Assembly: GCF_008831285.2 (NCBI RefSeq)
Contig: NC_045139.1
Span: forward strand, 23,790,412-23,854,411
Length of the DNA: 64,000 nucleotides
Source: Nymphaea colorata
Taxonomy: Eukaryota > Streptophyta > Magnoliopsida > Nymphaeales > Nymphaeaceae
Reading direction: 5' to 3'
The translations under genes and the position numbers were made by a program. Positions within the stretch are counted from its first letter, which is position 1. Every line of letters starts with the position of its first letter. The notes under the pieces were generated by a model, which was not told where the DNA came from, searched no databases, and saw nothing but the letters and a program-made list of their open reading frames with translations. This document shows, piece after piece, positions 1-64,000 of this stretch.

Positions 1-2688
1 CGTAGGAACTGTATGAGCAGCCAAAGCATGAATGAATTGTTGCATATTTTTACTAACCCCATCAGTAGACACAAAATGAGATATATGATGTAAAGTACAT
101 TGTCGTCTGCCTTTGCGAAGAGCAATAGGTAAGTCTTGACAAGGATCAGAATGAGTAGGGCTATGCGCTTCAGATGTACTTACCTCCTGAGAAACGGTTG
201 GCAAAAGATTATGAGAAGGGTCCTGTCGACGTGTGTAGATCAGCGGTGGATCACGAAACTTGGACACAACAGACGAAAGAGATTCAACAGGGAACGACTC
301 CAAAGGAATATGAGGAATAGGTAGTGGGTCTGGAGACCGTGGCATCTCAGTAGACATAGGAGTGAGGCTATAATAAGGTTGAGACTCAAAGAATGTGACA
401 TCCGCACTGATATACTCTTTTTGAGTCAAGGGATCAAAGCATTTGTAGCCTTTATGGTTTCTGGAGTAGCCAATGAAAATGCATTTAATGGCTTGGGCTC
501 CCAATTTGTCACGTGTGGGTCCAAGAATGTGAACAAAGCATGTGCAACCAAATACTTTGGGAGCCACTGGAAACAAGGATCTTTGTGGGTGCACAAGTTT
601 AATGGGGATATGGTTATCAATGGAGGATGAGGGTAAACGATTGGTTAAGTAGCAAGCAGTAAGAACAGCATCTCCCCAAAAATATGCAGGGATATTAGTA
701 TGAAGCATAAGGGAACGAGCCACATTTAAAAGTTGACGATGTTTTCACTCAACTATTTCATTTTGCTGGGAAGTATGGGGACATGTAAACTGAGGAGAAA
801 TGCCATTATCTGAGTAAAACTTCATTAAGGTAGATGCCTTAAACTCAAGAGCATTATCAGTGTGAATGTTTTTAACAAGAATACCAAACTGGGTCTTTAT
901 TTCAATAATAAGGTTTTTGAGAGTACATACGACTTCAGACCTTTCCTTCAAAAGAAAAACCCAGGTGACTCGAGAATAATCATCTACGATGACAAGAAAA
1001 TAACGAAATCTTGACCTACTAGCAACTCTGCTAGGACCCCACACATCAACATGAAGAAGATCAAATAGTCCACAACTGGACGTACTAAGACTCGATGAAT
1101 AACTACTACGAGTGTATTTGCCAAGTTGACAAGCTTCACACTGGAACGACTCTGGTAAGGAGAGATGTGGAAGGAGATGACAGAGCTTGGAGACAGATGG
1201 ATGACCAAGTCTGAGATGCCACTGGAACGAGGAGGACAACGATGTGATCGATGATGCTGCAATACCCACGGGATCCGACAGGAAGTAGATGCCCTCTTTC
1301 TCATAGCCTCCACCAATCGTCTTCCCAGTTGGCAAGTCCTGAAATGAACATAAACCAGAGTCAAACGTAACACGACAATGTAAATCATTAACCAATTGTC
1401 CAACAGATAACAAATTTGTGGGAAACTTAGGAGCATATAACACATTGGGAATAGTCATAGATTGAGAGATCTTGATATCTCCATATCCCATAATGGGTGA
1501 CAATCTACTATCTGCAAGTCTCACATGACGTATCTGAGGTAGTGAGTGTAGCACAGTAAACATAGAAGGCGTACTACAAAAGTGCCTCGATGCCCCTGAA
1601 TCAATAATCCAAGTAGTACCTGTATCATGTGAGATAGTGTCAACAGACATAGCGCTGTCAGTCATAACTGTGGAGGCCGATGGCTGAGTAGATCCGTGTG
1701 CTAGAAAGTCCTCATACTCTGACTTATTGATACTCACAGTCATTGTCTCAGGCTGAGAAGAAGATAAAAACCCTTCTACTACTGATGACGCTGCTTGGGC
1801 CACTCCAATAGAAGACTGTAAAGAGTTCTTCCCCAGCTTTGATGTAACATTTCTGCCTAAGAATGGCGCTGCAGTAGGGCGACCATGTTTATCCCAACAT
1901 CTGCCTTCCAAATGACCTATTTTCCCACAATAAGTGCACTGAAATCTCCCCCGACCTCCTCCTGACCCACGGCCCATGCCTCTTCCCCTGAAGAAACCGC
2001 GTCCACGTCCTCCTGAAGCTGCTAAGGCAGAGGCATGGATATCACTGGCCGGTGAAGAGAGGGCCACAGCAAGACGACTAAGCCTGTTGTAGGCTTCAGC
2101 TAGATCAGAGATTTCTGCTCCAGTCAGCATCTGAGCCTTTGCTACTGCATATTCAGAGGAGAGACCCTGTAGGAATTTCGCAACCATAGACTGTTCACCA
2201 TGGGTCTTATAACATGTTGGACATGGAGGACGTAATGCTTTAAGTCGCTCAGAGATGGACTTAAGGGAAGCAAAGTACTAAGCAAGACTTTGGTCACCCT
2301 GTTGCAGATTAAGTAGTTCATCCTCTACCTGCAATATTTTGCTAATATTCCTGTCATTCGAGTAAGTCTGTTTCAAGAAATCCCACATTTGCTTAGCCGA
2401 GGTGTAGTATGTAATAGTTGATGCAATTTGGGGTTGCACACTATTCATGATCCATGACATGACAATATTATTATCTCCTTTCCATGAACTATATTTTCCA
2501 CTCTTTTCAACAGGTTCGTTTTCTTCTATAACATGCTCCTTTTGATGTCCAATCACAAACATCATAAACACACGAGACCAAATCTCATAGTTAGATCCAT
2601 CTAACTTTACAGTAGAACCATACGAAAATGGATTTCCTCCACTTTTAACTTCATGAGAAAAATCAGATTTATTACTTTCAGCCATCAT
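1..2688 (-). pseudogene. Copia gag-pol (gag, zinc knuckle, protease, integrase), broken by two stops
   Basis: The start is the ATGATG at 2688-2683; upstream in-frame codons are not ATG. The gag region is followed by a CCHC knuckle (CTYCGKIGHLEGRC, about 1.9 kb), the aspartic protease motif DSGASRHF, the pre-integrase HLRLGHP and integrase core residues around HVDVWGP and DDYSR. Distal integrase and the start of the linker to reverse transcriptase run to position 1 (FWGDAV-like, ALRKG-like). The frame is interrupted by TAG at 2278-2280, inside gag where family members have a glutamine-type codon, and by TGA at 745-747, in the conserved ERKNRHLL-like integrase stretch, where arginine is expected. 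Both changes fit C-to-T or G-to-A decay. The reverse transcriptase is not in the window. Confidence 0.9.
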
Positions 2689-3180
2689 AAATCTGTCCAC
2701 AAGAGATCAACCACCAATAGCGAGAGAATATATATATATATATATATTTCTATTGAAAAAGAAACTGATCAACAAGAACAGACGTCCCACACGGCAACGT
2801 TAGATGCGCAGAAACAATCAACCTGCTGTCCAACTGTTGACAGCAATACCACAACAAAGAAGACTGCAATCTGAAGACAGAAAAACGCTGCTACCAGCAA
2901 GCCCACAACTGAAAACGAATCCCCACTGTTTGTATTGTTTGCGCTGACCAACGACTTATCTATTTATGCATCTAACGCTGCTGTACCACAGTTTATCCTT
3001 CACAAATCATGAATAACGACAACAAATAAAACCATCAACATAAACTTGCCATAGACGTCATAGATAGCAGTCCTCCACTTGGCTACGTTGATCATATAAC
3101 ATATCAAATCATAGGCGATTAATCAGCGCAGACTCCCACACAGCTGCGATACTATATACACTTCTGAAAAATCCACGGCT

Positions 3181-3220
3181 GGAGTCTATTCACGCATCTC
3201 TCCTAGCGTGAATAGACTCC
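3181..3220 (-). other. Leader hairpin, 15-bp perfect stem and 10-nt loop
   Basis: GGAGTCTATTCACGC at 3181-3195 is the exact reverse complement of 3206-3220. It lies between primer site and gag. The same stem with a different loop occurs at 6219-6258 in element 2. The place and form suggest an RNA dimerisation or packaging structure; that role is inferred. Confidence 0.8.
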
Positions 3221-3390
3221 TCCACACTGTTCCGTTGCTGGAAAACAGCAACTAGAACAGGCGAGAGGTGAAGGAGAAAGAAAACGGAGGAAGTAGAAGA
3301 GATCAAGCCTGAAAGGGGACGGAGGATCGCCGACGGTGTGCGTCACGTCCGCATGCTGGCTGTGTGCTTCAAGTCTCCAGTCACGTCCGT

Positions 3391-3403
3391 AGCTCTGATA
3401 CCA
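3391..3403 (-). other. Primer binding site, initiator tRNA-Met type
   Basis: The minus strand reads TGGTATCAGAGCT, abutting the LTR end at 3404. TGGTATCAGAGC is the usual plant copia site pairing with the 3' end of initiator tRNA-Met. Confidence 0.9.
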
Positions 3404-3625
3404 TGTTGCAGCGGAGAAGAAGAGAGTGAGAGAGAGAAGCTACCGTGAGATTGAACCTTGAGAACTCTCTATTACGATAACCCTCATCTCTCTTATAAAA
3501 GAGATTAGGGTAAAAAGGGATTTACAAAATAACTCAATGGAAAATAAGGAAAATATTAAAGAGATCTTATAACTCTTTAATATTACAAGGAACCTCCTAA
3601 AACATAAAACTTTTCTTGTTCAACA
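3404..3625 (-). repeat. 5' LTR of copia element 1 (222 bp)
   Basis: On the minus strand it begins TGTTGAAC and ends GCTGCAACA, directly before the primer site. A TATA-like box (TTTTATAAG) lies near 3493-3500. U3 holds a 12-bp perfect inverted repeat with a 9-nt loop at 3552-3584. It aligns along its length with the LTR at 5746-5989. Confidence 0.9.
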
Positions 3626-5214
3626 CTTATCGTATATCAAATCATTTGCATGCATACATACATTCACTCACAAAACAATCATTCAATCACATCACAATCC
3701 TAGGATCCCACGATCCTAGGAACACATATTCACACGTTGGCCCCATGCAGGGATTTGCCTGGAATGCCGTCATACCTATCGCGCATCCACTAAACACCTC
3801 AAACTCTAACCCACGTTGCTCAAGGCCTACTTGACGTGCCCGGTGTACCTGCAAACATAATCAAATGGTAAGTTCTCTACTCGTTTCATTTTACAGTGTA
3901 TACAAGTAGAAAATATAACCAGTGAGGCATGTCATCGCCTCAAGAGGGTGTCGACGGGTAGTGTCGAACCACAAGGCCCTCCAATAGGCCTCTTCCCAAC
4001 TTCTTGTGGTTGCCACCAAATGTCAAAACTCAATGCTTCGATCAATCCATCACTAACACATTTCTCATTTGCTTTCTTTAGTCGAGGCGTCAACCCAATA
4101 GTTACATCCAACTTACGTATTCTTTCCCCAAATAACGCCAAGATACACCTATTCACAAAAGCATGCGCCACGTGCTCACTAAGACGGTTCTAAATCTTCT
4201 CCACAACATCACAATCTCTACCATGCTTCTCTATTGCTTCGAAAATCAACAACTCAAGCTTAAAAGATCAGTATAGACATGAATCATTGCTTCTCCAACA
4301 TAATCCTAAACTTTTTCCAGCAAAGTCGCTAACATGCATCCTAAAATCACCAATACTTAATTCTACCATGCTGAAACAATATTTATACGTGCTCCAACAG
4401 AAAATACACAACAATATAGGCTCGATTAGGCCTTGCTCACCCCAATTAAAGAGTCCAAACTATCGTAGTGTTCCCGACAGCCACATCAAGCGTTCAAACG
4501 ATCCTCAAACGACAGAAGTCATGCAATGCCGCCCCCACCAATGTCGTCTAGTCGCTGTTATGAGGGGAGGAACGCGTCCCCAAACTGCAATCCAATCCAA
4601 CAGTCACACGCACGAGTGAAAATCAGCGAGAAATAATGCAAGAGGAAGGTCTGCCATAGAATAGGGCCTTCGGCAGAGAGGGAGCTGAAGAGCATAGACA
4701 GAGAGAGAGAGAGTAGACAAAAGGGGAAAAGAGGAGGCAGATAGAGGGAGAGCTCTAGCAGGGAGTGCATGTGTAGAGGGAGGCACTGATAGAGAGAGAC
4801 AGACATAAGAGAGAGAGCGAGAGAGACGAGAGGGCAAGAGAGAATGCAGAGGTAGAGGACGTGCAGAGAGAGAGGGGGCGGCAAAAGGGGAAAAACACGG
4901 GAGAGACAGGGAACGGTGCGGTGAAGGGCGAGGGAGAAGAAGGAGAAAGAAAAGACAGGGAAGGACCGGCGTTTCTTACCTGTGCGATGCCGCCGCCGCC
5001 ACCGTTAACCTCTGTTGCCGCTGCTCAATCCTCTGCCTTCTTCTTCTCTGCGCTCTGTGCAACCCAACGGGATGAGACAGTGAAAAAGAGGGAGACGTTG
5101 AAGCAGACGAGGGAGAAAAGGGAAAGACGAGAGAAGAGGCGTCGGGCTCGTCTTCGTGTGGAGCTCGGGTCCGGGTTTGGACCCTGATCCGACCCGACCA
5201 GCCCAAAAGTCAGT
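3626..5214. other. No recognisable gene between the two copia elements
   Basis: No protein family could be recognised. A short palindromic repeat of CCTAGGATC type lies near 3700-3722. A purine-rich GA tract covers 4670-4960, and 4980-5200 is GC-rich with CCG repeats. Open frames here are short and follow base composition. It may be remains of other LTR elements, but no border was found. Confidence 0.5.
4670..4960. repeat. Purine-rich (GA)n low-complexity tract
   Basis: The stretch has runs of GAGAGA interrupted by short spacers, almost all purine on the plus strand. The serine/leucine-rich ORFs on the opposite strand are artefacts of it. Confidence 0.8.
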
Positions 5215-5745
5215 AACGTTACAGCTATGGTCGAGTCTCATACATGTTCTCCTATACCTCCATTGTATTATCTCAACTTAAGCAAGGAAGAATATGATCT
5301 GGTTCTTGCTAAGAGGTCTACTCCTGCCTCAAGCAGCATAGCTGCTATAGACACGGTTCTCTCTGTTGGTGCCCCTACCAATGACCCAGGTATGATATGA
5401 ATGATTGACTCAGGAGTATCCAGGCATTGTTGTAATCAACCACAGATGTTTTTATCGTTTACCAGGTTCACTACACCACAACACGTCAGGTTGGCTGATG
5501 GCAAGTTGTCTCCTATTCTGGGCAGCGGTGATATATATCTCACACCTTTTGGGACCATTACACATGTGCTATATGCTCCTCGATTTTTTGTTAACATGTT
5601 ATCTGTTAAGCAATTGGCTAGAGATTTACAGTGTAGAGTCATTTTTTATCTTGGTTCATGTTCTTTTCAGGACTTACAAACTGGGAAGATGATTGGTGGC
5701 GGCCATGAACGGGAGGGGCTCTATTTTCTCTCTGTTCCTATAGAT
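5215..5745 (+). pseudogene. Copia protease/pre-integrase fragment, broken
   Basis: The frame carries a gag C-terminal segment comparable to element 1 (SKEEYDLVLAK against NKSEYEDFLAH), then the protease motif DSGVSRHC, then the HVRLADGKLSPI and VLYAPRF blocks of the copia protease to pre-integrase region. A TGA at 5398-5400 replaces the tryptophan codon expected just before the protease motif, a G-to-A type change. The frame then stops at the LTR border. Zinc knuckle, integrase, reverse transcriptase and RNase H are absent. Confidence 0.85.
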
Positions 5746-5989
5746 TGTTGAATTAGAAGATTTTATGTTTCTAGGTAGCTCTTTGTAATATTAAAGAGTT
5801 ATAAGATCTCTTTAATATTTCCTTTATTTCTGTTTGATGTAATATGTAAATCCCCTTTCTACCCTAATTTCTTTATAATGGAGATTAGGGTTAGTGATTC
5901 AAAAAAATTTTCTTTCTCCAATCGTTATGTCTGCTACTCTCTCTCTCTCCACATCTCACGACACGGCTCCAAACCTCACGGCTGCAACA
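5746..5989 (+). repeat. LTR of copia element 2 (244 bp)
   Basis: It starts TGTTGAATTAG, ends GGCTGCAACA and is followed at once by the primer site, so it acts as a 5' LTR for the gag side. A TATAAT box is at 5874-5879. The U3 inverted repeat AATATTAAAGAG with its mirror is at 5787-5819, as in element 1. Confidence 0.9.
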
Positions 5990-6002
5990 TGGTATCAGAG
6001 CC
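5990..6002 (+). other. Primer binding site, initiator tRNA-Met type
   Basis: TGGTATCAGAGCC directly follows the LTR end at 5989. Confidence 0.9.
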
Positions 6003-6218
6003 ATCGTGACTGGCGACGTGAGGAAAGTGGTGGCAACGTGAAGAAAACAGTGGCTGGAGCGTGAATCAGGCTGGCAACGTGAAGGAAACTGTCGTCGGTT
6101 TCTCCTCCTCATGCTATCTCTTCCACCGTCTTCTTCTCAATCTCCCTCTTCCGTCTCCTTCTCCTGCTACACACATTTAGTTCAAGTTGACTGTCTTTCA
6201 GCAACTGAACCGTGTGGA

Positions 6219-6258
6219 GGAGTCTATTCACGCTATGAAATCTGCGTGAATAGACTCC
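6219..6258 (+). other. Leader hairpin, 15-bp perfect stem and 10-nt loop
   Basis: GGAGTCTATTCACGC at 6219-6233 pairs exactly with 6244-6258. The loop (TATGAAATCT) differs from that of element 1 while both stem arms are identical. Confidence 0.8.
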
Positions 6259-6838
6259 AGCTATGGGTGTCTAAATATATATTTTTTATCGCAGCTGGGT
6301 GGGAGTCTACGGTAGTTTATGTTGAATGTTTTTTTTCTGTCGCTATTCATGATTAGTGGCAAATAATCTGTGGTACAGCAGCGTTAGATGCATAAATAGA
6401 TAAGTTGTTGGTTGCTAAAGACAGTGCAAGCAGTGGGAATTTTTTTTTACCGTTGGATTGCTGGATTTTCTCTTGGATTGCTGGGTTTTCTCTGTCGTGG
6501 GGTTGTTGGACAGCAGTCTTCTATTTGTATTGCTAGTGCTGTCAGTCTTCTATTTGTGTTGCTGGATTGTATCTGCCGTGGGAGTGTTGGACAACAGTCT
6601 ATCGTGGGATTTCTCTCTATTGTTAGGTTGCTGTTTTCTGCTGTAGGGTTGCTGTCAACAGTTGGACAGCAATCTGTTATCGTGGAGTGTTCAGAAACTG
6701 TTTGGAAAAAGTGTTTTTGCATCTAACGTTGTTGTGTGGTGTTGGACATATGTTATTGCTGATCAGTCGCAGTCTTTATTGATATATATACATATTCTCG
6801 CTTGCTGGTGGTGGGTGACCATTTGTGGTCTGATTGCG

Positions 6839-7026
6839 ATGGCTGAAAATCATAGAACTGATTTTTCTTATGAGATTAAAAGCAGAGGAAATCTATTCGT
6901 CTATGATTCTACTGTAAAGTTAGATGGATCCAACTACGAGATTTGTCTCGTGTGTTTATGATGTGTGTGATTGGACATCGGAAGGAGCATGTTATTGAAG
7001 AAAATGAGCCTGTGGAAAAGAGTGGG
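6839..7026 (+). pseudogene. Copia gag N-terminal fragment, frameshifted
   Basis: The ATG at 6839 begins a frame closely matching element 1 gag (VKLDGSNYEI shared). One base is missing in the tryptophan codon after YEI near 6943, which shifts the frame. The homology resumes in another frame (IGHRKEHVIEENEPVEKSG) and ends abruptly at 7026, after which the sequence is unrelated. Confidence 0.85.
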
Positions 7027-7366
7027 TGTTAGACTGTCAGGTGTTAACAATTATAACTTGGACTTTATTGTGATCTTGTTAGTGATTTATCAATTCCATA
7101 CAAGAAATTTCATGACGTCCTTTTCCATGCTCAGATTTGTGTGCTTGTTCTAACTTAGATAGGTCACAATGCTCTAATTGTAGTGAGTCTTTAGGCCCTT
7201 ATAATTACAAGGAGTATTACTGTTTTTTGTCATTTTCAATATAGCATGGTTATGTGATAACTATTGTGCTTTGATGGTGTGACACCCTTTTTTTTGCATT
7301 GGTTGGCGGTATTATGGGGGCACATACTCGTGAGAGGTAGATACATGCTTCTGCACTTTGAGTTTT
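7027..7366. other. No recognisable gene; left flank of copia element 3
   Basis: Non-coding AT-rich sequence. It is continuous with the DNA right of 12609 once element 3 is removed. Confidence 0.6.
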
Positions 7367-7371
7367 GAACC

Positions 7372-7657
7372 TGTAGAAACACGAACCACAAGGAGAGAGC
7401 AGAGAAAGAACACACAATATACGTGGAAAACCTCAGAAAGAGGTGAAAAACCACGGGGAAGCTCTGACCTAGGGGCAAACTGCAACCCTAGGAAAGAGAA
7501 AATAATATTCACTTAACTCAACAATTACATGTAAGTGAAGAATATATAGGAGGGAGAGAAAGAGTGCCGCCTAGGGTGCCGAGCCTGCCTCGGTATCCAT
7601 GCCCCATAGGACCAGGTCCAGATATGGACCCGGTTCCCAATACAATATATTCTAACA
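7372..7657 (-). repeat. 3' LTR of copia element 3 (286 bp)
   Basis: The plus strand reads TGTAGAAACACG to ATATTCTAACA. The end of the RNase H frame (stop at 7652-7654) overlaps its first bases. Confidence 0.97.
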
Positions 7658-10600
7658 CTCCCTCTCAAGCTTGACATACATGTCAAACATGCCAAGCTTG
7701 CTAACATTTTTCTCAAATTGAGATGTACATAAAGACTTAGTTAAGACATCCGCAACTTGATCTTCAGACTTCATATAGGGCAGAATCAACTCCTTTGAAT
7801 CTATGCGTTCCCGTATGAAGTGACGATCGATCTCCACATGTTTGGTCCTGTCGTGCATGACCGGATTGTTTGCCAAGTTAATCGCAGACTTGTTGTCACA
7901 ATACATCCTCATCTTCTCTTCCATTTTAACCCCAATATCTGCTAAAAGAATTTTGAGCCATAACATCTCTGTAACCCCCATAGCAACCACCCTGTATTCA
8001 GCCTCAGCACTGGACCTGGAACAAACTTCTTGACGTTTACTTCTCCATACTACAAGGTTACCTCCAAGAAATATGCAGTATCTTATGGTAGACCTCCTAG
8101 TATCTGTGCATCATGCCCAGTCGGCGTCAGAGTATCCTTCAATGCTTAGTTGATCTTGTCGAGTGTAGAGTAGTCCTTTCCCTGGGTCATTCTTTAAGTA
8201 TCCCAATACTCTTTCAGCACTTTTCCAATGACAATCAGTAGGGGCATGCATAAACTGACTTAACACACCCACAGCATACGTAATATCTGGGTGAGTAAGA
8301 GTGAGATAAATAAGTTTACCAACCAGACGCTGATACCTCCCTTTTCCTTCCTCATCCAAGATAGTCCCAGATTTGATACTTATCCTTGTGCCAGACTCCA
8401 TTGGGGTAAGAAAGGGCCTGCATCCCAGTTTACCTGTCTCTTTTAGAAGATCCAACGTGTATTTTCTTTGGCTCATAACAAGCCCAGTCTCAGATCGCGC
8501 GATCTCAATCCCCAAGAAATACCTTAGTTTACCCAGATCTTTGAGATCGAATTCTGCAGCTAACGTTTCTTTCATCTTCCTTTTCTCCCCCTCGTCATCA
8601 CCTGTGACAATCATATCATCAACATATACAAGTAAAAGGCTCACCAGACCATTTCTCTGCTTGATTAAGAGAATGTGATCACCATTTCCCTTTTATACCC
8701 ATTAGTCTTCATTACAACCCTTAGTCTTTCAAACCAAGCTCTAGGGGATTGCTTGAGACCATACAAAGCTTTCTTGAAATAGCAACACTTCCCGTTCCGA
8801 GCATACCCAGGCGGCATGCTCATATAGACTTCTTCCTCAAGGTGACCATTCAAGAAGGCGTTCTTTACATCAAGTTGGTCCATGCTCCACTTCTTTTGCA
8901 CTGCAAGAGCTAAGATGACCCTTATGGCCTTCAGTTTCGCCACGGGAGCAAACGTCTCAAGATAGTCAATCCCATATTTCTGGCTAAACCCTTTAGCAAC
9001 AAGACGAGCTTTATAGCGTTCTACAGTGCCATCAGGTTTGTACTTCACATTAAACACCCACTTGGAGCCAACTAAGTGAGTTCCCTTGTGGATATCAACA
9101 ACCTCCCACGTATTGTTCTTTTCCAGGGCATCCATCTCTTCTGTCATGGCCTGTAGCCATTGAGGATCCTTCCTTGCATCTTCCACTGACCTGAAAATAA
9201 CAGCCATAGATAAAGAGGTAACAAAGCACTTGTAGTCTTTACTGAGTTTTGCATATGAAACAAATCTCTGAATAGGATGAGAAGTACATGACCTGGTGCC
9301 CTTGCGCAGAGCTATGGGAAGTTCTTCATTCATTGGACTTGGATCATCCGGGGAGGTCACAAGATTGGGAAGATTGGGATTGGTAACATCAACATCTTCC
9401 ATCACATCCTTCTTCTTCCTGCTGTAAACCTGACCAAATAGGTGATCTCGAGACTGTTCTTCCACAGGGCCCCCCTCCATCTGACTGTCTCTGTCCTTAC
9501 TAACAACGTCTTCCACACTTGGAGAACTCACCGTATAATCCAAGAAATCCATGAACTGAATCAACTGATGCGAAGAATACTCTTCCCTTCTGTCACCTAG
9601 ACACTCCCCCTGAAGAGGATTCGCAGGAAAGTATGCCTCATGTTCAGGAAAGGTCACATCCCTGGAGACATATACTCTGGAAGTGCTAGGGTCAACACAC
9701 CTGTATCCCTTCTGGGTGGAGGAATATCCCAAGAAGACTGCTTTGATGGACCGAGGATCAAGTTTCTTGAGAGTGGGACTATGATCATGGACAAAACAAA
9801 CACACCCAAACACTCGAGGGGTTAAAGGCCAGGGATTCTGAGTGGGCCACAACACAGAATAAGGGGAATGACCATCCAACACACGAGTAGGCATACGGTT
9901 GATAAGGTGAGCACTAGTGAGAAGTGCGTCCCCCCAGTACCTCTTAGGGACATGACGTTGAAACATAATTGCTCGAGTAACATTTAACAAATGACGGTTT
10001 TTTCTTTCAGCCACGCCATTCTGAGGAGGGGTGTAGCTACAGGATGTTTCATGAATAATACCTTTGCTTTGCAAGAAGTCATCAAGGGATTGGGAACTCT
10101 CGGGCATTGTCAGTACGGAAGGCCTGAACAGTGGTCTGGAATTGAGTTTCGACAAATGCCACAAAGTTTTTGACAATGTCGGGAACTTCACTACGTTCTT
10201 TCAACAGATACACGAACGTACACCGGGAGTAGTCATCAATAAGAGTCATAAAATAGTGAAAGCCACGACAAGTGGGTATTGCCGAAGAACCCCAAACATC
10301 AGAGTGAACCAAAGCAAAAGGACGGTTGGCTTTATTGAACGAAATAGGGTACGAGGCCCTAACATGCTTAGACAACTGACACACTTCACAGGCAAAGGCG
10401 TCCAAAGAAACAGAATGAAACATCCTAGGAAACAACTTTCTAAGCAACTGGAATGGAAGATGACCAAGTCTCTCGTGCCAACGCATAATGACGGATCTGG
10501 CCTCCACGCCAGGCAACTGTCCACTGGTGGCTGAAATCAAAGCAGAAGCAACTCGAATGGGCAGTCTGTAGAGCCCATCAATAGCCGAACCAATCCCAAT

Positions 10601-11945
10601 CTTCTGCCCCGTCCCCAAGTCCTACAGGAAACAACGATCAGCAGAGAAAATTAGATTACAGTTTAGCTCTTTGGTAATACTGCTGACAGATAACAAATTT
10701 ACGGGAATATTGGGAACATGCAGGGCATTATGAAGACAATATTTGTTCAGTAGTGATAAACTCCCTTTTTCCAGCCACAGAGATAGAAGAACCATCAGCC
10801 ATAGACACACGCTGCTGCCCAGAGGTCAACTTATACTCTTGAAACATCGTAGGGTCCCCTGTCATATGATGAGTAGCCCCACTGTCAACAATCCAATCAC
10901 CGAGAGGAGAATTACCTTGATCACTAGTAGCAACCAGAGCCTGGGCTAACTTAGCCCCCTCAGAAGTAGAAGCATCATCCTGGGTAGACAACCGAATAAT
11001 GTAGGCTTGCAATTCGCTGAGTTGATCGGAGGAGAGCTTGGATTTGGCAACATTGGACGACCCCGGGCTAGGCTCTGGCACAGAAGAAGCACGGCGATGA
11101 GGAGGAGGACGACCTCGGACGAGACGCTTCTCAGGATGAAGATCCAAACAAAAATCAACAGAATGACCCACTTTGTTGCAATGGCTGCATCGTCGAGTAG
11201 GACGCTGCCCCGTCCTTGAAGTATGGCTCACAAAGGCTGCTGGAGAACTCCCCTGATGGGAGTCAATATGCATAATCTGGCGCCGTTGCTTCTCAGACTC
11301 AATACGGGCATACACCTCTTCGATTCCAGGAATCTCATCACAGTTAAGAATCTGGCTTCGAATGGTTTCAAACTCATCATGCAGGCCTCCAAGGAAGATA
11401 AAGGTGCGATCCATCCATTCCTTTTCCCAATACAGGGCATGATCTACACCACATTCCCAGTCATCATTCACATGATAGTCAAGTTCCTCCCATTTGGTCT
11501 TCAGGGCGGCATAGAAGGAGGCAACAGATAAATCACCCTGTTTAAGAGCATATATGCTACGTTTGATTTGATAGGCACGTAAAACACGCTTCTTACGACC
11601 ATACATATGGGCAAGAACAGTCCACATATCATATGCCGTCGATTTACGCAAGATCAAAGGCTGAATATCTGCGGAAACCGAACTAATAATCCATACTTTA
11701 ACCTGACTATCCTCCAACGCCCAGGTCGGCCATTGCGAATCAGTTTTAGAAGGAGCAGGCTTCTCCCCAGTGATATAGTGCAGGCGACCACGACTAGTAA
11801 TCCCGATTTCTAGGGCAGCAGACCACGAGAGATAGTTATCCTTGTTCAGTCGAATGGATGTGACATGAACAGGTAAGTTCTCACCCTTGGTATTGTTGCC
11901 CGTGTCGAGGGCATCATCAAGCTTGGGCATCACTGCGTCAGCCAT
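7652..11945 (-). pseudogene. Copia gag-protease-integrase-RT-RNase H, multiply broken
   Basis: The start is the ATG at 11945-11943 (MADAVMPKL). The longer frame upstream begins only with TTG. In order: gag; CCHC knuckle (CSHCNKVGHSVDFC); protease (DSGATHHMTG); pre-integrase (HERLGHLPF); integrase ([21 protein letters not shown]); reverse transcriptase ([32 protein letters not shown]); RNase H (SSAEAEYR, YCDNKSAINLA, TKHVEIDRHFIRE). Breaks: one extra base in an A/T run near 10766-10770, TAG at 10622-10624 replacing a likely glutamine, a frameshift near 10098-10106 in integrase, a frameshift near 8680 just before YVDDM, and TGA at 8111-8113 after DADWA. The copy cannot encode a polyprotein. Confidence 0.95.
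7658..7669 (-). other. Polypurine tract of copia element 3
   Basis: The minus strand reads CTTGAGAGGGAG directly before the 3' LTR, the expected plus-strand primer site. Confidence 0.85.
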
Positions 11946-12305
11946 TGCAATCCCCAAAGAAGGTCACAACCGGCGGGAGAGAGAGCACAACCCACGGCGG
12001 CGGCGCAGATAACCCAGGCGACGGCGGCAGGGCAGCGCTGGGAGCAGCGGAGATAACCCAGGCGACGGCGGCGCTGGGAGCAGCGACGGCGGTAGGGCAG
12101 GGCAGCGCTGGGAACAACGGCGGCGGCGTTCCTGGATGGCGGAAAAAACGACGGCGGCGCTCTTGGACGGCGTCAACACTGAAAACAGTAACCGCAGCGG
12201 CGCTGGGAACAGTGTCGACGGCGGTGCTGGAAACGGCAACGGAGGCGGCACGAGAACGGCGGAAAAAAAAAACACTACTTGCACACCAACGATCTCACAC
12301 GCGGT

Positions 12306-12318
12306 GGCTCTGATACCA
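12306..12318 (-). other. Primer binding site of copia element 3
   Basis: The minus strand reads TGGTATCAGAGCC, directly next to the 5' LTR. Confidence 0.92.
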
Positions 12319-12604
12319 TGTAGAAACACGAACCACAAGGAGAGAGCAGAGAAAGAACACACAATATACGTGGAAAACCTCAGAAAGAAGTGAAAAACCA
12401 CGGGGAAGCTCTGACCTAGGGGCAAACCGCAACCCTAGGAGAGAGAAAATAATATTCACTTAACTCAACAATTACATGTAAGTGAAGAATATATAGGAGG
12501 GAGAGAAAGAGTGCCGCCTAGGGTACCGAGCCCACCTCGGTATCCATGCCCCATAGGACCGGGTCCAGATATGGACCCGGTTCCCAATACAATATATTCT
12601 AACA
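12319..12604 (-). repeat. 5' LTR of copia element 3 (286 bp)
   Basis: Same ends and length as the copy at 7372-7657. The primer site abuts at 12318 and the target duplication abuts at 12605. Confidence 0.97.
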
Positions 12605-12609
12605 GAACC

Positions 12610-13849
12610 ATTGCTACTATCCTCTGACTTATTATCTGAATGATTGAGTTGTCCTGCAAACACAATATGACTTCCTTTGGGTGCCATTGTTTGTCTCAAA
12701 TTCGCACTGTAGACATGGTACAGTGGTGCTTTGAGAGTTTTCCAGCAGCTTTTTTAAGGACTCTCTGTCTTATACACACACACCCCTCTCACGTTTGACT
12801 AGTTTTATGGCTGTTGTGCTCATGATTTGGCTATTATCTTGACACGGTTGCTTCTGAAAGGCATTCTTCTAGTGAGCTGTTGACCTAATTATGCTGAAAT
12901 TTTTTATATTTTGTTCATTGTCTTGCTTATTCTTCTCTTGTCCTGATCTTTGTATCACTTTTTGTTTGCCTTCTCATTTTATTATCTTCAGTTCACCATT
13001 TGTTATTTTATTGGAGATTTGAAACTGATAAGTGAAATATATGTATTTGAGCATAGTGAATATTTGCCCAAACAAGTTTTATCAGCTTTTTATTGACCTC
13101 GATCCAAGCTTTAGAAAGATTGAACATGACGTCTGATGCAGTTTAGTCCAACTTTTTGGCTGTCACTTTTTTGTTGACCTCATCCTTGAAAATGTAAAAT
13201 ATTAGTATGAAAGGCCATTTTTTTCTCTGCCCCTGCTTCTGGGTACTTAATCCACCAATCAGCAAGTAATTAAATGCCCATTTGGGACTTGTGTGATTCA
13301 ATTCGAATTTGAAATTGTTGAGTGGTGAAATATGTAGCTCAATCTCGATTTTTCTCTATGCAGTGTGCATGTTATTGAGCTTCCGGGCATAGTTTTAGCT
13401 GTCACTTTTGTTCTGACCAGCCATGTCCTCTGCTCTGTTTTAGCAGCAGTGTTCGTTGCTCTCCTTCAGGCTTGTTGTCAGCCTTCCCTATGTTTTTACA
13501 GCCTTTGCAAACTTATATATGTTGTGTACAGATGCACCGCATTGCCTATTTCTTTTTGTCCACTAATTCTGTTTTTGTCCACTAATTGCAGATTACCTTT
13601 ATATAACTATGGTCTTTGACCTCGGGTTTACAATCAAATTGCCGAGCATTCCTAAAAGTAATTGATGGATCAAGACAGTTCAACTAGTGCTTCTGAGCTT
13701 ACTGGAGGAGGAAGTCTGTTCATTGTCTACTGTTACTGTTCTTGATTTTTTTTTCTGGTTCAAATCTGTACTTTGCTAAATCAGCAAAATGTTAAATGGC
13801 TTTTTTTTGTTTCTCACAGTTCTTTTAATATTTTTATGTAATTTTGAAA
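12610..13849. other. No recognisable gene
   Basis: AT-rich sequence with long T-rich tracts resembling intron or 3' flank DNA. No frame matches a family I recognise, and no splice-linked exon could be supported. Confidence 0.5.
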
Positions 13850-14143
13850 CATGTAAACAACGTCTTTTATAATACAAATACTCGATCCATGGCTAGTGTG
13901 TAAGTAAGCAGTAGCGGTTGTAAGTAATAGCACAGTTAAAATCATGGCTAATGGTCCAAGTAAACCGTGGCTATTGTCATAATATAAAGCATGGCAAAAG
14001 ATCAATAGCCACAACGGCTATTATGACAACTATTTTAGTTAATGGCCACAATAGAAACCACGATTGAAAGTACTTCCAGTCATGATTTTTGGGTCTATTA
14101 GCCATGGTTTTGACCATTGGTAAGAACATTTTTGGTTGTAGTG
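13850..14143 (-). mobile_element. CACTA-like transposon end with subterminal repeats
   Basis: The right border read on the minus strand starts CACTACAACCAAAAATG, matching the CACTACAA-type ends of plant En/Spm elements. Inside are repeated, partly inverted copies of a CCATGGCTAATGG-like unit (for example 14097-14108 and 13943-13957), as expected for CACTA subterminal repeats. The opposite end was not found, so the left limit is approximate and the copy is probably truncated. No transposase is visible. Confidence 0.5.
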
Positions 14144-14642
14144 CAAAATGCATTAAAAACTTCTTAATATAAGATGCTTGTGACAGAGCAAGAAGTCATT
14201 TTGTTCATTCTCTTTTAATTTTAATCTTTAGAATAAATGCCGCATCACTCATGTCTTTCATTTTAAAATGAAGAGACAATCAATCTTTTCCAGACTTTAA
14301 CATATCTATATCATTACTAGCAAACAATATGCCATCTACTCTTAAATAGATTATCATAAAACAATTCTTATGACATTTTATATATACATGGTGATTTTGA
14401 TCAATCATGTTATAATTGTATTATGAAATTTTTTATATACCATTATCTGGACTATTATTTCAATCCATAAATGGATAGAAACATAATCTTTAGGTTGTTC
14501 TTCATCCAGTTCTCCATTGAAAAAGATTGTTCTCCAATTCTCTATTGAGAAATGTTAGTTAAAGGCAAATAGTGGTCAATATGCCTTTTATATGGTGGTA
14601 TCCTTTGGCAACTAATTTATTTCGATTGATCTTTTTTCATTT
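14144..14642. other. No recognisable gene
   Basis: AT-rich, with no frame of note. Confidence 0.5.
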
Positions 14643-14650
14643 CTTTTAAT

Positions 14651-15088
14651 TAGGGATGTAATCAGATCAAATATGGATCAGATATACCCTTAACCATATT
14701 CAACTTTTCAGATATTCACATATTCAAATTTGCATTCGGATTCAAATACGAATAAAGAAAAGTCATATCCGAAATCCGATTTTGCAATCCAAATCTGATT
14801 TTTTAATATTTGTATCTGAATCTGAATCCAAATTTTGAACCGAATTTTTACCAGTTTCCAAAATTTAAGAGCACTAGATATATGACATTTGTCTAAAAAT
14901 AAAATAAACCTAAATCTGTATCGAATCCGGTCGGATATTTATGTATTCGAATCCCAATTTGATTGGTTGTCATTTTGTAAATCTGAATCCGATTCGATTT
15001 TCTTAACTGAGAACTAAACTTTTTTTTCATATCCATTTTTTAGATTGATTTGATTCGAAGATTCAAATCAGATATCTTGACGTCCTTA
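14651..15088. mobile_element. hAT-like non-autonomous element, family M1 (438 bp)
   Basis: Ends are TAGGGATGTAATC and its imperfect complement TTGACGTCCTTA. CTTTTAAT at 14643-14650 is repeated exactly at 15089-15096, an 8-bp target duplication as hAT transposases make. The interior is built from many short TCNGAT/ATCCGA-type repeats and codes for nothing. A homologue in the same orientation lies at 26548-26987. Confidence 0.88.
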
Positions 15089-15546
15089 CTTTTAATGCTA
15101 AGGACCCACTTATTCAAAATTGATTTTCTTCCTACTAGAAGATCAACGGGGTCTGGGTCGTCATTTATTTTCATGGAAGTGATTTCTTCATCCATCGTAT
15201 TTTTCCATTCAAATTTTTTAGGGTAAGAAAGAGCTTCTGGAACATTCCTAGGTATGTCAATATTTTGTAGAAAGAGAACGGAAGTCTCACCTTCAATATT
15301 AAATCTTCATCACAAAACCCTAAGCTGCATACTATGTTGAATTGATTGATTCGACATTGTTCTATTTCTAATAGAAGAATTACTTTTACTATTTTGTATT
15401 GGTCAAGGCATTTTCTTAAGTGTCTCATAGATTGGAACATTTAATTCTTCACGCTCAGCCAATTCATAAAGTTGAACAACCTTTAATTTTTTCCCCACTC
15501 AACAAATAATGGGAATTCAAATTTTGAGATGTGAGGTCTTGTTGGA

Positions 15547-15642
15547 TGGCTAAAAATTAAGAATTAATCGTTGAAAAACCACTGCTACCGGGGCTGGCTA
15601 AAAATTAAGAATTAATCGTTGAAAAACCACTGCTACCGGGGC
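15547..15642. repeat. Tandem duplication, 2 x 48 bp, perfect
   Basis: The unit starting TGGCTAAAAATTAAG and ending GCTACCGGGGC occurs twice with no difference, indicating a recent duplication. Confidence 0.95.
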
Positions 15643-18600
15643 ATTATATGATACTGCTTATGGTGTTTCGAGCTATATATTTTAAATCTTTTAGATATCT
15701 TGCAAAATCCCCAACTGCAATGTAGACTGGAATTTCACACACACACACACACACCCCTTTATTCATGCAAGCACACCCACACACACATACTTCTGTTTTC
15801 ATGTAAACTAAAAGGAAAAAAACTTCCTGGATCAGTATTGTTCCCTTGGAAAAATTAAGGGAATTGGCTTTCCCAATGTTGTTTCATTGACCTTTGGATT
15901 GCAATTGACTGGGTATAGCCCATCTGATCAATGCCGCTAATTCCATAGACTGTCATTGGGATGTCTAGACTGTTGATGGTGCCTTATTTATTTATTAATG
16001 TTGAATTGGCAAGAAGATGTTGGGCAGATCCCAACCTTTATCCTCTCCTTTTGCAGCAGCCCTTCTACATCTTCAATTACATCTCCACCTTTTCCGATAC
16101 TTGGCATCAATACTCTATCATTATAATAATGAAACATCTTAGTTTTAAAAAACCAAAAATCAACTTAACCGTCTCATTCAAGTCTCACTTATCGAGATCT
16201 ATATTTCTTGTTAGATTCTAATAATATTATATATATCCAGCACCCTAGTGCTACATCTCCCTTATCACTTGTCTTCCAGCTCTTAGTTAGAGGCAAACAA
16301 GAAAGAAGAGTCAAGGGCATCAACCACATTTTGGGACAGGAAGATCAATCTGAAATGGGTAGGAACTCCAAAACTGTCTGTCACAACTTCGTTTACAACT
16401 TGAAGAAGGTCTAGATTTCAGGGTTTCTAGACATAATCTTTTTGTTGGTGTCTACAAAACTTCAACTTATCAAACATTTTTAAGAGAAAAAAAAAAGAAC
16501 TTTTCTGGCTTAAACATCATATATAAAAGCCAAGTTGGATGGCAACAGTAGCTGACCATAAATTTCTTGCTCTGGGGCAGAACTAATACATCAATTTGTA
16601 ACTTTTAAGAACCAACCAATATATATATAAGTAAATGGATATTAAATATTAATATATAAATAAGCAATTTATGTAGGCCAATGTCCCCCAATATCCACAT
16701 TTGCCTCCCCGCTATCTACATGGCAAATACATCATTCAAAATTGGAAAACATTTAATCTAAAAGTCAAAAGAATATATATATATATGTATATATATATAT
16801 ATGAAATCCTTTCAACAGCATGTTTTACGACTTTGAAATCAAGGGAAAGCCACCTTTTCAACAAGGATAGAAGTTTCCTTTCCTTCTACCGAAATATTTA
16901 AATTCACGAAAGATACGATGAATGATACGTCGTCATAATTAAAAAAGTTTATATTTGCTTTCAATGGACGAGCTGGAGCTAGTAAGAAACAAAAGTCAGT
17001 ATTTTCAGGGAAATTAAGAACTTTGTACAAATAAAAAATGATAGGACTCCCAGTCAAGTGGCTTTTTCTTTGGTTATGTCGACAGGTTGAAGCAGCGGCC
17101 ACCTCCAAGTCTTCGAAAAAGAGTGCATTGTCCCTCCCAAATTTTCATTTTAAAAAATATATGTATTTGACTATCGCTGCATGCAAATATAAAAAAATTT
17201 GAACCTAACCAACGTGTCTATTAATTGATCATGCTTCTATTGCCAAAATGGAAAAAAAATATATTTATAAATTAAACTGGACATTAAAAAATAAAAAAAA
17301 AAGTTTCCTGTAACAGTGAAAGCAAATAAAGATTATCTCTATCGAATATGAGTCTAGAATATTATTAAAAGCAAAAAGTAAAAAATCTGAAATTGTGAAC
17401 AAATATCAATTAGATGAAAAATAACAAGAAAAAGAAGGGTATCGTATCGGGCAAGAGGAACAGAGCCGGAAGCGGGTTTTGTACGCATGAAATTTTTATG
17501 TGCTAGTATGGTTAATGATGAAAATGCTCCTCAATAATAGAAAAAGTGAACTTTTGTAAGGACAAAAAAAAAAAACAGAAATACATGTGTTGCGTGCGGC
17601 GAATGGTGCACACAAATCATGCTCCACTAAAGCAGCATTTTTTTTTCCTTGCTTTTTGATGCAATATAGGGAACTCCTCACCAATAAGTCGCGCGCGCGC
17701 GGGGTAGGGAGACATCTCCCCATTTTTTGGTGTGCATTCCAACTGTTAATCCCAATCCGTATGCTTCAACTAGTGCATGATGCCTATGGAGTTTGAACTG
17801 TGATTGTTCATGGGAAAATCATACTCGAGTTGAGAAGCTTTGTGGTCTACTTTAAAGTTGAAACTCCCATTACTTTTACCTCCAAACCAGTGGCTTGAAG
17901 GGGCAATTATATGTACAACAAGCCAAATATTTTAAAATATTAATTGACACCAAAGCAATCTTCAGGGGCTAGTGTGGGCAGTTGCCCGCCCCAGCCCATA
18001 TGTGGCTCCGCCTCTACTCCAAACCCTATACATATATGAAATTAAGATGGAAAAAGCCAAAAATTGAGGTCCAGCGAGCACAACATACAATAAAATGAGG
18101 AAAAAAAAAAAAAACTCACAAGCTAAAGAATAAGAAAAGCTTTGCTAATTCCTTCAACTCAACGTTGTTTCTCCACGTGAGCTGGTCAAAACTCTTTACA
18201 GCTAATGAAACTAAGATGTTCCTATGGAACCTGCAGAAATGAACCATCAGAAGCATTGGTATCAAACAGGATTCAAGGGTTCGATTACACTCATTTCTAA
18301 CGTGAAAAAAGGTGTCGTCTTACCAAAGTGGGAGCGGGAAACGTTGTCATAGTCGTTACTAAATCTCATATCTAACATAGTCTCGAATGTTGCAGTATAT
18401 CGTCATCAGTAACGCTGTTGCTCTTCATTACCAAAGGCGGTGTTCGGCAACATACATGGTAACAATTCCTCCGCGTCACTGAAGATCATCAGTTACATGA
18501 ATATTAAATGTCCTATAGTCCCAACGGGCGCTCTGGATTCGTGTGATCCGGCTAAAAAAGGTCCAGTTAAATGCTTGCTCCATAATCTGACACAGCCCAC

Positions 18601-19359
18601 GCTAAGAAAGAAGAATTTGGATGGTATTTGATAGCCTCGGATCATAAATCCAACACTGATCTGAAATCCATGCTGCATGAGACTCACTGTTTAAACAAAC
18701 CGGGAAATCTACTTTATATGCTTAAAAGCATACAGAACCGATCAGGTCGGGTCTGGGGTTAATGAACATGAAGCAACATCTTTTTTTCTTTGGTTTGTCT
18801 TCATGTAGCTTGCATTTTACACGCCGCATCCAAATGGTCTGCCCCTTGTAGTTCATGTAACTAAAAGCAGGCACTTGTATAAGCAGTGAATCATTTGAAA
18901 TTAAGAGGAGGCTAGGAGTGCAATACAGGAAGAATGGTGATCAGGTGATCACTTGGTGTTTTTGCTTAGAAATGTGAAACATCATCCGGCATTGGCACTT
19001 GCATATTTTTATGCTTGATCGTACTAATCGGTAGCAGAGCTACTGTGTGACTGACGTGGGAAACTACCCATAAAATCTTGCATTGTGATGGTCTAGCTAC
19101 ATGCGGTGCCCTCACTAGACTTAAGTCAGTGCCCTACAACCACTCATTTTCCTAAGTGAGAGATCGATTAGTGCCCATCAGCCAAAAATTTTTTGGCTCC
19201 ACCATTGGCACTAATGAACCTACTTGAGGCATCTGTGTAGTCTGTGGTGTAAAAGAATTAGACTTGAACCCAACTCATGTTCATGGTAGGTACTTCACCC
19301 TACTTTACCAATCATAATAGAATAGTGGATATACTTATAACATATAGACCCAGGAGACA

Positions 19360-19530
19360 TTTGACAACAATAACACACTATTATTGTTTCATAAATCTAT
19401 CCAAAAATTTGTAGCAGATTCATGAAATACTTGTACAAATGTTTGATTTGACAACAATAATACACTATTATTGTTTCATAAATCTATCTAAAAATTTGTA
19501 GCAGATTCATGTACTTGTACAAATGTTCGA
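19360..19530. repeat. Tandem duplication, about 87 and 84 bp
   Basis: The unit begins TTTGACAACAATAA and contains TTTGTAGCAGATTCATG. The second copy lacks 3 bp and has a few substitutions. Confidence 0.9.
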
Positions 19531-21728
19531 TGAACCTGTCCTTTTTTTTTTGGGCAGTTGTTATATGGTTCCTTAAATGGTCATTTAACAATAGTAACAC
19601 ATTGTTACTGTCCCATGTTCCCGCTGGTACCATGTTTATGATGTTTATCATGAGATATACTTTTCATCGTATTCTGGATAATCACTTTAAAAGAAAAAAA
19701 AAAAAAAAAAAAACTATGCCTTTTACACCTCAATTTTTGGCACTAACAGTATGACTATTCATGGTGATTCAGATTAACTTACATACAACTGCCTACCTTT
19801 TCCTCTCTCTTCTCTGCCTCTTTACTGGTTCTTCACTTTCACACAACGGCTATTTCAAAATCTTGCACCTTAAACTTTTAATTCGACATTTTACTTCTAA
19901 ATTTTTTAACTTCAGACGTTCTTATTTGCAGAATGTTGAACTACACAGTTTGGACTTGCACAACTTTATTATAATTAACCGATTATGCTGTATTAACGCA
20001 ATATATTCCATTAGTTGTGACTTGAATAATTACTTGGACATGAAAATACATTAATTTTGATCTCTCCTCCCTAAATGGTGGGAAGACTTAGAGTATTGTA
20101 TGAATCTACCCTATACCTTACCCTAAAAATAAGGACAGATTCATGAAATACTAAAACTATGTGTTCACTTGGAGTAGGTTCTTAAAACACTCGCAAACTA
20201 TTTCATTTAACAAAACAACTCCTAAAGGATCTTTGCTTTCCTATAATAATTAGTATGCTCAACAAAATTTTTGGGATCGTTGAATTGCTTATTTAATTAT
20301 TCAAATATTTAACCATGCAATCAAATGTGGTATATAGTTCAAAACATTAAAACCCACTAAGATTCAAGAAGAGGGACTGAATGGGATTGGTTCCGGACGA
20401 TGAAAATCTCCTTTTGACGTATGACTAAAATGTCCAAAATAGCAAAAACTAACAATAGTACCCCTGATAAAGAACGGAATGATGGAAAAGCAAACCATTA
20501 AAAGCAAAAAATGCTCCCATTTTTAAAAAGACAAAAAATACCCCTTCACATGCCCAATGGAGTCTTAACTTCGGGTGTGTAAGGTGACACACCATAATGG
20601 TAAGAGTCAGTACGCCTTTTTTTTTGTGAAAAACGCTTCGAAGCATAAGGGTGAAGCGCCAGTGTCCATAAACCCAAGGGACACTCTTATGTAAGGCATA
20701 CGCCTCAAGGGCAAAGCCATTTTTATGGTTTAAAATCGAAAATTAACAAAAACAAAAAACAAAAAACTGGCACCGTTACGGTGAACCAATTGGTATTGTA
20801 CCATTTTCCCCTTTTTCATCCATTGCAGAGTTTAGAATTATTGTTGCTGGTGGTGGAGTCACCACCGAAAACAACTCTACCACCGAAATCAATTTTATAA
20901 TGCATATAAAATTAACAAGTAATTATTATTATCACATTTTAATTATCATTATTGCGGTCATAAAGATTGTCTAGAGATACTATGGGCAGCATGTCACTAG
21001 ATTTTTGCATCTTCACACCTCCTCTTAGCACGTCATCCACTCGCATATGATATAATGTTGGCTAGAGTCTGTTTTCTTTTACTATTTGTTAATCAACTTT
21101 GAATAAAAACAAAAAATATTTCAACGTAGTTCACAAAGCACAAAAAAGAATGTACTCACAATAACTTGGTTTACTTTCATATTCTTGTTATTTTACTTGT
21201 TTTTTGAATTTTCATGTTACTTTTATAAATATTATATAATTAACAAATTTGAACATGAAGCTTAGGCTTCAATCACCGTCTGGCCTCACATCGCTTCATG
21301 ATATGTTCAACGCTTGGCCTTCCCTCATCGCCTTTTATAACATTGATACACGGAAGGTTCAACAATTCATTAGGAATACCTACATGCTTCCTGCAGCTTC
21401 TGCTTTTAGTTGTAAAGTGATGTCCATCTTGCTGTCCATCACGATTAACACTAATTTCGACCCTACACGACATACTAACTTTTCCCTCCTTTCCTTACCT
21501 GCTCCCTCACTCATCAACTTACATGGAGTGTGCCCCCCACCCCACCCCCCACTCCCCTCTCTTCTCCTAGAGAGAGAAAGAAAGAAAGAGAATCAGTAAA
21601 ATCTTTCGGACCTCCAATGAATCACGGCTATCAATGCATAGTGTGATGCATGCTAGAGAATATCTCTGTCGAGGAAATCCGAGGAAATCCAAGGAAACTG
21701 GACATATATAAGGATTCAAATTTGTGGG

Positions 21729-22060
21729 TAAGGGTGTGCATCGGGCCGGGCCGGGCCGATCCGGCCCGGTAAAGTCCGGCCCGTCGGGCCAGGTAGCCTG
21801 GCCTGGGCCCGGCCCGGTCCGGCCCGTTTAAAAATAAAAAATAATTTTTTAATCATAAAATAAAATTTTTAAATATAAAATATATTTATTAATAATAAAC
21901 ATATATTATTAAAATAAAAAAAATAAAAAAATAAAAAATATATATCTTTTAAACTTAAACGGGCCGAACCGGGCCTGTCTATTGGGCCCGAAAAATGCTG
22001 GCCCAAGCCCGGGTCGGGCTGGGCCGGCCCACCGGCGGCCCGGCCCGACGCCCACCCTTA
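21729..22060. mobile_element. hAT-like non-autonomous element, family M2, GC-rich ends (332 bp)
   Basis: The element starts TAAGGGTGTGCATCGGGCC and ends with GACGCCCACCCTTA, giving terminal inverted repeats. TTTGTGGG at 21721-21728 is repeated exactly at 22061-22068. About 110 bp at each end are made of GGGCCGGGCC-type repeats, and the roughly 130-bp core is almost pure A/T. No coding sequence. The 8-bp duplication fits hAT. Confidence 0.9.
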
Positions 22061-22068
22061 TTTGTGGG

Positions 22069-23260
22069 ATGTTAATTATTGGATAGCTAAGGTTAAAAAC
22101 CTGTAAAACCATTGTTTAAATTACAATGAACCATTCCAACATGAGAAACCATAGTTACTGCTTATGTGGCAATTGTATTCTAGTGACAGGTTTTTAATTT
22201 TGGTCTTCCAGTAACAGGCACGCAACATATTTGAACTATTACATACACACAAACACACATATATAACACACATATATGTGTGTGCGCCCAGTAAGGACCT
22301 GTTAGCAGTGGTAACTCAGTTCTCCAAGAGTTGCTTATTCTATTTTTTCATATAAGTATTTTTATGCCAGCGTGCGAGCTAATTTTCATGATGCGTAAAT
22401 GTGATTTAAAGTGGCTTCATCTGTCACATTTAAGCTCAATGGGCGGTTTACTTTATTTCTTTTTCACATCTTGTTTCCAACGAATACAACAGTCATTCTT
22501 TGTTGACGGAGACGTCCCAACAGAATTTGATTTTTCTCAATATTTTGATGTAGTGGTAGATTTTTTTTTTTTGTTTGAGAGTCTCTAGTTTTAATGCGAT
22601 GTAGACTATGATTTTCAATTTTTTCCATGAAAATTTTGAAGGGCTTCTCTGGCCTCCATGTATCTTCGCCAGTGCTAAGAAGCGGAATAAACTAAAAGAA
22701 TTCACTACGAGATGGAAACATGAGCGAATCTTCCAACATCCTATTCAAAGAAACAGTGCACTTCACTTGCATCTCAAAAATTTGCCCAAAAAAGATCTTA
22801 CCTGAGAGGCGTGATCATCACGTTCAAAACCACGTTCTAAACGGCGAACCTGACTTGTAAAGTATTTTTGTATCCGACTATTTGAGTTTGCTGAAAATAT
22901 TTTAATGACTTTTAAATTTGGAAAAACTTTTTATGCCATGAGCTCACAGGTTTCTAACCATGAAAACCACATCCACGGAGCAAAAAATTCTGAAAAGCAA
23001 ATTCAAAACTTCTCTGGGTGCCGAACATGATTGTCCTACTAACCTTTCTCTCATAAAAATAAAATAAAACAAACATCACCGAGGCAACTCTACTTTCTGC
23101 TCAACTGATGGAATTCATTCTATTAGGAAAACGAAAACCTACAAGTTACAAGATGACTAACTTGCCCTCAGTGCACCAGAAAAACCGCTCGCTGAGAGGG
23201 ACATAAAGAGAAAAAAAAAACGTAAGGTTACTCCGGTAATTTACTTGCCAGGACGCGTTC
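22069..23260. other. No recognisable gene; 3' flank of the LEA_2 gene at its right end
   Basis: AT-rich. The last 100-200 bases probably include the 3' untranslated region of the minus-strand gene ending at 23261. Confidence 0.5.
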
Positions 23261-23917
23261 TCAGAACTTGACGTTCCGCTTGCACTCCATGTTCCGAACC
23301 TGCTGGTCCAGGGCGGCGACGTCGAAGTCGCAGTTCATGCGGACCCTGACGTGCTTCCGGATCAGGCCCAGTCGGATCCGACCCTCAACGCTGGTCTCGC
23401 TGCTCATGTGGAGAGGGCTGTTCATCAGGGCAGCGGCGGCCAGGAGCCCTACGTTCCCCATGATCCGATCCGTCATAACGTTGACCGTCACGGACAACTG
23501 AATCGTCCGGCGGGCGGGAGCCGACCCCGCCGGGGCGAGCGCCTCGCCGATGACCGTCCCGTTGTAGGAGATGCTCGTCGTGCTCTTGTCGTACACGAAG
23601 GAGACGTAGTTCGGGTTCTTGACGGAGACGACGGTAGTCGCCGTCAGGTTCATGACTCCGCCGGGGAACCCGAACTGGATCCCGCTGAACGTCAGAGACT
23701 TCGTCGTCAGCTCCGGGTCCCGAGCCTTGAAGACGGTAAGCGCGAGCGTGGTGATGACGACCGCGAGCAGGACGATGACTGTCGCGGCGATGATGAGCGC
23801 GCGGCGGCGCCTTTGGCTCTTCTGACGGCCGAGCCCCGGCGGGCTGCCGGATTCCTCGTCGCTGCTAGCTTGATTGGTCCTTCCGGACAACGGACGCATC
23901 TGATCCGGCGTCGACAT
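23261..23917 (-). CDS. LEA_2 / NDR1-HIN1-like membrane protein
   Basis: A single-exon frame of 218 residues, starting at the ATG at 23917-23915. Codons further upstream lack ATG (the longer frame starts at GTG). The protein has an acidic and basic cytosolic N-terminus, one hydrophobic segment at about residues 41-64 (starting ALIIAATVIVLL), and a C-terminal LEA_2-type domain from about residue 85. That domain includes the family signature around KNPNYVSFVYDKSTTSISY and a following VIGEALAPAG turn. Plant proteins of this layout (NHL/HIN1 group, LEA-14 fold) are type II membrane proteins of plasma membrane or endomembranes, often linked to stress or pathogen responses; the exact role cannot be read here. 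The GC-rich coding sequence contrasts sharply with the AT-rich surroundings. No disruption is seen. Confidence 0.85.
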   Translation of the reverse strand: MSTPDQMRPLSGRTNQASSDEESGSPPGLGRQKSQRRRRALIIAATVIVLLAVVITTLALTVFKARDPELTTKSLTFSGIQFGFPGGVMNLTATTVVSVKNPNYVSFVYDKSTTSISYNGTVIGEALAPAGSAPARRTIQLSVTVNVMTDRIMGNVGLLAAAALMNSPLHMSSETSVEGRIRLGLIRKHVRVRMNCDFDVAALDQQVRNMECKRNVKF

Positions 23918-23964
23918 CGCTCCCTCCACCTCTTCTGCCGTCGAGGCGAGACAAGCTTGGTCCC

Positions 23965-23972
23965 TTTTTATA
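23965..23972 (-). promoter_or_regulatory. Candidate TATA box of the LEA_2 gene
   Basis: The minus strand reads TATAAAAA, 48 bp before the ATG at 23917. That would give a very short 5' untranslated region, so the call is tentative. Confidence 0.4.
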
Positions 23973-25190
23973 ATTGGGAGGCGAGGGACGGGAGAACCCA
24001 GCGCGATTTTTTTTTTTTCCCTTTTAACCAGTGGGTCTATGAATGTAAATTGAGTTCATGTAAATTGAGTTCAATGACTATAATACCCCTGTTCAAAATA
24101 TGGGTTTGGATCCAAACTTATTAGATTTGGATTTTCAACTGAGGTAGATAAATTTGAAGAACTTAGGCGCAATTCTTTGGCTTGAGAGTGACTAAGAGAG
24201 CCATTTTTCACTGGATTTTATCGGTCCGGATGATGAGCGACGCCGGACCGAACCAAGATCAAGTCGACGGGGAATTATAATCTTCTAGAGAAAACAATTG
24301 GCAACAAAGTCTTGGGTCCTTTTTAATGTTTTTTTCAAAGAGAAGACGTGTGCAATTTTCATTAGAATATTCAGACCGAACAATCCAAGTGTTCACTCTT
24401 CCTGACAAAACATAGCATTTGAGCGAGTGCTTTAATACTTAACGGAGTCCTCCAATCTACTGTTTAATTGAGTTTTCGTTGAAGAGAGAACGCTCAAAGC
24501 CTTTTAGTTCAAGTGGAAAGCGTATACGCACCACCCTGTGTATAAACTTTCGGTATGGTGGATATCGAATGACCAAAATGCCCTTGATCTGATATATATA
24601 TATATATTAAAGATAGATAAAATGTTCGAAAATCCCCTTTGGGCACATGCGTTGTAGGGAAAGGTTTGGTCGAAGGCCAAGACATGCCCACTCTTGTCAA
24701 CCCCCTTACCAAGGGGAGGGCACCGCATGGGTCGTGGCCCTACCTTAAATTTTTATTTATATAAAAAAATATATGTAAATTTTACTTGTTTTACATGAAA
24801 ATTTTAAAAAATGATATTTTAGCTCTGTCACAATTTAGAAACTTTAATTCGACCCTTTTTATGAAAAAATTTTAGCTTTTCCCTATAATTATGACTAATA
24901 TGATTCTATTTATTTTCCTGCTACTGATATACAGAAGAGACAGTAGGACGTGGTGAGCACAAGGTGTGCTCCATATTTATTAAGATGCACACCGACACGT
25001 TGCCTCAACCCTCAACTCTTCAACTATCAGCCTCCCCACCTCAACCTTTCCTTTTTTATTCTTAATTTGCGCCATCAGAAATGGTTGCCGGTGTTCAGCC
25101 TACTCTTCTCTGTGTGTGTATATACACACATGAATGTGAGAGAGAGAGTGTGTATATACACATGAATGTGGCCCGTGGGAGATAGAAATT
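23973..25190. other. No recognisable gene
   Basis: Upstream DNA of the LEA_2 gene, then AT-rich sequence with a short TA run near 24594-24608 and a GAGAG/TGTGTATATACAC repeat near 25110-25160. Confidence 0.5.
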
Positions 25191-25194
25191 TGAG

Positions 25195-25355
25195 AGAGAG
25201 ATTCTTGAGGGGGTTGGCGCAAGATGAGACGATTACAAAGGAACGCGCCTTGCTCAAAACTGATGATTCTTGCAAAGGATTGGCTTCAACCAGTCGGCTA
25301 TAATCTTAGTAATCAACTTGTAGATATTATTGCATAATGCAATCTGTCTAAACTC
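25195..25355 (-). pseudogene. L1-type LINE reverse transcriptase scrap
   Basis: The minus strand gives FRQIALCNNIYKLITKI and then ADWLKPIL, matching the conserved FRPISLCN-IYK-ISK-LANRLK block of plant L1 reverse transcriptases. After a frameshift near 25260 the homology goes on (QGAFLCNRLI, compare QGAF--RLI). Only about 50 codons remain, with no LINE end. Confidence 0.6.
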
Positions 25356-25719
25356 TAAAGTCAGTAGCACACGTTTTCTTTGGGATGAGCACGAGATATT
25401 AGACCGATTTATTTTCCTCACCAGCAGGATATTCAGCATTAAGCTATTGAATTAGTGCTCCTTCCAACCAAAATTTCTACCTCCATCTCGTATCACCCAG
25501 CAGGCCAGCTCTAACTGAGGTCATCCATATAAAGCAATGGATGATTGAGAAAAACAAAGGAAAAAAGTATGAATTAATACTAAATAATGAAAATAACCAT
25601 CACATTTTTTTCCTAATGTCTATCATGTTGGATCAAACGGCGACAATTAGATTGTTAGGTAACTTTGAAAGTCATAATCACCATTCAATTTCTCTCTCTC
25701 TCTCTCTCTTTCTTTCTTT

Positions 25720-25720
<1 letters not shown>

Positions 25721-25793
<73 letters not shown>
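25721..25793. repeat. (AT)n microsatellite next to a (TC)n run
   Basis: About 70 bp of almost pure AT, preceded by CT repeats at 25691-25712. ORFs rich in YIYI are artefacts of it. Confidence 0.98.
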
Positions 25794-25799
<6 letters not shown>

Positions 25800-26547
25800 A
25801 GAAAGAAAGAACAAACGAAAAAGAGGAGCAAGAGAATTGAATTTGAGACATGCATCCTTTTGGGGACTAAGCTTGTGCATCCAGCTGAGTAGCTGGTACC
25901 TGGGCTCGAAAATTGGGGGTTGTGTCAGCTTAATAATTATCAGGCCAGCCTAGGTAGGCCGACTAAGTCGGGTAACTTATATTTAATATTATTTTATAAT
26001 TTTTTGATATATAATTATTTATATCTTATTATGATTAATTATATTTATATATTATTTGTATTAAAATATAATTTTTTAAATGTTAATCGATTCGGTGGGA
26101 CCCATGCCCAGCCTGTTACGGAGACCTCTTAAACACGTGACGGAAGTGCCTACCAGAAAAAAAGCGTGGTGGGAGCCACAAAGACGAGAGTGCATGAATC
26201 AACTTCTACGTGTGACGCGGGCATGTTGATAAAGCCCAATTCACTTCACAAAGGTCAAATTGTAGGGGGCCTTTTTCAAAGTATAACTAACCCCCCTTTT
26301 CATTTAATTCAATTAATGACTAGATAAGATGTTATCTCCCACAAAATCCAAAAGCTTAGATTATATAATTTTTAGTTCTTATAAAATTCTATTTGGCAGG
26401 TGAATAAACTCATGGCTCAATCCCAATGGTTTAACTCAAACAATCTTATTTCATTAAGTTGGCAGCTTAGCTTTAGCTGAGGTACGTCGAGCAGGCGGCA
26501 GCAACAGCTTGGGGGTATTGCGAGCTAGAAGTGGAAATCCATATAAT
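25800..26547. other. No recognisable gene
   Basis: AT-rich non-coding DNA. Confidence 0.5.
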
Positions 26548-26987
26548 TAGGAATGTCAATGGATCAATTTGAACTAAATATATTTTTAACCATGCCTGTT
26601 TTTTTTTTTGGATATTTATATAATCAGATTCAAATACTAATGAAAAAAAAAGTTATATCTGAATCTGAATTTGAAATTTGATTTTACAATCAAGATCCGA
26701 TTAGAATCTGATTTTTACATTCATATATGAATCAGAATCTAAATTTTGAAAAGAATCTGAACAAATTTTCAAAATGTAATAGCATCGGATGTAGGATATT
26801 TATCTAAACTAAATCCGATCAGATATTTATGTGTATTCAATTCAGAATGTGAATCTGATCAAGGTCATTTCTTAAATCGGAATCTGATATGATTTCTTAA
26901 TCACACAATATTTCTTTTTTCATGTCCAATTTTTCTATAAGGGTTCGGTTGGATTTTCGATTCAAAACGAATATACTGACATCTCTA
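26548..26987. mobile_element. hAT-like non-autonomous element, family M1, second copy (about 440 bp)
   Basis: It starts TAGGAATGTCAAT and ends TGACATCTCTA. It aligns along its length, same orientation, with 14651-15088, including the ATATTTATGT-ATTC and TGAATCTGAT blocks. The flanks (CATATAAT left, TATATAAT overlapping the right end) suggest an 8-bp duplication with one change, less clear than in the first copy. More diverged, hence probably older. Confidence 0.72.
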
Positions 26988-29900
26988 TATAATAATAATC
27001 ATAAAAGAAGCCCAACTCAAAGGAACATCACCCTAGGTTCGGTCGTGGCATCCCATATCGAAAACTTGCTTGTTCATCGGCTGTTGCCCACATAAGCGTG
27101 CATGTAGCTCTGCTACTATGGACTAGTGTGCGCCACTGCCCACAGCAGCCCTTGAAAATTTTTATTATAACCCATACTACACCCCGGTCAATGCTTTATA
27201 GGAATCTAAGTGAAAACCCTTCAACCAAAATTTCCTGACTCTACATTATAACGCATTATATATCTAAAATTTTATTGCTCCGACAGTCTAACCGGTTACG
27301 TATCCACACTCATAGACAAGGCTCTCGCCTCAAGATTAGCTTCTCCAGTATCATGAAAATGTTCCACCACATGCCAACATATACCAAAGTTGTGAATTAC
27401 AGGCATCACATCCCGATGATTAAGTTATAATATATGAAAATGCATATCTTTTTTTGGTGGGGAGGGAACATTAGAAAGTCAACAATGAATTCGGGTATTT
27501 GAGGGAGCAAAATAATGGCCGGCGCATCGACCAACTGCATCCATTAATAAGAGCAGGTAGCGTGCTTGGAAGGATATCCACACGGAATTGACTTGGAACG
27601 ACCACCAAGATGATGTATTTTAATGTTGCGGCTTCTTCGAAAGATGGCGATCTGTGAGCACATTTAACTAAGGAAAGGACTTTGAAATTGATTGTGGGCA
27701 GAACTCTTAAATATTTTGGTGAATGGGATGGCAGAAGGAATTGAAAGACTCTTTGTAAGCCATTAGTCATGGGCAACAGCACATGCTCTTATTTTTTAAT
27801 TGTTTTAGGTATATCTTTTTTGAATAAATATATTTTTCCTTTTCTCCTTAAATTTTTAATTGAAAGTCCAGTCGGTGAGGAGGTATGTAGTTGGAACTTG
27901 TAAGCGGCCTTAGCCAGTGTCATTGGAACTCCATGTCCAACTAAAAAGTTCCACGTGTTATTTTTTATTTCCTATAATATTTTAAAGAGTTTTTGTCTTT
28001 ACAATTTTTATGTATATTATTTATTTGTTTAAGAATACATTTTTTATTTCTTTTTTTGTTGTCAATTGGCAACCAATTCAGCTGAATCCTCGATTGAACC
28101 GACTCAATGAATTAATTTGTTGTTTGGCCAATTCGATTTCAAAAATGACTTCTGAAGGTAATTGGTCGGGTTGATAGGCCGATGAAAGTTTGATAATTAG
28201 TTTAATTTCAGTAGGTGTTACTTTTCTATGTTGCAAATGGTGACAAACACTACTCTCAACTTGAAGAAAGTAACTATGAGTTCACCTATCTCGCAAAATA
28301 GCTTTTGATCATGAAAGCAAGGGGAAAAATGAGAAGGTTCAGCCTCTTCGAAGCATCTCACCAAAGCCAAATTTTATAACCCTAGACCCAACCACCATAG
28401 GCCTTGTCCCGCGCCCGATAAGAAGTAACTGCGATTCAGCTTGTGTTGGAAGAGTACCACAAAAAATTAATGCCCTTGAGATTAACAATCTCTGACTTGT
28501 TTGATCTAAATATTCCAAGCTTATTATAGATGTGTTCTGCGAAGTAGAGTTGACAAAAGCGTCAACCTTTCAACTGAAGTAGATTGCAACAAAATAATGT
28601 GCTTTGTGTACCTACAAGTTATAACACCATCGATTCTTTTGAGTGCTGAGTGTCATAAAAGACTAAAATTATGTTGTTGCAACTGGCAATTCAAAGGTTG
28701 ACTGTGTAGAAGACGTGTATGCTGTTATACCTTTATTTAATGACTATCAAACACATGTACATCATTCTATTTGCCTAAAGCAATACCTTTTTTTTCTTTT
28801 GCCATTCAGATGGCAGTTCAAACATACTTCTAACGCAAGTCCAGGCATTAAGAGAAGTCGAAATTTTGACTATGTGATTGTTCTAGAAGGAGAAAGCGAA
28901 TATGTGGGAGCTGGTCTTTGTCTGTACCAAGTGCCTACATAATCCACCTGACAAAAGATTTTTCAAATCCAAATTCATGTTTGACTAGCTAACTGCAGAT
29001 GATATTTTCATGCCGTCATATTTGACTTCAATTGAATTCTAAACTTTGTTAATTTAGTCTTGGCCTATAATTCACAGTTTCCCAAATTCAAACCATCTAG
29101 AGATTAGAAATTAATTTCCTTAGAGAACACATTTAATTGAAATTATAGTAAGTTTGGTGGTTAGATGAATCCAAACATAAACAATTCTAGCAACACATCC
29201 TTTGAGAAAAACTGCATCTAAAACTCAAGGTATCTGGTCCCCTTGTCATGCTCTTAAAGGTTTCATATTGGTTTGAATCGCATCCGATCCCGCCTACTGT
29301 ATAGGGAGAAAGCATCGTATATACATGTATTTGCACAAAAAAGTTTGTGCAGTAACACTCTAGGAATCAACTTTGCATTGTAACCATATTGCTGCAGCCT
29401 TCCTGATTAAAAAATTGCAGATTGTTCTTGGTCGATTTATGTACATGTCCATAATCGAAGATTTTTCATGATGAAACAGTCTTTGTTTCTTACCATCAGT
29501 TAATTTATTGTTGCAAACTAAACATCCCAATGAACATCATAAAGTATACCTTTAGCTCTTAAGTTATTGAGATGCCATTTTTGTGACTAGAAGATCATAA
29601 GGGACCGTTCTAAATCAGATTGGTGCTGCCTTTGAGATTTACCAAGCCCACACAAACCTTTTTAGAACCCTTTGCTCCAGGGTTCAAGACTGCTTAGACA
29701 CTGAGTGCTTCTATTAATGCATTGGGCGAGTAGGAGAAGTATTTCAAATTCATCTTACTATCCAAGAGAGGCCAAGCTCCCACACTTTCTCTCATCCCCC
29801 CAAGGTACCAAACATGCTTTCTGTACCTTGAAGTGGCACCTTTTTATACTTCAACTTGCATATCAGTGTTTTTTTTTTTGTGGCATACAAAGTCAATTTT

Positions 29901-32900
29901 CTGTGGGTTTGAAACATAGATTGGCCACTTACCACCATCTTCTCATGGGTTGTCCCAACCCTTTTAGGATACATGCACTAAGTACATTAACAAGAAGGCC
30001 ATGATGATGATACTTAATTTCTGCCGCTGCTTCTTACTTATGCCAATCTCTTGCTCTAACATCACCCATTTATAAAGAGTTCTTTTCATGCTAGACCTCA
30101 TCACATACGCGTATATTCAAAATAAGTTTTTCATTTTACAGTATTTCAAAACAAACTATTCAATAACTTCCAAAATTAAGGACTTCCAAGAGCACGTCGG
30201 AGTTCTGTCAGTGATCGAAAATACACCTAAAGCTTTTTAGGTTGCCACAAAAGAACTTAATTAGTTTAAATGTAGCCGAATTAAATCTCTAACTAATAGG
30301 ATACTTTAATAGTTTTACCCCCCAACCCTTGTGAGAGCAGTTTTAAATATTGGCGTTATTGCCATGAGCCAAAAAACAAACACCGCAGATGAAAAGGGTC
30401 CTCTCAATGTTACCACTTGAGATGATTAGTTTTCGGAAATTAGTTTCCTTGGAATGAGTTTCCAAATCAATAAAATTATTTTTTAATCATCTTAGGATAT
30501 AGAAAACCAATTTTTTTAGCACCAATCGGAGGACTTGCAGCAAGCGAAGTGGTGGAGCCACATATAAGAGAGGCGGAGGCAAATGCCCCCAAACTTGTTG
30601 AAAACTAAATATGTCAAATGCTAGATATGGCTTGATAGCTAAACTAAATTAAAAATCTACCCTTGAAATCACCAAAAATGCTGTTAAGGCATCATAAATC
30701 ATTGTTGTATCATAAAACGTGACTTCGAGGTTCATGCCTTAGGGATGATCAGATGGCCTTGGTGGCTGTCTCTTCTTTCTTTTTCAACCATACAAAGCCA
30801 ATTCGAACGATATACTTTCACAACTTCTCACAATTCCATGGGGAAAGTGTCGCCCTCTCCTGCTTCTCGTCTCTTTCTCACAAAGAGAGCATGGGAGGCG
30901 TGAAAAAGATAGTAAAAGAATTCACAATCGTCGGATCGCACAGTCAGACGGATGCAATTAATGTGCTTAGGGACTTTGGTCACCATTCATATCTATGTGT
31001 GTGTGAAATTCTAGATATTGCGACATAGCTAAAAATTAAAAATCTTTCTCTGAAATCACCATAATATTTTGCTAAAAGTACTATGAACCATTATTACACC
31101 ATAAATTGTTGCTAATGCTTCTATTGTGATTGTTTTTTTAATAACGGACTTTTCATTTTTAGTCATTTCAAAATATCCAGTATAAGGCAGATTTACAAGA
31201 AATAAATCTCACGCCCTTCCTTTTCAATCTCCGCTGCGAAGAATTCCATTGTATAAGATAAGAGCCATATTGTAATATTGCTTTGCTGAAGACTTTTTGC
31301 ACTAAAAGACCGTCAGCCGCCGTGCCAAATTGAAAAAGGTGCCTGTCGGGACAAACACAGTTACGGAGGAAGACCACGTAATAGCCTCTTCTTCAAGGCC
31401 AGGAACTGATTTCTGTTCGTAGGCTATGGTTGGCTTACGCGGAAAATATGGGAGGACCTTAGTGGATAGCTTTGAAGCAAACCGTGAATTCCTTCTTCTT
31501 TTCTTCTGCTTTCTCTATTTTTTTTATTCCTCCCACGTTTTTGTTGCCGCAACGCTAAGATCTTCTTCAATAAAACCCTAAGGGGTAGTTTGACTCTTGA
31601 ATTCACCTTAAAATTAAGACAGATTTATGAAATCATTGAACAAATGTATTTTGAATCTACCTCAATTTCAAGGTAGATTTATGAAACACTGTCACGTGTT
31701 GTTTTTAATGCCAAACAGCAGCTGAAGGTCCTCAGCTCAAGAGACTCAACCACCTTTGGGAAGACGGATGCTCATCCAAATAGGAGGAGAAATAGTGGCA
31801 GCTTGAGCGTCACAGCTTAAGAATTACCTAACAAGTGTCTGGTCTGTACCAAGATTCAGTTGACTTGAGAATAAACAGTCAAAAGAGTTGCGAAGGTTCT
31901 CTCTCAGCCGCTGAGCTGCCTCCACGATGAGTAATCAAGCAGCGCATCCCGCTTCCGTTATGGAGCTGGTTTTCCTGAAATGTTCGGGACCTAAATGAAC
32001 GTGACAAGCAGTTATTCTTATTTAATTGGATCAAGAAAACTTGTTGCAAGTACTGGCTTGAATGGAAACTTTGCTCCAGTTTTGATCCCTTACTTGAATT
32101 GAATGGTGACAGGCTAAGCACGATTCCATATTCACATTATCCACACCGTTCAAGCTACCTCACACAGTTTAAAGCGAAAGCATGGTGGATACTAAGGAGT
32201 CTTAGTCGGTTGATATCAAAAGAAGTTTGTCTCATCAGGTTGCTGGCAAATGAGCCACTTGGCGTGCTCCTTCACAAGGTTCATTCCATCAACCAATGCT
32301 TATAACATGGAGATTTTGGTTTATCATGCTCCTTCATGTAACCGCACCATGCAGCAATTAGACGTAGTATTATGGATGACTCCTCAACCCATTACGTTTT
32401 AATAAATGTTCCCCATTTTGTCCCCAGATGAAAAAGTCCTATACAGTATATTTTAGGTGTCTTGAAAATCTTCCTTTTGGTATGATTCATGAAGGGAATC
32501 GCTGACTGGAAGTTTAAATTTTGCTAGCATATTCACACCACGTTACTATATTTTCATAGCAACCACATTTTCACCATGGAGAACACGGCCATCCATTTAC
32601 CTTTATTATAATAAAAAACAGCTTGAGAACCAAGATGAACTCACAGCATTTACCGTCGTCCCAAGCCTAGGAGAATGGATAAACCACTGAAGAGCTATAC
32701 TGGAGGATGAAACCATAGAGCGGAGAAGTCACAGGCTTGAATACCGCCGGAAATTTCTTTCCATGGACCTGCTCTGGAAGCATATGTGACCCTTTCTACT
32801 CGGTCTTGTTTGAATTAGGGTTCCATCGGGTTTGTCTGGACATGTTCCCCTGTAAGCTTCTTGCAGATCTTCCTGTAGTCATTCCCATTTTTTGGCAAAG

Positions 32901-33436
32901 AAAAAAAAGTTCTTATGCAGTAAAATATCTTTCCACAGCTGCAAACAGAAAAAGATTACTGTACAGAAGTAAAAAAAAAAAAATCAGAAAGAAATAGAAA
33001 TCAAACGCCTAATGGGTCGAAAAAAACTTTTCTCCACGAACTACTTTTGCATGATAACACTTTTTAATCTACATCAGTTGTAATAATCTTAAGAGATTAC
33101 AGATCTTTCTTGGCCCCTTTGACATATGAAGCAGTCCCTCAACACACACGAAGCAATTCTTAAAGACTTCCCATAGGATCTTGGAATTTGAAGAGAATTT
33201 CGCCACAGCACCCTTGCAAATATCCATTGGGCTCAAAAGGTGGCTCTTGCAGAAGGCAAATAAAGGCAGAAAATGTACTAACGTTCTAAACAATGTTTGC
33301 TTGCAGTCACTGCTTTCTATTCTACATCAAGGTAGAAAAAAAATGATAAAGGATGAAATCTATGCAATACTGCTACTAGAGCTACAAAACTTGAGTAGCC
33401 ATCCAAACCTCTTCAAAGGGAACTCAAATTCACCAG
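26988..33436. other. Gene-poor stretch; 3' flank of RPN2 at its right end
   Basis: No supported gene in about 6.4 kb. ORFs of 60-103 codons occur (for example 27471-27782 minus, 30753-31028 plus) but match no family I recognise and lack neighbours or splice partners. The last few hundred bases should contain the 3' untranslated region of RPN2. Confidence 0.5.
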
Positions 33437-36400
33437 TCACGCTGATTTAAGTTTTGCAGATGTGGAAGCCATGTGAGACAGTGTCCTGTGGCCCACAAAG
33501 ACCAGGAAGACAGCCAAAACACCAAGAACTTTCAGCGTTGTGAATAGATCAAGCTGTACCAACACAAAGAGAAAGGAAAAAAAAAACTAATAAGATCTCC
33601 AAGTGGAAAAGAATGATAAGAGATCTACAAAAACATGGCTGTAAAATATGGATCCACATTAGCTTCAGAAACATCTAGGTTTAGAACCAACTCCACACTA
33701 AGATGGTGCCCCGACTAAATGTAACGAGTGTGTGACTGCAGGTACTGGGGACAGACATGAAATGTTAATAAAGAAACAACCCTTTACCATGCAATGAACC
33801 TTCCTGATCTAATCAGTAAAGAAACCCAAACTCCTGAACAGAAGATCATGTTAACACTAATGGATCCAGAAAGTTGACAGCTGAAAACTCGAAACAGGAC
33901 ATGCTGCATTATGTAGTTAAAAGTGCTTGGCAGACCAAGTGGCAGACACCAAAAAAAGGCCAATGCAGGCCTAGAAAGAGATCGAGTGGCAGTGTGGCAC
34001 CTCTCCAGTGATTTTCGACACAAAAAAGGAGAAGAGTTAGAAGCACTGAGAAGAGAAAGAGATGAACTGCCATTCAACACAAAGAAGGAGAAAAGATTGA
34101 CTGAAAGAAGAAGAAAGAGAGTAAGACCCCCCAACCTCAATGACAGAAGTAGAAAAAGAGTAAGAGCCCCAACCTCAACCAAGAAGCAGAAGATAGAAGA
34201 AATTTTTTTACATTTTTAAAGTTCACAACAAAAAGTATAATTTCTTTTGTTTGGGCAGCCTAGGTGGCTGACTGTCCACCTGCATAGACCCGCTTCACAA
34301 CATAAAGTGTGAGATGCAACATGTTCTACATGGTTCCAAGGGAAAAGAAGAGATGAGGGGAAGAGAGAGAGAGATGCACACTTAAATTCAAACCACTTTA
34401 TGTTAGGGCTGACTATGCAAGACAGACCCATACCACTCCATGTCAGGCCTTTTCATGCCAGATATACATCCTTACCATCCATTAAAAGCAAATGAAGATT
34501 AATGTACACTAACTGTATCTTGTAAGTTCGAATTTGAAGCTTAATACATATTTCTAATGCAATATCACACAGGTGGAAGTATGGCTGCAGCATTTTTCAA
34601 AAACACATGGGTGGCAGTGACACACCTCCACCCTGATTGATGTTGACTCAGGTGCAACAACTGTTTCAAAGGATCAATGTGACTCAATTCTCTAACTTTT
34701 TGTCTTGAATGAACATGACTGAATGTAACAGGATGGATTGGCCAATCTCTGAAACTGAAAGTACATCTGAATATTTTGCAGACTTGAAAACTAAAATGAA
34801 ACTAGCAATTTCTAAAGGTTCCCATACATAAAGTTGACAAAAAAAAAAAAAAAACAGCATCAAAATCGCAAGGGTAAGAACCTTAATCCAGAAAAGCAGA
34901 TACAGTGAGAGAACAGCTGCAATGCCAGCATGGAATAGGATGGCAAAAGATGCAGGTACTGTTGATGAAGGAAAGTTCTTCAAATTGACTCCCAGACGAA
35001 GTAACTGAAACAGCCACATCAGATGATGATAAAATAAGCTTGCACTCCATTTGTATAAATATATCAGTAGGAACTCTAAAAAGGTGTAGTACAAGCCTTT
35101 CCAAACCCATTAACTAAGGTCCCATTTCAATACCATGTCCAGCGTTGTATCAGATGCTAGAAACAGCCAGACATAAAGCATCAGTTTTAAGGGAAATTTC
35201 ATGTGAAGCATCTTTAAAGACCTATTAACATTTGCCAGTAATTGTGCCACACACTTACAAGCTCAATCATCAGTGGAACTTGCCAGCCTAAAATCCAGCT
35301 TGGAGAAGGCTAAATTAATCTAATCGCAGAGTCTTAGCCCCACTCAATTATGCTTCTAAATGACAAAGTCATCAAGACCCATCAGCAAATTAGCAAACCC
35401 ACTCCTATTCCAGGCCTTCAATACATGCACCAAAGGCAAGGTCGAAAAAAAAAGTTTCCACTATGTCCAAAATATCAGTTTTGAATCTATCACAGGTCCA
35501 AATACTTCTGAAGTTCTGAGATTTTCAAAAGAAAGAAAATTTGTTCAAACACTACAATTTTGGACATTTATAACAATTTTGATATGAAGACAAGAATCAC
35601 TAGCAGTTAAAAATAGAAACCTAATAGAAAGTAGAAACGGTGTCAAAGAATAACAATTGCCCACCTTTTGACGATCAAAACGAAAAGTGAACAATCATTT
35701 CAGTAAGCATGACATGTGAATAATTTTGCAAGGATGTATGACAGATAAAGGATAAAGATGTGAAGAGGAAATAATCATGAAGAAAAGAATATACCAAAAC
35801 ATATAAAGTAAATGAAGAAAAGATAAAATTCAACAAAGAAAGTAGCATAGAAAGCTAAAATGCAATATTACCCCAATTAGGAATCCAAAAAGTGGAAGCA
35901 AAGTAAAACCCAAAAATGCAAGGGAAAGCTCTTTGGGAGGACGCCTCTCTGGTGTTCTGAAGATATGTGCTATCTCAGGTCTAGGACCAAATCTCAAGTA
36001 AATGTCAACAGGCTGAGGAGGGGGTCGAGCTGCCTTCTCTGGAGCATCAGGTAAATCTAAATCCAGGTGGCCAAGAGCCTGTAAAAACGAGTTCTCCTGC
36101 ATAATAAGAATGCAGAGGTTAACGTGCCATTGATACACCCAAATACATGAAGTGTATAAATACCACCATACTTACCATCACAGAATCACCTATGGTGAGT
36201 TCAAGGTCATATTTTCCAGAGAGATAGTAAAGCTTCTCAACAAGACCAAGGAAGTCCTATAAACAGCCAAAAGGGAAAAACAAAACAAAATGAGAGTTTA
36301 TCAGCATCCATGCAGAAAGCAAGTAAAAAGCACCGCTACCCTCAAACCTTGTGATGTACCTCTGCTATACTGCTACTTTTATATCTTACGATATGAAGAA

Positions 36401-39400
36401 TGAACAAAATGACAAAATCACAAGGAAAAAAGCAAATATTATAGAAGAGAAGAACTAAACTCTCTCAAGAGATCAGAAACACAATTTGCTGACAGATTTG
36501 ACCTGCCAAATAACCTCTTACAAAAACACCTGCTATTTGAAGAAAACAATAACTTTTCAAGAAGATGTGTTATTTCATTACAGAAGATACCGCAGATGCA
36601 TCATACACAAATCCTTTCTCTTATAAGCTTGAACCATCTCTTGTTATGTTCATCAACCATTGCCAAAGTTATATGGTATTTTAACAGTATTGATCGTTCG
36701 ATTTCATAGCAAAAAAGTGCACTAGGGATTAGTTATAGCTATTGTCAACTAATCATCACAGGTATCTCATGTTTAGTTAGGACACACTTCCGATTGTGTT
36801 TAGCCTCTAATTACACTGTCATCCAGTACAACACAATATGGGTTCCTCTAGCTATTGGCTTCAATACTCATAGACTTCTCTACAAATCTTGGATGTTTAA
36901 ACCTTTCACACATTTATTAAAGGTCACATCCATAGAAACCACATCAGAAATTCAAAAGCCAGAATCTGAGCACTTCCCCATTTGTGTAGTAACAAGCACA
37001 AAATTATTTGCAGATAGCAACTGTGCATTTATGGAAAAACCAATCATACACATAATCATATTGACGAATATACAATAATAAGTAAAGAAGATCGAGTTGT
37101 CAAAAACTTGCTGATACTTGAGTGCTAAAAGTGCTGCTGTCATTATCAATTTGTATCAGAGACTTATGAAGGCAAGAATCAACCAGCAGAATTGGCCCAC
37201 TGAGCATGTATAAATCTGTTATTTGAAAATAACATTCTTATCTTTTGATGGTTTTAAGTAAAATTATATTTGAAAAAAGCTGATTACATTGTTTTAAAAC
37301 TATTCACCTCCAACATTGGCACTGGAAAACAATGGCTAAAAGAAAATTATTTTAAACATTTTTAAAAGAAAACAGTGATTTCAATTCATATAAATAAGAA
37401 TAATCAAGATAAATTATCCTGCTCATCCCAACCATTTGGTTAGCTGAATAGAGAAGGGGTGGGAGGGTGGGGCTGTGGGGAAGGTGTTTAACCAGTGTCA
37501 CTTCAAACTGATTTGCAGAACTCCCAATGATGAATATATGCTCTATTTTTGTCTCATGTCTCAGCTTCAAAAACACCTGGAAGACACAGAACAACGTCAA
37601 TCTAAACCACAAGGAGCACAAATGGGGATGGATTAAAGAAACCGTTTACAAACCTGATGTGGCTTAAAAATCTTGTCTTGAGGACTATATAGTTTGAAGG
37701 AAAGTCTCAATTTCTGTAGATGGTTTGCAGAGAGTGACAGAACATTTTCTTTAGAAAGGTCAAGCCTACAAAAAGGAAAACCAGAACTAATTCTGCATGA
37801 GAAAATCTTGTAAAACCCACTTATAAAAATAATATATTTCAGAAAAGAAATGTTGAGAGTAATCAGAAGACATTGATATGCAGAAAGGTTTAAAAAGCAT
37901 GTCCTTTTCAGAGATGCGAGAAAGATAATTATAAAAATGTACGATCATTGCTGTATTTAAACATTGATTTCTACATTTAGTTCTACAACATAGAATCACT
38001 TATCCAGTCAAGATCAATTTGCCTCAAAAAGCAAGAACCAAAAAGACCATCCAGGATGTAACACACATGCAACATTATGTTTAAATGAATGACGTCAAAT
38101 GATAGAAACTAGCTCCATTGTATCTGGATACTGCTACAAGCAGCTTGGTCCACATCAGTACAACTAGAAATCACTCTCAATACCATGCTCAACACTTGTG
38201 GAACATACAGATCTCTAGTGAGTTGAACACTTTATAACAAGTTTTAGCTTCAAAAAAAAAAATCTCCTAATTCATGAACACCTAAACATGTCACTACTCC
38301 ATGGTGTCCATATCATGAAGAGAAATCAATGGTATATTTTATTTGCGTACTTCTTTTATCCACCACCAAATATGTAATAAGCACTTACATGCATTCTTCC
38401 GTGCAATAGCATTCTAACTACTCTAAAAGTCAACCTTCAAAATTGAAAATAGGTGAAACCAATGTTGTCAAAGGCGTATCGTAATGCATATTGGTCAGGC
38501 CGACCTATACGCCGTATTGTAACGTGTTGTAAATATAGAGCAGCATATCATAAAATTAATCTTTTAATTCAAAAAAAATAAAAAATAAGGAAAAAGAAAA
38601 AATAAAGAAAATTGTATTCCATATGAAAAACTCATCTCACATAAAGAACAATGATGATTCACCATTTATAAGCCATAATATATCAACAACACATTAAGAA
38701 ATGAAAAATCATAGATTCAGAACAACAAAATAAGCATCAACGACAAGTTTAAAATGTTTTAGATTATATTACAAGTCCACAACATATAATTGTTGATTGC
38801 CAAGTGACAAATATCATGATTTTTGTTAATCAATGATAATCACCATCATCTTCATATTCATCCTTATTTTCTTCGTTAATTGATTAGAGATATTTAGAAA
38901 GCAGGAGGGATGAGCTATTTTAAAAAGAAGCATGAAAAAAGAGTGTTTTTTTTTGTTTTGTTCTCGTATCATAAGATATGGAGGCATATCGCCCAGTGTT
39001 GTACGTATCCGATACGATACACCCCCTGTATCGTAAATGGGGGTGTATCGTACATGTATCGTACGATACGGGCCCCCGTATCGTACGATACGGGCTGATT
39101 TCTAAAAAGGGGGCTTGAACCCCATTTTTTCGAGTTTTTTTTTTTATAAAAACCCACCCCTTCTTCATTTCTAATCTATAGATTGTACCACCTTAGAGGG
39201 AAATCATCGATTTCCATTGTGAAATCATCGATTTTCACTGTGAAATCATCTATTAAACCATGGATTTGTGCATCGGTGGCTGATTCCCATTGGGAGGAAA
39301 GGGGTTTTTTTAAACCATGAAGATGAAGATGAAAAAGAATGATATTGTTATGAATTTTGATGTCTATGAAGAATGAATGATGAACCGTCCGCGTGAACGC

Positions 39401-42400
39401 GTAAGTTTATAGCATTTAGCAAAATAATAAGTCTATCATTATCTAAATGACTAAAACATGTTTTCTATGAAGAATTTATTATTTTTAATTTTTTCTGATT
39501 TTTTTATGAATTTTTCGATTTTTTTAAATTTTTTCTGATTTATTATTATTATTTTTTAAAAATTTACGATATGGTTACGATACGCTATGATACGGCGTAT
39601 CTTAAAGCCCGACCAATACAGCTTACGATACGCGTTTTACAACATTGGTATCGCCTATAAGGTACAATACAGCCCCCGTATCGTACGATACACAAGCATA
39701 TCGTGTATTGAAGGCATATTGTATAGGTTCAAAGTGTAGCGCATCGTTACGAACCTATATGATATGTATCACACGATACGGGCCCATATCATGCAATCTG
39801 GATATCACAAGGTAAAACACTACCTATGATACAGTGTTTGTAGTTTGTACGATTGTTTGTCTCAATGTTATCTGTGTCGTACGATATACATGCGTATCAT
39901 ACAATACATATCGTATAGATTTAGAAAACCTATACGGTATGCTTACGATACATGATACGCTCGTGTATCGTAAGTTTATCGCCTGTATCATACGATACTG
40001 GTGCCGTATCATACGATACTGGCAATACACCCCCGTATCGTACGATACAGGGAAAAACACAAAATTCGTTATGTTTTAAAGTTTAAACACTCCTCCCTCT
40101 CTCTCTCTTCTTGTGTTTAAAGACTCCAAGAGACATGGGAGGGATAATCATTGTTAAGCCCAACAAAAATGATTATAGACTAATAGTCAAATTTGAGAGA
40201 TACAGACTTGTTGGCACTCTCAGCTCTTCCATTGTCGCCATCCAAAACTGCTATTTCTGCTTCATCAATTTTGATTAATCCAGTGACATATATTTTTGCA
40301 GGAATTTGTCCTCCAGTGGAATAAGCCTTTCCTTGCTCAGGATCGTTGAGTGAACTCTAACAAAATATGGCATCCAGTAAGTAAACTCAAGAATCACCCA
40401 AAGATCTAATCCAGAATGGCATAAAAGGTGAGTTACCTTAAACTCTACATCATATTTTCCAACATCAACACCATTAGAAAGAAAATCAATAGAATGAACA
40501 GAAGTCTCTGAGTCAAACTCCATTTCCTGATGAAAAAGATTAAGAACAACAAGAACTAAGTCAGTATTCACATAGTAAAGGAACATCGAATTAATCAATC
40601 TGCTATAAAGCAATATACTCATCACATGCCTCACGGTTAAGGAAAAGAGCAGAAAAAATACTTACATTGCAAATGCATGTTTTAAAAGATCTTGCATTTC
40701 AAGGGCAAAGAAAAAGTAGCACAAAAATGCATTATAAAAGGTAAGCAAATCAATATTGCAAAATGTTTACCATAACCAAACAGTTAGATCCAAGAAATAA
40801 AATATTCACCATAACATAAGATGGAGTAACATATCATAAAAGTTATGCAATTTAATTTGAAAAAGTCTAAAAATCAGTAAATCTAGAAAAAGAATAGAAA
40901 ATACTATGCAATATATTCAATACAAAACAAAATTATAAATCACAATATCTGGCAAGTCATCACTCATCACGCAATTCACAAAATTTAAAACTATATACTA
41001 AGGATAGCATGCATATTTTGCAAGAAATATTTAAAGCAGAACTTAACTAATTAAACAGTAAATAGACTCAACACTTAAAAAATTAACTTCTATTATTTTA
41101 CATTTCAACCAACCCAAAACTTAAAAATCTCCAAAATGCTCATCTTCAATGTGGAACCAGACTTTTTTGGATAAAACCATGAAAGACCTTTTTCATGGAT
41201 GAAACAGACGCCAAATGTTATTGTACAGCTGACAATATGTTGGAGGCTAAGAGTCATCCTTAAGGAACTTTATCCAACCTCAAATTACAAACACAAATTC
41301 AGAATTTTTTTAAGGAGTAATTAAGATGCATGTTACATAACAGGACATAAAGGTGGATCAAGATTACACCTAACATTATATAAATACGCCCTTGAAACCT
41401 CATTCAGGGTGTATTATATCCTGATTTGTTTGGAGTCACCATATATACTGTAAAATATTATATGAAATGCACAACGATGAACAAAAGTTACAAAACAGCA
41501 TAGGTCCACCTAATTTGCCTTTAATTCGTTTCCAACTTCATCCCTGACAGAGGGGCAACCAAAAGCCCATCCCTGCCTTGACGTAAATCCATCCTTGAAA
41601 TTTGCAGTCGCCTACAATACTCATGCACTAGAAGAACAGGACTCCTTCCTTTGAAAATTAATTGTAGTTCATTCCATTAACTTATTTATTTTTTCTAAAA
41701 GAATTCATGTTATGTGTGCTCGCATCCAATAAAATAAAACCCATTGTTCTAAATTTCTAAATACAAATTTTCATGATTAGCCATTAGCATTTGTTAATGT
41801 GTCCAACAAAAGACAAACTTTTGCCAATCTATTTAGAAAGATAACAACTATGTCCCCTTTATCCTTTTTCCATGTGTCTGGGCAAACTGAACTCTTTCTA
41901 TAGGAGGTTTGAAAAGTGGACACATTACCTTGTCTTGAATTGCTGGTGAATCTTTTAAGAGAGGATTATGTGCTTGTACAATTGTTACAGTCAGAGGAGG
42001 TGCTTCGGACCCAAACACTCTGCTTACTTTAACCTGGTACATAACAAAACAAAATATCAACAGCTAACACTAATGAATAGACAAATTAAATATCAAAAAG
42101 CCACACAGCCAGTTTATCAATATTCAAAACCCCATATAAAGAGTTCTTAGGGCATCAGCAATAAAGGCAGATACATGTCCCCATCATGAGCAGGACAAAA
42201 GACAAAGGAGAAAACAACAGGTATGCACCACAGTGGCATGAAAAACAGCAGAACAGCTGTCAAAACTCTAATAGTATTACCAACCTACTAACACCTAAAC
42301 ACTAAAGTATTGATGCTGGTTCTACGTGTTCCTGCTGACTTGTCAGTATGACAGATGGTCCATCAGGAACCTCAAAGTACAATGACAGAATGGCAGAACC

Positions 42401-45400
42401 ATTAAGCACATGGTAGCTTTGAGGGCTCCTATCCAAGCATGCAAGGTTGCTTGTAATGGACCATTGGCTAGTAAGCACAGTTATATTCCTTCTATCCCAA
42501 CAAGAATTGCCAAACTAGGAGCCTGACCGATGCTTCAGTCCTAATAAATTATTATTTTTCTAATGGCAAACGAGCCTGTCTTTGTCACCACTGTGGGGAA
42601 AAGAAAATGCCAAGGTCATGGAAGACATCAATATAGCACTCTTGTCAAAACTCAAAACTAGAAACAAACTTATAAAGAAAGGGTGGCCTGCATGTTAACC
42701 ATATATTCTGCAATACTGATGCATAAATACGAACCCCACAAACACATTTCCCTTCATCAACCAACTCTCTTAACAGCACAAGTCATATGGTTTGTCATTG
42801 AATCTAAGTTTACTCACCAAGAGATAATTAAATAGAATGTCTAAAACGAAACAGAAAAACATAATAAGGAGTTACCTTAAGCTGGTCCTTTGATGTCAGT
42901 GAAAGTACAGAAGCTGGAAGGGATAATATCAGAGGAATAGAAATCCTGTATCACAAGAGCGAAAATGTTATATAAATTAAAATAGAGGGTAAATCCTCAA
43001 CATTTTGCTATGCTGGAAAGGCAAAAAAATGGAGGTAAAATTATTCTAGGAGTACACATTAACTGATTAAAGTGTTATACCAACATAATGAGAAAAGTTT
43101 CCAGTTTGCAACCTCAGGTTATGCTTCTCAACCTACATATATAATGCAGGCACGATACTTCAATCTCCTACTGGATGCAATTAAGGCAACAACTTGAGAG
43201 AAAGAGAGAGATTATTTTATGAAGTAGGCAAAAACTACAGACGAAAATATCATTTTTTTTCCTGACAAATGTGTTAAGAGGTGGTAATTGCATATAATTA
43301 AAAAAGGTGCATAATTGTTACCCAACAAACATGCATTTCAATCACAATTAAGATTGAATGTTTTATTGTATACGTTATGTCTGCTGCTTAAATTGTATTG
43401 TGTGAACACATTGCTTTTCTAACTACTTAAATGAAAATAAAGCCTTGACAAGGATAACAATGGTAATAAATCTCAACCACAAGAGGAATTTCAACTTCCA
43501 TGGGTGTCTGGATCCATAATATCAAGAGCTCACAAAGGTAATATAAAAACATTAAGCCCTTTGAATTCCTAAGTGAATGACTCATCCATAAGTAAATATA
43601 GATTTTGCACCAGCGGCAAGGCCCGAAATAATTAAAGGGCGGCATACTTGTTACAAATTTTAGTGGGGCTAATCAAATTTCTACAAAATTTAAAGGGGTA
43701 TAAGGATTTTCTTTTCAAAAATTCAATGTATTTTCAAAATTTTTGACAATCAAGAGAGTGTTTGTGCACCCAGTCCCTTTAGGCTCCACCCTTGGGTCAC
43801 ACCAACATAAAGAACAAAGGTCCTAAGCAACTTGTATTCACTTGGATGTCAAGTACCTGCTGGCTTAGAAAACACAAACTCCAAGTAAACCTTTAAGCTC
43901 AAACAGGAAGGTAGAGAATTCAGTGCATATAACATTCAAGCAAGAAGAAAACAGAGAATTCTCCCTTGGTTGCTGCATGCCGTGAATAACATTCATGAGC
44001 TAAAGAATGCCTGAACAAATGCCGAACAGATGCCCAGATAGGGAGCACGATATCGTAGAATTTTCCAGGTATTTATATGGTCAAGCTAGGAAACTCAAAA
44101 AAGAAAAGTGTAGTTCCGAAGCATGTCAAACCAATGCTTATCCAATGCTGAAACAAATGGGATTTTAGATTAAAAAAAAGACTCATAGGAAAAATAACAA
44201 ACTGATTGTCATTGTTTCCATTTCAAATAGTTTCTAGTTTATTGTGACAGCTTTGTGTTTTAGGTAATTGAGGAGGATAAGTTGAAAATACAATTCTACA
44301 ACTAGCTTAATCAAACCTTTTACAAAACCATGCACTTCTCCAATTTTTCCACTTTCTTTTCTTATCAAAAACATCAATTACCAAATTTTTGCTTTACAAC
44401 TCCTCTCTGCGATCTACCAAAATTTAAGAGAATGTCTTTGCAAAGTTCATACAAAAATGGTTTCTCACTTGTCAATTCAAACAGTGCTCACAATTGAAAA
44501 GGATGAATATCCACAAGCAGTTCATCCTTTTTATGGAACTAACTATAGTTAAAGTAACAACAAATACTTGCCACTACAAACTCAATATGCTTTTGTGTTA
44601 TAGTTTATTATGTCATCTCCAGATATTCAATGATGACATTCACCGTTTTCCCGCTGTAACCTATTTCACAAGGGTGCAGTGTGTGGGTGTCACATTTTAC
44701 AAAAATATTTGGGTGTGGAAACAGAGGAGACATACATGCACATAATAAAGCTTAAAATATTTTTTGAGGAAAATTTGAAGAAAATGAAAAAGAGTAGAAA
44801 GAAGACATAACAAAAAACTTAGGCAAAACAAGAAAAGTAAACAAAAAGAATGTGCAGTAGAGTTGGACCATCTTGCCAAAACACATCAGAGAGATGCAAA
44901 TGAGGGGATCCCTGCCCCTCTTTCTCTATGTGAAGTTTGAATAAAGAGAAAAAAGGGTCTCTTTCTCCATCTTCTCCTTCTCCTTCTCACTCTCCTTTTC
45001 CTTATCTCTCTTCTCCTCCTCCTCCTCCTTTTTTCGGTTTTAAGAGAGGAAGATGCCACTGTCATTGAAGAAGTCCCAATATCACCTCAGCCAACTTGCT
45101 GGAGTATCACCATCTGCCAAAAGTACTTGCCCGAGGAACTTTTGTGTGTGTGTGTGTGATAGAGAGGGAGAAAGAAGGGCCTAATTTGGCCCCAAACCTT
45201 CCTTTGCTTTTTTTATTTTTAATTTTTCATCAACATCGAACCCAGTCTTTTATGCACTCAATGGGAACAGAAATGTCAGATGTGCAGCTGACCAGAGCCA
45301 AATTGGTTGACTACAAAGTCTCTCGCACTCACTTGCACCAGCATCCATACCTACATTGTGTAGTCACACCTCACAGGTGCAGCACTCTTGTAGGTGTATC

Positions 45401-48400
45401 CATGTAACTTAGGATGTATGCTACATTCTAACTAGCATTTCAAGGTACAAAGAGCTCCATATACTTGCTGATTTGAAATCCAATGTCATTTAAATGGAAT
45501 ACTAACTAAATTAAGGTTACATACCTGTTGTTATCCAAGACAGCTAAAGAGTCAAGCTGAAGATACAAATCACTGCCACTGCCAGGGATTCCAATGCTAA
45601 GGAAAAAGTTGGCTAAACCCAAAAGCTTCTCTCCTGGAATCTGCAGATGTACTCCCACCAAGAAATTAAGCATCCACACTAAGAAAAACCCTAAAGTGGA
45701 AGAAGACAACACGGTTCTCATTCAAACGTGTTCTGACTCACATTAAGCTTCCCAGATGTAACTGCTGTGAATGCAGCAACTCCACGAATGACTGATGAAG
45801 TTGTTGACAGAGGGCCATAATTATAGGTAGCATCAACAAGCTTCTCATCAAAATATAACACCCCGTCATCTATAAGAAATAAATAAAAAAAAGAAAGGCA
45901 TGTCAGTACTAATTTCAATGAAAATCATTTGAATTTTGAAAGGTTCATTTATATATAAACAGCTTAACGACCACAAGTTTTGTAATAAAGATCAGAAAAA
46001 GGTACGCCTAGCAAACAAATGAATTCTTCAACATGATCCATGCAAGACATGCTTCCTCATCAGAATCTTTCTCCATACATGCAAGCACAACATGGAAAGA
46101 AGATAATGTATATGGAGTCACTGCCACAAGAGGTTCTATCTATTCCTGATAGCTTAACATCATAGCATGATGTAGCATAAGATTATCATTAAAAAAATAA
46201 ACAATAATCTTTTGCAAATGAGACGATGTAGGGTGCCAACAATGAGGATGATGATGATGATGATAAAGAGGTACATCTTTAATCTCTCACGAATCCAACA
46301 AATGTCAAGCCTGTTCCATCAGGTCAATTTTCACATGGCATCTGCCAGGAAGCTGCCTATGGCGATAAGCTTAACATCCAATCCACATCTCATATAAGAA
46401 AGAACAGAGTCGAACTCAGTTTTTTCTAAGACCAGAAGCATGAGAATTAAGAACATATACCAATGAATATAATATATTTATATTAATCATAGAAAAATTA
46501 GACAAATCAAGCAAAAACAAGGTCCCTTCATCCCCTATTATTTTCAAACATTCCGAGAAAATTTCCCCCTCATATTATCTCCAGCATTACGTCTTGAGAC
46601 AGATAGCTTATTGGTTCACGAAGAGTGGACAATAAATAAATAATTGCATAGAAGAAACCAAATTGCCAAAATAGATAAGATCATTATACTTAGTACCATA
46701 GCTCTCCAGGCTGCCAAAAAGCTTTATGATGTCACCTTTGACATTGTCAATCTGTTAGAAGAGTAACTATATCAATCAACTATTTGAGCATGCCTATAGA
46801 GAGAGAGAGAGAGAAAGAGAGAAGGATCATATAAAGAAAATCAGATCCGAGGTATGGCAATTGAGAAGGAACCAAACCTCATGGAAGTAATACCACAGAA
46901 CTACAAGAGAATCATCATCAACTATTATGGAACAGGCAAACCTATTTGATGCAAATAGATATGTATGACAATGTGTAGAACATCAACCAAAACAATTTGA
47001 AAACCAGGATTGTACAGCACAAGGCCAGAGCTTTACAAGGAAACCAAGCACACTAACTAAACACCGGAAGTACAAACCAACCATGAAGATATACATATTA
47101 AAGAAAAATAGCACAAAAATAGGCCTGAAAAATGTATCAATAGCCACAGGAAAAGAAACAGAACCCATAAGAAATTGTTAAATAAGCTTCTACAACTTGA
47201 AAAACTATAAACTTGGTACTGAAATCTAGGAAGCCAGTATTTTGGTTGGTGCCAGTTATACATTCCAATGCAATACTGTGGGAGGGTAGGTCTCCCTAAC
47301 CTTTATTGATTGAACAAATGAGTTGTACAAAACAAAAAAGATTACTTACATCCAGAGAAGAAAATCAGCACTATTGTTACATAATACAGTGCTTTTGGCT
47401 TTACATTCCATCCAAAATTCAGACCAGGTAGAACCAATCTGGTCTGAGACAAAGGATAGAAAACAGCTCTGTACATCGGAGAAATCAGAAAACCAGGAAA
47501 AAATACCATGTGATTGCAGGAGAGACATATCCATAGCAGTGTTGTAAAAAGTGTATCGTAAGTCGTATCGGTCTGGCTTTAAGATACGTTGTATCGTAAA
47601 ATACCGTATCGGTTTTTTTTAATAAAAAAGAAAAAATAGAAAAAAATTCAAAAAATTCATAAAAAATCAGTAAAAATATAAAATAATATGTTCTTCATAA
47701 AAAACACATAGATTTATAAGACATAAGGTCCATAAGTTTATGAGATACCACATCAAAAAACAAGTTTTAGATGTTATGTATTACATCACAAGAAGATAAT
47801 GAAATTGTGAAAATGTTCAATGTCAATACATATAAAATGAAAGCACTCTCGACTCTCATTCATAATCTTCATCATATTCATTCTCATCCTCATCTCCATC
47901 TTCTTCTTCATTTTCATCTTCATGATTTAAAAAAACCTCTTTCCTCCCAACGAGAATCAGCCACCCACGCACAAATTCATGGTTTAATCAATGATTTCAT
48001 TTTGAAAATCGATGATTCAACGATGGAAATCGATAATTTCCCTCCACGGCGGCACAATCTCTGGGTTAAAAATGAAAAGGGCTGGGTTTTTATAAAGAAA
48101 ACTCGAAAAGGAGGGTTCCAGCCCCCATTTTTTGAAATCAGCTCGTATCGTACGATACGGGGCGTGTATCGTATCGTATTTTGTAAAAGATATGTATCGT
48201 ATCGTACGTATCGGCCCCGTATCGTACGTATCATACAACACTGATCCATAGTGTTTCCAAAACCATACAGTATCACGCAGTGCTGTACGCCATAAAAATG
48301 GTTAGGACAGGCCAAAGGATTCCTTGAGAAGCATGACTGCGTATGTAGTTCAGCATTTCAGACCACAATAGAATCAACATTTGCTGCACTATGCAGTTTG

Positions 48401-51400
48401 CATTTCAGACCACAATAGAATCAACATTTGCTGCACATGCATTAAAGGAACAAGGTTTGTCAAGGATGCTAGGTGGAAGTCGTGCATTAGAATTTGAATC
48501 TTAGAGGCCACGTTGACAATGTTTGGAGAATGGCATATTAGCCTGCTCCTACCCTCTAGGCAACCTTTAAGAATACCACACCATTTAGTATTGTTAGAAA
48601 GGATGCCTATGAAGCCGTCTGTAACAGGAATGCGGGGATGATCTTGTTTATAATGTGCATTTCAGGGTATAGTAAATCATCTGCTTCACAAGAAATTTCT
48701 TGAAACAAGATTTCATTTCCAGACTTGTTAACTGCCACACCTATAATTTTCCTAGCCCCAATCTTCAGACTAACTAGGAAAATGAGAATATCCTGCGTGT
48801 TATGTAGCAGCCAGGGGGCTGCAACCAGGCTATATTTTAACCATTGAGATAAAGCTGTTTGCTGGTCTTTCCAATCCTGCACAAGGATAACATCTACACA
48901 AGTTCTCCAGACAAGCTGTCCAACCTTAGGAATGGTAAAAGGGGGAGTCCCTATGAACAGCTTCATTCTTCAGCATCCAAATTTTCCATATGACTATGGG
49001 AAAAACCCCAACTTTGGAGATCCATCCCTTTTGAAGGCCGCATTCCATTTCAGTAGTTCCTGTGTAACTGAAGTATGTGGCAGTCTCTTCTTCTTAAACC
49101 TCCTCGTGATGGCCTTCCAAACATTAGCAGCAAATTTACACTAAAAAATAAGTGGTTCATGTCTTCCCGACTAACAGCAGCAAAGAGGGCAACTGCCAGT
49201 TATATATGCATAACAGTTTTGATAATATTATCCTAAGTCACACGGATGCTTTATTTTTGCCGCCGCACCCACGTCGACATGACTCGGGTGCAGGTGTGGG
49301 TGCGGTTGGGGTGCGGTCAGCCGTACTTGACCATTCTGTTCATTTTCAACATGCACCCAACTCGTGTTTGACACGAGTTGGGTGTGATCAACCTGTGCCG
49401 AGTCTATATGTGTCTTTTTTTTTTGTTTTTTGTCTTTAAATTATTTCACTATACGTAAATGAAAAGGGGGTTAGGGCTTCGATTGAAATCAGTTGACCGC
49501 CCAACCCCTTTGGAGTTCGGCCTTCCGTGTGTGTTTGGACTTTGGAGACTTGATAGACAATGATTTTCCAGCAGCCATCGGTGCGACAGCAACCTGAGAA
49601 CAGCGGACTGTCTTTGAGCGGCAACTTTCAGCCTCTGGCACAAGGCAACCGACGTTCAGTCTTCTAGCATCCAGTGTTTTTTTTATCAGCTTTCCATCCT
49701 CTAGTGACCAACGACAGCAACCTGAGACACCGGGCTGTCTTCCAGTCCTCCGGCGTACTCTGTTGAGTTTTATTATTCTATCAAGTATCAAATATCAACC
49801 TTTTATGTTCATTTTTTCACTGTTGTCCAGTCTTTTTTTTTTAAATGTGTGTGATGACTGATGATTAATTGTTTGCTGTTGCTACAACCCCGTTTTCCAT
49901 ATTTGCTGTGTTTTTCAGTTCTTATTTGTGATGTACCCTTTTTTTAGGATTTATAATTAGTATGAAATATGTTATTTTTTTATTGCTGTTTTCATAGTAT
50001 ACTATGTTGCTAAGGCCTCGCCTAAGCCTCGCCTAGGTGTGGACTAAGTGTGAGTCCACACCTGTCACCTAAGTCCATCACTTAGGCGATGGGATATGTG
50101 TTGGAGCCTAGCCTGGCACCTAAGCTTGCCTACGCTGGCCTACGCTCCAACACACCTAGTCCATGGGAAAGTGAAAAGTCACATTCCCTTTCAATTAAAG
50201 TTTCTTAATGAGTACATACTGCTATGTACTTTATGTCGTATTCATTACATATTTTTATGTACTGTTATGTTCTAAGTCACATGGGTACGGGTATAGACAC
50301 AAGTACATGACAACTTTAAAAAATGTGGGTACGGAAGTACGGCAGGATATATGTATGTATATATGCAAAATATCACAAAAAAATCAAAATAAAAAGTAAC
50401 ATTTTAGTAAACAAGTGATATAAATAAAAACATTAGTATGATAATGAACAATAACTCTAAGAATAAAATGTGAAAAAATTTAAATCAAAGGAAATTAATC
50501 AGTTTGAATCTAAAGGTACCAGAGTGTGTCCAAGTACCCATTTTGGGTATGGGTACGGCGACACGGGTACGTGGACCTTACTGAAGTACCCATGTGAGTC
50601 TGTGACTTAGGTTATGTTGACTATATGAATACTGTTATATGTATATATTATTAGTCACAGTCTGTTATGCATTAATATGGTATGTCTTTCTTTAAGTACA
50701 AGTGGATTAAAGCCTTCTTGCGGATTTGCATTCCTTCTTCTAGAGATTAGATCTAGTTTTTATTTTGTTTCTTGCATTAGATTACATTTAATGAATAATG
50801 TTGAACTTCTTCTATTGATTTTGCATATTCAATGAAGTAAACAATTAATTTTTGATTGTTTAAGTCGATTATGCCTGTTATATTGCTACTCTTCATATTT
50901 CAAATATTAGTAACAGTTAATCAAAATAATTTGACATATTAACATAACTAAAAAAAATAAAAAAAATGGTCGACTTTTTTGTCTAGGCCTCACATAGGCG
51001 CCGCCTGGTGCCTAGGCAGCCCCTGGGCACCGCCTGGTGCCAAGGCAGCGCCTGGGCACCTTGACAACATAGATAGTAACGATATACAGTTGTGTTGTAA
51101 CTGCCGTTTTAACATTTTGTTTTACACTTCTACTGTTGTTTCGTATCGTGGTATACATTGTTGGCTATTGGTTATAATATATTAATATACAAGTGTTGTT
51201 ACTTGTATTATATGTGCAGCTGTGTTCTTCTTTTCAAGTGTCGATTTCAATTCCTGCTTTTGTATATATATTAGTCTGCTATATTACTAAGTTACAGTAT
51301 TTACTATATATAATATACGCTGTTCTAAAATTCTAATATGGTTGTATGCATTATGCTCTATACATTAATAACTTAAAGACTCATTAAATTGTTGATTTGC

Positions 51401-51448
51401 AATTTCGAATTTGTTATTAATAATTTTGTTGTTTATAGACAAGTTTGC

Positions 51449-51490
<42 letters not shown>

Positions 51491-54400
51491 AATAAAATAT
51501 TGTCACCACACCTAAATTTTTTGGGATGTGCTGCTCCGGCACCCACACCCACACCCGACACCTATGTGACAAAGATATTATTATCTTATCATCCTATCAA
51601 CCAAAAGTCATTGTTGCAAATTCTGGCAACTTGACCCCTAGTCATATTTTTACTGGTTAGTCAAAAGCAGGCCCAGGCACCCATCGAGACAGCCCAAAAA
51701 CTTCATCAGATTTTTTGTCTTCTTTCATTTTTTCTTTCCTCTGTCCTGACTAATTAAGCTTAGCACACACAGATCCCAGTTATGCCTTTCTAGGGGGTCT
51801 GCTGCCTTGGACCCAACTATGGCTTTTGACCACACAGGTGTTTACCTTGGCTTTTTATTAGCACATGCTTGGACAAATGATGGTAAAACAAAGATATCAT
51901 TTGTTTTTGTATCAAAACATATGATACAGTTTCGGCTGTCAAGTCTTTAACATAAATTAAAAACCAGCCTAACCAAAAAGATCCTAACCTAATCCATGTG
52001 TAAAACAGTCAAACAGCTATCACATTGGCAAGCCCATATCATTGCTAAAAGGGAAAAGAAATCTACCTGATAGCATTTGCATTCTATGTATTCATGTAGG
52101 TGCACACATAGAAAAACAAGTTAAGCAGCAAAGTGGTCTTACCATTGACTCTTCAATTTCAGAACTGGCCAATGAGATTACTCCAGCAAGGGCTGAAAAT
52201 GCCATACCTGCACACAAAAAAAGGAAAAGAATGACAAGGTAGAACATGGCCAGAGCTACAAAAAAGAGTCATACTACAGAATTGGAAATAAATCCAGTCA
52301 AATGCATGAAGGAAAGGGTGAATTAACAGAAGGCATATGTAAACAGGAATTAAATGCCTAAGTGGACTTCACCTTGCTCACCACAACAATATGCCCCTGA
52401 ATATTTACTAATGCTTTTAAAGGACAAAATTTTGGATGTCAGAGTAAGATCACTCAAGCCTCACCACTTCTAAATATGAAACACAAAGAGCGTCCTTTTT
52501 GTTACTGAACAAAAGCTTCATGAGGAAATATCTCAATACGATGGAGGAAAAAACTCATTCATCTTGCAAACAAGTTCAGTCAAAAAGTAAATGAAGCATG
52601 ATAACATTGAAATGATAAAGTTAAACTGTTAAAGAATGCAAGTAACTGCAAATGTGCCAGATCAATGCATTCATCAACCTGATTATACTGAAAGACAACC
52701 TATTTATCAGTCTTCTTCCAACACTAGTAGGGCAAGAGGTCGCGCAAGATTGCCTATGACAAGTACCACAGTGCTAGGCTCCGCAATACTATCATAAGTG
52801 GAGTCCCAAAACATCCCTCTCAAAGGCAAGAACCACGTACAGATTTTTATTTGGTGCTTCACATATTTTTGTTCTTAAATACCTTATCACAATAAGGTAT
52901 GCAAAAATCAATGTTGTAAAAAGCGTATCGTAAGCCGTATAGGTCGGGCTTTACGATACGCCGTATCGTAAAATATCGTAACGTATCATAACCGTATCGT
53001 ACTTTTTTTAAAAAAATAATAATAAATCAAGAAAAATTGAAAAAAAATCAGTAAAAATAAAAATAATAAGTTCTTCAATCCAATGAAATTTCAATGTAGA
53101 AGACTTTCAAATCCAAACCATTGGAATTCAAAGCCGAATGGAGACTTATGTCTAAATTATGCACATCACTTTTATTGGATCATGTCAGATTTGGATCTAA
53201 GATCCACTTTGAATATGCCGGGAGGCCCAGCTAAACGAAAAATTAGGGCTTTCAAATGCTCATTTCTCTGTGTAAAGGTGGGTGAGGCACCGATCGCCTT
53301 CTCCCAACATGGAGCCGCCCGATACAACCTATCGTTGTTACCCTTCACGCACTGCCGGCTTATTCTCTATGCCCAGCACAACGGAAATGGCGACGGCCAG
53401 TGGCGCATCAACCGGCAGCAGAAGTGAGGTAAAGGCAGAAGAAGGGGGCGGAGAAGAAAGAAGCGCGGATAGCTGGGCAGCCCTGCTTTCTTCTTCTCTC
53501 TTTCCCGTCAACGGGCCGACGATCCTCCCTTCCTCTCGCTATCTTCTGAAACGGAGCAAAGGGAAGGCTTGACACCCATCTCCCTTCATTCGCCGTCCGT
53601 CGCCATTCTCCGTCTGTCACCGATGATCAGTCGCCGGTCGCCGTCTGTCTGTAGCTGCCCAAACACCCGCCGGAACTGTTGAAAGTCGAGAGGGAAGGAG
53701 GAGAAGGGTCGGGCGTCGAAGGGTTTTTACATTTTTGTTGTTTAACGCCTCCTTTTTAAAAATTAGCCCGTATCGTGCGATACAGGAACGATACACCCTC
53801 CATTTACGATACGGGGGGTGTATCGTAGCGTAAAATCTAAACGATACGACCTCGTATCGTACGATACGTACAACATTGGCAAAAATAGTGTCAACAAAAA
53901 TACAATAAATCTCACACTTAATTCGATTTCTTTTTGGTCCTAGGAATACACCAAACATTATTTAGAAATTAGAATACAGACATGGATAAATAGGAGAAAG
54001 AGCATATGAAAATAACAAATTACTTCGGCCTTTAAGTACTTTAAATGAAAAGAGATCGTGGATTACTAGTCTTAGAAAGAGGCTCCTTCCTATTCTTTAA
54101 AAAGATTTTGAACCACTGATATCTATCATAACAACAAATCCCCTATTAACACTTCATCTAACAGCTGTCTTCCAAATTCAGACTTTGGAAGAGGTTCGCT
54201 TTTCAAGGTCACTTACTGCAATTTATTTACACTTTTTTTAGAGGATATTGAAGGCCTGAATGCATACCAATACACATTCAGCGTTTAAGCTAAAAGACCA
54301 CTTTAAATCCAATATCTCATTGTTACTCGCAATCCAGATAATATGTTTGTCCCCTTCAAATCTAACAGAGAATGTGGATAAAACTAGAAACCAATTTTAA

Positions 54401-57400
54401 AGACGTATTTTTTTAATACATATCCACATCCAAACTCACTTGGGCAGATCAGATATCCAGTAAAATTGGTCCAGATTCGCTGGTAATGGCCATGAATAAT
54501 TTCTCGATCGGATTTTATCAATAACTGATTCTTCTTAGAAACTCTAAACAAGTAAATATTATCTTCTTCTTCTTATTGCATTAGTTCTCAAGCCATAAAC
54601 TGTTTGACATTATTAGGTAGCTCCACTAGGCCAGCCGAAATTTTCTTTTTAAAGCACCATAAAAGTTAACAAGAAACTTCTTCAGGTACTTCTCTTAGTT
54701 CTCTATGAAACAGAAAGTAAACACAAAATATTGAAAATAAAAAAGTTTTTTTAAAAAAAAAGACAATTCCATGCCGTCAATCTCATAAACAAAATTTTCC
54801 AAATATCTCATTTGTTGCAACAAGGCCACAATCTGCATCACAAATAGCATTCTGAAGATATGTGATATCTTGCCCCTAATATTAGCTTTAGTTTGTTATT
54901 ATATCACAACATTTTCAAATATCATGAAAATTTGTCCCTACAAAGTATAAATAGAAGTGGCAGGGAACAGTAAGATAGCTATAAATATCCAGCACTTTAG
55001 TCAAAATGGATACGAAAATGTAAAGCTGGAGTCTACAGGCTTCAAGACAGACAACAAAGTAAGAATAAATTGTCTGCTTTTATCAGTCACATGCCTTCAT
55101 GTTTATTGGATCAAGTATATGCAGAGTCATTTTTCTTTGCACAAAAAATTATGAGTTGAGACAGACCTGCAGCATAGGTACTTGATTCCGCACCGTCAGA
55201 ATTGTATCGCCACCTCCCATCACTCTGACTAAGCGACTGGCAAATGGAGTGAGTTGTCAATAGTACAAGGCTAACAAAAAGTGAATACCAAGACAACCTA
55301 CAAAATTACAACAAAAAATATGAAAAGATTACCTTAATTGAGCGAAAAACACCACTGGCATCAGCAAGCAGGTTATTATTCTCATGACTCTCCTCCTGCA
55401 AGTACGATAAATGTTGTCAAATAAATACATGCAAATGGATCCATCAGAAAAATTGTAGACAAGAATTCCAGAACAACCAAGACATATTTGCCACATGTTG
55501 GGGAAAAACCAGTGGCACTTGAAAGTTTCATTCACCATTGAAAATAAAGTAAAGCTGAATAAAATCAGTTGGTGAAACACCACCTCTTTTTCAACAACAA
55601 AACCATGACGCTAGAAGATTCGCAACACATATTTATATAAATAATTTCAAGCAGCATTCCCATAAAAGGATTATAAGTTTAAGGACTTTTAAAATGTAAT
55701 AATTAACCTGTAAAAAAAAAGACTTTCAGTAACTCAAAAAGAATGTCAATGCAGAACAGTAACGAGAGAGTGGTGACAGGGGTGCTGCTTTCTAGTGCAC
55801 CTACTCTGCTTTTAGATCTTTGGATCAAATTTAATCCCATGACCTAGATGAGAAAGAGATGATAAAAGGCAAAATGAGAGAGAGATTCGGTTTTCCAAAA
55901 CTAAAAAAAAAAAAAAAAAAATGCACTCTCTCTCTCTCTTTCTCCCTCTGTCTCTCTCATATAAGTTTACTGTGGAAGATGACATGTTTCTTCTCTTTCA
56001 AACATCTATTAAATACTCCAAGATGTCAGCATGTTTACCTCCATTGTGGATGGATGATCTGTGAGAATGCTGTAATATGTGAACAGACAATCCATCCATC
56101 ATGAAAGACAATTTACCAATTTAAGTATCTCTCTCATGTTTACGTCCAAAAATTTAGTAAAGGATCATTAGCAATGGGAGTCATTAATATCTCCTCCCAT
56201 CTAGGCTGATAATTTAACCACATCGAATGAAAACACAATAGATGCACCAAAGCAGCTCTTGTTGCAATTAGAATGATGTTTTAGATCATGTGGTTTGCAC
56301 ATAAAACGTGATCTTTTGAGACTTAAAAATTGACACGTTGATCTACAACTTGTTTTCTACTAAACAGTAAAAAATTTATGGAAAATTCATAGTCACAAAT
56401 AACATCTCAGAGTTTTAAACAGCAGGCTTTTCTCGGGTATAATATGGCGAGCTTGAAAAAAAGGGGAAAAATACGGTAAACTTTTAAAAATGTTAAAAAA
56501 CTAAAAGTGGAGGAAAAATAAAATAAGTGAGAAACTAATAACACAAACATCAAAAGATAAGTAGATTTGCAACAAATAAAAAATTTAAAAAAAAAAACTG
56601 CTTGACATCAAAAAACTGAAAAAACTGAAGAAAACGTTGTTAAAAACACGTTTTTAAATTTTTTTTCAAAAAAACACCTTTTTTTTAGTTTTAAACGGTT
56701 AGTTAATTTATCACGTTTTTTTCATTTTTTTTTAAAAAAACTCTTTTTCTGTGGCTATTGGAAATCATAGTCAGAGGGTGTGATGAACAGAAAAGTGTAT
56801 CATTCATGAAAAAAAAAGAAACTTATTGTAAGTGGGTGTAGGTGGTCCAAGATCAGCTTAAATTCACATATATATATACATATGACATACATATATATAT
56901 ATATAGATATATACACACAAGAAATACTGGCAAAACTGACCAGAGGATGAGTCCATCCTGCCTTTATTGAAAATGAAAAGAATGACAGGTTTGACATATA
57001 TATCTCTCTTATATATATCTCTATCTGGACAATACATACATATGAAAAAGAAGTAGAGAACTGAAAGAAAAAAAAAGTACCTTGATGGAAACCAATCCTC
57101 CAACTGCGTAGTAGTAATCAGACAACGAACTAGCATCTTTCACAATGCTTTGAAGCCTCAACTTGATTTCCTTCAGGAGTATGAGATGAACATCAAAAGG
57201 AATTCAGTAACACTGAAGGTCAAGGAAATTGCTGAAACAGGAAAAAAAACACAATATGCACTTCCAAACAAGTGAAATAAAACATTTTGGAATTACCTCA
57301 AGAATCGCAGAACCTATTTGGCAATGACCGATGGATTTAGCTTTAAGAGCATAAAAGAGCTCATCTATTTTGGCAGATGAAGGGTCAAGAGATTCTGACA

Positions 57401-58981
57401 AGAGATGGCAAGACGATTGCTTTGTTTCGGTATTAGGTTCAATTCCAAGAATTTGAAATGTTCTCAACGCTTCATACATTTCCTGGAATCTGAGGAAAAA
57501 TAAATAAAATCAACGTGTTAAAAGTGCTACTACAAAGACTAACAAATGCAGACACAGAAAATTATGTGTATCTTGATATAATCAGACCTTTATAAACCCG
57601 TTTTCGTTAAGTTAGAAGAAGTGGTTCACATGACCTTTATAAACCCGTTTTCGTTAATTTAGAAGAAGTGGTTCACATGCTCCATTTTATCGGCATTGAC
57701 TCTCGGATTCTTCAATTCAACATGCCAGCAAGCCGTTAAAGTTTTGCAAGGACTCAAATTAACAGTTTTATATAAAAATGAAAGACTCATAAAATGGTGC
57801 TTGTTTACTGGATCTGGAAAATTTGAGAACAAGTTTCTCTGGTTTGAGAAAAAAAATGCTCAAAGTCATGCATACTCAGAGATTCTGCTATGGTAGCATT
57901 CCCTACACCTACATTATCGTTTCTGCAGTAGATAGCATCAGATAAATACATACAAAAGTACAAGTCGGTCAATTTATGAAGCATATTTTAACTATTTAGG
58001 GAGAAAAATAAAACTTTTATGATACAAAATGTTACCTAAATAGTCAAAAATCAGAAATCAGACACAAAATCAAGTCCCTGAAAGGCTAGTCCAGACTACT
58101 CGGCCAAGTCAGTACAACTTGTTCTTCAAAATGAGAAAAAATAGAAAACATAAAAGCACGACAATTAAGTGAGGAATAGAAGACAATAAAACATGACATC
58201 TATAGGAATAGACGCAACAAGTTGCTGTCCATATGCACGAGTTACTATTCATTGACATAGGTAAAAGACAACCTTCGGAGGTAAAGATATTTATGTTCCA
58301 GTTATATGCACAATGTTACTAAATGTCAATAATAATAACGATCTCTATTTTCACGGTGAGACATACATAATGCCAATATAAGTTGTTAATTCACAGCTTT
58401 CACAAGTAATAGTAAATCTCCTACTACTCCAAGTACCTTAGAGAGAAGCACTACTCATGACAATACTTTCAACGATGCCAGAATGTTATTAAAAAATTTA
58501 AATTCGTCATCAATTCGTGATTAATATATTCAACAAAAAGAAATTGCAGAAAACTTCTATATCACCGATCACGCCTTTTCCCCACTAGGGAACAAATCCA
58601 ACATTTCCCCGGAAGATCAATTCACTGATCCTGCTATTGTCAGATAACTTACGCCGAAGACCACACAACTAACGCAGATCCAACCACAAGACCAACCAAT
58701 TCTACAGATGAAAATAGAAACAAAAAAGAAGCAAAAAGAAGGATCTCGAGGGCGAGAAAATAGCGAAGACTTATATAATCAATAATCAAAGGGCAACAAA
58801 ATACGATTGGAACAGAGATCGGGAACGAAATAGCTAACCCGCCGAAGGAACCATCTTCGGACGGCGCGAACAACTCCAATGCCGCGGATCGGTGGCGATC
58901 CGAAATGGGAGCGAACACTGCGCCCTCCGAGCAAACACATATGGAAAGTATGAGCAGCAACAGGCCTATCTTCCGGTCCAT
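33437..58981 (-). CDS. RPN2: Ribophorin II, oligosaccharyltransferase subunit (19 exons)
   Basis: Subunit of the ER complex that transfers glycans to nascent proteins (yeast SWP1, Arabidopsis HAP6). Coding exons, 5' to 3': 58981-58839, 57489-57297, 57170-57081, 55395-55333, 55236-55167, 52207-52143, 46751-46697, 45869-45742, 45640-45525, 42945-42876, 42033-41929, 40526-40437, 40356-40208, 37765-37654, 37576-37493, 36256-36176, 36096-35872, 35004-34882, 33553-33437. All introns are GT-AG and phases agree; the sum is 2079 nt (692 residues plus stop). The ATG at 58981 opens a signal peptide ([11 protein letters not shown]). Family marks: [61 protein letters not shown], and three C-terminal membrane helices (about residues 595-613, 630-653, 660-676). 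Introns 5, 6 and 13 (2.4-5.4 kb) are swollen by transposons; introns 12, 14 and 16 are about 80 nt. No coding damage is seen. UTRs not defined. Confidence 0.95.
38460..40050. mobile_element. Older palindrome-rich hAT-like copy A (P family), right limit uncertain
   Basis: The left border CAATGTTGTCAAAGGCGTAT matches the ends of elements C and D. Element B sits inside it. To the right of B come more decayed GTATCGTACGATAC units (39678-39691, 40035-40048) and variants. The expected CAACATTG end and duplicate of GGTGAAAC were not found, so the right limit is a guess from where the palindromes cease. Lies in RPN2 intron 13. Confidence 0.55.
38994..39647 (-). mobile_element. hAT-like palindrome-rich element B (654 bp), nested in A
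   Basis: Ends are CAGTGTTGTACG and GTTTTACAACATTG. Flanks ATATCGCC (38986-38993) and GTATCGCC (39648-39655) form an 8-bp target duplication with one change. GTATCGTACGATAC lies at 39056-39069 and 39078-39091. Its interior matches element C in reverse orientation (CCCATTTTTTCGA region and the segment around GATTCCCATTGGGAGG). No transposase. RPN2 intron 13. Confidence 0.85.
47537..48243 (+). mobile_element. hAT-like palindrome-rich element C (707 bp)
   Basis: Starts CAGTGTTGTAAAAAG and ends ATACAACACTG. ATCCATAG at 47529-47536 is repeated exactly at 48244-48251. The palindrome is at 48145-48158, with further GTATCGTACGTATC variants up to the end. The first about 90 bp match the left ends of A and D. 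RPN2 intron 6. Confidence 0.92.
48353..48436. repeat. 37-bp block repeated at 47-bp spacing
   Basis: GCATTTCAGACCACAATAG and the following bases occur at 48353 and again at 48400 without change over 37 bp. Confidence 0.9.
48607..49224 (-). pseudogene. L1-type LINE ORF2 C-terminal remnant (zf-RVT region)
   Basis: Minus-strand frames, with stops, give TGSCPLCCC then HEPLIF then [15 protein letters not shown] and [17 protein letters not shown], followed by [16 protein letters not shown]. This is the cysteine-rich zf-RVT block and following region at the C-terminus of plant L1 ORF2. Several stops and shifts show it is dead. The upstream part appears to lie right of 51574, split by an inserted element. 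A 37-bp block is tandemly repeated in its tail (48353-48436). RPN2 intron 6, same strand as the gene. Confidence 0.65.
50002..51072. mobile_element. Middle nested element with GGCGCCTGG-type repeats (about 1.07 kb)
   Basis: Left end CTATGTTGCTAAGGC and right end GCACCTTGACAACATAG are imperfect inverted repeats. Flanks ATAGTATA and ATAGTAAC agree in 6 of 8 bases. Direct and inverted CCTAGGC and GCCTGG repeats fill both ends. It lies inside the outer element and contains the inner one. Confidence 0.55.
50272..50610. mobile_element. Inner hAT-like MITE, CTAAGTCACA ends (339 bp)
   Basis: Left end CTAAGTCACATGGGTAC and right end TGTGACTTAG. GTTATGTT at 50264-50271 is repeated exactly at 50611-50618. 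Terminal ends resemble those of the outer element. Non-coding; GGGTACGG-type repeats near both ends. Confidence 0.88.
51449..51497. repeat. (TA)n then (TAA)n microsatellite
   Basis: About 28 bp of TA followed by seven TAA units. Confidence 0.95.
51583..51720 (-). pseudogene. Second part of the interrupted LINE remnant
   Basis: The minus strand gives [10 protein letters not shown], resembling the stretch just before the zf-RVT cysteines in plant LINEs. Removing 49233-51574 plus one duplicated 8-mer brings it next to the [10 protein letters not shown] segment at about 49195-49224. Short and decayed, so tentative. Confidence 0.4.
52909..53878 (+). mobile_element. hAT-like palindrome-rich element D (970 bp) with GC-rich cargo
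   Basis: Starts CAATGTTGTAAAAAGCG and ends CGTACAACATTG. GCAAAAAT at 52901-52908 is repeated exactly at 53879-53886. The palindrome is at 53854-53867. The terminal parts match A, B and C, but the middle (about 53220-53730) is GC-rich, unrelated to B or C, and looks like captured host DNA. ORFs there (for example 53282-53572) match no family I recognise. RPN2 intron 5. Confidence 0.92.
57585..57678. repeat. Tandem duplication, 2 x 47 bp, in RPN2 intron 1
   Basis: The unit beginning GACCTTTATAAACCCG occurs twice with one difference. Confidence 0.93.
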
Positions 58982-60281
58982 CACTGCAAATCAGGCCGCA
59001 TGAGAAACTTCAACTACGAAACGAGAGAAGGAAGGACAGAAAGAGAGCACAGAGAGTAGAAGAAAGACCCTAAATTCTCGTTCGCCGGCTCACGCGTGGC
59101 GATAGGTTCCTCCTTTCTTCTTCTCCCCTTCCCTTTCTGGAGGGTTTGCTGACTCCGGGAAGAGGAAGAGCGAGGAAGGGAGCTCCGCTCGACCAGGGTT
59201 TTGTGAACTCGAGAGGACGGAAATACCCTTAACCATTTTTCATTTTTACTCTTGTTCTTCCCACAGACGAGCAGGGATCAGGGCCACAACGTAGACCTTC
59301 AACCGTCAAGACGCACAGCCGGATACTAGGTCGTTGACCCCTTTCGTCAATTTAAAGGTCCTAAGGAACTTTCTGCAATTTAAAGCTCATAAATTTAACT
59401 TCCTTTATGGTTTAAATGTATTTTCAAGTTTTTTTTTCAATGAAAGGTCCCAAACTTCAAGCCCTTGGCCGAGTGAATGGAGCTCTTTTATTAGATCAAT
59501 GGTTTTGCCGTCGCCAAGATCGTTGCGTGGCAGACTTTTTTATAGCAATTTTTTGTTTTAATTTTTTTTTTAAAGAATGGGTGCTTTATTCCACCGCGTT
59601 TTAAGAGAAACCACAGCTGCAGCTCAATAAGCTACAATCCCTTTGAGTTTTTGTCTAAATTGATTGATAAAAAAAAGTAACGAGCAAAATTTGGTTGCTT
59701 TTACATAAAGACTTTTTTTTTACTAGACTATTTCAAGCTTATAAGTATTAAAACTTAACCTACGTACTACTAGTAATGGGAATTAAGACATTATAAACAT
59801 CAAATATAATTGCCCTCGCTTAGTGAGAATTCATGGGCCACGAAGCACAATCTAAGTCACAGTAGCTACCCTTTGATGTGTATTTTACTTGCAGTAAAAA
59901 GTAAAACTTCATAGCATGTAGTGGCCTTCAAATACCTTAGTATACGGCATGCTGTCTCAAGGCGTGTGCATATCCTGGTTGACTCACAAACTATATTGGA
60001 ATATGTAAAGATTTATATCTGAGATTGGATTTCTTTCTCATCATTTAGATTAAGTTGTTGCTCTGTGGGAAAATCAATTAGCCTTACTCCTGTTTGTCAT
60101 GTATCCTTCAACAATTCAGTAACATCCTTTCTTTAAGAGTTAAAACCCCAATTCTTTTGATCGCGTGAGTTCAATTTCAAGGGAATAGTAAGTTTTGCTA
60201 AATCCTTCAAATGGAATTTGTCATAACAACTTGTTTAAGATTATCATATCATTAGTATTCTCTCTTTAATAATGATATCAT

Positions 60282-60283
<2 letters not shown>
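58982..60283. other. RPN2 5' region, then no recognisable gene
   Basis: The first 100-250 bases upstream of the RPN2 ATG are moderately GC-rich with GA runs and should hold its 5' untranslated region and core promoter; no clear TATA box was seen. From about 59330 the DNA is AT-rich and unassigned. Confidence 0.5.

Positions 60284-60345
<62 letters not shown>
60284..60345. repeat. (AT)n microsatellite
   Basis: About 60 bp of uninterrupted TA. Confidence 0.98.
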
Positions 60346-60349
<4 letters not shown>

Positions 60350-60663
60350 AATTAGAGAATACTGTATATATGAACAAATGTCCCTGAGGATGTTGGTGCA
60401 ATGGGCAGGGCAAGAGCTAGTAGGCTGCCCATCTCTATTGTGAATCACCAGGCCGTCAACTATCTGTACTGCAAAAAAATGGAGAGGGGTGATGATGCAC
60501 GAGTTGAAACGCGACGATGGCAGTACTCTGAGGCATGGAATGCAAGCCATGTATCCTAGAGAGAAAAGGAATTGGATGGGGGCATCGGTGGAGGGTCTCC
60601 CCTACTCATCGAGATATAGGAACCATAAACTGCTCTTAGATATGATTTTAGCAAACCAAATAT
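60346..60663. other. Unassigned sequence downstream of the FHA-like ORF
   Basis: No recognised feature. It could belong to the same LTR element, but no second LTR or polypurine tract was found. Confidence 0.4.
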
Positions 60664-61784
60664 TCAAACTTCTGGCACTGTCCGTGAATCGGCTGTCCGC
60701 TCAGGTAATGGGAGTAGACCTTCATAACTGCCCCTTGAATCCTTTACAAAAGGGATGGTCTTTAGAAGAGGCAAAAGACCTTTATAACCGTCCTTCCTTT
60801 TTTGCACTGTTTGGGGCTCGTTATCCATTTCCCTAACTATTTTAACAGGGGATTCGAACGTAGAACTTCCCTTGTTTGCTCTTTCGATATCCTCTGCAGT
60901 CCGTTGAGTCACCCTCGGTACTGGCTTAGCAAGCGTTTTCATGGAGAAAAACTGCCTATATACTTTAGCAATGCCCGTACGCCGTGGTGGGGGAAATGAT
61001 TCCAATTTCTGTGGCATAACCTCCTCATTAGATTTGTCTGAGACTAGCTGTTCAGTAGCTTGAGGAGTAGCGAGTAATCCTTTTTGTGTTTTAAACAAGA
61101 GTGGTCCATGTGTGACCTTTAATTCCGTCTGACTCTCGCTTGGGGTTCTGAGAGGGAAGTATTTGTTGGCTGATCCCAATATGCCGTTGTTGTCCTTCGA
61201 ATTCATTTGGCTTGGGGCCATAGGCGTGTGGTTCGTGGATAAGGAAGGACTAGGGGTATGTAGTATCCCCTGCTTATCAGTGACGACCTTTGTGCCCTTT
61301 GAAGGTTTAATGATAAGAAGGTTGGCACAACCTTTATTTGGCAATTCTGGCTCCTCATCACTTGATGATTCTGGCTCATCAGTTTCTGACGAGGTTTCAT
61401 CTTCACTGCCATCACTGGATTCCTTGTCTGACTCCGTATCTGATTCTAGAGTATTGCCTCTAACATCAGTTTTGAGTTCATGGTCCCTACTTGGATGACA
61501 TCTCCGGGATGGATCCTCCTCTTAGAGTAGGGTTTGATGTTTTTTCCCTCTACACTAAGCTTACCCATCCTATTGTTGATCCACATTTTACCGGTTTCTC
61601 TTTCGATGTCAATCTCAAAATGTCGGTACATCACACTAAGGTGCGTGATTACCTTATCACAAGAGGAAGAGCTACCAACGTCTACAAAGATCCATGTTGG
61701 GTTTTGGACCCAAGTGGCTCCGCGAACCATCCAATCTCTTTGCACACAGACTCCATTCTCATAGGTGCTGAAGAAAATATCCAT
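60664..61784 (-). pseudogene. FHA-like ORF with acidic linker, one frameshift, in gag position of an LTR element
   Basis: A true ATG at 61784 opens a frame whose first about 100 residues resemble a forkhead-associated domain: YENGV, then HLSVMYRHFEID (histidine of the S/H motif), GKLSVEGKNI (in place of NGT-VNG) and HPGDVIQVG (in place of L-GD-I-iG). Near 61490, just after GDVIQVG, the frame shifts by one base. The other frame continues smoothly with a very acidic Ser/Asp/Glu stretch (ESDTESDKESS and on) and then about 220 residues rich in T, P and K, with a repeated Y-GLLPLP motif near the end, stopping at 60664. No zinc knuckle, protease or polymerase is seen. It lies about 770 nt downstream of a primer site. 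It may be host DNA captured by a non-autonomous LTR element. The FHA call rests on motif reading alone. Confidence 0.4.
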
Positions 61785-62548
61785 TCTGCTCTACTAGACA
61801 GCACCTCAATACGTCTTCTATACTACTAACAAATTGCTGAAGCAAAGAGCACACCAAAAACGTTTAAACTGCTACACTGCACTACGCTGAAACAAATCTT
61901 TCCTACTGAAAACGAACTGCTCCAATCTGCCTGCTCTGATAAGCTGCCCTCGTGCATTCAAAGGAGGTGAAAAAGTTCACCTGTCACCGCACCTCGAGCT
62001 CAAGCACCTTTTGAGTTGTGCGGTAGGCACTCCTCTAGTCTAGACTGTTTTTAGTACAGTCAGAAGACTACGCACAGAAATACTTAACGGTGGAATTTCG
62101 CCTTCACTTTTGGTCAGCAACTAGATAGGATAGTTACCTAACTACCCACCAAAATTTAGCTCAATCTGACCTCTGGAAGCCTCTGAACCAACTTGGTCTT
62201 CCTGCCGGACTGGTACCCGGACAGGTTCTGTTTACTCAGCTCATATCGCCTAAAACGGTTCAAAAGCTGGTAGTTCTAGGCCGAATCTCTTCTAGTGGTC
62301 TAAACAACTTCTGTAGAGAATTTAATTATGAAGCTCTCCACCAATTTTGAGGCTATTCCTATCTCGTCTGCTCCTGGAAGGGCTGATTTAGTATCGCTTA
62401 CTGTCACAGTCCAGAAATTCAAAAACTGCCTACTGCTGAAACTATAAAACCGCTGAAAACCAAAGCTGACGAATCTGCCTACTACTGCCTTTGAATGTTG
62501 AATCTTCAATGCCAAGCGTGTGTAGAGTCCAGATTTTAACCTCAAGAC
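61785..62548 (-). other. Leader between primer site and FHA-like ORF
   Basis: About 760 nt without a long open frame. Position and length resemble the untranslated leader of plant LTR elements. Confidence 0.5.
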
Positions 62549-62561
62549 GGCTCTGATACCA
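62549..62561 (-). other. Primer binding site, initiator tRNA-Met type
   Basis: The minus strand reads TGGTATCAGAGCC, two bases from the TG/CA border at 62564. Confidence 0.8.
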
Positions 62562-62563
62562 AT

Positions 62564-64000
62564 TGTTAGGATCGAAACCCACGGTCGACTAACCCGAGTG
62601 TTCAATCCTAAAGCCAAGATCTCCTGAGGTTCGCATGAACTAAAAACCTAATCAAATCAATACAAGGAACTACCTGGCCGGACAGGACCCCGGCGCAAAC
62701 CCAATAGGGCGAGGCGTACAAGTAAGGGTATTCCCAAAATCCTAGCTAAGGTATATCCTACTACTACAAGCAACTACAAGAGGTGTGAGGCCTTACAAGC
62801 GTATGCGATACATTGAAGCACTCGCAACTCACTCAACAAACCACACAAACCATTTACTATCGATCAAACCACACCCGATTCCCAAATAGGAAGGTTGAGC
62901 CCTCTGTGGTCGTGTCTTTGGCGCTTGCGCCTTAGAGGTACCACTAGGGAGGACTGTGGCCGAAGCCGGGCTAAAGCAAATACAGAAATCAAACTAACAT
63001 GTACCTAAACTACCACCCGTGGACTACAAGGGGGAGAAAGAGTCAAACCGGCCAAGCAAGCTTGGCGAATCCACGAGATAGGACCACGGGATGAACACCA
63101 AGTCCCGGGTATCACAGCTACGGTTCTAAATTTCCGATTGAGGAGAGCCTCCACGTAGCTATGGCAACGGACCCGCTGAGATGGGCCGAAGATGGCCGTC
63201 GCTCGGGCAAGATGTGCCGAGGACAGCTGGGAAGGGGCAGCCGCCTGCTGCCTTAGACCAAGAGAGAGCGTGGAGTCAGGCGGCCACTTGCTGCCTTACG
63301 CCGATGGAAATAGCGACCGCCTGTCGTTAGGGCACGGGCTGAGGATGCGGCCGTGGATGACCGAAATTGCCGAGGGGGGCTGATGCCGGTTGGTCGGCAA
63401 CGCCTACCTGCCTGCCTTCAGAAGTGGCTCGGCCACGCTAGGTCGAGGGAAGGCCGACGAGAGATTGGGGTGGCCGAGGGAAGGACCGCGGACAATAGCG
63501 AGGGGGAGAGCACGCGGCCTGACCTAGTCCTAGCTAAGGCTCGGGTTAGATCGGGTTGGATGGGCTCTATAGGTAGGCTGGTCAAGTCAAGAGAGGCTAA
63601 GGTTGGGGTTGGCTGGGAATAGATGAGCCTCGGTGGGGAATGGTTCACCTAACTAGTAGGTAGGCTTAATAGGGTGAGGCTTAGGTGCGAGCACTAGGCT
63701 CAGGTTGGTCACGTTGACCAGTTGAGAGAGAGGGGTTGACTAATTGGGTAAGCAAAGCTAGGTGTGGACTGAGTGATAGGTTCGGGACGTAGGTGTGAGG
63801 GGCCCACGTGCTATGCGCGTGGTGCTAGGGTTGCGCTAAATGAGGAGTTAGCTAAGGGATAAAGGGCAATGGCTAGGACTTACCTAATCGAGCTAAGGGG
63901 AGTCAAGGCTGACAGTGTAGGATGAGGCTACAATTTTGGAGTTGCCTAAGTGAAGAGAGGTGAGGTGGCGCACGCGAGGCTGACCTAAGGGGTAAGTGGG
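62564..64000 (-). repeat. Probable 5' LTR of the FHA-like element; right limit not seen
   Basis: The plus strand begins TGTTAGGATCGAAACCC, so the minus strand ends ...CCTAACA next to the primer site, as an LTR should. No matching second copy exists in the window, so length and right border are unknown; part of 62880-64000 may be other DNA. It is GC-richer than the middle of the window and has no recognised gene; ORFs at 63192-63648 follow composition. Confidence 0.4.

Follow-up and report, generated by a model that had tools for sequence, protein, structure and literature searches.

A reading frame with an FHA-type domain behind an LTR border and primer site in Nymphaea colorata

Background

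Does a reading frame with an FHA-type domain, located behind an LTR-type border, belong to a retroelement, and, if so, in what role? The question is raised by the last few kilobases of a 64,000-nt stretch of Nymphaea colorata DNA (contig NC_045139.1), the whole of which is called the window below. A sequence-only reading of this locus had proposed that a captured phosphopeptide-binding module occupies the gag position of an LTR element. Several additional frames of plant LTR elements, namely ORF0, the upstream ORF of Ogre and the antisense ORFs, are without a tested function; an FHA fold in such a position would, if true, provide one of them with a testable partner-binding role, and a signalling-type domain would join the short list of those gained by plant LTR elements. 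Should the case be a one-off capture, it would matter little.

Results

The LTR border, the primer site and the leader

On the minus strand, the LTR 3' end, GATCCTAACA, is followed by the dinucleotide AT and then by the primer site TGGTATCAGAGCC (62561-62549), which we take to be of the initiator-Met tRNA type. The reading across the border is TTTCGATCCTAACA-AT-TGGTATCAGAGCCGTC, which places the LTR end at 62564, where TTTCGATCCTAACA terminates in CA. The plus strand carries GGCTCTGATACCA at 62549-62561, an exact match located 2 nt from the LTR end; a tRNA primer site is therefore found directly inside the 5' LTR, as in LTR retrotransposons. The suspicion that this match could be due to chance was addressed by counting: the 13-mer occurs in three exact copies on the two strands of the 64,000-nt window, against 0.0019 expected with uniform bases. 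When up to two mismatches were allowed, five matches were obtained, against a mean of 0.94 in shuffled sequences, a number reached in one of 100 shuffles. A positive control is provided by an element with two LTRs within the same window (7372-12604), which carries the same 13-mer at its 5' LTR; this genome thus uses primer sites of such type, and the border first proposed from the letters is sound.

The 5' LTR extends on the minus strand over 62564-64000, with its 3' end at 62564 and its outer end not fixed, and no Pfam match above cut-off is contained in its frames. A candidate start is TGTTAG at 62999, the sole occurrence on the minus strand of 62564-64000, and short TTAGCTA motifs, read by eye, recur on either side of it. 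The LTR would then measure 436 bp (62564-62999); since only TGTTAG/CTAACA stands behind this figure, and a hexamer is expected about 0.35 times per 1437 nt by a calculation made by hand, this length is not claimed. Otherwise, the outer end may lie past position 64000, beyond the window.

Between the primer site and the ATG at 61784, a leader of 764 nt (61785-62548, minus strand) was measured, in agreement with the previous estimate of about 760 nt. It contains two upstream ATGs, opening frames of 2 and 43 aa. Upstream ATGs are depleted (2 against 6.67 expected, P=0.017), and the antisense strand behaves in the same way (3 against 7.43, P=0.026). Because both strands show it, the depletion is uninformative on translation and was discarded as evidence for it.

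Other retroelement sequences are found in the window. The two-LTR element at 7372-12604 lies on the minus strand, with LTRs at 7372-7657 and 12319-12604 that are 98% alike and a primer site at 12306-12318; by eye, it is flanked by the target-site duplication GGTTC and appears to be of Copia type, and its frames are broken up. In the region 2498-7025, inverted arms form at least five pairs (76-148 nt, 76-90% alike), and outward-facing primer sites are present at 3391 (one mismatch) and 5990; the region seems to consist of two related elements in opposite orientation. Matches to gag_pre-integrs and rve are present in the frame 745-2277.

The FHA frame

The first long frame behind the leader starts at the ATG at 61784, in the strong context AGAATGG, and encodes 112 aa followed by a stop (61446-61784, minus strand). 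The FHA-like motifs first noticed by eye in this ATG-started frame are borne out by the profile search: the translation matches Pfam PF00498 with E=1.9e-7 and 31.9 bits, above the curated cut-off of 20.7, over positions 2-67 of the 67 in the profile. The match covers residues 37-102 of the 61790-61446 translation, i.e. about 61682-61485, and none of nine shuffles of the same residues produced an FHA match. The second-best Pfam family, Yop-YscD_cpl, presumably FHA-like itself, is found at 2.2e-4, its 21.9 bits falling short of the family's cut-off of 33.2. An FHA domain at 61784-61446 is thus supported at the level of sequence profiles.

Other observations on the frame give it no support or speak against it. 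Its length (114 codons) is within chance, as 32% of the shuffled versions of the 2.18-kb region reach it, and its codon use gives no support, because one antisense frame scores higher (0.089 against 0.062). A sequence search of PDB, with E values up to 10, matched no FHA structure; the two matches obtained, at 0.006 to a KEOPS Pcc1 chain and at 1.1 to an uncharacterised protein, were set aside as chance. The single-sequence AlphaFold model of the FHA piece reached a pLDDT of 40.4, too poor for a structure comparison or for a test of the 11-strand beta sandwich.

The phosphate-binding site was read from an alignment of the FHA piece to two FHA chains from PDB and a typed consensus. Two published accounts describe the roles of the residues in the site, including a structural Gly and His (PMC6468809), and a phosphothreonine held by a triplet of Arg, Ser and Arg/Lys (PMC4157861). 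The structural residues are kept, as G39 and H57 of the 61790-61446 translation; the Arg-Ser-Arg/Lys triplet is absent, with Ser40, Met54 and Tyr55 in those places. The position of the Asn in the beta6-beta7 loop, where the alignment is uncertain, is occupied by Ser79 according to the alignment, or by Met75 or Gly76 by eye, so that this residue too was probably lost. The initial description as a phosphopeptide-binding module is accordingly not supported for the present copy, because the phosphate-contact triplet is absent. Two substitutions are needed to turn Ser into Met, a slight indication that the loss preceded the decay of the copy. Self-docking of the FHA piece on T-P sites of the tail described below, of the kind known from GarA-type proteins, was considered and set aside, the phosphate triplet being missing.

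The tail frame

A second frame, of 285 aa and a stop (60664-61521, minus strand), lies in the -1 register relative to the FHA frame and overlaps it by 76 nt (61521-61446). None of 2000 shuffled versions of the 2.18-kb region contained a run of 285 codons. After 15 residues, it encodes a stretch of 60 residues, marked off by hand, with a net charge of -12; the remaining 211 residues contain 10% P, 9% T and 9% K, and are mildly basic (net +9). The acidic linker previously described is therefore present, and the richness of the tail in T, P and K, although real, is modest. Both parts belong to a frame other than that of the FHA part, a circumstance at which the sequence-only reading had hinted by mentioning an "unshifted version". 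The codon use of the tail frame is nearer to that of five retroelement frames of the window than that of its five other frames (0.081 against 0.049 or less). The tail is probably disordered. No Pfam family was matched with an E value better than 0.31, the match at this value (PEPcase) being regarded as chance, and no NCBIfam family match was accepted up to E 1; two L6 matches in the latter set, at 0.0033 and 0.0097, are also attributed to chance, with 17.3 and 15.7 bits against cut-offs of 185.4 and 184.

Neither frame contains an internal stop. At a neutral divergence of 6.5%, zero stops would be observed with P 0.05 (the overlap being counted twice), and a neutral divergence above about 6.5% since the frames were coding is unlikely. 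A programmed -1 frameshift, by which the two frames could be read as one, is possible but unsupported, as inspection of the 76-nt overlap by eye revealed no canonical slippery heptamer.

Extent of the remnant and search for relatives

A second LTR was not found within the 64,000-nt window, a result read as truncation: the locus is described here as the remnant of an LTR retrotransposon, not as an intact one. Neither a polypurine tract (PPT) nor a target-site duplication was seen, the 3' end of the element being missing and the 5' outer end not fixed. All 58 stop-to-stop frames of at least 40 aa in 59000-64000 were scanned against Pfam, and none matched gag, protease, integrase or reverse transcriptase; FHA was the sole match above cut-off, and a Cdd1 match at 0.034 (14.8 bits, cut-off 25.5) in the plus-strand frame 59416-59604 is considered as chance. 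The reported lack of gag, protease, integrase and polymerase is thus confirmed. The same cannot be said of the proposal that the FHA frame occupies the gag position: only the 5' part of the element is present, so that gag-pol could have stood downstream, and with no second LTR the absence of these genes does not show that the element never had them. Downstream of the tail frame, roughly 320 nt in which no protein was recognised precede an (AT)31 microsatellite (60284-60345), and the remnant probably ends between this repeat and 60664.

No relative was found in viral contigs, scanned with the FHA frame and with the tail frame, or in prokaryote genomes, scanned with the FHA frame; plant elements are not expected in either collection. 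A prokaryotic origin of the FHA frame was rejected, as the scan of prokaryote genomes gave no relative and the tblastn search of plasmids gave none either, its six matches all having E values from 5 to 8. The FHA-bearing remnant is thus known from one broken copy, within the window.

Discussion

Interpretation of the locus and alternatives

LTR end, primer site, leader, FHA domain and long tail frame lie on one strand and in the order of an element. The preferred interpretation, to which we assign an even chance, is that a plant LTR retrotransposon has decayed here and left its 5' part, in which the first frame encoded an FHA-type domain, then an acidic linker and a tail of mildly basic character, and was an additional element gene of the ORF0 type. 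The combined ORF would have belonged to the element itself and, on the RNA driven by the LTR, would have been the first to be translated; at a later time, a small indel would have broken it into two, and the element would have lost its 3' part. The evidence in favour of an element includes the primer site at the border, the control offered by the neighbouring element, the FHA profile match, the 285-codon frame, the codon use of the tail, the strong start codon and the absence of stops. Against it stand the single copy, the missing second LTR, the PPT and target-site duplication that were not seen, the length of the FHA frame, which is within chance, its codon score, exceeded by that of an antisense frame, the ATG depletion shared by both strands, the poor structure model, the lack of an FHA match in PDB and of relatives in the viral and prokaryote collections, and the fusion of FHA and tail parts, which is assumed because they lie in different frames.

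Three other explanations are ranked below the ORF0-type gene, in the order in which they are given here. The frame could derive from a one-off transduction, in which a single copy of the element took up a piece of the mRNA of a host FHA gene that never served as an element gene and is now decaying. The intronless frame behind the leader, its split in two, the absence of the phosphate-contact triplet and the precedent of Bs1, with its host gene pieces, would all agree with this; however, the FHA frame is the first of the element and has a strong start codon, and no stop interrupts either frame, in keeping with a sequence maintained for translation; a one-off event is regarded as rather unlikely. 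The model of the sequence-only reading, a wholly non-autonomous (LARD-like) family that lacks gag-pol, carries an FHA-bearing ORF and is moved in trans by a partner, appears quite improbable. It would account for the 58 frames without a gag or pol match, but the remnant seems to end a few hundred bases past the frame, with no 3' LTR, so that this absence is uninformative, and a non-autonomous element is no more likely than an ORF0-type frame that preceded a gag-pol since lost.

Gene fragments next to LTR elements abound in plant genomes; this, together with the fact that no second copy with both parts was seen in the one window, is what could be said for two chance neighbours, a truncated LTR element and a retrocopied or truncated fragment of a host FHA gene. 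However, LTR, primer site, 764-nt leader and ATG follow one another on the strand, in the order and at the spacing of an element, and with a solo LTR the primer site would have been lost; this explanation is judged very unlikely.

If the ORF0-type interpretation is followed, its product might have joined the RNA or the particle of the element by its basic tail, while the FHA surface docked a host nuclear protein, a mode of action that is offered as tentative and somewhat doubtful. Docking by way of a phosphothreonine is unlikely for the present copy, because the phosphate-contact residues are absent. It is a still more speculative and, on balance, unlikely idea that a plant LTR lineage carries in its first frame a docking module with an FHA fold, a counterpart of the chromodomain of chromoviruses, kept by selection and with phosphothreonine binding lost or changed.

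Comparison with known elements

In the grass LTR elements Retrosat2, RIRE3 and RIRE8, an ORF0 lies between the 5' LTR and gag-pol; its protein diverges faster than gag-pol, has an unclear part in transposition and was modelled as hydrolase-like or acyltransferase-like, and the term FHA does not occur in that paper (PMC3485330). An extra frame in the same position is what these elements share with the remnant, but theirs is followed by gag-pol, and the likeness is one of position, not of ORF0 sequence. Ogre carries an ORF of 550 codons, whose function is not known, between LTR and gag, again with no occurrence of FHA in the paper (PMC1142308). Like the frame of the remnant, it is a long one in the LTR-gag interval. 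The primer site of Ogre differs from that of the remnant.

Pieces of cellular proteins on LTR elements have precedents. Maize Bs1 contains host-derived pieces of an ATPase, a xylan endohydrolase and a glucanase in frame (PMC13317346); the likeness lies in the combination of an LTR element with a piece of cellular type, and the difference in the pieces themselves. Gypsy elements that gained domains, such as 2-ODD/AlkB in Phalaenopsis (PMC9289625), share with the remnant a cellular domain on an LTR element. This survey, anchored on reverse transcriptase and covering 121 angiosperm genomes, reports 15 extra domains, all in Gypsy and none in Copia elements; nine are named in the main text (PMD, G-patch, AIR1, DUF1409, YgdH, L26/KOW, B3, ArgoL2 and 2-ODD), from which FHA is absent, and the other six lie outside it (PMC9289625). 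Owing to its anchor, elements without reverse transcriptase would have been missed.

That no LTR element with an FHA domain was known to the sequence-only reading agrees with the literature searches, in which none was reported by title or start of abstract among the papers listed. In three of these papers, FHA is used otherwise and appears as an entry in a gene table (PMC2533677), in a count of genes of transcription-factor type (PMC4076063) and in the title of a reference (PMC3002893), and in a mini-review of extra ORFs neither "FHA" nor "forkhead" occurs. The observation is real and, by its domain, unusual, although made on a single broken copy; it is best placed as a variant among LTR elements whose frame is additional or captured, rather than as a new kind of element.

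A probable neighbouring gene and a further frame

On the same strand as the remnant, a frame at 58990-58649 starts about 1.7 kb to the left of the stop of the tail frame. It is presumably the first exon of a ribophorin II gene; profile and sequence searches with this frame gave no match. The frame 35830-36171 matches the chain of human OST subunit 2 in PDB (0.00038) and, below cut-off, Ribophorin_II_C (0.00031), and a further Pfam match below cut-off, at 40275-40661, belongs to the same probable gene. A ribophorin II gene with long introns is thus probable on the minus strand of 35830-58990, and the FHA remnant lies upstream of it, at a distance of about 1.7 kb from its start. Within it, at 57585-57678, a 47-nt unit is present in two tandem copies, 98% alike. 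Elsewhere in the window, the frame 23261-24055 shows a LEA_2 match (E=7.5e-13), coincides with a GC peak of 57% and carries an open frame of 294 codons on the opposite strand.
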